From Brachypodium distachyon (Eukaryota > Streptophyta > Magnoliopsida > Poales > Poaceae): DNA of 64,000 nucleotides. Each line of letters starts with the position of its first letter. Position 1 is the stretch's first letter. Below the pieces are notes generated by a model. It was given only the letters and a program-made list of their open reading frames with translations. It did no database searches and was not told the origin of the DNA. Positions 1-64,000 of the stretch are shown here, in pieces. The position numbers and the translations under genes were made by a program. Location: NCBI RefSeq assembly GCF_000005505.3, contig NC_016133.3, forward strand, positions 35,922,737-35,986,736, in the 5' to 3' direction.

Positions 1-1231
1 CGAAGTGAAAGTGCAAATCACATGTTGAAAGGTTACGTACCTCTTGGTGCTGCCATGCATATATTCGTCAAACAGTACAACAAACTTATTGCCGATCGCA
101 TATCCAAGGAAGATTCTGAGAACCAACGTACCAGAATGGTACGTACAAGCTTAATAAGTATATTCTTTATAATCTTGTCATGCAGCTGACCTTACAATAA
201 GTTTATAGGGTGGTGTCGTGTTGAAAACCGGGTGGCCAATCGAGAAACACGCCGCAAGTATATACACGAGCAAAATGCGTGAGATGTTCAGCGAGCATAT
301 TTTTGATAGTGCAGCTTACAATTTGATTGAGATCGTGCCGAACTTGAAGTATCAGACTGTTCATTCCGATGCTAGTAGGAGGGAGAAGTGGTCCAAAGTA
401 CAGTACGAGGTAACTATTAGCGATGACGGAGGCCTGTACACTTGTGAGTGTGGTCTTGCTGAACACATGGGCATGCTATGTTGTCATTCTATTCGGGTAT
501 GAGTACTCTCTATTCTCAACAATAAATTTAACGTGTGCTCATATCATGTATCACATATGTTCTATAATGTACATATGTATGATTCTATTCAGGTAATGCT
601 CAGACTTGGAGTAGACAAAGTACCAGATGCACATATTTTGAAGAGATGGACTAAGAATGCAAGTGATGTACTTCCACAGCATTTAGCACATCTACAGAAA
701 GACAGAGGTTCATTAAGGTCAGAGTCTTATCGCCATGCGTCACTCCATGTGGCAGCTCTTGAACTTGTTAATATTGGTGACAAGAACATTGATTGTTACC
801 ATGAGGTGCTGAAATATTTGAAAGATGGGAAGGAAAAATTTGGCCAGCTGTACCAACACACAGATGGCCGTAGTCTGCAGGAGATTCTTGCTATCACGGT
901 GGTACGTGCAGACGAAGAAGCAGCTGGTAATATTATTGTTTCTGGGCAGCTTCATAGTGCTGTGACAGCACTAGTGCGCAACCATCCAGAAGGAAGACCA
1001 ACTAATACAAGGGACAAACCATCGTACGAGTTAAAGAGAAAGAGGACAAAGTTCTGTACCGTATGTAAGTTGACGGGACATAACTGTTCTGCCTGCAAAG
1101 TTAACCCAGACAAGCCACCTGTCAAAAGAAGTGATCCTAAGTGTGGAAAATGTGGGGTACTTGGTCACCGTCGGAATGTGTGTGGTAGTACAGTTGATGT
1201 TCAACAGATGGAGTATGAATTAGGAGTTTAG
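1..1231 (+). CDS. FAR1/FHY3-related protein (MULE-transposase-derived), 3' end only
   Basis: This is the C-terminal part of a FAR1-RELATED SEQUENCE type protein; the N-terminal FAR1 DNA-binding and MULE transposase core lie left of the window. Three exons read in one frame: 1-138, 209-496 and 593-1231 (stop TAG), with GT..AG introns 139-208 and 497-592. Exon 1 has the family phrase RSESANHMLKGYV; exon 2 carries a SWIM-type zinc finger (YTCECGLAEHMGMLCCHSIR, Cys-x-Cys then Cys-x-His). Exon 3 ends in a Cys/His-rich tail with two knuckle-like clusters (CTVCKLTGHNCSAC and CGKCGVLGHRRNVC). FAR1-like proteins are domesticated or still mobile Mutator-like transposases. The splice frame is intact, so it may be expressed. 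I cannot tell a host transcription factor from a live MULE transposase without the missing part. Confidence 0.85.
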
Positions 1232-2340
1232 TGCTTAAAGTTTAATTTTGAAACACTATGTAATGGCAGGATGGTGTTTGAAATGGCAGATTATGTCTTG
1301 CCTTGGACACCCTAGGAAAGTGTAACCAACCTCTATTTTGTCTTCAAGTTGAAATCTTAAATACTATGTAATGGCAGGATGGTGTTTCTAATGTATGTTT
1401 CACTATGTTGCATGTATAATTAAGAATATGGTGTGTGCATTTTCTTGGTAAAATGAAGTATGTACATATACTGGACTGTTTGGTCCTTATTAATAGACGA
1501 GTAGAAATGAAGTGTACTTTTGTTTTTTGTGTACTGCCATGTGACATGTACGTAAACAATGTACAGCTCGAAAATGAAGTAGTACATAATGTACGTGGGG
1601 TAAAAATCAAGTGTACATTTGTTTTTTGTCTACTGGGTACACAGTATAAGTGGAAGTACTTGTCATGTAAGCTATAAGATTTAAACTCGCAAGATGATGA
1701 GGTCCATGTTGCCAATTTGTATGTGGTCCATGAATTAATGGATGAGCACACAGGATCTCAATCTAGGAATCAGATATTGTAAGCATGTTCAGTACTAGTT
1801 GTACCTATTTGTACATTTCTGAAATTAATCTCTCAACGTCGAAGTAGTTGTAAGGTCACGTTTGTACTCATGGGTACCTAAAAGAAGTACTACCTCCGAT
1901 ACATATTAGTTGTCTGAATTATGCCCAAATATGGATGTACTTATGCTTAAAAAGCGTCTAGAGACACATGTAATATTTTGTCAATTAATATGCATCGGAG
2001 GAAGTAACATATTTTGGATGTGCAAAACTGATGGTCAGACTGCATGTTTTAGTTAGAGTAACGAACAGTTTTTGGACTATTTCTGAGTTTATGGACTAAA
2101 ATGTCCATTTTTGCTTAGTTTCTGGACTTGTTGTGTATTTTACTCTTTTATTAACTGGCAGAATGTGATCATTTTGGACCTGACGTCGTTTTGTAGATTA
2201 ATTCCATCCGTGCTATTGTATTCTTTTATGTTCTGTACTAACAAAATGTATTTTGTCCTTAATGATTGTTTTAAGATATCATTTATTCTCCAAAATCGGT
2301 ACCTTCTGTTGCCCCGTGAATTTATTTTTCCAAAAAATTC
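1232..2340. other. Intergenic region, AT-rich, GTAC-rich, with one MITE
   Basis: No coding region is supported. The stretch 1,441-1,930 is very rich in GTAC tetramers and in short imperfect repeats (AAATGAAGT and GTGTACTTTTG-like words). A 25-bp phrase containing AATGGCAGGATGGTGTTT occurs twice (about 1,260 and 1,372). A Stowaway MITE is annotated separately. Confidence 0.5.
1890..2004. mobile_element. Stowaway MITE (115 bp)
   Basis: Terminal inverted repeats CTACCTCCGATACATATTA and the complementary TAATATGCATCGGAGGAAG are flanked by TA on both sides (1,888-1,889 and 2,005-2,006). This is the Tc1/mariner-derived Stowaway structure common near grass genes. Confidence 0.85.
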
Positions 2341-3074
2341 GTGGGTCCCACATGTGGTAACTCCATAATATCTTTCCCCTCCTCTTCCATTCGTACCCGC
2401 AGTACATTAGGTTTCAGCAGAAGAAGAGGAACCGTCGCCTGGTGGACTGGTCGAAGACCGATTGGGAGGACCAAAAATCCGACCCTTCTTCTCCGGCGGA
2501 TTTACATCTCTTGCTGCTTGAAGTCATCACCTGCGCCAATAATCAAGCCCTCCTAAGGTAATGTCTCGGATTTTGTCCGTACTTTGCTGGTTGTACTGTA
2601 GTTACCTCCGAGGTACCAGAGGTGTGCTTCCTCTTTGTAGCACTCAAGATCTGTTGCATCGGTGTTTAAATCCATTACTTTTATTTTGGTCTTCTTCTAT
2701 ATTTGAGCATCTCGAGACGTACTGCTATAGTTCGTATTTGGATGCAGATTTTGCGTTGCATGCGTGTGTGCTTGTGTGTTTCCATCTTGTACCATGATGT
2801 ACATCTGTGTGTTCAAATGTACTGATGGTACTGTCTATCTATTTGGTAGTTCGTATCACTGGATGGTACATTAGTTATTTGACTGTCCAAATAATTTGTC
2901 AGAGAGTTTTCTGCAAAATTTATTTGGTACTGTATATGTATGTCTTGAACAGAAATAGTAATTTGTTATGAATGATCTGTACTTCATTTATATGGACATA
3001 TCATGGATTTGAAATGTATTTAATGATTGGTCTTGATACGTTCTTAATTTTATTTTGAAATGTGTTGTATACAG

Positions 3075-6000
3075 ATGGTTACTTCTCCGTCGAGAGGACG
3101 TACCAGAGGGTCTGCAAGTAGAACTCCACAAGCAGGTACAAAAGTGGGCAAGCAGTACCTTCTGTACTTAGATATTTTATTTAGTACAGAGGTTGAAATC
3201 CTTAATTGCTAGGATAGTATTAATTGTAGTCATCTGTCCTAAAGTACTTTAGGTAACAAAATATAACAATGTCGTGTTATATATGTACTGTTACCTAAAT
3301 ACTTGGTGGTCATCGTAAGTTTATGTTCAATGTTGTGTTAGATATGGAGTCATCTTCAACTATAAGAAGAGGCACAGGTGGTACTTCTGCCATCAGAAGT
3401 CGAGGTCGTGGAGGACGCAGCATTCCTTCACCTTCTTCTGTCATCTGGAGCCCAAAGCTGTTTGGTTCTCAGAAACCAAACATCTTGCATGAGGTCTTCT
3501 CAAAATTCACCCCATTCAAGTTACATTTGATGGAAGATATTACTTTCCATGGGATGGTTGACATTCCAAAGCAATCATTCAATCGGCAATTCTCGTTTTG
3601 GACGCTTAACCAAACAAAAGCAGATGGGGAGCCCATTGAATTTGAGTACTCTGATGGTACAAGAGCACCAATTTATCCATCACATGTACAACAAATATTA
3701 GGAATAGAAGATGACGGTAAACATATTTCTGTACTGGATGAAGATGTCCCAGAAGCGATAGAGGAAGAAGTAAGCAGGGCTTTACGTGTTAAGGAACTGA
3801 ATCTCAGCAATGTCATCAATGTTGTAGAAAGTTTCATTGATGAACATAGTCCTAAGAAAGACCAAGACGCTTTCCAGATTGGAGTTGTGCTTTTTTCATT
3901 TGCATTCATGCTGGACTGTAGAGAACGAGATCCCAAGATGCCAACATATCTACTGCCACATCTGGTTAGTGTTGAGAAGCTGAAAGAAGTGAACTTTGCA
4001 AAGTGTGTGCTTGATTGTATTGGTATTGCTGCTAGAAAGGTTGCAGATGTGAAGAGAAGTTGTTATTCAACTTGCACAGTTGGTGGATGTCCCCTTGTAC
4101 CCCAGGTTAGATTAAATAGTATTTTCCTCATGTTAAGCTTTACTATTATGAGATCACGTATTGACCGTGTTACTTGTGATGTACAGATTTTTTATTTAGA
4201 CTCAGTAGATTTTGGGGTACACAATGCGCGAAACGATGTATCCCCCCGGATCAAGTGCTATGGAAAGGAAAAACTGGATTGTCTCATAAGTTTGGATAGG
4301 AATTCACATACTGCAAATCTTAGCCAGTGGTATGGTAATTACAAGGTAAGTGTTGTACCATATTTGTGTTTATCTTTTTTGGGTACACATATTCGTTCTG
4401 ACCGGTCTATTACATTTATAGAGGCATAATCAGGCTAATGTTGAGCACTTAGGGGGAGATCAGGCAACAGGATCTACAAGGGCTAAGAAGATGAAATATA
4501 GAAGTGACAGGCAATCTAGGAAATAGGCCCGTTTCAGTAAGCTTTTGAAAATTGTTGAAGATCATCACAATGCAGATGGTTTCCTTCTAGAAGATTTGAG
4601 AAAACAGATTCAAAAGCGGAAGAACCTTCTTCTACATAAGATCGCAGATCACATGGAAAATGAGAGCTCTAGGTCATCTGATGAATCAGACGAACATACG
4701 ACAAGCGATGTACATGGGATGGAAGGTACCTGGAGAACTCTTTCGCAATTTTATGATAAGTTGATATCTTTGATTCATAAGAACAGAATGCATATAATAT
4801 TTTTTGACAGGTGTGCATGGCGAACATCAATCGGTTAATGATGATGCATTGTCAGGTTATTTTTGATCCCGAAAAAATGTTTTAGTGTTGAAGGAAGTGT
4901 CGTACCTAAAATAATAATTGCTTAATACATTGGTTTAGGTAGTCCATCTTTGAAAAGGCCGAGTGTACTCCCAAGTCCTGGTGTCTGGCAAAGGGAAAGA
5001 GAAGTTCCAAAGAACTGTTCTGAAGGTACTGATTATATGTGTATATGTTTGTTCCTTAATGATGTTTAATTTCTTATTACAAATTAATTTGGTATTTTTT
5101 TGTGGGTGGAAATTAATTTGGTACTAATGAAATGGGTGTTAATGTTTCAACAGTACGAGTGTCACAACAGGAGTACAATGTTTGTGAGGACAGCAACATG
5201 AGTCAGGTCGGAGATAAACGAGTCTCAAAAGGTAATTAGTGCTGCACAGTATATAATATGGGTCAACTTATTCTTCTTTGTGTTGACATGACCAATTTAT
5301 GTTTTCTTTATGTGCAATGAACTCAGGCAGCCAATCGTCTAAAAGGTCCATTAATTTCAGAGCATTGTATTTTATTCAATTATTTTGAGTTAGCCAAGTT
5401 ATGTGCATTAATTTTTGTGATATGCAGGTGTAAACTGTTTGGTAAGGAAGGTGACATAGCAGGAAATGTTGTCAACAGTGCGGTCGAAGGTTAGTTTGTT
5501 AAGAAAAGTTCATGTACTTTAAGGTACATAATACTAATTGGGTTGTACAACATTCCTGCAGGAGCTGAACGACTTTCTGTTCTTCAGGAGGTCGACCAAC
5601 GAGACAATCGCATCAATGAAACAACAGGTTCCTATCTGTGAATTTCACGTAGTTTCGTGTTTACATTTATACTTTACCTAGAAAAATCTCTCACTGCTGT
5701 TGAATTGTATTTTGCAGTGGCAAATGAAGTACCCGAGAAAGGTAAAACTTTTGATGTACAAAGTGGAATATAAATTATTTTTGCAAAATAACTTGGGCTG
5801 GTCAAGGACTCATGGGTAGCACCTCCAGGAAGAGCACCGCTTGCTGGATTGAAGCGACTGAAAATGAGACTCGCCGCGAAGTAAGTTTCATATATGTTGG
5901 TCGAATTACTTTGTTATCGGTACATTATCCGTAAAACGAAGTGTATTCTTTTTTAAGCATACACGTGCAGCACAGGTTGGCAAAGACAACAATGATGTTC

Positions 6001-7427
6001 CATTTGAACCAAGTTAGTACCTTTTCTGATATGATAATGTAAGCTTTTTATGTAAAATCCTATTGTGATAATGTAAGCTTGGTTTAGTAGATATGTTTTC
6101 TGTTGGACGAACGACACGGGTGGTGGAGGAGACGGAGAAAGAAGTACATGCTGGTGAGGATGTTGTTGGATCAGCTTCGAACAATGATGTTCCAGTTGAA
6201 TCAAGTGAGTATTAACAGTACTTGATTCAGTGCATATATGTTGGATCAAATAGAACAAATTTTGACAGAATTTTTACTTTCATTAGATAATCTAGATTCC
6301 AGCAAGGACAAACAGAACGCAGGTACAATTGAAAGTACCCTACTTCTGGTTTGTGTGATATTCCTGTACAATGCAAGTACAATGTACTTCAACTATTTTT
6401 TCATAATTGAATTATAGGTGACTGTGGAAATGAAAATGACATAATAAAGGAGGTGTTACAGATATTGAGAGTTCTGAACATACCATTCCTGAAGGAGATG
6501 AACCTTATTCCGAAGGTACCTTGTTTTGTGAATAAAAAAAGGTGTACTTGTAAGAACAAATGTGTTAAACTTCTTCCTCCAGGACAACCCGGTGATGTAC
6601 CCAGGCCTGAAAGTGTGCATGTGGAATCTGCAGTTCCTGTGGAAAATGAGTCATCGATGAAAGGTATTTCTCCTATCCTTCCATTTGGTTATGATGGCAT
6701 GTAGGACTTAATTTATTATGGCTCCTTTACATAATTTGATTGTACAGGAGATGTAGATGAGGAAAAATTGGATTTGGCCCAGGGTGTGACTGCAGGTTCA
6801 GAGAGTACACATTCTGGCAATTTGATTGATCTAGTTAATAGTTTTTTGGTGACACCACCGAAGGAGCACAATATGGCAGGTACTTCTGTTTCTGAATGTG
6901 ATTTCAAAAGTAATTTGCAAGTTCGGATGTTTTGCATGAACATATTTTCCTTCTCCGTAGATGAGCTGAGCGGGATGGATAACGTTCATGGTACTGAACT
7001 TCCTCAATTTGACAGGACTCCCCAATGTGAGTTCTTGTGTTGCTAAGTACTTTTCTTTATGGCTAGTACCGATTTTCTGTACAATTAACATTTGAATTAA
7101 AAAGGTAACAACAAAGATGCAATGGATTATGCTGAGAACACGACCGATAAGGAAACCACACAGGGAGATGATGATGGGTCTGCTGAAGATAATGCTGGAT
7201 CAGGTTAGAACAAAGGGAGTTTGCTGAAGTTCTATGATTTGAATCTGTTTCCACATGTCTGATAATTTGTATTCTGGTACATCTTTGGTGCAGATGCTTC
7301 AGTGCATATGAAAGTTTACAAAAGAATGATCGGTAAGAGAATGTACAACCGAACATTGGTGGAGATGATGCAAGCTGAAGCAGTGAAGGGATCAGTTGTC
7401 AGTGATGAAGAACCAAAGGCTTCGTAG
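3075..7427 (+). pseudogene. Paralogue 1 of a grass-specific multi-exon gene family (Ulp1-associated N-terminal domain), probably broken
   Basis: Exons fitting GT/AG sites: 3075-3135 (ATG start), 3342-4105, 4187-4345, 4422-4725, then many small exons (4811-4855, 4939-5025, 5154-5231, 5327-5345, 5428-5489 and others) up to a last exon about 7295-7427 ending TAG. A 5'UTR exon may end at 2557 (CCTAAG/GTAATG). The protein starts with an Arg/Gly-rich tail, then a domain with SPKLFGSQKPNIL, LMEDITFHGM, INFxRQFSFW-like and CVLDCIGIAARKV phrases. The same domain occurs in the 10.1-kb paralogue and, fused to an Ulp1-like protease, on the minus strand at 18 kb. Function unknown. In exon 4422-4725 an in-frame TAG at 4524-4526 stands where the paralogue has CAG, so the product would be cut after about 350 residues. 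I do not recognise a named family beyond this. Confidence 0.6.
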
Positions 7428-8172
7428 GACCTGGAAGGCCTCGATAACAATATTTATGTTCAGTGTCGATCAGTTGTACTTAAGTAGTTGATGTTGCTGT
7501 GGGCGAAAATGTTGTTTTGGAAATTGGAATGTTGTGTTATGTCCAGAAGGGGTCAGCTAGTCGTACTTTATGTTACATCTGTCATGCCAACTTTGTAGTC
7601 GTGGGGTGATGATGTCCGTCTAATTTCGTAATTTCTTTACTCGTTAAATAAATTGGTACATCTGTCATGCCAACTGATCCTTTCCTCGATGAGTTAGAAA
7701 TGTGTGGCCGTCTGAACGAACAAAGTACTTATGGTACTGGGGTGGAACAACCTTTCTGCATTCAGAACAAACAAAGTACTTGTACTTCTGGGGTGGAATA
7801 AGTAAAGAACATGTTATTAGTTCTATACAGTAATTAACGAACATATTCTTTCTTTGGTGGATTGTTTCGTGGAGGATGACTGCTTGGGAGATAATGTGGG
7901 CTCGTTCTTGCCTCATGCTACCGCTGCTGGTCTAAGAGATGCTGTAGTCCAGCTGTTTAGTACCCTAAGACTTATAAATATATAATTGAGTAAAGTTTGC
8001 ACATAGTACTCCTTACTTTAGTGGGTCCTATCCTTTCAAAAACTCTTGGGGGGAAACCGAATTTGAATAGCTGGGAGGGAAAACTATATCCTTACATATA
8101 GTACATTCTCTGTTCTGTGACTTTATCTCCTCTCATTTGCACCCAAGAAGCTGCCCTCCTTCATTACCTCCC
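7428..8172. other. Intergenic region
   Basis: No gene seen. Around 7,710-7,800 a short duplicated phrase (GAACAAACAAAGTACTT..GGGGTGGAA) occurs twice. The 3' flank of paralogue 1 and the 5' flank of the next small gene are GTAC-rich like the rest of the block. Confidence 0.4.
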
Positions 8173-8785
8173 ATGTCATCTCAACAATCATTTCTTCTTA
8201 GTGCTTCTTCATCATCCTCTGTCAATGGACGTTCCCCTGATCATTCGGAGGTACATCTTTCCGTTTCCACTCGTGATATGATTCGGAGGTACATTTTCAT
8301 CATCCTCTATTGGATTTGATCACCTCGCTTGCAGGTGATTTCGGGCGAGTTGAACTCGGAGGATGAAGATGGGTATGCTGCTGATTTGGAGGAGGTGAAC
8401 GGAGCAACGGATGATGAGATCGAATTTCAGTCCGAGTTGGATGATGAAACCAATTTTGTAAGTCTCCGTACCTACTGTACTTCGTACGATTATATGTTTG
8501 TACTATGCTCATACTTAATTTCATCTTTCTCAGCAGGAATTTCAGGTAGATGCACGTTATCCGGTGGATGCACCGTACTTTGTTAACCTACAGGAAGAAG
8601 TTGGTGAAAATGAAATGTATGTACCTAGTGGAAATCACCAGCAAGAAGGTACCGGAAGGAAGGATGGGAAGGCTGGTCACCTGTCCGATGAAGGTTCAAG
8701 CACTGAACGTAGTACGAAAGTTGGAGTTCAGGGGAAAGCAGCCGGCAGTGATGGTGGAGACATGAAGAGGAGGAAGATGGACTAG
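8173..8785 (+). CDS. Small acidic protein (about 149 aa), unknown
   Basis: Three exons keep one frame: 8173-8250 (ATG; 26 codons), 8335-8457 (41 codons) and 8537-8785 (82 codons plus TAG). Introns begin GTACAT and GTAAGT and end GCAG and CAGCAG; the last is a NAGNAG acceptor that could add one codon. The protein is Ser-rich at the N-terminus, then strongly acidic (SEDEDGYAADLEEVNGATDD), and ends in a basic tail (MKRRKMD). The phrase VDARYPVDAPYF may correspond to the acidic leader of FAR1-like proteins, so this could be a truncated N-terminal remnant of a FAR1-type gene; that is inference. No known domain is visible. Its flanks share the GTAC bias of the block. Confidence 0.5.
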
Positions 8786-8837
8786 CTGGAGTAGCTTATG
8801 GAGTGTGGTAGATTTTGGTGTACTCTGTTTTGTTAGT

Positions 8838-9010
8838 GTAGTACGTTGTGTACTTCGAAGTACCTGGAACTGTTAAGATTTTGGATCAAAGGTGTTTGGT
8901 GTACTCTGGGTGTAATCTGTTTTGGTATTGTCGGACTATGTTGTTTTGGTAGTACGTTGTGTACTTCGAAGTACCTGATACTGTTTAGGTTTCGGATCAA
9001 AGGTGGTTAA
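8838..9010. repeat. Tandem duplication, period about 111 bp
   Basis: The phrase GTAGTACGTTGTGTACTTCG followed by AAGTACCTG..ACTGTT..GGATCAAAGGTG occurs at 8,838 and again at 8,949. It lies just 3' of the small acidic gene. Confidence 0.8.
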
Positions 9011-9259
9011 GTGGAGAATTTTGTTTAGCAGTATGATATTATTATTCTGAAAATTAATATGAAAGTTATCATCCATCTCGATTGCTGTTGTTTGAATCAA
9101 GTATTTTAAATTTATGGCACACCATCGTTCAGGTTTACTTGTTTAATTTTCTTTTTCCAATGAACGGCTGAATTTGTGGGGACCACCATAGGTACATGTA
9201 TTATTAGTTCCCCCCGTGCTGTCTTTGTGCGTTCAGTACATTAGAATCCATTTGACTTC

Positions 9260-12200
9260 ATGGAGTGGGCGAGGACAGCCGGCCAGCACCGGCTTGGCGA
9301 CGCACAAACCCTAGGTGGATTTTCGGGCGAGTTCCATCGTTGCCCCCGCCGGAATCTCTGTGTGCCTGCCAATCTTGGTGGCAAGGGATCCGGTAAGCAC
9401 CATACATCCATTCCCCATCCATATTTGAATCTTGTTCCTATTCTTCTCGCATTTTCTTCTGTTGCGTACCGAGAACGCATTTGTTCATACAAGGGTTGGT
9501 TCCATTAATTCATGGTTACTTGTACTTGTTAATTGTATTGTCTGGTTTCTATCCTTAGGATCATTTCTATGGAAGTATGGGAGACTTATTATTTCTTCCC
9601 TTTTTTGGAAAGCAGCCGCACGATTTGTTTTGTACATAGATTTCTTTTGGTTATGTACCTGCATGTACTTATGGTTTTGTACATTTGGTCACTTGAAAGT
9701 AATATATATTTTGTACATATGTTTATGTACATAAATTGTTCAAGGTTCAGAACGAAGGAGTAAGTCAAATTGTTATCGGAGTTGTAGAGTAAAAAATTCT
9801 TAATACATAGAGTACTTCACATTTATTTAAGTTAGTTTTGTTGACTAATGGGTATAAATTTGAAGTACCGTGCAGTACTTGTATGTCTGTACTTCCATTC
9901 TTAAGTATTATATGGCACTTGATTGGTTTTTCCTTATCCACGTAGATTGTAATTTTTTATGAAAGTACTTTCTCATATACTTATGGTTTCAGTGTTCGAC
10001 ATTGATGTTGCAATGCTACGTACCTTGAAGCAAATATATGTACAAGTTGATTCCTTCAGATATTTGTCTTGTTTCCCTATTCTTACTAAGTACATCTAAC
10101 ATTTTTGGTTAGGTATGGAATCATCTTCAGTGATCCGAAGAGGAAGAAGTGTTGGTCCTGTTAGAAGAGGCCGTGGCCGTAGAGGACGCAGCGTTCCTTT
10201 ACCTGATAATGAGTTATGGAGCCCAAAGCTGTTTGGTTGCCACAAGCCAAACATCCTCTATGATATGTTTGCAAAATTCAATAGTCACAAGCTAGCTTTG
10301 ATGCAAGATATCAATTTTCATGGGTTGTCAAAAATGCCGAAACATCGATCTTGGAACCGACAGTTCTCTTTGTACTGTCTGAATCAGTCAAATACAGATG
10401 GAGATCCCATTGAGTTCGAGACCTGTAGTGGTACTAGACTTTCCATGTACCCATCACATGTACATGATACATTAGGCGTCCCAGCTGAGGGGGAACATAT
10501 ATCTGGACAGGATGAGGATGTTCCAGAGGTGGTAGTGGAAGAAGTTTGCAGGGCGCTGCAGGTTCGTGAGTTAAGTCTTTCTAGTGTGTCTGATGTTGTT
10601 CAAAGTGTTATTGATCAACACAGCACGCAGAAGGAGAAAGATGCATTCCAAATTGGACTCGTCATAGTATCATTTGCATATATGCTTGAATGCCGAGATC
10701 GGGACCCCAAGATACCAAACTTTTTGCTTCCGTACCTTACAAGTGTCAGGAAACTGAAGGAAGTTAACTATTCAAGGTGTGTGCTTGATATCCTTGGAAT
10801 TGCTGCTCGAAAGGTTCAGGAAGTGAAGAGAGGTGGTTATTCCACTTGCACAGTTGGTGGCTGCAACCTCAGGTTAGAATTACTAGCCCTTACTTTAATA
10901 TGATAATATCTTATGGAGTACATAATGTAATATGTGTGTGAAATTTTGACAGATATTTTATTTGGATTCCATCGATTTTGGCATTCATAAAGCACCGACA
11001 GGCGTGTTTCCACGAATCAGGGTTTATGGAAAGGAAAAATTAGATTTGCTTATTAGCATGGATAAGAACTGTCATACTGTAAATGTTAGCCAGTGGTATG
11101 GTTACTACGAGGTAATTGTTATAACATTTGAAAGTACAAATTTAATGGTCCGATACATGTAAGAAGGAATCTAAGTGTCTTACCTGCTATACAGGTACTC
11201 AAGAGCGAAGGTTCCGAAGCGTGAAGGCAAAGGGAAAGGCGTAGCCACAGGATCGAGAAGGCCTAAGAAGAAGTACAAGAGTGATAGGCAGTCTAGGAGA
11301 CAGAAGCGTTTTACTGCGTTAATGAAGGTCATAGAAGAGCACCATGCTGCAGATTCATATCTTATTGAAGACTTGAGACAAGAGATGCAGAAAAGGAAAA
11401 ATCTTTCTACACCTGATAGCAGATCATTTGGAGAATGAGAGTTCATCTGAAGGTTCGGACGAAGATACGACATGTGAAACACATTTGGCTCAAGGTACGT
11501 TTTGATGTTTATTTCTACTAGGAACGTGCATTGATCTTTGATGTTTCCCAAAATGGTGAAGACAAAAATGTACTTGTACCAGATGTCGATGGAGGTCAAC
11601 ACTCGTTCAAGAGGCCGAACCGACTGCCACAAACTCCTGGTGTATGGCAAAGGAGAAAAGAAGTTAGGAAGGAGGGGTCTGAAGGTACTGTAGTACCAAT
11701 TAAATGTAGGGTGTAATGTACGAAGCCATTTTTAATGTATTGATTGTGGTACTGCATGTACAGTCGGAGCGTCGGTTAATTCTGCGAACGTTGAAGGAGA
11801 GAGCAACATGAGTCAAGTTGGAGACAAGAGAGATGCAGAAGGTACTACATTTTGTAAGTTGCACTATTCCAATGTTTTTTGTTAAAAGTAATTATCTGTT
11901 TTGGTAGGTCCAATAAACTCAGGAAGCCATCATCTAAAAGGTACCGTATGCATGGTTAGAATGTTATTATTTAATTTTATAAATGGGCCACTGTAATCAA
12001 ATGGGTTGTTTTCTATAGATGCAAAGGTACATCATCGGGAGATAATATAGCAACAGATGTTGGCAACATTAATGTTGAAAGTTAGTTTCTTTTTACCCCT
12101 CAATGTACTCGATGATACTTAAACAAAAAGATTATAGGTAATTATTTTTATTAAATAACTGGTTTATGACAAAAAAAAATCAGCAGCGGAACGACATGAT

Positions 12201-13582
12201 CAGATTCGAGAGGGTCAGGCAGAACATATCAGTAATAATGAGACGACAGGTACGTATGTTTATGCTATAATATTTTGGTTAGTTCAAAAAGTAATAAATA
12301 GTTTAATTACGGATGATATTCTCAGTTGCAATACAGCAGTTGCTGAAGGTAATAATTTAGATGTGCATTCTTCTATAAAGATTATGGTCGCACAAGCACT
12401 TGGGCTGCTGAAGGACTCATGTGCTAGGCCTCCAGGAATTCCACGAGTTCCTCTGAAGAGAAAGCTCAAAAAAGCAATAGCCTTCAGGTAAATAGCAGTC
12501 ATGTGTTGTTATATTTAGTCCATGAGTACATTAACTTATTTGAAATAATATTGGTACAAGGGGTCCATGACCAGAACAATCAAGTGATTAGAAGGAAAAA
12601 GAAGATGACTGGAATACTCATGTTCCAGTCGAATCAAGTTAGTACTTCCATGACCTATGCTAATCCCATAAATTTTGTGGATCTAAACTGGAAGCGTCCA
12701 ATAACATGCTCCATGTACTCTTTAATAGGAAACGTGTTGTGCAGCAAGGAAAAGAACTGTGAAACAGGTACATTACGTCGGAATGTGGTTACAATTAATT
12801 GATAGTACTACATACATTGGTAACATAAGTTATACTTGTTGATTTGTATGTACCTAATGAAATCCTGAATGTGCACCCTACTTAATATGGAGGAGGAAAT
12901 TATTGTCAATGCAGCTGATAATTATTTGGTGGAGTACAATTGTCGATACATGATTCGAATTTAAGAAATGTACTTTCCTGCAGAACAACCTGTTGAAGTA
13001 CCTATAGTACCAATTGTCCATGTGCCTTTAACAGGGACCGGTGCAAGTGAAGAAGAAATACAAGGTATGTGGCATATGTATTTGTTAATATCCTATGGTT
13101 TCGTACATTTGTACCTATAGTATTGTATGAATTATGTATTGTATCAGATAAGATGATTCCCGTATTTTTTGCGCAGGAGATGTGTGTGAGAAGAATTGTG
13201 ATGTTACTCAGGCTGTGACAGGACGATCTGAAAGTAAGAATCTTGGGAATGTTAATGATTTACTTGACAATTTGTTGATCACACCGCCAGCGAAACAAAG
13301 ACTGGCAAGTACTGTTTATTTTGGGTTTAATTTGTGCAAGTTCTTCGTGAAAAGTTATTGTTCGGGAAGGTGAAGTAGACTACTTTTTTTGTATGGCAGC
13401 CCCTGACGGTCCTGTTTTTGATCAAACACCTCAAGGTATGGTTTCGTAGTATTGTAAGATTGTTCGGCATTAATATTCTTGTATGTAATGAGCCTGTGAA
13501 ATATGCAGCTGAAGGGAAAGTTGGAGTTACGTTTGCTGCGTACATGAGTGTGGACAAAGAAGCGGAGGCCGAACCTGAATAG
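9260..13582 (+). pseudogene. Paralogue 2 of the grass multi-exon family, frameshifted
   Basis: The core exon runs 10113-10872 (ATG 10115). A possible first exon 9260-9392 (ATG GAG TGG..) ends at ATCCG/GTAAGC and joins it in frame, but may be 5'UTR. The protein repeats paralogue 1 almost phrase by phrase (ELWSPKLFGCHKPNILYDM, YSTCTVGGC, ARKVQEVKR, LSQWYG-like). Exon 2 is 10953-11111, then an exon near 11208-11496 with a basic KKKYKSDRQSRRQKR stretch, then small exons to a last exon 13509-13582 (TAG). Two lesions relative to paralogue 1: at the 3' end of the core exon 7 nt are missing before the donor, so it joins the next exon out of frame; near 11,403-11,420 a net 2-nt loss brings a stop at 11,436-11,438. 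Tandem copy of the 3.1-kb gene, same strand. Function unknown. Confidence 0.6.
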
Positions 13583-14705
13583 GAGGATCCATCGGGTTTG
13601 AACTGAGATTTCAAAGTTAAGATCATTAGATTTCAACCGAGATTGTTAATTTGCTGCGTACATGCAGTTGAAACTTCAGATATGAAGGTGTACGAAAGAA
13701 GGAATGTCAGGACGAAGAAATAAGACAGGTTGTAGGAAGGGGGAACCACAACAGTTTGCAAGCAAGGCACAAATAATGTGTATTGAGTTTAAATTGTATT
13801 GTACCACCCAAGTACTTTTAAGGATCTTTTTAAGGAAGTGTGTTATGATGTGGAGTTTACATTTGCTGGTAGACAAGATACTGATATGGCGGTTGGAACA
13901 ACCATGATGGGTGAACTGGATTTGTTAGTTATTTTGTATGATAATGGTACATGTTTGTTGGCCATATCTGGCCGTACTTGTACTTTCTGGTTATGCACGG
14001 CGTATTTTTGTCTTTGGTAATTACACATGGTAGTGTTGGTGAAGTAGTAAAGTACTTTGTGGATATTGATGAAGGATATCAGCTCTGACGAAGGATATCA
14101 GCTATGTACCTCTCTGTACAAGTAATGAAATAAGAATCGAACGAACTCAGGTCATTTGAAGTTCTGGTTTAGTTGTTTGACCGTTCTACTTTCTTGGAAC
14201 CTGATTGTTTATTTCTGTGTTGAGTCAAGGTTTTAATGGGAGATAGAGAAGAACCTGAAACAAGATATCTGTAAGGGGTAGAACATATCGTACATAACTG
14301 ATTACAGATGCAATGAAATGTGGGTACATATCGTACTTTGATGTACTTTTATTTTGTAGATGCAATGAAATGTGGCAGAACATTGTTGAGAACATAAGTA
14401 GAACATAGATACGATAATGCATAATAAGAGGAAATAAGCTGGCATCCATTGAAAAACAGAAGTACATGTAGGTACGCAGGTGTAGGACAGTACAGGTAGG
14501 ACGGTATTTTCAGAAGTTGAGAACCATAATGACAACCCGTACACTGAATATAATAAGTAGAACCAGTAAAAAAAGTTCACAACCAAAAGGCATTCAACGT
14601 GACCAGATAAAGAAGTTTTCATATCCAAGAACAAGTTTTCATATCGAAGAACCAAAACACTGGACTTCTCCAAGTTGATGCAATGCTGGTAAAACGTTTG
14701 GCCGA
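13583..14705. other. Region between convergent family members
   Basis: No coding region supported. It contains two copies of GATGCAATGAAATGTGG (about 14,308 and 14,360) and many GTAC words. It should contain the 3' flanks of both converging genes. Confidence 0.4.
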
Positions 14706-17700
14706 CTAGACTTGTCTCCAATTTGGTGGGTCACTGATCTTGAGTATGGGGTAGGGGACCCTGGATTTGTTATTCTCCATTGTGAGGAGTTCATAAAGAA
14801 AGGTATGTTGAAGCCTTGAGTAAGCGTTCTGTGAGTATGTGAAAGAGGAGAAACATTTCAAATTTAGTAATAATTAAGGACCCAATCATTGTTTGAACAT
14901 GCATAAGTTACCAGTGTGAGTGACTGCTCCAATTCATCCCCATTGTAATTGCGGACACAATGTAACATGCATAATCCACTTTGATTCCTGCGACCGAAAA
15001 TAGGACATACATAAGGTACAAGAAATAGGAGGTAAATGAGGTAGAAGAAAAAAACAAGGAAAAATGTTGGAGATGATAATCTTTGAATGTTAAAACCATC
15101 ATTTGAAGGAACTGGTTAAGTGTACAAATGTACACCGTTATGATGCAGTAAGTAAGAGGTACTAATGTACCCCACCAACTTTTGTGTAGAAACATGGTTC
15201 AATGATTTTGCTTACTTGTTGAACTTGTCATTTGTCAGAACCGGATACACGTGAGGCCACTGTTTCTTGTTGGGATTCCAATTTTCATAATAGTTGTGGA
15301 AGCAATCAAAAAGCTTTTCTTGAATGAGGTTAGCAGAATGACCATGCAATTCTTTAATTGTTGCCGATTCCAGATGCCGCCCCAATGGATCAAGTATATG
15401 AATAATCTCTTCCTTCATGTCAAACATGTAGGCAGACCAAGATTCCTCAATGAATGACGGTACGGCGAACTACAAATGAATGTCAGTATAAGTAAGTACA
15501 TATTGAGTGTTTGTGAACATAGGACATTTGGATTCTGTTTTTACCATTCTGGTGGACGACATGTTGTAGCTTATCTCATTGCCAATGAATTGTTCCCGGA
15601 TGGATAGGAACGCTGTCAAGTCATTTTCTGCTATCGCACATACCTGTTGTTGTACAATAGATACTTTGCGAGTAGAACGAGAGCAAAGCACTGCTGCGAT
15701 TATAATGATTAGCATGATTATAATGAGATCAGAACGTACAGAGGAATCACTCTCAAGGAAATGACGCCAACGCATCCTGCTACTGGTTGGTTCCATCCGT
15801 GTGTCTAATTGTGTTAACCGCCTTATAAGGAGGTCACACATTTCGAAGTCAAGAACATCGGTACCAATAATTTGTTGATGTACTGCAGTGCCATTGATTG
15901 AGATGTACCGAGGAAATTCAGTGGTTACCCATGGCCTGGAAGAAATATGTAATTAATTTCCATCTAAAATAAATGGAACTTCTGAAATCGTAAGACAATG
16001 TGTGCTTACATTTTCAAATAGTGTGGAGGCACGTCAACACACCATTCCATAAGAGAAAGCATGACATCACCATCTGGTTTAGGATGAATGTATCCTTCAG
16101 ACCGAGGTGAGGGTGCAAACGTACCAACCTTGGTTCGACGTTTGCAAGGTGGTGAAGAAGAGACATGGCCAAACAATATCTTACTGTTAGCGCACTCTAT
16201 GTCTTCTGACCTCATCATCAAATCTACGATGGCATGTTCCATGAGCAACTTTGTAGCAGCCGGAGAACATGGTGCCACTGGTGTTGATTCAGCTTTTTTC
16301 TTGAGTTCATCGTCGGAAGCTGCGAAGGATGGACCAGAATTGAAGCCAAGATCAAAAGGTGGTGGTTCAAAGTCCATGTTGTTGAACATAGATCTGCTGG
16401 TGTGAACGCCATCTATGTATGAAAGGAATTCAGGTAAATATTGTTGGCAAGCATAGCTAGTATTTCTAACAGTTATTAGGGTGAGGTACCTGAGGCATGA
16501 GTCTTTGATTTCTTGTTGATTGCATCCAGTAATTCGGATGTTGACCTCTTGGGTGTGTCCTCTAGGGATCTCATTGTATGCACAGGTGAAGTACATTCCT
16601 TGCTGTCAGCTACATGGAATGAAGCGGTGAGACCTTTGTATAATTTAAAACTTTTATTTCTATAGCATCTTAAGTTATGTAATGGAGTACCTTCGTACTG
16701 AGAGTCAAATTCATCTTTGTTACGTCCTGTTTTAACGGAGCTGCTTCCGGAAGCTAACAGCGTAGAAGAAGTCATTATGCTATTTTTTTGACGGATGTAA
16801 TACAAAGTTAACATGTACCTTGTGTTTTTGCAGTTGAAGCTGAATGTTGTGGTGGCAAATGGCTGGACGAGATGAAGTTGCATATCTTGTCTGCAAGCCA
16901 TAAATTTTGCTACAGTACATGAGTCTTCTCAGCTGTGTGCCTTTCGTGCATTGCTCTTGCGATGTTTGCATTGTATTGTATCAAATCATTCGCCAGTCTT
17001 GTGTTGCACTGTTGAATATAATTTTGATCTCAACATACTGGTGTAAGTACGTACTGGTACAGGATGGATACAAGTTTTGAGAGGTTCAGGTTGTCACCAG
17101 AGTAGGGTACTTTTCTCGGAGGAACTGGGGCAATGTTGCTGCGGTAGTTTGTTGGCTAGTACCGGATGCAGAATGCAGAAGGGCAGGACTTTGTCCCGAT
17201 CCAGTAGGCACAGCAAGTGGTTGGGCGGTAGTTGCTGATATGTTGGGCATACGAACAGTACCCCTTGCATTGAACTGTATGGCAGGAACGACTTATTTTC
17301 AGAATAACAAGATGTACATATGGTTGTTGTAAGAGAGGGTAGAACAAACATTATTGCCATAGAACCGCATAATAAGGGGAGGTACATAAGGTACATAGTG
17401 TAAGTAAGGACGGTATTAGTAGCTCATATTAAAAGAATATCAGAAAAGAGTTAGATTGGAATACTGGTGCATGGTGTAAGGTTCAATTATGGTAAGCACA
17501 TCCATCGATTAGATTGGAAATCAAAGGAATGATAGTACAACAGAAATAATGAAGTATAGTTTGCAGGTGTAGAAACAGTCGTAAGTACATGAAAGTTTTA
17601 GCACTTATGAAGACGTACAAAGAGTACATAACAATGACAAGATGAACACGTTACCTGGTTGGCTCCATAACCACCTCCAGGCTTAGTGTCAGCTAATATG

Positions 17701-18667
17701 AGTTTGTTAAGTACTTCAGTGGGGAAAGCCACCATACGAGGGTAGATGTTTTTTCGAGGTTGCAGTTGTCCAAGTAACAGATTATCTAGATAGTGTATCT
17801 GAGAATAAAACGATATAGTATTAATGCATAAGATAATTAATGCGGGTGGTAGAGAACATGGTTTATGTACCTGCAGAAAGATATGACAAGCAAATATGTT
17901 GGAAACGACTTTGTTCATGGATAAGTCGGCTTGTACTTTCTGAGCTGCCTCAACGATACCTTTTAGAACATATGCACACTAGTTGTATTGACGTGATCAT
18001 ACTTTGTTGATGGAGACAGGATCAATTATATGCACACTTTGCAAATTAATTCTATGCTAATTTCCTCGGTACAACACAACGCACCAAGGAAATCAATGTT
18101 GACGTGATCATACTTTGTTGATGGAGACAGGAGATGACCCATAGCAATGATAACAAATGCCATCTTGAATGAATCCTTCTGTAATCTTGTGCTGTTTTTT
18201 GACAAGTCCATGAGTACAATCTTCTCAGCATCTTTGAGGCTGATCTTGCTCATAGATATACCAGCTTGTTCACGAATGTAAGCCATTGCAGCATCGGATA
18301 TTTGAGTTTTTGGTCCTAGTACATCACGTTGTCCGCATGGGATACCAAATACTTTGTTCACGTCCTGTGGTGTGAACTGGAGCCTCCGAGCTGCATCTAG
18401 TACAATTGCGAAGTCTATGCAATCAACTTGGCCGAGAAGCCAAGTACTGAAGATGCGACTAATTGAATTCCATAGAGGCAGTTCAAGTAAGCCTCCAAAA
18501 CCTATTTCCTTGACCAACTGTCTCTTGATAGGATTGAATTTCTTGATAATCCAATAAAGAGTCCTTGCGGATGTCCTTGAGGTTGGGGACTTGGTAGTTG
18601 AAGAAGTTTGACTTTTTTCATTGCTATCATACTCTGTTACTTCTTCAGTACTCAGAGGACCAGACAT
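14706..18667 (-). pseudogene. Ulp1/C48-like protease gene with the family N-terminal domain, degenerate
   Basis: Read on the minus strand. The first exon starts at ATG 18667 and carries the family domain (YWIIKKFNPIKRQLVKEIGF, VFGIPCGQRDVLG, SFKMAFVIIAMGHLL). The next piece is about 17,970-17,871 (VLKGIVEAAQKVQADLS). Linker exons (about 16,408-16,011) encode MDFEPPPFDLGF and DVMLSLMEWCVDVPPHY. The protease part includes about 15,945-15,545 (VLDFEMCDLLIRRL, REQFIGNEISY), 15,469-15,214 (PSFIEESWSAYMFDMK..IIHILDP) and about 14,996-14,911 (KVDYACYIVSAITMGMNW), with the last exon about 14,828-14,706 (FLYELL..PPNW, TAG). In Ulp1/SENP proteases the order is His-Trp, Asp, Gln, Cys. Here Asp and Cys are placed correctly but Ser stands at the His position. 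Exon 1 is interrupted by a 58-bp duplication (17,981-18,038). Ulp1-like genes are carried by many grass MULEs. Confidence 0.6.
17981..18038. repeat. 58-bp templated insertion (filler DNA) in an exon
   Basis: A 33-bp phrase, TGACGTGATCATACTTTG onward, lies at 17,989-18,021 and, identical, at 18,100-18,132 where it is coding sequence. The inserted block is bounded by the repeated word TATGCACACT (17,971-17,980 and 18,029-18,038). The layout fits copying of nearby sequence during break repair. It introduces an early stop in the minus-strand reading. Confidence 0.7.
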
Positions 18668-20110
18668 TGCAGCATGCCCTTTGAGCTAGCAAAATTTTAA
18701 AAATAGTGTTAAATGGGAGCATGTTTCGAACAATATTTTATGATGGACAGCATGAGAAGGTACATGTAGCAGATGATAGCAGTGTAACCATATGTACAAT
18801 AATTAGCACAAATGAGATATAGAATTTTACTACAAAGAAACCATGGAAAAGAAATAGGAAGCTGAGTTAAAACTATCGTTGGAAGTACATGGTGATACAT
18901 GATGCTGGAGAGTACATGCATAACATTATGTTATGATGGACAGCATGAGAAGGTACATGTAGTAGATGATAGCGGTATAACCAAATGTACAATAATTAGG
19001 ACGTACATAAGGTAGATGATGGCAGTGTAACCATATGTATAATAATGACCAGAAATGACATATAGAAATAGGGAAGTAACTGGTTAGGTAAATGATGTGT
19101 TGTTGTATGAAAGGGTACTTGGTAGAACAAACGTGATTGCCATAGAGCCGCATGATAAAACGTGCGTTACTTAACAAAGGGTACAACGACAAGTAATTAT
19201 CAGGAATTACATGTTGGCTTTTTGCAAAATCATGGTTAAATACACAGCAGGAACAAAGAGTACATAAACATGATGTAAAGAAAATCGGTTGGTACGAAAC
19301 AGGAAGAATGAAGTACATGATTCGATAACCTACGTGAGAGTACTTGTTCTAAATTAGGGGTACATCACACACAGAACGTAGAAGAAATAAGAGATGACAG
19401 GTACCTTGGAAAGACTCATCGTTTAGTTTGAAAAAAGAAACACCTGAGTGCAGAATCTTGATCCTGTAACATGAAATGAGAAGTGTGAGTGGTACGTACT
19501 GTGGAACAAATCGAAAAAGGACTGTAAGGTGCGGATACTACAAATCGAAGTACCTGCCGAATCTATATCGTCCAGGAAGTAAGGAGACTGTAGAACCCTA
19601 GAACGAGACACAACAAGATCGAAAGACTGACTAAAAATGAACTAAAAGAAAACAAAGAGCACAGCAAGAAAGTAGAAAAGAACTAAAATGGTCTCCTCAG
19701 AAAGAAAATGGTTGTGCGAAAAAAGCTCGGAGGAAGCACAACAATGGCAGAAGCATTCTGCAGAATGGGGGAAGAAAGAGTCCGACAGATAGATGCGAGA
19801 TGGAGGTGGATGAAGTGAGGAAGAACAAGGCGAGTGAAGGAAGAAGAAATAAATATCTGAACCCACTACCGCCTGACAGCACTGCAGGGTCGTTGACATG
19901 ACCAGACTTGGCTGTGCAGTGGCTTTGCAGGGGCTGCAGGGCTACGAAATTTGTCAAATCAACGAGGGATCCATCTAAACCGAGCGATTTATGGCGACCA
20001 TTCGATCATGATCCGCCGGTAAGCATCGTGGGGGTACATAGTTGGGGTGGCACCGTGATGTTTTGCGTGACCGGGCCGGCAGTCCGAGTGCCCAACTTCT
20101 AGTTCCGGAC
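18668..20110. other. 5' flank of the minus-strand Ulp1-like gene; right margin of the GTAC-rich block
   Basis: No coding region I can support. GTAC density drops sharply beyond about 20,035. Purine-rich sequence at 19,620-19,860 would be the pyrimidine-rich 5' leader of the minus-strand gene. Confidence 0.35.
18716..19070. repeat. Imperfect tandem copies of a GTAC-containing repeat
   Basis: The phrase ATGATGGACAGCATGAGAAGG followed by TACATGTAG and GATAGC..TAACC..ATGTACAATAATTAG occurs at about 18,740-18,812 and 18,935-19,000, with a third partial copy at 19,005-19,050. A related fragment, AGAACAAAC..ATTGCCATAGA.CCGCAT, occurs at about 17,342 and 19,131. Confidence 0.7.
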
Positions 20111-21268
20111 GCGGCGACACATGCACACAACAGTGCATAAATTTTTTCCTAAAAAAAAGCAGTGCATAAATTTCCTGTTGGTGCCTTGCCGTTATTTTTC
20201 ATCGTTTCTTCACCACTATTAAAACTTCACAACATACAAGTATATTATCTATTCAGGTTGTTTCATCCCTTTCGACCAATTGATCTTGACAACATATACA
20301 ATATTAACACTAGCAGAGTGCCCGTGCATTGCTACGGATAACAGAACAGTCAGAAAAATAGTACTCGTAACAAAATAGTATTGGTACAACAACATTGACC
20401 ACCACAAGCAATTCGGATACCTTTAATCTTTACAAAATTCAAAGAAAAATTGTCTTTCTCATAGGCCTAGGCACTTAGCCCATGGCCAAGCTTTTTCTGA
20501 GTGTGACTCTCAGGAAAGCCATGACACTGATCGAAGTGAACGTGCAGCAGATCGATGACGTGGCGTCATCCCGACCGTGAGATCCCCATCTCTATCTTTT
20601 TTTTCTCTTGTACTATGTGTCTTTTCTCTCCTCTGTCGATCCCTCTTCTGCCTCTGCTGCCACACGGGGCCTCCCACTGCCTAAGGCCACGGTCCTTGAA
20701 GATCTCACAAGTCGGTGGAGGAATGGAACGATCAAATCGATCCAGCCCTGACCTCTCCCGAGCCCTGGATTGATTCTGCCGTCGCCTAATCATCGTGCCT
20801 GCGATTACAGATGGGGATTTTGGAAGTTGGAACGAAGGTGGTCATATGGACTCATGCAGTCGTGCTCGTGTGTGAGAGTTTCAGGCCAGGAGGGATCAAG
20901 GAAAAAAAGTCTAAATATAGTTGTAATACACGTATAGTATCTTAAAGCAGGTTAGCAAAATATGGGTTATCCCCGCAAAAAAAACTATGGGTTATCCTAT
21001 TTTTTCTGTATAACAAATTAATACATTCATCCTCATTACATAAATTATTATCATAATAGTCTGTATTTAGCAAGGAAATTAGCATAGAATTAATTTGAAA
21101 AACAAAGCATGACATTATCAACAATCAGTAGAGAAAAAATAGACTAAAAAAAATCCTTATCTCATTCTCACCGTCTCACACACTCTCCCTCCACTTCCTC
21201 CCCTCCCTCCACTTCCTCCACGGTCTCACCCAGGAAAAGCTCACCCACCTTTTCGTCTCCTTGTCTTA
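20111..21268. other. Gene-less repeat-derived DNA
   Basis: No gene supported. At about 20,311 the word CACTAGCAGAGTGCCCGTGC resembles a terminal sequence that recurs in grass transposons; the family is not identified. The 20,580-20,780 stretch is a C/T-rich remnant without coding signal. Confidence 0.3.
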
Positions 21269-21559
21269 GGGCCTCTTTGATTCATCCGAAACGCAGGAAT
21301 AGAAAAAATACAGGGTCAAAGTGGCATGTCATTTTCAATACTACAGGAATTAGATGATGTTTGATTGTGCACAGAAAAAATATAGGATTCTTACAATGAG
21401 GTTGGACTGGATGGAATTTTTCCTACAAAACCTAGTAGAAATGAATCCTAAGGAAAAATTTCCTATGGTTTGTAATCCTTTGAATCAAACGAACCACGTA
21501 GGAATTTTTTTCGAAATCCTCCAAAAATCCTTTGGAATTCCTTTGAATCAAAGGGGGCC
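21269..21559. mobile_element. Tourist-like (PIF/Harbinger) MITE, 291 bp
   Basis: Terminal inverted repeats GGGCCTCTTTGATTCA and TGAATCAAAGGGGGCC are flanked by the 3-bp target duplication TTA (21,266-21,268 and 21,560-21,562). The interior is AT-rich with subterminal AATCCT/AGGAATTT words, as in grass Tourist elements. Confidence 0.85.
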
Positions 21560-21564
21560 TTAGT

Positions 21565-23340
21565 TGTTGGAAATATGACCTAGAGGCAATAATAAATATG
21601 TTATTATCATATTTCCTTGTTCTTGATAAATGTTTATTATCCATGCTATAATTGTATTAACAGGAAACTAAATACATGTGTGGATAAATAAACAAATACC
21701 GTGTTCCTAATACGCCTCTATTAGATTAGCTCATTGATTAAAAGATGGTTAAGATTTCCTAACCATAGACATGTGTTGTCATTTAACAACGAGATCATAT
21801 CATTAGGAGAATGATGTGATGGACAGACCCAAACCTAAGCATAGCTTTTGATCGTGTCACTTAAGTTTAAATTGCTAATGCTTTTATTATGTCAAGTATC
21901 ATTTCCTTAGGTCATGAGATCATGCCACTTCTTAGTACCGGAAGAATACTTTGTGGACATCAACCGTCATCTCGTAACTGGGTGATCATAAAGGTGTTCT
22001 TCAGGTATCTCGGAAGGTGCTTGTTGGGTTGTATGGATCAAGAGTGGGATTTGTCAATCCATGTGACGCAGAGATATCTCTGGGCCTTCTCGGTAATATA
22101 ACATCTTAATGAGCTTGCAAGCATGTGACTAATGTGTTTAGTCACAGGATATTATATTGTGGTACGAGTAAAGAGAACTTGCCGGTAACGAGATTGAACT
22201 AGGTATGGTGATACCGCCGATCAAATCTCGGGCAAGTAATATATCGCGAGACAAAGGGAATTGAATACCGGATTAATTGAATCGTCCACATCGTGGTTCA
22301 ACCGATGAGATCTTCGTGGAACATGTGGGAACCATTATGAACATCCAGATCCCGCTATTGGTTATTGATCGGAGAGGTGTCTCGGTCATGTCCACATGTT
22401 CTCAAACCCGTAGGGTCACACACTTAACGCTTAATGTCGCTCGGGTTCGATGAGATAAATAGATGGTGATATCGAATATTGATTCGGGGTCTCGGATGGG
22501 ATCCAGGACGTCACGAGGAGCTTCTGAATGGTTCGGAGATAAAGATTTATGTATGAAAAAGCTGTTTCAGAGTTCCGAAAAAGTTCGGGGTATTTTCGGT
22601 ATTGACCGGGAATATTCTAGAAGGTTCTGAAAGTTCTCAGAAGGTTCTGAAATGTTCTGGAATATTACTGAGAATTTAATTGGGCCTTTATATGAATTAA
22701 TTGAAGCAATCTAATTAATTATTCTCTAATGGGCCTAGGCCCATTAGGGGAGAGGGAACCGTTGGGGACTCCACTACGAGGTGGAAACCACGTACGTGGG
22801 GAGCCCTCACGTGGGAAGGAGTCCCGGGACTCCTTTCCCTCCCCTGGCCGGCCCTAGCCTCTCCTTGGAGGAGGGGTAAACCCTGGCCACCACCCCCTAT
22901 ATAAATAGAGGGGAGGGGCACGGGGAGAGAACACACCAAGTACTCAGCTGGATCTCTCCCCTGAGCTCTTCTCCCTGACCTCCTCCTCTCACGCGCACGG
23001 TGAAGCTCTGCCCGTGGAGAACTCCACCATAGCCTACACCACGCCGTCGTGCTGCTGGAATCTCATCGACCTCTTCCCCTCGCTTGCTGGATCAAGAAGG
23101 AGGAGACGACGTGAAGCTGAACGTGTGGATACCAAGGAGGTGCCGTCGTTTCTGCACTGAGATTGATCTCGTCGAAAGTTCCACTACGCCAACAGCGATC
23201 CTGTGATCGTAACGTTTTGTGGTCTACGAGGGTATGATGCTCATAATCCCTCTCATTACTTACATCTAGTAGATATGTTTTTGGGTTTCTTCCGCACATC
23301 TCGTAGGAAATTTTTTGTTTTCCATGCAACGAACCCTTCA
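21565..23340 (+). mobile_element. Solo LTR of an Angela/BARE-type Ty1-Copia retrotransposon (1,776 bp)
   Basis: It begins TGTTGGAAATATGACCTAGA and ends AACGAACCCTTCA, so the ends are TG..CA, and it is flanked by a perfect 5-bp target duplication TTAGT (21,560-21,564 and 23,341-23,345). Recognisable Angela/BARE LTR phrases: GAGGCAATAATAAAT, ACGAGTAAAGAGAACTTGCC, TCGGGCAAGTAATAT, and GGATCAAGAAGGAGGAGAC near the 3' end. A TATA box (CTATATAAATAG) lies at about 22,897. No internal domain follows, so the element was reduced by LTR-LTR recombination. Confidence 0.93.
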
Positions 23341-23345
23341 TTAGT

Positions 23346-25019
23346 GTCTCCGATCCTCCTTTGGTGCCATTAGCGCTGCCGCTCGCCGCCGCAGCCACAC
23401 TTCTCGCTCCAGTGCCCTTCCCACGAGATCCCTCAATCTCGTGCGCCTCTCTCCTCTGATGCGTTTTCTGGCCTGATTAGTTACGGATTTCAGGATCCTC
23501 CCTTGGCGGTTCCACCTCCCGAGTTCGCGATTGGAGTTGTTCCCTATTGGCCACGGCGGCGATGGCGTCTGCTGCTGCTGGTGGTGCTCCATGCCAAGGA
23601 CGGATTTGGGGATTGGGAGGGTAAGGGTGTGGGGCATGGGGGACGACGCGGGCCGGGGTGGGGTGGGCTGCAGTGCATGGCCAGAAGTGGACGGCAACGA
23701 AGCAAAGGTTTTCTAAGGATCACAATATGAAATTATATGTGCTTTTTATTAGATTCTATATTAATATAAATTAACATGCTTGCAAGATCTTAATTATGTG
23801 TGTGTTCATTAAATTCTATAGCAGTAGTATGTTGAAATATTATATTACGGCAAAAAGAATATTCATTGGACAACCTTGACCTAAAATCATGGCTCCGCCA
23901 CTGAAATCCTCCACGCCATCTGAAGGTCAGTGCGAGGGGGTACATCTGGTTCTATGTCTGGATGAAAAGCATCGGACAAATGTAGGATGAAAACCGTCAT
24001 ATGCATATTATCGCTCAATGTAAGCCAAAAGTCTAAAATCTGTCTAAAACTGAAAATCCCGATGCATCCTAAGCCCTAGAACAGATCTGTAGAAGCATGT
24101 CGATCATCCAACTGCCCGATCAATTTTTTTTTTGTCGATCATCCAACCGGGCAACTGGCTAGCAGGATGATGATGCCATTGGGCATTAGTACACCCTTAC
24201 ATAGGCGTAGCTCTGTGGTGGGGCGCTCATAAAACATGTGGGCCCCAATTTCCTGATTAGTCGTACATATTCTCTACTTTGTTTTACCGGGAACATATTA
24301 TACTTTTGTGTGATCTTTTTTTTAGTATAACCTGTAACTTCATTCAAACTATGTTGTGGGGGCAGGGGGAGGGGGGCGCCCATAAAACCAGTGATAACCA
24401 AATTTCGAAGTTTTTTTAGGTCAACAAGTTACTTTATTAGGGAACAATCCTGACAGGTATACAAAGACCATCCCATGGTCACTCGGCGACCAACATCAAG
24501 TGACAAGGCGCTTCTACCTATCTTATGAGTAGGCGTGTGTATTATGTACTCTCTTTTTTAGAGGAAGTGTATTCTGTACTATTTTTTTGAGAAAAAAAAA
24601 GTGTATTCTGTACTTTTTTTTTTAAGGCGTGTATTCTGTACTCATGATCCGGGTCTCTTGCCTTATGGATAGGAATGTAAAGTAGGTGAGTAGGGGTATT
24701 GGGCCTTGCTTGCTGGCCCATAAGCAAAGTTTTTTTTTTCGTGAGGGAGTTTTGTTTTAAGCCTTTCTTACAGTGCAGCTGTAGTTTTTCGCGAGTGAGT
24801 TGATCGATCAGGTCACGATACAGATCAGCAAATCGCAGCACGTTCCAAGTTTCCAACCTCCAGTCACAATCGGCAGTCATGTACGACGGCAGCTCCAGTT
24901 CGCAAAATTGTCGCTCCTCATTTTTTTATCAATTTGTTCCTCATTTTTCTTTATCAATTCGGTGTGCGACATATGCATCGGAGGGAACTCATCCGTTGAA
25001 ATCGTAGCTCCGTAAACAA
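23346..25019. other. Repeat-derived DNA with a possible captured 5' exon
   Basis: At 23,562 an ATG opens an Ala/Gly-rich reading (MASAAAGGAPCQGRIWGLG) that ends at a fair donor, GGGAG/GGTAAGG (about 23,620). The CpG-rich leader in front (23,341-23,560) looks like a plant 5' gene end, but nothing continues it. The word ATGGCTCCGCCACTG at about 23,889 also occurs near 39,254 (GTGCTGGCTCCGCCACTG), where a dispersed repeat ends. Otherwise I see no gene. Confidence 0.25.
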
Positions 25020-28000
25020 TGGACCAGTAGACGCCGATGCTAGCAAGGTCCACTGTGGTCTCCGCCTAACTGCACTGCTTGTTAAAGGTTATGCCGGCAG
25101 ATGCCCACAAGACATCATATCATGTTGAAGACGCAAGCATGGGTGTTGAAAAATCATGGTGAGGCGTTGACAGTTGACGGAAAAATGCATCATGCATGGC
25201 CATGATTAAAGAGATGCAGAATGCCGATATTTGTGCAGAAAATTCAACTTGTGCGGTACAGAATCCTGACGCATCCCAAGCCCAGCTAACTGTTTCGAAC
25301 ATGGATATTGATTAACTGGTGAGTACTCTATTTGGGAGAGGACAGGGAGAACAGATGAAGCGACCGCCCCCGTAAAAAGGTTCGATCTCTGTGCTTTAGT
25401 GCTAGTCCCTGGATCGACTCACTAGCACACACAGTTTCAAGATGTAATATAATAGAACAAAGGTCTCAATATTACAACGTATCATCCAGAATATAAAAGA
25501 GTACTTACAACTCGCATAACCTCACGGGTTAGCTGGAAATAAAACAATTGTTTAGCAGCGGAAAACGGAAGATACAAGGGCACATCAACACCACGGTGAG
25601 AGCGTGTTGGAATGTAGGCCCGTAACCCAAACAAGTAGAACGTACATCTTACTCGTCGTCGGAGCTTCCTGCATCATTAAACGATGCAGCCACTAGGGTC
25701 AATACATTGAATGTATTGGCAAGATTCACTAGGAGTTATATCAAAACCTACCAAGTATATGCAGTATTTGGCAAGGTGGAGTTCAGGCTGTTTGCGTGGA
25801 AGCAGAACATAAATTACCCTACTACAAAGGAATGTTATAATAATGTTAACTAATGGACACGGGGTAGACACACCCATGCTCTTATTAACCTAGAGTACAT
25901 TGAAGTGAATTCTTCAAGTGCTCCTACCCTGTTCAAACCATTCATTTTATTTAAGAAATTGGAATGAGTGAGACTTTCCTTACAGCTCCACATCTAGTCG
26001 CTCAAATTGTCCGTTGCCGGGGACACGGCTAAGTACTTAGTTTTGACGCTCTCGAGAGTTTGTACACATTCCCCACAAGAAACCGACGTGTTAATCCCTT
26101 GCTGTCCTCTGGATAGAGAAGCAACGGCATCGATTACGAGATTTTCAGAGGTAATTCCCTAAACCACGAGAGAATCACGCTCCCCCTACACGGCTACCTC
26201 AGTACAATTCCTCGGGTCTAGGTTCATACAACTTACTCTTGTCTCGCCAGAGCCCATATAGCATTGTGGTTGTACTAGAAGCTTCTAAATAGGAAACTAG
26301 TCCAGTCTCAGTTACCCCAGGTGGCATTCCACATTTGCAACGTAGGCGCTCCCCGAATCCACGGGAGAGACGTCCATGGACGATCCATTCCTGAATCCAC
26401 AGGAACTCGACTCAGAGGGACCCATAGAAATGGACCTGACGCCGCTAATCCTCAAAATCCTCAAAGCAGCCCACCCAGGATGGTTCATTGAATTAGTTGT
26501 TTTGCCTTACATCTAACAAAACATTTCATATAGCCAAAGGCATAACAATATCATAATGTAGTTATTTCCCCCACGATACTACCATAGCTTAGCATTCAAA
26601 CTACAATCGATGGCAATTTGGTAGCAAGGTAATGGCGAGGGTAAACTATACTACCTGGGATTTATAGCTAGCATAGAGGTACGAGTAATAGTCCTATCAA
26701 TGCATCTCTACCAACAACACTAATGCATAAGTATTTTAAAACAACAATAATAATGGGATATGATCAAAGTGAACTTGCCTTGTCCAAGGTTATGGTAGTT
26801 CTCGCACTCTTCGCAACCACAAGAAATACACTCCACACAATCTAAAATAAAAGAAACACACACAATAAACACAACATTCAATACAAAAACCATGCCATGA
26901 TGCATATGCCAAGATGATGCACACAAAGGTTACTTCTAACGTACAAAGTTTCGTTTCTGTTTTGAAAAGGCTCTCAAAAGATTTGAACAGATTATACAAC
27001 ATCAAAGTGCTAATTAATATGCATGATACATGAATAGGGTTTAAAACAAAAGATTGTGCGGCTTTTGTAACATAGAGCAATAGTTAACTCGAATGCCATG
27101 ATTAAACACAAAATAATTCCTTCTCTGGTTCTAATGGATAGAGAACAAGCTTAAATAATTTTATAGCAAGCTAACATGCTCAAAACTATTTTGAAACAAT
27201 TCATTTGAAATTTAAACCATAAACCACCATTCTGTAAATAGCTACTATCTAAGTTATTCAAAACTGAAAATAAACAGTGCCAAAATATTCCACACGTTGC
27301 GACGATTCCAGAAAGGTGTGGATCGTAAATTTTGGACAAACGGTTTAAAAGATACGTGGTTTTGAAGTTGTAGGGGCTTTTCTGCAAAAGTGCATTATCC
27401 ACTTCGGCCGAAAATAAAATAAACAAGAAAGCCTTGCCACGTGGCAGCGCGGGACTGGCCGGTTTCTAGGGTTCCGGCCGGCGGCTAGCTCGCCGGCGGC
27501 GGCGCGGGGCGGCGCGGGCAGGGGCGGCGCGGGCGAGCAGCAGGGGCGGCGCGCGCACGGCGGCGGTGGGCAGCGCGGGGCAGCGGGTCGCGCGGGCAGC
27601 GCGGAGGCGGCGCGGGACGCAGGACGCGACGGGCGGCGCGCGGGCGGAGCAAGGTGGCGCAGGCGGCGGCGCGGGCACGGACAGCGCGCGGAGGGCGGCG
27701 GGCGGCGCGGCGCACGGGCGCGGGGCGGAGCGCGGGCGGCGGGCACGGCGCGGCACGCGGGGCGGCGCGGGGGTGCGGCCATTCGGAGCGGGAGGCGGAG
27801 GCGGCGCGCGGACGGCGGCCGGCGCTGAGGAAGATGACCGGCGCGGGCGGCCGGAGGCGGCGGCGGCGGCCAAACGCAAAGGCGAGCGCGTCACGGCGTT
27901 CGGGACGGGGAGAGGAGAGAGTCTAGGGGAGTGGCGCGGGGAGAACCTCACCGGAACGGCGACGAAACGCGAAGAATGGCGGTGGCAGCAACGAACTCCG

Positions 28001-29165
28001 GCGAGCAATTACTTTCTAACCGGTGCGAAATTGGATGTGGGGTTTGGGGAAATTGGAGGAGAAAAGCGAGGCATTCGGGGTGACGCGCAAGGATTTGGGG
28101 AAAACGGCCCGAGCGCGGAGAAATCGGAGGTGGAGTCGTGGGTAGTTCGCGGGCGTGCGTGGCCGGATTTTTCGGACGGAGGTTGAAGATGACGCGTGGG
28201 TCCCACCGGTCAGTGAGAGCGGGCGGCTCGGGCTCGGCGGAGCCGGTCCGGTTCGATCTGGTCCGGCCGGTTTGACCGGTTTGGTCCGGTTTGACCGGTT
28301 CGGTTCGGTTTTTCCTTTTCTTTTATCTATTTTTTGATTTTGAACCTCAAAATTGATTCGGAGCTCCAAATCACTCCAAATAAAATGCAACAAAATTTGT
28401 AAAATCATATTTTCATATGATCTAACTTTTGGAACAAGAATTTCCTCAAAATAAAATACTTAAAAATACATTTGCCTATAAAACGGCTTTTAGGGCCCTT
28501 AGGCTATCGAAGCAAATTATTTTTTTCAAAATACTTTGAAAAGCCAACTTATGGGATAGCTCTATATATGCATTAAATCCCTTTTTACCACAATACCCTC
28601 ATGGGTTAAAAATGCAAATACTCGAGAGCAAGATCAAAGCCCAAAATCAAATAAAAGCATTTTTGCAAAAAGGGTTTTCTGGGCAAACTTTAGGGTTTTG
28701 AAAGTGATCAAATGTAAGGGTGACATGATGCTTATGATATGCAATGCATATGAAGAATTTTGAAAATTGGGATGTTACAGAAAGCAATGGGAAGAGAGGT
28801 GAATTGGAGGGTAAAAGCCATAAAGGGACTAAATGATAGTATGGGAGAAGCAGAACTAGAAGGGCAAGATCGATATGAGCTCGGACTCCATGGAACACAT
28901 AATTATCAAATCAAAATATTAAAATAATGTTTATAACTTTCTGAAAATGACTGAAACAAAAAACCTGCGGTCCAGAACCGTTTTGGGCTAGGCTTGTATA
29001 GTGAATGTTGTTATTCAGGTCTCCCTATATATACTACTCATTTGATTGGGATCCAAACAGGAAAGCTAGCTCGCCCATTTTCCTCCGACAGCCTATATTA
29101 ATGTAAGGCGTTCTTGACTTCTTGTATCCATGAGCCCGGCCCAAATCATCATCAAACTTAAAAAA
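25020..29165. repeat. Segmental duplication copy A (interrupted by the 3.4-kb solo LTR)
   Basis: The two parts 25,020-25,355 and 28,780-29,165 together match 30,690-31,415. Shared phrases in order: CGGCAGATG.CCACAA, CATGCATGGCCATGA, GCATCC.A..CCCAGCTA, GTTTCGAAC, ATGGGAGAAG, GAGCTCGGACTCCATGGAAC, AACCGTTTTGGGCTAG, and CCGGCCCAAATC.TCATCAAA. No coding content recognised. Confidence 0.8.
25356..28779 (-). mobile_element. Solo LTR of a Ty3-Gypsy-type retrotransposon, about 3.4 kb, minus orientation
   Basis: Read on the minus strand it starts TGTAACATCCCAATTTTCAA and ends GGTCGCTTCA. The first phrase is typical of long LTRs of grass Ty3-Gypsy elements; the exact family is not assigned. The left flank is ACAGA (25,351-25,355) and the same word spans 28,777-28,781, overlapping the terminal ACA, so the TSD is ambiguous. 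The interior has no gag or pol. It contains a very GC-rich part (27,430-28,250) that yields several long Ala/Arg/Pro ORFs which are composition artefacts. The element sits inside one copy of a segmental duplication whose other copy (30.7-31.4 kb) lacks it. Confidence 0.75.
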
Positions 29166-29183
29166 AAAGAATGTATATGATTA

Positions 29184-29296
29184 CTCCCTCCGATCCATAA
29201 TAATTGTCTCAAATTCATCCAAATATGAATGTATCTATGTCTAGAAAGCGTCTAGATGCATGTAATATTTTGACAACTAATATGGATCTGAAGGAG
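29184..29296. mobile_element. Stowaway MITE (113 bp)
   Basis: It starts CTCCCTCCGATCCATAATAA and ends CTAATATGGATCTGAAGGAG, with TA on both sides. It is related in sequence to the element at 1,890 (both contain AAAGCGTCTAGA and TGTAATATTTTG). Confidence 0.85.
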
Positions 29297-29299
29297 TAC

Positions 29300-30690
29300 C
29301 TTAATAAGTTTATTTTTTATCATATTTCATGCCAATGTATTTGAAAGTCTTTTTTTTTTAAATGGACATGTTAGGCGGTGGTTGGAAGATATTTTTCATC
29401 TAGTCCATGTCCTTCCTCATCGACTAAACTAAATTAAAAGCCTAATTTAGACTGCATAATCATCACATCCGGACGCAAAAGAAATTATGTGTGCAACATT
29501 GCTCCAATATTCCCCCCTGACCCATCAAAAAGCATTCAAAATGTTGAAACTTATAAACACACGCACGTAGTAAAAGAGAATTGGGCAATGCAAAAAACAA
29601 AACTATTTCGGTTTTTTTGCGATAAAAAACGATTTCGTTGCAAAAAAACATAGGCATTGTTTTGTTTCCCACCAATGGTTCGACTAGTACAAGTTTTGTT
29701 GCCTCTTGACTGATCATCAACAACAACAACAACAAAAATCGATTCCCCTGATCGACATTCTATCGTCATACAGTTCTGATATGAGTTTTCCTGACCAATA
29801 GTCCGTTGCCGTGTGTATTGGCTTCACTAGAAAACTCAGTGTTGTGGTGTAGTGTGTCGGGGCCACAAAACGCTCCACCCTGCCACGTCGGTCAGACGAG
29901 TGGACCCAAGCCGTCAAAAACGAGAAAAATGTTAAAATAGGGCCTTTGACATAATGCAACAAGTGTAAAATGTGCACAAATTAAATTTTAAAAGAGTTAA
30001 GTACAGTCACAACTTTACAAGCGGTGGGTGCAAATAAGAATTAAGTCTAAATTTTATTTTGTGCCAGCGGAGTTAGTTTTCTAGAGCATACACAAGCAAT
30101 CTTCATTTAGCTTATGAAATAAAGATAAGCCAAAATGTAAGCCAGAAAGGTTGAATCACGACGATGTTAGCGCTGGCCATTGTATGCCATCTTTTATGTA
30201 TATATTCCCTCCATCTCAAAATAAGAATCTATACAAATCCAAATCAATTATTTAGAAACGGAGGGAGTAGCACTTTGCAGGTATAAGCTAGCACAGATAT
30301 TTAGGGACGAAGGGAGTATGCGCTAATCATTTGTGCCCACTTTATTTATATCATGCGTCCTTTTGCAACAAGAAATACAAAACAAAAAATTGCATGCACC
30401 ATGCATGCGCATGTACAAGCTTGGAAGCACACATGTATTCCTCGGATCCTAAATTGTTGTCAAATATTAGATGTATCTAGACGTTTTTTAAAAATAGATA
30501 CATCTATATTTGCGCAAATTTGAGTCAAAAATTTAGAATTAAAGGGAGTACTTATTTTGGAAGAGAGTATATACGCTCGCCGTTCGAAGTAGCTTGCTCG
30601 ATCTTACCAAGTTGACAGACATATGGGTTGGAGGCCACACTGGAACCGTAAGCAACATGAACTTGAATAACACAGACTCCGTACATGCAA
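29300..30690. other. Gene-less stretch with two further Stowaway MITEs
   Basis: No gene supported. 30,205-30,267 is a 63-bp Stowaway deletion derivative (TTCCCTCCATCTCAAAATAA..TTATTTAGAAACGGAGGGAG, flanked by TA). 30,438-30,548 is a 111-bp Stowaway-like element (CCTCGGATCCTAAATTG..AATTTAGAATTAAAGGGAG, flanked by TA). A third degenerate terminus ends near 30,318. Confidence 0.6.
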
Positions 30691-31415
30691 GCCGTAATCC
30701 ACACAGATGTTTTGCCTCTCCCAAGATTATGACGGCAGATGTCCACAATAAAGCTAGGGTAACATCATACAATGGTAAAGAGGGCAACAATCTGCTCCAC
30801 AACATCTAGAGAGGTTTGACACTCTTGAGGGGGAAAACTGCATGCATGGCCATGACAAGAGAGGTGTACGCGCGTCAGATATTCTCGATGTGCAGTGCAC
30901 ATTCCTGATGCATCCTAATCCCAGCTAGTAATTGTTTCGAACCCGATTAACTGTCTACTCCTATTTAGGAGAGGATCGGAAGAATCGGAAGAACAGAGCA
31001 TAGAAGGGGAAGAGCGGGGACTTAGGGGTGGAATCCACAAAAGTTTAGATGATACTATGGGAGAAGTAAAGCTAGAAGGAGAAGGCCGTTTGGAGCTCGG
31101 ACTCCATGGAACACGTAATTTTCGGAATATTGAAATAATAGTATTAAAAGTTTCTGAAAATGATTGGAAACAAAAAGAACTCCGATTGACCCTTTTTCCC
31201 CTCTCTTTTTGAGAGAGGAACAACTCCAATTGACTGTGCGGTCTGGAACCGTTTTGGGCTAGACTTGTAGCATGAATGCTCTTGAATTGGATTAACTTTT
31301 TATTATTATCCATACAGAAAAGGTGGCCCATTTTCTCCGACAGCCCAATGACATCGGAGATGCTCTTGAATTGGATTCATGATCCCGGCCCAAATCGTCA
31401 TCAAACTTCAAAAAC
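30690..31415. repeat. Segmental duplication copy B
   Basis: Uninterrupted partner of copy A at 25.0-29.2 kb, in the same orientation and about 5.5 kb away. It preserves the pre-insertion site of the 3.4-kb LTR (GAAGAACAGAGCATAG). No coding content recognised. Confidence 0.8.
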
Positions 31416-34300
31416 AAGTATTCTATGTGTATGTCTTTTTGAGAAATCAAATCAAGCCTGTTATGTTTTTTTTTTTTTGAGAAATCAAAAGCTGCCGCCT
31501 ATGGACTACACGTACACCGGCCGGATTGTGCTGCACAAAAACTGTATTTTTGCCACAGAAATGTCACCGAGTAATTGTCGATCCACCGTGCATTACTGCA
31601 AGCATTGAGCATTCAATTTCAAGTCCAGTTAGGCCGATCGGATTAACAGAGGCTGGGGACGGGGCAAAAAGCAGGGACAAGGGAATTGATTCTCCTCGTC
31701 TCCCCCCTCTTCTTCCTCCTTAACCCAAAAGAAGTCCGAGGACACGTTTCAACTTTCACTCTCTCCTCCCTCCCCTCTCTCTCATCTGTACGGTAGTGTG
31801 ATCGAGAAGCTAAGAAAAGAACAAAGGTCAGATAGTGATAGGTCTAATTTCTTTCACTAACACACAAAACCAATGGAAGAAAAGACCTATACTTGACAAA
31901 ATTTCCCTCTCTTTCTTTCTTTTTGTGTGTGTGCGACGCTGCGGGCCTTAGCTTGTGACACTGGTCAGTGCAAAAAAATTAAAAAATTAAAAAAGCTGGA
32001 ACTTGACGCTTGGTTCGTATCCGATTCGATTCCGAGCATCCCCCATGTGCTTCAAACCAAGGTAAGTTACCGTCATTTTCATTGTGTCGCGTAGATACTC
32101 GCTAATGATCCGTAGGCTTTGGCCGATCGGCGCCTGGAGCAGCCTAATTTCATCCCTCTTTCGCTTTCTTAAAGCCGGTAATAATTTCCTCAAAGCAAAA
32201 GCGTGTCAGATTAATTAATGGAGTACGTAGAAAGAGATCATTATTTTTGCCACGAGCCTGTCTGAGACTGTCCTGGTAATTTACTCTTCTGTTCTGCGTG
32301 GTTGTGCTGGACACCACGTACGACGAAGAGCTGCAGCACGGGTTATTACGTGGTGTTGACTTTTCTACAGGATTATCTGCTTACCCTGCCGTGTTTGGTG
32401 GTCACTCTTCTGAACTCTGACGATATGCTGTGTTGGTACAACGATCGGCTTAAAGGTTTTTCTGCCAGCAAAAAATAAAGATAAAGGTTTTCAGTGATCA
32501 AGGCAAAAGCACTTGCTTGCTTTGCTGATTAATCACCCGTATATGTAGTAATCAGCAACGGAATCACAGAAGGACCAAACTGCAAGCAAATTAAGGCAAA
32601 GGAATTAACGGAATTGTGTTTCATGCTGTTCATCATGATGCGGAAAAGCCGGTGGAACAGGGGAACAAAATCGAACCCAATCGACGTCACTTCGTTACCT
32701 CATTTTCATGATTGCAATTTGTTCCATGTTCTTACTAATTAAAACTGGCTCGAATCTGGAGAGGGGGGAAAAGAGAAGTATGTAACTAACAAACGATCGC
32801 CATCAGAACAGTTCTACACGCTCAAGTCATGCATGCTCATCAGGCTCATGCAAGCGTGCGTCGTCGTTGCTCCAACTGCAAGGCTGCCCTTGCCTTTATC
32901 CACGTTCTTTTTTTCAGTCAAGTTTTCTGATTCCCTCCTCGGATTCCATGGTAACCAACGAAGCATATACGGAAAACCCACTGTTCGATCTCAAGCAGGA
33001 GGAGTGTCATGATCTGGTTCTCGTCCAAAGGCTACCAATGGCGCAATGCAATGCCGAGGAATTCAGCCTCTTCCTTAAAGAATTTGGGGCTGTATCAAAG
33101 CACTGTATTACGAGGACGATTAATTTAAGTGGCGGATCGGCTTAACTAATTATGATTAGCACGGGAGCAGCAGGCAGGAAGGCAGGAGACACGCACGTGC
33201 GGGGCTCCTGCAGCGTTGGAGATGCGGCCAAGAGGGAGGGAGACCCGGCTGAGATGGAGGAGCACACTAGCAGCGTCTGTCTGCTCTGCTGCTCCATGCT
33301 GTTGTTGCCATTGCTATTGGCTAGTGCACAGCTCAACTCAATCCTCTTGTCTCATGCAATGCTCATTATGCCACTGCTCATCATCACCATACTCAATTAC
33401 TGCCGCTGCTGGACTCCATGTGTGATGCATGCAGGCATATGCCTTTCAATGAATGAATTTATCTCTCTCTTTCTTTGTCCTAGAAAAGGCTGGTAATTAA
33501 TCTCATCAATAACTTGATGATCAATGAGGTTGTATACACGCTCCAGCCACCAGGTGATTCATGCGTCTTATCTGGACATAGGAAAAAAAAATTGCATACA
33601 AACCTAAGATTTTCTAAAGTCTCTTCAGTAAGACATAGTACTTCTTCCGTCCCATACTAAGTGCCGAAATATCACATGTGTTTAAACGTATTTTAATACT
33701 CTCTCCGTCCAACAAAAAATGTCTCAATTTTGATTAAATTTAAATGTATCTATACTAATTTTAACAAACTTGGGACATCTTTTGTTGGACGGAGAGAGTA
33801 TATAGATACGTTCATATTTAGACAAATTTGAGTCACTTAATATGTGACAGAAAGAGTACATCACATCAGACTTAACTCTGAAACACTTTAACACGACCGA
33901 TATGCAATCACGCTCGTAGGTTATGATATGTAGATTATTGAAATTAGGCACTAAAAGTGTGTCATTTTTCATTTTTTCCTAATGCAGTGAGCATGCAAAT
34001 ACTGAAGCACGCACCATTCCTTCCCTGCAAATGACTCCAACAAGTTCCTTTTTCACGCCTTTGGGCCTACAAATCACATTTTTGGAATTTCATGTTCTAC
34101 CACCGGAGTATAATACTGGCAGCACTGCTAGTGGAGTATTTCAGTGATTAAAGAAGGGTTTTAATTAGAAGGAGGAAGAATCCAACACCAAACGCGAATG
34201 GCCACACTATGATTGTAGTCTTGCACAATCTCCCGGCACAACTATAAATGATAAGCAGCCATGGACGCGCCATCACCATGGGCCTCCCCTCCCCTCGGAT
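31416..34300. other. Gene-less stretch upstream of the ATL gene
   Basis: No coding region I can support. The 32.8-33.5 kb part has moderate-length ORFs without recognisable domains. A nested MITE pair is annotated separately. The last few hundred bases should hold the ATL promoter. Confidence 0.35.
33641..33856. mobile_element. Stowaway MITE interrupted by a second Stowaway
   Basis: The outer element has ends CTTCTTCCGTCCCATACTAA and TTAATATGTGACAGAAAGAG with TA on both sides. An inner element of 100 bp sits at 33,699-33,798, with near-perfect inverted ends CTCTCTCCGTCCAACAAAA / TTTTGTTGGACGGAGAGAG and its own TA duplication. Confidence 0.85.
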
Positions 34301-34316
34301 GCTGCCAAAACCACAC

Positions 34317-34323
34317 TTATAAG
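34317..34323 (+). promoter_or_regulatory. TATA-like box of the ATL gene
   Basis: TTATAAG lies about 100 bp upstream of the ATG, with a pyrimidine-rich leader (CCTTCCTTCCTCCC) in between, as expected for a short plant 5'UTR. Confidence 0.45.
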
Positions 34324-34422
34324 CCACGGACAACACGCCGCCTTCCTTCCTCCCTTCCTTCCTTCTCGGCCCCTCACCACCACCACCGAGAGGAGAGCAG
34401 AGAGCAGAGAGAGATCGATTGA

Positions 34423-35514
<1,092 letters not shown>

Positions 35515-38500
35515 CTAGCTAGTAGCTTCACGCGCTCCATGCTTATCTGGAGAAAGCTTCCGATGCCGGACCGGCGACGCGCGGCGTAATTCCCGAGATG
35601 CCACTCTCCAGTCTCCTCCTCTCCCTGAAACTGAACTCAAAATTCTGATGCTGCTGCTGTTGCCGCTCTGCTCGCCTCTGCTTTTTGGGCATCCGCGACC
35701 GTCTGTGAACAGATTCTCTCTCTTTCTCTCCTGATGTGGATTTTTCTGGGGGGAATGGCGTACGGATTCCAAAACTGGTTCCGAATTGGAGAATGTCGGC
35801 GGGAAGACTGAGGAATTTCGGGGATTCTGAACAAAAAAATTCACATTTCCCAACGCTTGTCAATTATGAATAGTACAGCTACTGCTCCTACTAGTGCTAT
35901 ACTACTACTGCATTTTGGTTTGAGTTGTGGTGTTACATTTGTTGTCAATTTGTAATTTCATTAAATTTGTTGCAATGGCAGTGCTGAATTTTGTGAGTGT
36001 GTGTATCTTTCCTTGCTCTCCTGCGTGAGGGGGGCTGTGACTCTGCCTCATGTTGCAATGTACATTGTAGACTTGTACAGTGGGATACTACAGAGCACAG
36101 ACTAGAGGACAGTGGTGTGCTTTGAGGCAGGACAAGCAAAGCATTTGTTGTGAGCAGCTACAATGCACATGGGGTGTTTCTAGGATATGGATATATGCAG
36201 ATTCCTGGTCCATGCTGCCCATGAGAATGCATGAGATCGAAACTCACTTCCACTTGGAAAAAGGACTCAACTGTCCCATTTGGAACGACGATTAGATTAT
36301 ACTATCATAGCACACTCCTATCTAGCAGGCTAGCTCAAATGATCGTATGTATGTCTGCATGCATAAAGCCAGTGATGGCTCTAGAAAACTTTGCTTTGAC
36401 TGTACCCCTTGCACTGACTTGACCTGCCTGCCTCGCCTTACAGCAGCATTGTGAACTACTGGTACACTCTAGTCGACTAGCTAGAGCATTCCTGCCTAGC
36501 GAAGTGAAGACAAGTGTGGTCTCTAGCGAGTTTTCCTTTTGTCGTTAACACTGCATTGGCTTCTTTAGTTCTTTATTTCCTGATATTGTTTCTGAATGCC
36601 ATGGTACTACTATGATATTACGAGCTGTTGCGGTCCATGACTCCATTGGTAAGCTTTGACTTGGTTGTTTGCTGAAAGGGGTAGCAAGCAAAAAAAAAAA
36701 AAAGAAAGCAAAAGGACCCTGCCTCTGGTTCTGCACTGCACTCTGCATGCAACTTCCTTTCGCCTTTTCCTTTTCTTTGCCATCTACTGAGACGAGACGA
36801 GACGAGATGAGACAGACACGGTAGGCGCCTAGCTGCTAGCTCTTTTTCAGCGTTGTTTGTTTGCTTGCTTGCTGGGCTGGCGGTCGTGACTCAACAGCGC
36901 TTCCTGCGTGCTGTTCAGTGGGTCGAGTCAAATATATTTTCCCATGGAACAGGCAGGATCAGTACGTACGTACGGTGCCCAGGTACGGCTGTATCTTTTA
37001 TGGGCCGGCCAGGTGATCAACGTGATGTACGTTGCGTTGCGTTCCGGAAAGAAAGAAAGAAAGAAAGAAAGAAAAGACCGAGAGGTACACTACGCTGCTA
37101 CGTAAACGCTGGTGTTGTGTAGGACGGTGGTGTGAAGTGTGAACTGATCATGCATGGGAGACAAGTAAAGGGCCTGAATAATTGGAGAGATGCTTGCTGC
37201 TGCTGGGCAAGGGCCAAGGGGCATCAAGCATGCTTTCACATGAGCGAGCACCTGGCTCAAACTAGGCGCAGAAACGATGCGTCACGGCCCCTCTTGTCAA
37301 AGTAAAGTAGCTAATCAATTAGGGTGCGACTATATCTAAGTTGTCTAATTTTTAAGAAAAAAGATTAAATCTAAGTTGACGAATCGGAACGGTTGAATTA
37401 GTATTTAGATCTCATTTTATCATTCTTTTTTATCTTCTGTTTCAAATCTTAAAGCATAAATCATATTCAACGGCTGATGAATCGATCTATCTTTAACCAA
37501 AAATCAGTCAACCTAAATAATTACACTCGCCGTCAATCCAACACGTAAGTTCGTGGAATCATGGTTTTAAGAGAGTCATTATTTTCCAAACATGCATGTA
37601 GTAAGCATAATACAATAGGAAGGAAAATAATTTATAACTAGCTGATCGCCTGCCCAGTGCCCACGCATTCCTTACCGCAAAGCTACCGCGCGTCATGCAC
37701 TAGCGCCCTCCTGGTGATACATGGCCAGTGCCACGAGCTAGCTTGTATCGTGTCACATGTACGCATGAGGCACCAAGAAATGCACTAGTAGCTAGCTAGC
37801 AACCGTGGGTACTACTCTTCGATCCAGTACAAAATATCTTTCTTTTGAAAACAGAGAGAGAGGAAAAACTCGATCTTTCTTGGCTTAAGTCCTCAAGTCC
37901 AGTCACGCACTCACACTCCAAGGTCGCCATCCGTCCATGTAGTCCAGTCACCGATCGAACAAGTTGGACTTACTTAGAACAATCACTAGCTAACTACGGC
38001 TAGCTTTTGATCATGCTTCATGAGGGTACTGCTTAATTGGGGCCCAAGTTAATTAGCTACTCCGTAGCTAGTCTGCTCGCTGCATGCAGGGGATGATTAG
38101 TCTCCATGGATCGATCGACGATGTTGACTGGCGATACGAGGCTAACCTAACCCGATTATTCTTTCGTCATCCACTTTAACATGGTTTGGTTTGGCGCTCG
38201 GCCGTACGTACGCCATTGACGTACGAGGCTAATTCAGTCGTCTCTCAGTCGGTCGATCCATCGATGTGGAGGACGCCATTGACGAACGTACATGGAAGAC
38301 GCGTCATGGTCGTTGTCGCTGCATGCCACCTCGGCTGCGACTACTCAACGCCGGCCCTGACTGTCTGATGATGTGTCTAATTTGGCGTGGCCCATTGGCA
38401 TATGTTACCAACACGCACGCTCGTACGTCTATTCATTCATTTGGCTAGCTAGGGTCGTTGACTGACTCGTTGCCTCGTACATAGGGCTGCAGACTGCAGT
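35515..38500. other. Gene-less stretch with simple repeats
   Basis: It holds the ATL 3' flank, then no supported gene. Microsatellites: GACGA units at about 36,790-36,808 and GAAA units at about 37,047-37,074. Many GCTAGCTAG-type words occur at 37.7-38.5 kb. At about 37,655 the phrase GTGCCCACGCATTCC resembles the transposon-end word at 20,311. Confidence 0.4.
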
Positions 38501-38529
38501 GCACACCAATGCTTTATGCTCGTGCAGTC

Positions 38530-41030
38530 GTGCTTAGCATATGAACGGAATGAAGGCCGGAACAATGTACGTGCAGCAGCCAGTATCACTGTCGCGGCCT
38601 GTTATCCTTCCTCCCTGTGGCGGAGATAGGATTTTTGTCTAGAGTGGGGTGACTAAATTTTTTTAGGTTCAGTACAATGAATTATCAATCAATGAAGGCA
38701 ACATCTAATGATCTCAATTCTCAATTCCGACAAAAGCAATCAATGTAAAGTAACATCTAATGATCTCAATTTTCAATTCCCACAAAATCACATCTTAAGT
38801 TAGACTTGAAAGCTTCAGAATGAACAAGATTGGAACTTCGGAAGTGTCCTGCTATGCCCGACGATGGCGTGGCTGTCTTGGAACACTCCTTTTCAGTGCT
38901 GCGCCTGCTGCTTGCCTTCTCCTCGCGTCCTGCTCAGCTCTACAGGTGTGGCAGCGCCTCTCGCCTGACCGAAACTTTGATTTCGTGGGGAATCGGGGAT
39001 TTGGGAGTTGTAGTCGTAAAGGCACAGCAGTAGGGAGAGACGAAGCGTTGCGGCGCTGCCCGGAGGTGCGTATGATGCGCTTGCGAAGAAGAAACGCCCG
39101 TGCGGTTAGTAGCGTACAATTCGGCCTGTTGGTTGTCGGGCTGCAGCTTTTGAACCGAGCAATTGGTTTTTTTGATTTTTTTCTTTTTGTTAACAATAAT
39201 TTGTGAACATGTGCCGGATTCTTAGGGTGGTCCACGCCCACCGTGCCACCGTGCTGGCTCCGCCACTGCTTTCTCCCCCTAACCAAACAATCGCTCTTAA
39301 TTCCTCCTACTAGGCCAGCTCACAGAGAAAGTGAAGAGGGAACCAAGCCAATGCCAGTCATGGGGCAGCTAATCAGGCCCAAGAAATCTACCGGGTTACG
39401 GCCCAAATAAGAACTTGCCCAAGTCGTGTGTCCTTGTGCAGAATGCACATGGGATTAAAATTATGGATGGAGTTCAATTCCTGGTCCGACCGGCCATGAA
39501 TGAATGCATGAAATCAATTCTCTAACAGAGAAAAATTACTACGGAGTACAATACTGTCTTGTACTGCTAGCTGACTCGGTCAAGTAGCGTGACACCGTAT
39601 CTGAAAGCACGGGCCGACTGATGCCTCAACTAGCAACTCAACAGGGTTGTGTGTACCATTTTGATGCAGAGATCGGATGAAACCTTTTTTTTGGAAGAAG
39701 AGAAAAAAGCTAATAACTAATTTTTTTCTTAATTTCGCATCACTCCCAGCGTTACATTAAGGAACCCATGGTAGGATAACCAGAATGAACCGTTAACTAC
39801 AGCTCTCATAAACTTCACACACGCATCTAACACGTGCATCTAACTTCACACACGCACACACTTCACCGAACTACGAGTATATAAATTCTTCAGCAGTTTA
39901 AGAAATATATTAAATGATTTTTTTACATGTATCTAAACGTTTTTTAGACAGACATACATTCATATTTGGATAAATTTGGAGGGAGAGAGTAGTTCTCTGT
40001 TTGATCGGTTCACAGCAGCATCCTAAGCTACCAATTCTACGTGGAGCAGAATGGCACCGCTGGTCATAACCAAACAGTCGTCGCTGGCTGGGCACGGCAG
40101 GCATCAGGAATTCGTGCACGTCTGACCTTTCACTGTACCTACGCTCACCGGTGTTGATTTGCCATTTTGGCACACTCTCGCCACACGAGGTCCGGAGGGC
40201 TTCCGCTCCGGTGCACGTGCGCCGCCCAACTGGTGTAACATGATCCTAATCCTTAGCTTCATCGTGGCAGGCTTGAACAGTTTAGATTGGAATGGCTTTG
40301 CTCCGCCAAGTGGCTCCGTAGATAAATCTACGACAGTGCGTGCATACTCTGTCTCTGTGCTATTGCACGCTTTGGAGCTATAGAATTCAAAACTTCGGTA
40401 TCCCGTCAAATATTCCGAACTTTAATTGTATATATAAAGCAGGATGTGTGCCTCTTGTCCAAGAAAAAAAGAGCTGCAAAGCATTGCCCATAGAACATCT
40501 CTCGTGTGGGTTGAAAATTTATGTTATTTAATTTAAACCCGATAGTACATTTGTTTTTTAAGTTTTCAAACAACTCCGAGATAAATACTCGAACATGGGT
40601 CTATGAAGTACCATCTTAAAAAATATATGAGGAAATGGGTAAAATCATTCTTTAACACTGAAAAAAATATCACAATCTAACAAATGACAAAAAAAAAGAC
40701 CGAAGTTTTGCTATCAGCAAAAACGGGCTTGTGCTTGTCTGTAATTTCTGCAAACTCAGCTAAAGTCAAGCCCTGACCTGAGAAGCACCTGACTGGAGTC
40801 GCATATCCGCACCTCGACTCAGATGTTAAAAGTCTAAGCTATCCTTTGCAGTTTGCATAGTATTTCCTCCACGGAACTGAGTATTAGGTACCGTAAAATT
40901 GGCCTACTTTAAAGCAGATCAATGTTGACTGTCCAACTTTCGAAAATTTAAGCAAATTTGTAAAAAAAGATATCAACATCAATATTGTCAAATCATACTC
41001 CATCATGAAATATGTTTTCATGATTGTTGC
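38530..41030 (+). ncRNA. Candidate 21-PHAS unit A (miR2118-triggered phasiRNA precursor), with an upstream remnant
   Basis: A TATA box (TATATAAA, 39,878-39,885) precedes a 22-nt site at 40,089-40,110 ending CAGGCATCAGGAA. An upstream module containing GTTACATTAAGGAACCCATGG (39,751) is shared with units B, C and D. A half Stowaway (about 39,917-39,989) sits between TATA and site. At 38,540-38,610 the phrase GCCGGAACA..CAGTATCAC matches 41,090-41,125 and marks the remains of another unit. 39,310-39,615 repeats 41,205-41,600 and 42,545-42,790 plus 48,741-48,850. No coding potential. In grasses such RNAs are cut by miR2118 and diced by DCL4 into 21-nt phasiRNAs in anthers; that role is inferred. 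Confidence 0.5.
40089..40110 (+). promoter_or_regulatory. Candidate miR2118 target site, unit A
   Basis: The site reads TGGGCACGG then CAGGCATCAGGAA, near-complementary to 22-nt grass miR2118. The expected cut lies between 40,100 and 40,101. Confidence 0.6.
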
Positions 41031-41462
41031 AGTACAGCACCCAAGGGCTGCATACAAATGCTCGCGTTTTGCATATGACCTGATGAAGGTCGGAAGCCGG
41101 AACAGTCTGCAGCAGGCAGTATCACGGCAGTATCCTCTTGTAAGCTTTTGACCAAAAGAATCGATCTTCCCTGTTCAAAAAACAAGAACAACACTCTTAC
41201 CACTAGTAGGCCACTGGGCCATCTCACGGAGAAATTAGGAGAAAGTGAAGAGGGCGCACGGCCCAACCAAGCCAGTCGCATGATGGACTAGAATGGGGCA
41301 ATTACTCTGGCCCAGGAAATCTACTGGACTACGGCCCAAATAAGAACATGCCCATGTCGTGAGCAGAACGCACATGGGATTCGGATGGAGATTAATTCGT
41401 GGTCCGATCGGCCGTGAAGAGATCAATTCTCTGAGAGAAGAAAATTTACTGCTCTCTTCCTA

Positions 41463-41533
41463 GTCCCTCCGTTTCATAAAAATTGACACGATTTTGAACT
41501 AGAGCCGGGCAAATCTTTATGAAACGGAGAGAG
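41463..41533. mobile_element. Small Stowaway MITE (71 bp)
   Basis: Inverted ends GTCCCTCCGTTTCATAAA and TTTATGAAACGGAGAGAG with TA on both sides. Confidence 0.8.
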
Positions 41534-42178
41534 TACTACGTACTGTTTGTACTGCTGGCTAACTCACTCAGTAGTGACCAGAAAGCACGGAGGGGCTGAT
41601 GCATTAGCTATAGGGATGTCAACGGACGCCGCCGCCAAGCCCGTTTAGCCCTGCCGTGCGGCCTTTGACATTGGAAAGGAAAAAAAACAAAACTAAAAAC
41701 CGTGCGGGAAGCTGATTAAACGGGCTTGACGGTGTCCGTTGACATCCCTAATTAGCTAATAACTCGAGCAAAATTTGCTTTGACTGCCCCTGCGAGGGTT
41801 TAACCTCTCCATGTCTTTATTCTCATCTTCCTTCTCTTATACTCCCTGCGTTACATCTAGGAACCCATGGTGGATAAATAAACCCGATTGAACCATCAAT
41901 TACAGTCCGCATATACTCCAATCTGAAGATTCTGCCAGCACACGCACTCCATATAATTTCATCACCAGCTTTATCAGTGGATTTGCATTGATAGCAAGCA
42001 TCCCACTACAACGAAGGGGGTGGCAATGGCGCGCAGCAAGTGTTTCCCGCTTCCAACTATTTAAACAACTGATATCGCGCTTCTTTTCCCAAACACCATT
42101 CAGCTAATCAACCAATTCGACGAGTGAGCAGCAGAACGCGACAGGTCAGGAATCAAACAAACATCCCTAGTTGCTAGC

Positions 42179-42200
42179 TAGACACGGTAGGCATCAGGAA
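42179..42200 (+). promoter_or_regulatory. Candidate miR2118 target site, unit B
   Basis: The site reads TAGACACGG then TAGGCATCAGGAA. The expected cut lies between 42,190 and 42,191. Confidence 0.6.
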
Positions 42201-42795
42201 TCCGTGCATGCCGATGCCAATGGTCGATCCAGCTTCTTTCTAGTTACGTCCTACCTCCTCCCAACGGTGAAGTTGCTCGGCGGCAGTCCAGCCACGTTCT
42301 AGCCGGATGCGCCCCGGATGGTTCCCGTTTTGGTGGGCCGTGAACGCTTGCAAGGGCATTTCACACGCCAATAGTAGGACCTTAACGTGACAGGTCTGCA
42401 GATCCATGAGTCTCGTGAGTAAGTAGTTCACGGCAATAGTAGGACCTTTGGAGGCAGTATCACGGCACGATATCTTCCTGTGGCAAGTTTTTGACCAAAA
42501 GAATCGATCTCCCCTGTTCAAAAAAGATCTTGCCTTGTTTGGGATAGGCCATCTCACGGAGATTTTTTTTTTTGAGAACGGCCATCTCAAGGAGATATTC
42601 TGAGAAAGTGAAGAGAACGTACGGCCCAACCAAGCCAGTCGCGTGATGGACTAGAATGGGGCAATTACTCTGGCCCAGGAAATCTACTGGAGTACGGACC
42701 AAATAAGAACTTGCCCATGTCGTGAGCAGAACGCTTCACGCTATGGATGGAGATTACTTCCTGGCCCGATTGGCCATGAATAGATGCATGAGATC

Positions 42796-43517
42796 TGTAG
42801 AGATTTCGAAGTGGGCCTAACACACTACGAGAGGGCCTATTCACTTATACCAACTACTTTGGTGTAGTTGATTAGTCCCTTTTTTATTTCTACTTACTTA
42901 GTGCAAGCTTCCGGGCGGCAGAGCCACTTACGTTAAACCAAGTCTTGAATCCGGACGGCTATGCCACTCACGTTGAAACAAGACCGTTGTGATTCCGGAC
43001 GAATCCGCTCACGTTAAATCACAACTTATATGCACTAAGTACTTAGAAATAACAAGGCCTAACCGGGAGACTTATATGAACAAAGTAATACTATATTGCT
43101 TTAGAAATATTAGTACAAGAGAGAGCATACACACCTTACACTTGCTCACACCTTGTTCTCCACCTTCTTCACTTTCTTATTCTCTACTACTCAAGGTGTG
43201 AGGCAAGGGCCTCTATTTATAGGACTACATGTCCATTGGATCTTTGACATGTGTCAAGTTCTTAGCCATTGATACAAAATATCTAAAGCCTTCCACACAC
43301 TTCTACACAAATATCTAGGTATTAGAAGGTTTCCTATTTATTTATTTTAAACTCCTATTCTAGAGTATTCCAAAGTTTCTACATAATTCTTCATGCATAT
43401 CTAAACACTAGAAGGTTCCCTCTTTTATTTATTTTATATTCTAGAGTATTCCATAGTAATGTCTTCTTTCTTGTAATATTGAGAACACTCTAGAAGTTTG
43501 CATTGTATTCTCCAACA
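42796..43517 (-). repeat. 3' LTR of the Copia element
   Basis: 722 bp, same length as the partner at 48,019-48,740. It contains three spaced copies of a CACGTTAAA/CACGTTGAA word with TCCGG(A/G)CG in front. Confidence 0.95.
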
Positions 43518-43525
43518 CTCCCCTT
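43518..43525 (-). other. Polypurine tract of the Copia element
   Basis: On the minus strand GAAGGGGAG stands directly before TGTTGGAG of the 3' LTR. It overlaps the end of the polyprotein frame. Confidence 0.8.
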
Positions 43526-46500
43526 CAATGCAAAGCTTCTTTGGTGACCATGCCAAGAGCTTCTCGAAACTTCTCGAACTTTAATTTGTTGAGACTCTTG
43601 GTGAGGATATCTGCAGTTTGGTCTTCTATCTTTGTTGGCACCATCTCAATTTCCCCCTTAAGGACCTTTTCTCTGATGTAGTGGTAGTGCACCTCTATGT
43701 GCTTTGTCCTTGCATGGAAGACAGGATTTTCTGCTAGCCCTATGGAGGATAAGTTATCACAGAAAATCCATACCTGACCTTTTGGAGTTTGATGAAGGTC
43801 TTCCATCAATTGTTTAAGCCAGGTGCTTTCTTGTGCTGCCGCTGCCGCTGATCGATATTCTGCTTCAGTACTTGACAGTGCCACTGTAGGTTGCCTTTTG
43901 CTGCACCATGTTATGGCTCCCGATCCAAGACTGAAGAGATATCCAGTGGTTGATCTCCGTGTATCACAATCTCCGGCATAGTCGGCGTCGCAGTAACCAA
44001 TAACCTGGCATTCTTTTGTTTTTTTATATAGGATGCCATAATTTAAGGTGCCTTTGACATACCTGAGTATTCGCCTTATTGCATCAAGGTGAGGCTTCTT
44101 TGGTGTGCTCATGTATCGGCTTGCCACTCCAACGGCAGAGGAAATATCTGGCCGACTAAGTGTCAGATAGATAAGACTCCCGACCAGTTGACGATACATG
44201 GTTGCATCCTCCAAGTTCTTTCCTTTGTCTTCTTGAAGTCTTGCGTTATGATCCATAGGAGTGGAAATAGGTTTGCAGTCAAGCATCCCATACCTCTTAA
44301 GAAGGTCCTTCGCATACTTTTGTTGGCTTAAGAATATCCCATTCTTAGTGTGCTCCACCTCAAGTCCAAGGAAGTGTCTTAACTCACCAAGTTCCTTCAT
44401 TTGAAATCTCACGGAGAGATTTTCCCTTGCCCTTTCTATCTCCTCGGAGTAATCTCCCGTGATGATCAAGTCATCAACGTAGACTAGACCTATTGCTAGT
44501 CTTCCTTCCTTGGCCATCACAAATAAACTAGAGTCTGATGGAGCAACTTTAAAGTCATTGTGTAATAGGAACTCACCGATCTTTCCGTACCATGCTCTTG
44601 GTGCTTGCTTTAGCCCGTAGAGTGCCTTCTTTAGTTTGCAGACATGCTCGGCGTATTTCTTGCTCTCAAACCCCTTTGGCTGCTCCATGTAAATCTCCTT
44701 GTCAAGTTCTCCATGCAGAAAGGCATTCTTGACATCCATCTGCCACAACTCCCAAGACTTGCTGGCAGCCAATGCAAGCAAGACTCGAACTGTTGTGATT
44801 TTTGCCACCGGACTGAATGTTTCTTCGTAATCCAGTCCATACTCCTGCGAGAAACCTCGTGCCACAAGTCGAGCTTTATACCTTTCAATTGAGCCATCTG
44901 TTCGGGTTTTCACTTTGTAAACCCATTTGCAGGATATTGGCTTCACGTCCTTTGGCTTTGGCACTAAGTCCCATGTTTGGTTTTCCTTTAGTGCCTTAAT
45001 CTCTTCTTCCATCGCCTTCTGCCACTCAGGTCCTCGTGCTGCTTCTTCATAGGAAGATGGCTCAATAGGTAAAGACTCATCGGCAAGAGCAGCATTAGCG
45101 TACCTTGGATTGGGCTTCCTGGGTCTTGTTGATCTTCGAAGTTCTTGATCATGCTCCTCGGTTTGTGGCTCTTCAGGTTGGTGTATGCCAGTCTTCCACG
45201 GACTCTTGGTCTTACTTGGTGAGTTCCTTTCTCCTTTACTTGGGGTTTCTAGCTTCTGATCTCTTTCTTCTTCTATAACCTCCTCCATGTCAGGTGATTC
45301 AGGAATCTCTTCTTTCTTAGAGGACCACCATGAAGAAGCTTCATCAAACATAATGTTCCTTGAGGTGTGACACTTACCTGTGGTTGGATCACAACACCTC
45401 CATCTTTTTCGAGCATCATGGTAACCAACGAAGATGCACCTCTTCGCCTTCTTTTCAAACTTGGTTCTTAGGTGATCTGGCACAAAGATATAGCATACGC
45501 AACCAAATACCTTGAAGTGGCTGATGGCTGGTTTCATCCTCCAAAGCTTCTCATGTGGTGATTTGAACCCCAACCTCACTTGTGGTAGTCTATTAATCAC
45601 ATGAGCTGCAGTCCTCATACACTCGGCCCAGAATCTTCCAGGAACATTTTTGGCATGCAACATACTCCGACAAGTTTCCGCAAGGTGACGATTCTTGCGC
45701 TCCGCTACTCCATTTTGTTGTGGAGTATTATGACAAGTTAACTGCCTTTTTATCTTATTTTTCTTGAGATAGATGGTGAACTCATTGGATAAATATTCTC
45801 TCCCATTGTCAGTGCGTAGGCACCGTATCTTATACTCGAGTTCACCTTCTATCATATCCTTAAATTCCTTAAATTTCATAAAGGTCTCAGACTTCTCCTT
45901 CATAAAGTATACCCAAACGTACCTTGAGAAGTCGTCGATGAAGGTCACCATGTATCTCATGCCTCCAAGTGATATTTGCTTGACTGGGCCAAAGACATCT
46001 GAGTGTATGAGCTCTAGAGGTACCTTTGACTGATGCTGCGACTCCTTGTATGGCAATTGGTGGGCCTTGCCATACTGACATCCAGCACAGACCGTGTCTG
46101 TACAGATATCAAGATCAGGAAGCCCCTTCACTACGTGCTTCTCTATCATCTCCTTCAACCTGTGGTAGCTGACATGTCCAAGCCGCGCATGCCAAAGATC
46201 AGCTGTCTCATTCTTCCGAGTCTTGTCTACATATGTTGAATCAGCAGAGAGCACAAAGAGTGAGTCTCTCTTTTTCCCTTCCATGACGGGTGTGCCGATC
46301 ACCTTGAGCCTTCTGAAGATTGCTACTTCTTGTGGACCAAACAGAACATACTTCCCTTCTGCTGTCAGTTGAGGTACTGACAACAGATTCTTCTTCAAGC
46401 CTGCGACATGATAGACTCTCTCAAGTTGGAGTTGTTGAGGACCATACCTTGGAACGACTGTCTTTCCAACATGGGAAATCAATAGCTTGGAGTTGTTGGC

Positions 46501-47841
46501 TGTCAGAAACATTTTTCCTCCCTTGTACTCGGTCATATCTTGCAGCTTGTTGTCATCATTAGTCATATGGTTGGAGCACCCAGAATCAACGATCCAATCA
46601 TCTTTATAGTTGATTTTTGGATCCTTGATTGCTGCAAGGGTTGGCGCCTCCATGTCCTCCTCCAACTCTTCTTCATCCGTTGCAAAGACTGGTGGCTCCA
46701 TGTCTTCCTCCAACTCTTCTTCATCCATCGCAAAGGCTGGTGCCTCCATATATTCCTCCAACTCTTCTTCATCCATTGCAAGGGCTGGCACCTCCATGTC
46801 TTCCTCCAAGTCTTCTATGTCAAGCTCTTGAGAGTATCCAGCTTCGGCGTCCCATTCTTCTTCGCTCATGGATGCTTCTAGAGTGATCTCCTCTTTCTCC
46901 TTTGTGGTGGCCACATTCCCTTCATAACGCCTTCTTGGATATCGACATTCTCGAGTAAGGTGACCTTTCTTACCACAATTGGAGCATCCATCATTTGACC
47001 TCCTTGGAAATCGGCATTCTCGAGCAAAGTGACCTGCCTTGCCACAATTGAAGCATCCATCACTTGGTCTCCTTGCATTCTTCTCGTACCATTTTGGTCC
47101 TTGTCTTTCTCGTTGGTCTCCCCCTGAAGAGTTGCTTCTCTCCTTTGGATGTTCTTTCCCACCTTCTGTCCACTTAGGCTTGGGCTTCCATTGTTTTTGG
47201 TGTGGGCTCTTCTTCTTAGTGAAAAGTGCCTCCTCTTCTTTATTTATGGTTATGCTCCCCATCTTCTTAGCTAACTCCTCTTGATTTACCAATAAATTCT
47301 CCAACTCCACTACTGAAGGTGGAGTAGGCCATCCCATCACCGCAGCCATAAACCCATTGTATTCGGGTCTAAGACCGTGGATGATGATTCTCTTCATCCG
47401 AGCCTCGCTCACCTTCTCATCCGGGGCAAGTTGGGATATCTCACAGCAAATAAACTTCACCTTCGAAAAATATTGACTGATGGATAGATTGCCTTGTGAG
47501 ATACCTGCGAGCTCATTTTCCAAGAGCTGGAGCCGTGCTTCATTTTTCCTTGAGAATAGCTTCGCCAAAGTCTCCCATGCCTCCTTAGGTGTCTTCTCAT
47601 CACGGATGTGCTCCAATAGGTCCTCTTCGATGGTCGTCTTCAATACAAATATGGCCTTCTCTGACTTGATCTTCCATTTCCGCAAGGCATCAGCATTCTC
47701 TGGAGGAAATTGTTCGGTGCCCGCAACGACCTCCCATAGGTCCTGACCTTGTAGGTAGGACTACATGCAGGTCTGCCAATAGCCATAGTTGTGGCTATTA
47801 AGCTCCCTGATCCCGCTGCTTGAGCTAGCAAGATCTGCCAT
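43525..47841 (-). pseudogene. Copia gag-pol polyprotein with a single early in-frame stop
   Basis: From ATG 47841 the frame is open for 26 codons, meets TAG at 47763-47761, then is open without interruption to 43525 (about 1,411 codons). Order of domains: gag (UBN2-like), two CCHC knuckles (CFNCGKAGHFAREC, CSNCGKKGHLTREC), four acidic 16-residue repeats, protease (WIVDSGCSNHMT), GAG-pre-integrase (HARLGH..CAGCQYGK), integrase with HSDVFGP, TFIDDFSRYVWVYF, RTDNGREY and QQNGVAERKNR, reverse transcriptase (KARLVARGFSQ, QMDVKNAFLHG, YVDDLIITGD), and RNase H (GYCDADYAGD, SSTEAEY). Every catalytic motif I can name is present. The element could be mobilised in trans, or the stop could be bypassed; whether it is active is unknown. 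Confidence 0.95.
46630..46824 (-). repeat. Four 48-bp tandem repeats encoding acidic 16-residue units
   Basis: The units read like DEEELEEDMEAPAFAM. They lie between the zinc knuckles and the protease, a place where Copia gag usually has only a linker. Confidence 0.9.
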
Positions 47842-48004
47842 GGTGACTTGCGCCGAGCGTCAAGTAAGCTTTGGTCCCGGACCAGCTTCACAGTCCCAGA
47901 CTGTGCACCAGCAGAGTCTCCCCTCAGTGCCTTCTTGTTGCACCGAACAAAGCAAGCACCCCGTGCTTACAACTCTTCCTCCAAATGATGGTCCCGGACC
48001 GCCT

Positions 48005-48016
48005 GCTCTGATACCA
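48005..48016 (-). other. Primer-binding site of the Copia element
   Basis: On the minus strand TGGTATCAGAGC follows the 5' LTR after two bases. This is the standard complement of the initiator methionine tRNA 3' end. Confidence 0.95.
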
Positions 48017-48018
48017 AT

Positions 48019-48740
48019 TGTAAAGATTTCGAGGTGGGCCTAACACAATACAAGAGGGCCTATTCACCTATACCAACTACTTTGGTGTAGTTGATTAGTC
48101 CCTTTTTTATTTCTACTTACTTAGTGCAAGCTTCCGGGCGGCAGAGCCACTCACGTTAAAGCAAGTCTTGAATCCGGACGGCTATGCCACTCACGTTGAA
48201 ACAAGACCGTTGTGATTCCGGGCGAATCCGCTCACGTTAAATCACAACTTATATGCACTAAGTACTTAGAAATAACAAGGTCTAACCGGGAGACTTATAT
48301 GAACAAAGTAGTACTATATTGCTTTAGAAATATTAGTACAAGAGAGAGCATACACACCTTACACTTGCTCACACCTTGTTCTCCACCTTCTTCATTTTCT
48401 TATTCTCTACTACTCAAGGTGTGAGGCAAGAGCCTCTATTTATAGGACTACATGTCCATTGGATCTTTGACATGTGTCAAGATCTTAGCCATTGATACAA
48501 AATATTTAAAGCCTTCCACACACTTCTACACAAATATCTAGGTATTAGAAGGTTTCCTATTTATTTATTTTAAACTCCTATTCTAGAGTATTCCAAAGTT
48601 TCTACATAATTCTTCATGCATATCTAAACATTAGAAGGTTTCCTCTTTTATTTATTTTATATTCTAGAGTATTCCATAGTAATGTCTTTTTTCTTGTAAT
48701 ATTGAGGACACTCTAAAAATTTGCATTGTATTTTCCAACA
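48019..48740 (-). repeat. 5' LTR of the Copia element
   Basis: 722 bp, TG..CA ends, followed leftward by the primer-binding site. Confidence 0.95.
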
Positions 48741-48942
48741 AAATCAATTCTCCGACGGAGAAAATTTACTAGCGTACTGTCTGTAGTCTATAGTCTATAC
48801 TGCTAGCTACGAGTAACCCGCTCAAGTAGTGACTATATCTGAAAGCAAGGAGTAACTCAAAGCAAAAATTGCTTTGATTGTGCCCCTGCTCAGCAAAGCG
48901 GCGATTCTAGCACCGCTAGTGCCGATGAGAGCCCCCACGTGC

Positions 48943-49620
48943 CTGAGCAAAGCAAAGCCCCCCCAACGTGCTTGTGCAGAGAAGGAATGGGATTGGGATA
49001 GGACTTTGCTTTTTTTGCACTAACACATTTTGTGATTTGCAAAAATTATTTAATGGTCCAAACAAACTCATAATTTTATGAAAATTTGAGGATAGTTTTA
49101 AGATGGAAAAATACACTTTCAGTAAAAGTTTCGAAAATTTTAGGGCAAATATGAAAATCTGGTATATATTTCTATTGGTATATGGCATATGAATGGTATA
49201 TTTACTGGTGTATGATGTATGAATGGTATATGTCATTGGATATTGGTTTATGTCATCGGTATATGATAAAATAATGGTATGTGATATGTGTTATTGGTGT
49301 ATGATATATGATATATGAACGGTATATGTCATTCATATATGATACACGAATGGTACATGTCATTGGTATATCAAATTTACGTCATTCATATATGACATAT
49401 GAATGCTCTAAATTTTTTGAAACTTTTAGTGAAAGTGGATTTTCCCATATTAAAACTACCCTTAAATTTTTCATAAAATTTCAAGTTTGTTTGGAGCATT
49501 AAATAATTTGTATAAACAACAAAATATGTTAGTGCAAAACTAGCAAATTTCAATATCCCAATCCCATTCTTTCTCTGACGCACGAGCACGTGGGGGAGGT
49601 GGGACTTCCCTTTTGCTCAG
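48943..49620. mobile_element. Fold-back element with long inverted arms (about 205 bp) and a TATATG-repeat core
   Basis: The left arm (48,943 to about 49,147) starts CTGAGCAAAGC; the right arm (about 49,410-49,620) ends TTTTGCTCAG. They match as inverted copies through CACGTGC, GAATGGGATTGGGATA, TTTGCACTAACA, AATTATTTAATG.TCCAAACAAA and AAAAGTTTC. The core (49,160-49,400) is a degenerate minisatellite of GGTATATG..TCATT units. No transposase and no clear target duplication. It could be a non-autonomous Mutator or fold-back MITE. Confidence 0.75.
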
Positions 49621-50200
49621 ACACTTTGCGTTACATTAAGGAACCCATGGTGGGATAAATAAACCTGATTGAACCATTAAATACAGCCCGCATATACTCC
49701 AATCTGAAGATTTTGCCAGCACACGCACTCCATATAATTTCATCACCAGCTTTATCAGTGGATTTGCATTGGCAGCAAGCATCCCACTCCAAACTTTTTA
49801 AGCAACCAGTAGTACTCTCAGACCAAACAAACATTGCTAGCTGGGCTGGGCATGATAAGCATTGTTAGCTAGGCATGATAGGCACCGGGAATTCGTGCAC
49901 GTCTGACTTCACTGTGCTATGCTCGCCGGTGTTGCTTTTGGCATCCTTGACCTGCTCCGGACGGCTATCACTCTGGAGGATGCGCCCCGTCGCATATGCT
50001 ACAACCAAATCAAAATCTTTAACTCCATCCGTCCGTCGTGATGAAAAGCCCAGTAGTGATCTCGCTATTAACAGCTTAGATTGGAACTCCGCCAACCCTC
50101 CATCGAGTAGTGCCAGGAATTAATGACACGGTAATGTACTGATGGGCGGCGCTGGAGCTGGCATACATAGGACCATTGTGTTCGAATGCACGTAAAATAG
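49621..50200 (+). ncRNA. Candidate 21-PHAS unit C
   Basis: Shared upstream module from 49,629 (GTTACATTAAGGAACCCATGG), closely matching 41,849-42,000 of unit B through CTCCAATCTGAAGATT and CCAGCTTTATCAGTGGATTT. A TATA-like CTTTTTAAG is at 49,794-49,802 and the site at 49,870-49,891. A partial extra site word (TGGGCATGATAAGCATT) lies just before, suggesting a small local duplication. It is shorter between TATA and site than units B and D. Confidence 0.45.
49870..49891 (+). promoter_or_regulatory. Candidate miR2118 target site, unit C
   Basis: The site reads TAGGCATGA then TAGGCACCGGGAA, with more mismatches than units A, B and D, near the seed side. The expected cut lies between 49,881 and 49,882. 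Confidence 0.45.
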
Positions 50201-50819
50201 AACAAATAAATATGTCTCATTGATCTAATCTTTGTCTCGCTGTTTATTAGTGAAAAAAATACACCATAAATACGGAAAGTGATCCCAATGGTCTGGTTTG
50301 GTTTTCATACAAAGTCCGCATGGAGTCTGTAAATCGGTACTTTTTGCTATGCGTCTATGTGCATGAAAGTGATCCCAATGTTCAACTGAGACAAGAAGCA
50401 TTGCCATGGAAAGGACTAATAGACCATCATCAAGTTGCATGGAATTTTCTTTAGTTCAGACTTCGTACAATATATGCATGTACAAGAATCTCGTGCAAGG
50501 CATGTCCATGGCATTGGAAAACAAGAACAAATATCAATGCAAATGTGCTATGCCTGTGAGCGTGCGAATTGTACGAAGTAAGCTAAGCATTGTTGTTACT
50601 GCGACGGTAAGGCTTGAAGAAATTAAACATGTCATGTTGACTTGCTAAAACAAGCACAGTCTGATGGGGCTTAGCTAGCTCCAGAAAGATAATTTAATAT
50701 TCTTCGAGTATACCCAAGCACTGGGCTTGTCCCCTTTTGTTAATTTCTTCTTCCTTTCTAAGGGTTAAATTGCCTTTTTTCAGAAAAAAAACAGAGAGAT
50801 TAAATTACCTGCATATTGT

Positions 50820-51700
50820 GTTAAGGAACCCATGCAGGTGGGTTATGAAACCCCAATAAAACATTAATCCCCCAATCCACTAACATACGAGGGCAAATGT
50901 ACAGAACAAAAGAAGGAAAAAGATTACAAACTCAATCTGAAGATTTTGCCAACACCACACGTTTTTTTCTTAAAAAGAAGGTTGAAACCACCGTGCTCTA
51001 CATCAATTAATATAATGCACACAGCCATGCCAACGACACGTGCAACTTCACGTACATACACACGTGCATGCCAGTACCTTTTCTTTTAAATACTCCACCA
51101 ACAAAGGGGGTTGGCAATGGCGTGCAACAAGTGTGTCCCGCGTCCAACTATTTAAGCAACTGAGATACCGCTTCCTTTTCCAAACACCATCCGGCTAACC
51201 AACCGATTCGACAAGTGAGCAGCAGGCCGTCACAGTTGATCAGAATCAAACAAATGTTGCTAGTCGCTAGCTAGGCATGGTAGGCATCAGGAATCCGTGC
51301 ACGCCGATGCCAATGGTCGATCCAGCTTGTTGAAAGGAACGTCCTGGCACCTTTTGACGTTGAAGTTGCTCGGCAGCGGTTCCGCCACCTTCTAGCCGGA
51401 TGCGCTCCGGATGGTTTCCGTTCTGGTGGACCGTGAACTCTTGCAACGCCATTTCACACGGCCAATACTAGGACCTTGACGTGACAAGTCTGCAAGGCCA
51501 GCAGGCCGGGGAGTTCTCTTATTTTCAAGGAGGTCTTGGTTGCGTAATGCTTAATCATCTGCTGCACGTTCGCAAGTCACTGTGGCATGATCAGCGACTG
51601 AAGTTGAAGTAGAACAGGTAGCTCTATTCTCATGTATAGATAACTCTTTTGTTAGGTTGAGCTATCAGTTAGCTAGTGCACGTTCTGCCGCAGTACCTCT
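50820..51700 (+). ncRNA. Candidate 21-PHAS unit D (best preserved)
   Basis: The upstream module is GGAACCCATG at 50,825. A TATA box TATTTAAG is at 51,149-51,156, and the 22-nt site begins at 51,272, 123 bp after the TATA start. The next about 200 bp align with unit B (GCCGATGCCAATGGTCGATCCAGCTT; GTTGAAGTTGCTCGGC; TAGCCGGATGCGC). No reading frame is conserved between B and D, supporting a non-coding RNA. The 3' end is not defined. Confidence 0.6.
51272..51293 (+). promoter_or_regulatory. Candidate miR2118 target site, unit D
   Basis: The site reads TAGGCATGG then TAGGCATCAGGAA. By memory of grass miR2118 variants ending CAUGCCUA it has only about one mismatch, near the centre. The expected cut lies between 51,283 and 51,284. 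Confidence 0.7.
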
Positions 51701-51829
51701 CTTGTATGTATACGTATGACAGTTTCTCCAGTACCCATTGCTCCACCGGAGCTAAATGGAGTATCAGGCATGGGCATTATAGCCTTTTCCAAATAAAAAA
51801 TAAAATACCAGCTTTATCTCTCTTCCCTT

Positions 51830-52440
51830 ATTTCTCCCGATACCGTTCTTCTCGCGCCGGCTGCGCCGCTCGCAGAGGCCCGTCCCTGCCCCGGCCCTAT
51901 GCGGCTATGCCCGACCTCCCGTCCCCAACCGAAGCCCCAGCAGGCGGCGCCGCAAGAGGCTCCCGTCCTCCTCCGTGCGCTGCTCTGCGTCGTCGCGATC
52001 GAGCCAGAGGCGCCGCCTCCCCTTCGCCGCGATCCGGTCGCTCCGTGTGCCGACGGTGAGGACCTCCGTCGCTCGTCGTGGTTGCCACGGTTCTTCGCGC
52101 CACGCGCTGCCCTCCTCCGGCGCGCCGCCACCGCGGTGCTCGCCGCGGCCCCCGTCACCCTCCAAGGAACACGCCGTAGCGATCCCTCGCAGCGGCCGCT
52201 GCTGTCCTTCACCTCACCCGCCAGAGCCAGCGCTGTCCTCCTCCTGCGCCACGGCCGCCCTCTCCAGTGCGCCGCCCCGTGACCCTGTCCCCCCCGCAGC
52301 TTGCCGTCCACGCTCTGCGCGCCCCGTCACGGTCCGCCGCCATCCTCCGCTCAGCACGCCGTCCTCTCAGCGGCACTCTTCCCGCTCACCGCGCCGCCAG
52401 GCTCGCAGCGTTCGCAGCCGGCCGCCCGTCCCAATGAGCT
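51830..52440. other. GC-rich insertion of unknown origin
   Basis: A sharp GC-rich, C-rich island between AT-rich flanks. Open frames on both strands are Ala/Arg/Pro-rich and resemble no family. It may be a captured gene 5' end or transposon interior; no ends were found. Confidence 0.3.
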
Positions 52441-53624
52441 CTGTTAATTTTTTTAACCGGATAGATTACGCAATTAACCCTGCTTCTTGGTACTCCAACG
52501 ATACTCCATAAGTCCAAATTGGAGTAGTAACGAGTAACGGCTAATCTCAACCGTTAGATTGAAAAAATGGATGGCTCATATTAATTCAGGATACCGTAGA
52601 AGAGCTTTCTCCTGGTTCACAATGGATCCATGGATCTTCTCGGGTAGTAGTGTATGTGGTAATGTGGAAACATGCCATCGATCAGGTTCACGTAGGTACA
52701 TCCAGCGCTGTTCGGCCTGCCGTTGTGATGGGTTCATGGGTGTGTGACAATGTTATGTCCATGACACTCAATTGTCTTTGTTTGTGGTTGGCCGTGCTGA
52801 ACAAATTGTGTTGTTCTAAATGTGACTATTATTTTCTAAAACCTTCTGCTTGAAGCTGTTATGGTCCATACATGCAACTTGAGGATAGTACTTGGTGTTT
52901 CTCCTGTTACATACGTACTTAGAACTACAACATGGTTTTATTACCAAGTATATTATGGTGCATGTCTCCGGATACAAACAAAGGATTCATGACTAATCAT
53001 GCATGGATCCATGGCGCATCCAGCGTCAGGGACCATGGATCTATATGGCGCCACCTCCACCCCTCCCGCCGGCAGAAACAAGCAAGCAAGATCTAGGGCC
53101 TTTCCCGTCGCCTCCTATCCCAAGCACTTTCGATGGGGAGAGAAAGAGGTGTGGCGGGCATCATCAGTGTCGAGGGGTGGGGAGGGCGAATCGGTGTTCT
53201 GGTTGTGGAATGTGATAAGGTTGAGAGAGAAGCCATGAGTTGTATGATGTGCTAAATGTAAGATGTGTTGCTCAACTACAGCAATTTTAATGCATGCATT
53301 TCAGACCCTCGGATAGCATGAACAAACAATTAATACTATGTTAGGTAATTAAAACAATGTTGTCTCGAAAAACACTTTGTTTTTGAAATGTCGAGAATTG
53401 TACAACTACGCACGTTCCGATATGTGCACTGGATAGTAAGTGGTTGGGTTATATTTTGGTAACATACGCACGGCTTGAGTCCCACACAGTATCGACTGCG
53501 CACCCCGCAAACGCTATTTAAGCGACTGGCACTCTCAACTAGCTCTCGTTCGAGCTTGATTTAGTAGTTTAGTCCGTATCACTAGCTAGCTACGCAGCAG
53601 GTGTCTTGACGTGTTCCTTAAGAC

Positions 53625-53772
53625 CCATTTTTGAGCTACATCGTCCTAAATATATAGGATTCGGACCCTGTCAAACACTATTGACCATTTGATGTGAAAT
53701 GGTCACAAATTTATGACCATTTATCCCATGCTCACTAAAACATGGTCACAAATGAACACATTTCTTGTAGTG
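53625..53772 (-). mobile_element. CACTA-type terminus or small non-autonomous element
   Basis: The minus strand starts CACTACAAGAAATG, the canonical end of En/Spm (CACTA) elements, followed by subterminal GTGACCAT repeats. The other end is not recognisable. Unit G lacks this sequence at the homologous place. Confidence 0.55.
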
Positions 53773-53777
53773 GCTAT

Positions 53778-53799
53778 TAGGCACGGTAGGCATCGGCAA
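53778..53799 (+). promoter_or_regulatory. Candidate miR2118 target site, unit E
   Basis: The site reads TAGGCACGG then TAGGCATCGGCAA. The expected cut lies between 53,789 and 53,790. Confidence 0.5.
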
Positions 53800-55045
53800 T
53801 GTGTGATACACGCATCACAAGCCCATGTAACATTGCTAGCAATATGTGTTTGGGATACACGCATCACAAGCCCATGTAACAGTGCTTGCATGTGCTTGAC
53901 AACCCATATGGCGTGTCTGGTTCGTCGGCACCAACTGCATATCATCCTGTTCATTAATCGAAAGTATTACACTGTGCGTCTGTGCTGGCAACTCTCGATG
54001 GGCCAAGTCCGGTACAAGTCCGCAAGCGCAAGAGAAGGTCCAAGCCCAACCTGAAGATCCTTGGCCCGGATTGACGACGCCGAATAGAGACTCGAGAGTC
54101 GAGAAACTTCCTCCTGTCTGTATTCTCCTCTTGTGTGGCGCATTATTTTTATTGCCAACCTATCTTCACTGAGTTCGATTATTAATATGTTTGGGAATTG
54201 ATTTAATGGGTTGAAAACAAAAGCTAAAACTTATAAACTAATATTCGGATGGGAGTTTCGGCTTTCTGTTAGGTTATTTGAAATTGTAGAAATGATGTCG
54301 TTTTTAATAGAGCCAGAGTTCCTCATTTTTTGCAGGTTATCCTTTGGGCTACCCATTGGATTCAACTACGGGCTTACCTGCTTCCTACATCCCAGCAGGA
54401 CATTTTGGATTTTGAATGCAACCGTCTAGATATGATCGCACAGGATTTCTTCAGTCGGGCTAGTTGGCGGTGTGATAGACGACTAGACGCATAGGTTCGC
54501 TATGTTTGAACTTTTTCGTTGGCTTATTTTTGTATTCACGATCTCTGATCAGTGATTTGTAAGACATTTGAATACTTTGTAATAAAAATGGATGTGTGAA
54601 TCGATTTTTTGAAAAAAAAATCTGCTCTTGTAATGTTACGTTATTGCCATCGAATATCAGGAACCTGAGCGAGCTGTAACGAAGGGAAACCATCCCTCTG
54701 AGATCGAATCGATCCCCAACAACTGAGTTCCACCAATCCCAATCTTACTTCGTATCATAATCATGTCCGTCAAGTGTGATCCACCTTTTTTAGATTTGAT
54801 TTATTTTGTTGTTTTATCCTTCTTTCTTGACCTGGAAAAACCGATTCAATCCTTGCAAGTCGATAGAACGAGGCGATCCATCAGGCACAACCTTGTAAGG
54901 ATTGAATCGGTTTTCTAAGAGAGATAGGGAGCACGGTTTGCACTAGCTAGATCTCCCACCTCTGCCTATTTAAGGTCACGGTCCTGCTTCATTGGTATCA
55001 TTTCCCGGTGATCCAAGATGTTTGTCATCGTGATGTTGTAGCATC

Positions 55046-55432
55046 TTCGCCATCCGTTCCAAAATGTAGAGCGCATAAGTATTATTTATTGTCAATTTTT
55101 CTAAAGTTTGACTAACTTCATAACAAAAAAAATATCAAGATCTACGACGCTAATGAAGATCATTAAATTTGTTTGAAATATATTTTCATACTCCCTCCGT
55201 CCAACAAAAGATGTCTCAAGTTTGTCAAAATTTAAATATATCTAGAGTCTAGACATGACTTAGTGTATAGATAAATTCAAATTTTAACAAAGTTGAGACA
55301 TCTTTTGTTGGACGGTGGAAGTACTATATTTACTTGACAATGTAAATATTGATTTTTTTGCTATAAAGTTTGGTCAAACTTTAAAAGATTTGACAATCAA
55401 GTTATACGCCCTACATTTTTTAACGGAGTGAG
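55046..55432. mobile_element. Stowaway-type MITE with a nested Stowaway
   Basis: Outer ends CCATCCGTTCCAAAATGTAG and CTACATTTTTTAACGGAGTG; the left edge is approximate. The inner element 55,191-55,321 (CTCCCTCCGTCCAACAAAAG..CTTTTGTTGGACGGTGGAAG) has TA duplications. The inner one is a close relative of the inner element at 33,699. Confidence 0.8.
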
Positions 55433-55439
55433 TAATATA

Positions 55440-55760
55440 CTGCCTCTATTTCTAAATGTAAGAAGTTATTCTGTCCTAAGTCAAACTTCTGAAACTTTGA
55501 CCAAGTTTATGAAAAATGTATCTACATCTACGACTCTAAATTATTTTTATTAAATTCATCGTAATATATATTTTCATAGTATACTTATTTAATATTATAG
55601 ATATTGATATATATTTTACTCGTCTATCCGGAAATAAGTGATTTGGATTTGTGTAAGAAAGTCACTTATTTCTGGACGAAGAGAGTATATATAACTTGAC
55701 AAATTATAAGAAACTTTGACTTATAATAAAGTTAAAACTACTTATATTCAGAAACCGAGA
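55440..55760. mobile_element. Second Stowaway-type MITE with a nested short Stowaway
   Basis: Outer ends CTGCCTCTATTTCTAAATG and TTATATTCAGAAACCGAGA with TA duplications. The inner element, 67 bp at 55,619-55,685, has inverted ends CTCGTCTATCCGGAAATAAG / CTTATTTCTGGACGAAGAGAG and TA on both sides. Confidence 0.8.
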
Positions 55761-55854
55761 TACTCCAATATTCATGCTCCTCTTCTGCTGTACGTTCTGC
55801 AAGCACGGGTTGACTCTTTATGATTAAGAGCCAGTTACCCACCGGGCTATGTCG

Positions 55855-56700
55855 ACAACTGTTTTAAGTGACCAGCTCTATTCGCTCAAAAAAAAAGTGA
55901 CCAGCTCTCGGCTAAAGTTCACAACGGCGTGCTTCTGGATAGACTGATCCAAGATCCATGCAGGCAGCAAGTGCTGCAGCACATCGAAGCAAACAATTGC
56001 ATCCTTTGCTAGGCATGGCAGGCCTCAGGAATTCGTGTAAATCTACAATTTATTCTGTAACGAGATTCATCTCTCCTCGCTGTACTATCTTTCGGATGGG
56101 ATGACGTATCACAGGCTCTCCAAGTGAGGGTTGCCTATCGGCCCTTGCTCCGCATATCAAACGACGAATTTGGCTGCAGGGTTACATCCTCTATTCCTCT
56201 TCGAGTATCGCCGTTGCCGCCTCTGTCAGAACCTTTTTGCAGCCTGGCCCTCCGGCCAGAAGCCACTCGGTGCAAACCTAGCTACTCGAAAGTGTTCGTT
56301 CTTCCTCGATTGTGCCATGTCGGTAAAGAGCGTTTGTACCCGAGTGCGGCGTTCCGGAGCTAAGCCTTTTAGAACCCAACATTTTAGAAAAATTGAAAAT
56401 GATATTAGAAGCTCTAAGGAGTTCTGCCGCCGTTGTTGTCACCGACGCCCGACCGGGCGGCCGGCCGTCACTGCTGTTAGTCCAGGGCCATGCAATCCGA
56501 GACTTGTTTGCACGGGTAGCTCAAGCAATTTCCGACAGCCCGTGTATTCTTCCATCATCTTTCTACAATTTGTTCTTTGCGTGTCATCTCAGCAATGGGA
56601 ATTCGGTGCAATTTTTAGTTTTTACGCCTGTAAGCTTGCAGCAGCAGCGATCGATGCATGTTATCGTTGCTAGCACTAGTGACTAGTAGCGTTCTCTAGT
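55855..56700 (+). ncRNA. Candidate 21-PHAS unit F
   Basis: A TATA-like TGTTTTAAG at 55,860 and a site at 56,010-56,031 followed by TTCGTGTAAATCT, as in units A and C (TTCGTGCACGTCTGAC). The 56,100-56,690 stretch has open frames on the plus strand (up to 180 codons), but they match no family and are not shared with other units. Confidence 0.45.
56010..56031 (+). promoter_or_regulatory. Candidate miR2118 target site, unit F
   Basis: The site reads TAGGCATGG then CAGGCCTCAGGAA. The expected cut lies between 56,021 and 56,022. Confidence 0.55.
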
Positions 56701-56714
56701 TCACGAGACGTAAG

Positions 56715-56880
56715 AGATAACCCCTAAAATATATTGCGAGCATCAGGATTTGAACCCTGATGGGTGAAGTCATACACTCATAACTCCACAATCACACTAA
56801 GAGGTGTTTTTTACCTCCTACATTCATTTGGATTGAACTGGTTGTGACAGGCCCTAGGAGGGAGACGAGTCAGGAAGTCA
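56715..56880 (-). repeat. Possible tRNA-derived SINE fragment
   Basis: On the minus strand a B-box-like GGGTTCAAATCC lies in a small T-arm-like hairpin (about 56,740-56,765), preceded by an A-box-like TTAGTGTGATTGTGG about 50 bp upstream. No complete tRNA can be folded by eye. Confidence 0.35.
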
Positions 56881-57289
56881 TGGTCCAAAGTAGAGTATAT
56901 GGAATGCATTGCCGCTTTTCCTCCTTTTAGATAGGATCCAATGATTCATGCACAGACCGGGAGTATTCTTAAATTTTCTTTTTCGAAAAAGAGAACATAG
57001 AATAAACAATCATCTCAAAAGGATGGACCAAAATGCATCAAGCCAAGTAATGCACCGATGTTTACATAGTTGTATACTATATCCCAAATCAGCGAGCGCT
57101 GTCGAGACCAATTAATGCATCAACTATCACAAAAAAGGGAAAAAACTCTAAAGGTTATATGCCTGAGTAAACTCTGCAGGGGCTCTGAAGAGTGGCATTA
57201 TTGGCAAACACTAGTTCTACTTGCAACGCTGCTCTATGCTTATGTCGGAACATCCAGATCCAGGGCCACCGTGTCTAGCCACATCCAGT

Positions 57290-60200
57290 GCCAGTGATCA
57301 TAGATCCATGGCACCGTCTCCATCCCTTTTGTCAGTGCAAACGTGTCTGCAAGATCCAAGACCCTTCCCGCCGCCTCCTATCCCAAGCACATTTTGATGG
57401 GGAGACCTCTTATCCGAAGCATGTTTCGATGGGGAAAGAATATGATTGTGATTGTGGGAGAGGACAAGGTGGAGAGAGGAGCCGGTAGAAATATGAGTTA
57501 TACGAGGTGCTAAATATAAGATGTTTCCCTGAAGTCTATACTCCATTCTTAAATACAATTGGATAGAATGTAAACACACTAACGTGTTGCCTCTAAAAAT
57601 GCCTCGTTTTTGAAATGTTGATAATTATATAAGTACATCTGTTTGGATATGTGCATGCGCATGCATACATGCATATGCAATGCATACATGCGTTTTGCAT
57701 ATAGTTGGTGTTCATTTATATGCGTTGGATATGTAGCGGGTGGTTGGGCTACCTTGTGGTAACGTACATATACGGCTAGAGTACCACTGTCACGCAAACG
57801 CTATTTAAGTGACTGGCAGTCAGCTAGCTCTCGTTCGAGCTCGATTAGTAGTAGTTCAGTCAACATCACTAGCTAGCTACGCGACAAGTGTCTTTACATG
57901 TACCTGAGGGAGAGAGCTAGTTACCTTGACCTAATAGGCACGATACACGCATAAGAAGCCCATGTACACCCGGGAAATGTGGTTTTGCACGGGGTGGCGA
58001 CTGTACCGTTAATCTAGACCACGCAACCAGTGTTGAGTTTCGTGTAGCCCACCAACCCTCTATATGTATATCAAACCGTATACTATATGATACGGAGTAG
58101 ATGGATTAGGGTAGGGAGTGAACACGTTGAACCTGGTGGTCTATCTGGGAGCGAGACTTGTTTCGATTTTATTTGGTGAAGAAGCTGTTTGGGAAATTCT
58201 GACGCATCTATTCATCAGGTTTGAGTCGCCAGCGAACGAAGATATTCTGTCTGTTTGGACACAGGCAATCATAGGCAAACGATTTCACAGTTTTACAGAC
58301 TAGTACGGAGTATAGAGCCTAACGTGCATGAGGCTAGTCATAGGGCAAATAACTTGAATAGTAACATAGGTGTCAACTAACCATTTTGGTGACATAGCAT
58401 GGCAAATGAAAAAAAAAAAAAGGTGATAACTAGATATGTTATCATAACATCACACAAATCAAAACAAGATGAGCTTACAAGACAACTAATGGCACAATGC
58501 ATGACACCACACATAAGTTAATATCCACTATGTTACTTCCCACTATAACCAACCTAAGCTTATGCAGACTCTAAGAACTGCATAGAGGTGCAACCCGACT
58601 GAGTTTGTTCCAATGATAAGAAAACGAAGCCTGGGGTGTTCTACACGTGGCGTCATAGCACCGGCGCGAAAGGCAGAACAAAATGAACTACTCCAACTAG
58701 CTAGCGAGCATTAATTAGTCAGTCACTGCATGAACCAAAACAAACAACAACCTGTACAAATCAAACAGCGCCATTGAGAAACATATTTCAGGACATACAC
58801 ACTGCAAACAGGAGAAAACACTTGCCTTACAGCAAAGCAAACCAGGTTGAAACGTACCAGCATAGACTACTTGTTCTTCTTCACGTACAGAACCAGGCTT
58901 CGTCGGTGGTGTCATCCCAGAAGAACGACCTTTTTTTCGAGAAGGCCAAGACCATGTATTAAATCAACCGACCCTTACAGAACGATATTTGAAGTTAAAG
59001 AAAATTACACACAAGTTCTTATAAGTAAGTCGTTGTCTTCCTCCTGCACTCGCCGGTGACGCATCGTGAGCGAAAGTCGATGCTGCTTCTGGACCTCTGA
59101 ACCACGTCGCAGCCAGAAAAACGTTGTTGACGTAAAAGCCGGGAAGTCGCTGCCAGCGACGGTGATTTGAGAAACAGACCACCATCCCGGAGAAAAAAAC
59201 GACGAATAGGGTTGGATGACCATCCCAAATCCGGCCAGACAGATCTGTGAAGACCTAGCCGCACTAACTCCACGATGAGGTCGAAACTGGCTGAGCCACA
59301 CCGATCGAAAAGAAACCCAATAAACAGAAACATGCAGACGACCTGCAAAACAGAAACACGAGACCAGATCCATCACTACATAAGAGCAGCGACCAACTGT
59401 CCCGCACTTCTGAAACCACCGGCAAGATCGCCGTCGATGAGGAGTCAGAAAAATCTTATTCTTGATACGTACAGTGACACCATCAACACCATAATGCCGC
59501 TGCAGGTTGGCCAAAGCCTAACTTTTAAAAACCTACAATAGCATGAAACGTATGGGAGGCAGGACGTCGTTCTTTTGCCAGCCGGCCGGTCGGCCAGCCG
59601 CCCGGGGAGACGATCAATCTCGAGGCGGCTAGGGCACGTCCTTGGAGGCACTCTTGCTGCAAGTCGATCGGTTGAGCAGATCTAAACAAGCGTGGAACGA
59701 GAACAAACCAGTGGTGCAAGCAAGATGAAGTAGTACATTACTTTTTCTTAGAGTTTAGGTCATCTCAATGACGTCTTAATTGCATCGTAGGAAATGTTGT
59801 ACACGGTGATTGCATCGTCCCGCCTGACAGCACATATGGCACGGCTGTGCCGTCGGCGCCAGCAGCATATCCCATTCATTAATCTGGCACGGTGCCGTCA
59901 ACTCCCAATGGGCCGCACCCTGTTACAGTCTGCGAGTGCATGAGAAGGTCCAAGCCCAACCCGGAGCTCCTTGGCCCAGACTGGCGCGAGGCCGAAGTGA
60001 GACTCCAGAAGCTTCCTGCACTCCTTTATACTTATTCTGCTTCTTGTAATCGTTATCGGGGTGTCGAATATAGCTTCCTGCACTCCTTTATACTTATTCT
60101 GCTTCTTGTAATCGTTATCGGGGTGTCGAATATCTGGAAACTGAACAAACTAAACCGAAGGAAATTACACTGCATGTCCATGAACTTGGCTGTGACGTTC

Positions 60201-60840
60201 AGTTTCATGCATTAACTTGAAAACTGTTTAAATGATTCACTGAACTTCGCAGCTTTGTTCATTTTAGTCCAGATGGCCAAAAGCAGGTGAAAATCGGCCA
60301 CGTTGGCATGTGTCGTGGACCTGGCCGACATGTGAGGGGGCTTTTCACAATTTTCTAGTTATGGATCTTTTCTGTTTAATCCCCTCAAGTCTCCAGAATG
60401 GGAAAACACTGCCCTTGCCGGTGAACCCACTTCGCGTCGGAATACTCGACGTCCACGCGAATGGCTCCGTCGATCGGTTCGTCGGCGGCTACTCCAACGG
60501 CCATATCCACGTCACATGCGTCATGACCGAATTTCGCCCGGATCTAGCCATTTGGACTAAAATGAGCAAAGCTGTCAAGTTTAGTGAGTCATTTGAGGAG
60601 TTTTCAAATTAATGGATGAAACTGAACATCGCTACCAAGTTCATGTACCCACAGTGCAATTTCCTCACTACCGAAGGGAAACCATCCCTCTGAACTCGAA
60701 TCAATCCCCAACAACTGAGTGACATGGATTGTGATCCACCTTTTTAGATTTTTTTTTTATCCTTCTTTCTTGCCTTGCAAAAACTGATTCAATCCGTATA
60801 AGCTGTGCCCGATGGATTGCCTCGATTGATCCATCAAAGT
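57290..60840 (+). ncRNA. Candidate 21-PHAS unit G, trigger site deleted
   Basis: Diverged copy of unit E, with shared GCCGCCTCCTATCCCAAGCAC, TATA box TATTTAAG at 57,802-57,809, GCTAGCTCTCGTTCGAGCT, AGAAGGTCCAAGCCCAACC and GAAACCATCCCTCTGA. At 57,934 the site is reduced to TAGGCACG followed directly by ATACACGCAT; about 20 nt present in unit E (the site's 3' part) are missing. Insertions have enlarged the unit. It would be predicted silent for miR2118-triggered phasiRNAs. Confidence 0.45.
60010..60133. repeat. Perfect 62-bp tandem duplication
   Basis: The unit starting AGCTTCCTGCACTCC and ending GGTGTCGAATAT occurs twice head to tail (60,010-60,071 and 60,072-60,133) without a mismatch, so it is young. 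Confidence 0.95.
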
Positions 60841-61195
60841 TATTACAATTTCCAATAAACAAAGCTTTTATTAGTGGTTTGAATGTTTGTAGCCGTACAG
60901 TCGATCTTCATCTTAGTTGATCTCTACGTAATCCACTGTATGTTCTCAATTTATCAATCTCCAGCCTCTCTCTCATCTCTATACCTTCCTCCTGAACTGA
61001 TCCCGGGATACCTTTCTGGATTATCTCTCTCCGTCAAAGCCTCTCTCTTCTTGAAAAAAAAACCCTCTCTTTCGATCATGCGTGTCGATTAAATAACGGT
61101 ACTTATGCATTGTCTTTTGTTCAACGCCAGCTGCGGATCGACAACAACTAAGGCTGCAAGCAAATTAATTCGATCTTGTCCAAATTTGAAGGACC

Positions 61196-61633
61196 TGTTA
61201 GGGTGATCTCCACAGTATGGGCCCAACGGCCCACCGGCCCCTATATCTAACGCGTCCAGATCGGGGGCGCCCAACTCACTATGGTTGGCGGGCTCCTGTC
61301 GTGCTGCGCAATGTAAAGAGGTGAGGGGGCCGGGGCATGCCTTACGAGGTTCGACTGCGTAGCCAAACCCCCACCGACAACCCCTACCGATCTAGGGTTC
61401 TGCGCAGAAGCAACGGGAAGCTCGCCGCCGTCGTCGCTCCCCGCCGCCGCCGCTCACCGTCACTCTTCCTCACCGCCATGTCGTCTACGCCGGCATCCTC
61501 GTCCAGCCAATGCGAAGGTATCCCTCCTCCTTCTCTTCCCTCTCTCTCTCGTCCCATACCCGAACCATGTTGATTCACAGAAAGATCTTCTACCGGCCGA
61601 GATCTACTCCTAGAGTTTACTAGGATTCTAACA
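61196..61633 (+). repeat. 5' LTR of the right-edge Copia element (438 bp)
   Basis: TG..CA ends; the left flank GGACC is the presumed target duplication, whose partner is outside the window. The primer-binding site follows one base later. Confidence 0.8.
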
Positions 61634-62774
61634 ATGATATCAGAGCTAGCTAGGCTTGTAGATCAGTCGGAAAAGAGAAAGAGAGAGGAAAAAAAAGGGC
61701 AAACCCTAACCCTAAAAGGCTTACCCGGGTGGAGAGTCGCCGCACCTAGGGAAGATACCCGCGGGCCGCCGGTCACCGCCAAGAAAAGAGACGCTGCCGC
61801 CGGTCGCTTGACGGTGACGCGCGCACCTTCGGGTGCGCGCGCGTGCCGGCAAGAGGCCGGGGACGACGCCGCGCCGGTGAACTCCGGTGAAGGGGGAGGA
61901 GAGGCCGGCAGCGCGGCTCGCCGTCGCTCGCCGGCGGGAGGCTCCGGCCAAGAGCTCCTCAGCCGCCGCCGCCAAGAAGAATGAAAGAAAAGGGAAAAGT
62001 AATTAGGGTTTTGACTGGGCTAGGGTTTTCAGCCGGGAGATAGTTTCATCCGGGCGAAACCCACGCTTAGCCGTCCGATCCGATCGGATGGCTGAGATTG
62101 AGCCTGGCGGGGCTGAGCCCTTGGTGGGCTGCGCGCAGGCCGTGGGCCACGGGCAAAGGAAAGCGCGGAAGTGGGCCGCAGCGCGGCAGCCTAGCGCGAG
62201 AAGAAGGCAGCGCGAGAGCGCGAGTGGGCCGTGGGCCGCGCACGCTGCGGGAGCGCGAGCACGCGAATGAGGCCGTGGGCTGTCGTGCATGGCCAGAGCA
62301 AAGCGCGCGCGTGGCAGGCCTTGGGCCGGGCGCAGTTTTGATCACAAAAGTGTTTTATTTTTTTACAGAAGTATTTCTTTGGTATTAATTTTTATCCTAT
62401 TCAAACTGAACCAACGAGATGTTTGTTTTAGGAAATAGAAAAGTGCAAAATATTGCTTCTGAAAAATATAAAGTTATGAATGTTGTTCATAGTTTCCGCT
62501 GCAAATAGTTTAAAAGTGTTGTTTAAATATGAAAAGAACATAATTAAAAGTGTTTTATGTTAATTGTGATCCTGTTTTTTTTTTGACCAACGTCATCAAT
62601 AGCATGATCATGATTAATGGTTAAAGTGTGCATTTAACTCTATTTTCTGCCCAACGGTGATATAGATTAAATTGCACAAACAGTTGTATGTATCAATTTT
62701 GACCAACGTTGAATTAATGCGTGCAATTGTTGTTATCTTCTCACGTCATTGTGGTTTCAGGATGGTACTACTTG

Positions 62775-64000
62775 ATGGGATGCCTCAAGGACGTGCCAAC
62801 CCTCAGGGGTGACAACTACACTAAGTGGAGAAAGAAAGTTGATCTAGCCTTTGTTTATGCCGAGGTGGACTGGGTGGTTGACACTCCACAGCCACCAAAA
62901 CCTACAGAGCCAGTCAGGGATGTGAAAGATGATGATGTTGCTTGGGATAAAAAGAAGAGGGAGTATGTTCCATTGGAGATGTCATACACCCTCGAGAACA
63001 AAAAGTGGCTCACCGCCAACAAAAAGTGCATGACTTTTATAAAGAACACAATTGAGCACGCTATTGTGGGCTCAATTGCAGAGTGTGCTTCCATAGGTAC
63101 AGTAACAATGAAAATGGCTCCTTCTTTAGTGAGGTTATACGAGCTAATGCCTGAACCAAAATACGTCATTGCTATGGGAGCTTGTACTATTAAGGGGGGA
63201 AGTTCAGTACGGATTTCTATAGTACTGTTCGAGGAGTTGATAAGTTAATTCCTGTGGATGTCTACTTGCCGGGTTGCCTCCCTAAACCGGAGGCGGTTAT
63301 AGATGCCCTAACAAAACTTCGTAAGAAGATATCGCGAGAAATAGTTGAGGATCGAAAGTATCTTGAAAAGATAAAGAACCAGTTCACTGGTTTTTCAAAG
63401 ATATATGCTACCCATCTGCTGAAGCAACTGGTGACAGAAAAGTACACACGATGAGGACATGGCATAAGAGAGCATATCCTCAGGATGAGCAACATGTCTT
63501 CTAAGTTGAAGCCCATGGATGCTGATCTAGAGATTAAACCTGCAATGCTTGTTCATCTGGTTATGGCTTCACTGCCAAAAGAGTTTGACACTTTTGTTGT
63601 CAACTACAATATGCAGTCAGAGCGGTGGGATATTGAAAAGACTATAGCCATGTGTGTGCAAGAAGAGGACAGAATTAAATCCTCATATGCTGATTTCCTG
63701 AACTATGTGAGGGATAGTAAGAAAATGAACTTCCATCAAGGCAATTAAAGTTCTCCTTCAAAGCCACATGGTAAAACTCCCATGCAACATCAGCAACAAC
63801 AAAAGCCTTTTCCAGTGGACAAAGATACATGCCTCCACTGAAGACTATGCATTACAAGAAAAATTGCCCGGAATGGCTAAAGTCAATCATGGCAAAGAAT
63901 GGTATAAACTCCATTTCCTTTGTAAATGAATCCTTGTATACACTGTTTTCGAAATCTACTTGGTGGATTGACTCTGGTGCAACTGTTCATGTTGCAAATT
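62775..64000 (+). pseudogene. Copia gag and start of protease, degenerate
   Basis: Starts near ATG 62,775 with gag phrases ([51 protein letters not shown]), is interrupted by plastid DNA at 63,094-63,356, then resumes ([20 protein letters not shown]). After an in-frame TGA at about 63,452 it continues [26 protein letters not shown] and [14 protein letters not shown], with a further TAA at about 63,746. The CCHC knuckle near 63,828-63,875 carries a 1-nt loss. It ends in the protease motif WIDSGATVHVAN at the window edge. Confidence 0.85.
63094..63356 (+). other. ndhK: Plastid ndhK fragment (NUPT) inside the Copia gag
   Basis: The translation gives plastid NADH-dehydrogenase subunit [31 protein letters not shown], then after a small frame disturbance [32 protein letters not shown] and REIVEDR. 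ndhK is encoded in the chloroplast genome of grasses. The insert is about 260 bp, in the same orientation as gag, and gag resumes immediately after it ([10 protein letters not shown]). A 1-nt loss near 63,195-63,215 breaks the ndhK frame. It is not a functional ndhK. Confidence 0.9.

Follow-up and report, generated by a model that had tools for sequence, protein, structure and literature searches.

A tandem array of predicted miR2118-triggered 21-PHAS genes in Brachypodium distachyon and a putative phase register in its DNA

Introduction

Grass 21-nt phasiRNAs are abundant and their pathway is required for male fertility, while their sequences are scarcely conserved. In grasses, miR2118 causes the non-coding precursors to be processed into evenly spaced 21-nt small RNAs in developing flowers. 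Ancestrally, the miR482/2118 superfamily targets the P-loop of NLR genes. The composition of phasiRNAs was reportedly the subject of a 2018 New Phytologist paper.

The closest described systems are the miR2118-initiated phased loci of Brachypodium distachyon itself, apparently in the same genome and with the same trigger family. Jeong et al. 2013 (PMC4053937) describe more than 1,100 phased loci in this species, assign 288 of them to miR2118a/b by PARE, and apply a penalty cut-off of 5 or less. In rice, MEL1 binds 21-nt phasiRNAs with a 5' C (PMC10247740), and anther phasiRNAs carry G at position 19, which was attributed to the 2-nt overhang (PMC7305157). Small RNAs of early meiocytes prefer a 5' C (PMC7562718). 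The eudicot NLR genes targeted by miR482/2118 have the miRNA superfamily in common with the locus described here; these targets are mostly protein-coding (PMC8368212), whereas no such coding sequence was detected at the present locus by Pfam in eight ORFs.

Judged from its DNA, this locus is very probably a tandem array of non-coding miR2118-triggered 21-PHAS genes. If so, it is an ordinary representative of such loci, and its pairing penalties of 1.0-3.0 fall inside the cut-off of 5 given in PMC4053937. It resembles the rice 21PHAS lncRNAs feeding MEL1 and AGO1b/AGO1d in its miR2118 site, its non-coding character, the 5' C and the G at position 19. It differs in that the bias is described there in sequenced small RNAs (PMC10247740, PMC7305157) and is seen here in DNA. 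A sequence-only reading had proposed this interpretation for positions 38530-60840. The interpretation is supported by the analyses below; that the units are transcribed, cleaved and phased at these positions is inferred.

Methods

The genome searched comprised 271 Mb in 11 contigs. The window, i.e., the whole stretch of 64,000 nucleotides that was analysed, corresponds to C4:35922737-35986736. The six units in the window were named U1 to U6 in the order of their sites, and U7 and U8 denote units past the window end. Sixteen distinct mature miR2118 sequences were taken from the hairpins of the genome by resemblance to a template; of 30 MIR2118 loci, L049, L055 and L056, which differ from the template by 8, 4 and 6 mismatches, respectively, were excluded from this set. 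For the pairing penalty, a mismatch was counted as 1 and a G:U pair as 0.5, and the best of the 16 genome-encoded sequences was taken.

The register was defined as 21-nt steps counted from the predicted cut, using cycles 2-11. The external sites with a penalty ≤ 3.5 numbered 79, i.e., 90 found less nine in the window and two in L081. Sufficient downstream sequence for the register test was available for 73 of the 79 and sufficient upstream sequence for the box test for 74. A set of 75 loci, consisting of the 73 external loci plus the two of L081, was, like all external sites, drawn from a part of the best genome matches listed.

Results

The trigger is encoded in the same genome. Rfam family RF01911 (MIR2118) was found at 34 places, some hairpins being counted on both strands, and 19 of these exceed the cut-off. 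MIR2118 clusters lie on C6 at 13.92-14.00 Mb and on C5 at 7.47 Mb. Over the window, Rfam gave no family at gathering score and ARAGORN no tRNA. The pattern TAGGMATGRGAGGCATCAGGAA had 307 matches genome-wide with ≤ 3 mismatches (154 + 153), compared to four (1 + 3) for the reversed pattern. Among 100 genome matches listed, 17 belonged to the MIR2118 clusters; the other 83 were on C1, C3, C4 and C5, many of them grouped in clusters.

At 4.64-4.82 Mb of C1, miR2118-type sites lie densely on both strands in a cluster that is, among the matches listed, bigger than the array in the window. Two of its loci, L012 and L013, were inspected with a possible NLR cluster in mind; they have a non-coding appearance, with ORFs judged by eye.

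All six 22-nt sites named in the sequence-only reading were found at the coordinates and on the plus strand, as claimed there (Table 1), and their proposed complementarity to the grass miR2118 family was borne out with the miR2118 sequences of the same genome. The best-scoring site of the array units is that of U4. On the plus strand of 38530-60840, seven places had a penalty ≤ 5, namely U1-U6 and 56855, compared to a mean of 0.15 and a maximum of 1 for 200 permuted miRNA sets. In the entire window, 17 places had a penalty ≤ 5 (at most 7 across the 200 permuted sets) and nine had a penalty ≤ 3 (none in each of 100 permuted sets), so complementarity is far better than with permuted miRNAs. The 12-nt core, allowing ≤ 2 mismatches, was matched 11 times, compared to 6.27 expected; five of 100 shuffles got to 11 as well, a count only modestly above chance, and the core alone was discarded as evidence. 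The full 22-nt pairing is decisive. A mismatch opposite miRNA nucleotide 13 is common to all eight good sites (U1-U8).

Table 1. Sites, boxes and inserted elements in the window. Positions are those of the window; ranks are those of the predicted register among 21.
Feature	Position	Strand	Penalty	Predicted cut before	Register rank	Remarks
U1 miR2118-type site	40089..40110	+	2.5	40101	1/21	
U2 miR2118-type site	42179..42200	+	3.0	42191	1/21	
U3 miR2118-type site	49870..49891	+	2.0	49882	1/21	
U4 miR2118-type site	51272..51293	+	1.0	51284	1/21	
U5 miR2118-type site	53778..53799	+	3.0		17/21	
U6 miR2118-type site	56010..56031	+	2.0	56022	1/21	
Candidate site outside array	30902..30923	-	2.5		1/21	no box found
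Candidate site	53102..53123	-	3.0		1/21	no box found
Candidate site, paralogue of 53102	57365..57386	-	3.0		8/21	
U1 TATA-like box TATATAAA	39878..39885	+				at -211
U2 box CTATTTAA	42057..42064	+				122 bp ahead of site
U4 box CTATTTAA	51148..51155	+				124 bp ahead of site
U5 box CTATTTAA	53514..53521	+				264 bp ahead of site; 109 minus inserted repeat
Box CTATTTAA, no site downstream	54966..54973	+				paralogue of box at window-equivalent 64853
Dispersed repeat fragment between U1 box and site	39907..39978	.				at least 39 other genome matches
Copia-type LTR retrotransposon between U2 and U3	42796..48740	-				LTRs 42796-43517 and 48019-48740, 97.1% identical
155-bp dispersed repeat (MITE-like) in U5 box-site gap	53618..53772	.				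at least 25 other genomic places
Dead U5 paralogue	57801..57942	+				box retained, site reduced to TAGGCACG (57935-57942); compared by eye

The six sites are clustered on one strand within 16 kb. The interval 38530-60840 does hold them, as had been proposed, but the array goes on past the window end, with good sites of U7 and U8 at window-equivalent 66955 (penalty 2.5) and 69251 (2.0) and a weak site at 64965 (4.5), which was reached via its promoter box. The units are arranged head to tail. They are built from a box of the TATTTAA type, which is clear in U2, U4, U5 and U7, the conserved 22-nt site and a mostly diverged body. Mobile elements and a deletion have interrupted or inactivated some of them. 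The Copia-type element, which had not been mentioned before, splits the array; an exact target-site duplication was looked for around it and none was seen. Apart from dispersed repeats, the matches listed for the array DNA elsewhere in the genome include no long one, and two that are short and weak. Three minus-strand sites with a penalty ≤ 3 are also new to this analysis. Two of them, 53102 and 57365, have 21 of 22 bases in common. The third, 30902-30923, lies about 9 kb away from the array on the opposite strand and is possibly a separate PHAS unit.

A TATA-like box had been claimed ahead of each site, with a spacing of 121 and 123 bp in the two best units. The spacing is exact, TATTTAA starting at -121 in U2 and at -123 in U4. 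The wider claim was upheld only in part: in U6, no match to the box patterns was obtained within 260 bp upstream of the site, the sole box-like match in U3 is TATAATTT at -137, and U1 and U5 have a box upstream with a dispersed repeat intervening before the site. Because of these inserted repeats, U1 and U5 depart from the box distance of 109-124 bp. In 70.5 kb, CTATTTAA occurs seven times on the plus and once on the minus strand; it lies 109 bp ahead of the site in U7, 112 bp ahead of the weak site 64965 and, compared by eye, 134 bp ahead of the shortened site of the dead U5 paralogue. Genome-wide, TATAWA starts between -200 and -81 in 44 of 74 loci, compared to 11 of 74 between -400 and -281 and 6 of 74 between +81 and +200. 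Counted by cluster, the values are 16/20 versus 7/20.

Across the 28 unit pairs of U1-U8, the sites share 16-21 of 22 bases. The 100-bp flanks are near shuffled level, save those of U2/U4 (0.77 and 0.80) and the downstream flank of U1/U3 (0.67); some leader similarity remains as well, e.g., 0.61 upstream for U2/U7. Divergence of the neighbouring sequence, as stated by the earlier reading, thus holds for most pairs, but U2/U4 and the downstream parts of U1/U3 are clearly alike, and their remaining likeness is that of recent duplicates. In the U2/U4 alignment, 332 of 392 bases are identical, the substitutions are distributed evenly over the codon phases (21/19/20) and the gaps measure 1, 2 and 1 nt. 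The assertion that the site is conserved while no reading frame is holds for this pair. Pfam gave no match for eight ORFs of the cluster, and hence detected no NB-ARC coding sequence near the sites in these ORFs.

A 24-PHAS (miR2275) reading was rejected, since the best match in the window had six mismatches to the miR2275 target and lay outside the array.

In the 75 loci outside the window (cycles 2-11), C occupies position 1 of the predicted register in 32.5% (mean over positions, 22.4%) and G occupies position 19 in 30.3% (mean, 23.5%); U at position 1 is not enriched in these loci. The register chi-square is 146, compared to 62 ± 11.5, and none of 300 random-register sets was as high. In a duplex with 2-nt overhangs, G at position 19 is paired to the 5' base of the other siRNA, so both strands favour a 5' C. 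Among the 21 registers, the predicted one was the best for the 73 external loci, and among periods of 17-27 the best was 21. The effect peaks in cycles 2-7, with cycle 2 beginning with C in 59% of these loci, and is weak in cycles 12-20 (72 loci; C 0.250 versus 0.216, G 0.238 versus 0.220). In draws of a single locus per cluster (20 clusters), the predicted register won 495 times out of 500; thus the register does not come from paralogues alone. In 19 MIR2118 genes, the complementary strand, on which the same 22-mers occur, had no register (45/228, mean 55, sd 8). For single loci, the signal is modest: leaving out each group in turn, the predicted register ranked first in 13/73 and within the first three in 30/73, while control starts 500-800 nt downstream ranked first in 3/66.

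A model trained only on the 73 external loci placed the predicted register first of 21 in U1, U2, U3, U4 and U6, where the ranks of U1-U4 are not independent, these units being partly homologous. U5 ranked 17th, and U7 and U8 ranked 11th each; U5 is probably a decayed unit. Cycle 2 begins with C in all six window units and in all three minus-strand candidates, and in neither of the two units past the window.

Discussion

If the locus acts as its sequence suggests, RNA polymerase II would transcribe the units in pre-meiotic anthers, and a 22-nt miR2118 from the MIR2118 clusters of the genome would cut the transcripts after position 12 of the site. The 3' fragment would be copied by an RDR6-type polymerase and then cut each 21 nt by a DCL4-type Dicer. 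The 5'-C siRNAs of both strands would be loaded into an AGO5-type Argonaute (MEL1 in rice).

The 21-PHAS reading draws on the presence of MIR2118 genes in the same genome, on pairing penalties that permuted sets did not reach and on the excess of genome matches over the reversed pattern. It is further favoured by retention of the site where the flanks are mostly lost, by the lack of a coding signature in U2/U4 and of Pfam matches in the eight cluster ORFs, and by a box at a preferred distance both here and genome-wide. An externally trained register that comes first in five of six window units argues for it too, as do the missing register on the complementary strands of MIR2118 genes and the 288 miR2118-initiated phased loci reported in PMC4053937. 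Counted against it were the register ranks of U5, U7 and U8 (17, 11 and 11 of 21), the lack of a clear box in U6, the mismatch opposite nucleotide 13 in all eight good sites and the partial homology of U1-U4, which makes their register results not independent.

The sites and their rhythm might instead have been inherited from formerly active PHAS units that are now largely silent after insertions. The Copia element within the array, the repeats separating box from site in U1 and U5, the shortened site at 57935, the site-less box at 54966 and the failure of the register in U5 would all fit such a relic. However, U2, U3, U4 and U6 retain low-penalty sites with the register ranked first, and box, spacing and site were kept together in the two best units, so we regard a relic array as improbable. 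Far less credence still is given to the sites being a motif that arose by chance and was spread by tandem duplication: the units are partly tandem duplicates and the 12-nt core by itself is only modestly above chance level, but the permutation nulls and the register test speak against it, as do the 83 of 100 listed genome matches found on C1, C3, C4 and C5 away from the MIR2118 clusters. Nor, once dispersed repeats are set aside, do the listed matches show a long counterpart of the array DNA elsewhere; two are short and weak.

Descent of the sites from an NLR P-loop has a starting point in the array site itself, which resembles the P-loop codons in one frame. This origin was rejected on the absence of a Pfam match in the eight cluster ORFs and on the evenness of U2/U4 differences over the codon phases, i.e., evolution without codon structure; the box and register tests also indicate non-coding PHAS units, and we consider a P-loop remnant extremely unlikely. 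The tandem array of non-coding 21-PHAS genes is thus our preferred reading.

We lean slightly towards the view that the DNA itself records the phase register, in that the early siRNA starts, over about six 21-nt steps, keep C on both strands while the rest is free to change. In the literature surveyed, no statement was found that the 5'-C/G19 bias lies in PHAS DNA, and an earlier description is possible. The step past prior knowledge would be that the register can be read from DNA, phasing itself at these coordinates being predicted. If this is true, selection would act on Argonaute loading and not on the sequence of any single siRNA: were the DNA to keep no more than the miR2118 site, the spacing of the promoter and the C of early starts, Argonaute loading would be the constraint. 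PHAS loci and their registers would then be recognisable from the genome alone, without reads, wherever MIR2118 genes exist.

Neighbouring sequence

A RING-H2 gene is located at 34423-35514; in the first eight rows listed, its best matches are in pooid grasses with 71-74%. The segments 3337-4703 and 10108-11472 are related, being 68% identical along 1.4 kb, and their ORFs of 368 and 262 aa had no Pfam match. On the plus strand, an ORF at 62721-63245 has a Pfam match to Oxidored_q6 (PF01058) that spans only a small section of it, residues 126-161. Ahead of this piece is a stretch which by eye resembles a Copia-type gag; this is perhaps a retrotransposon carrying a captured piece of a nuclear gene. 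A perfect 62-bp tandem duplication is present at 60010-60133.
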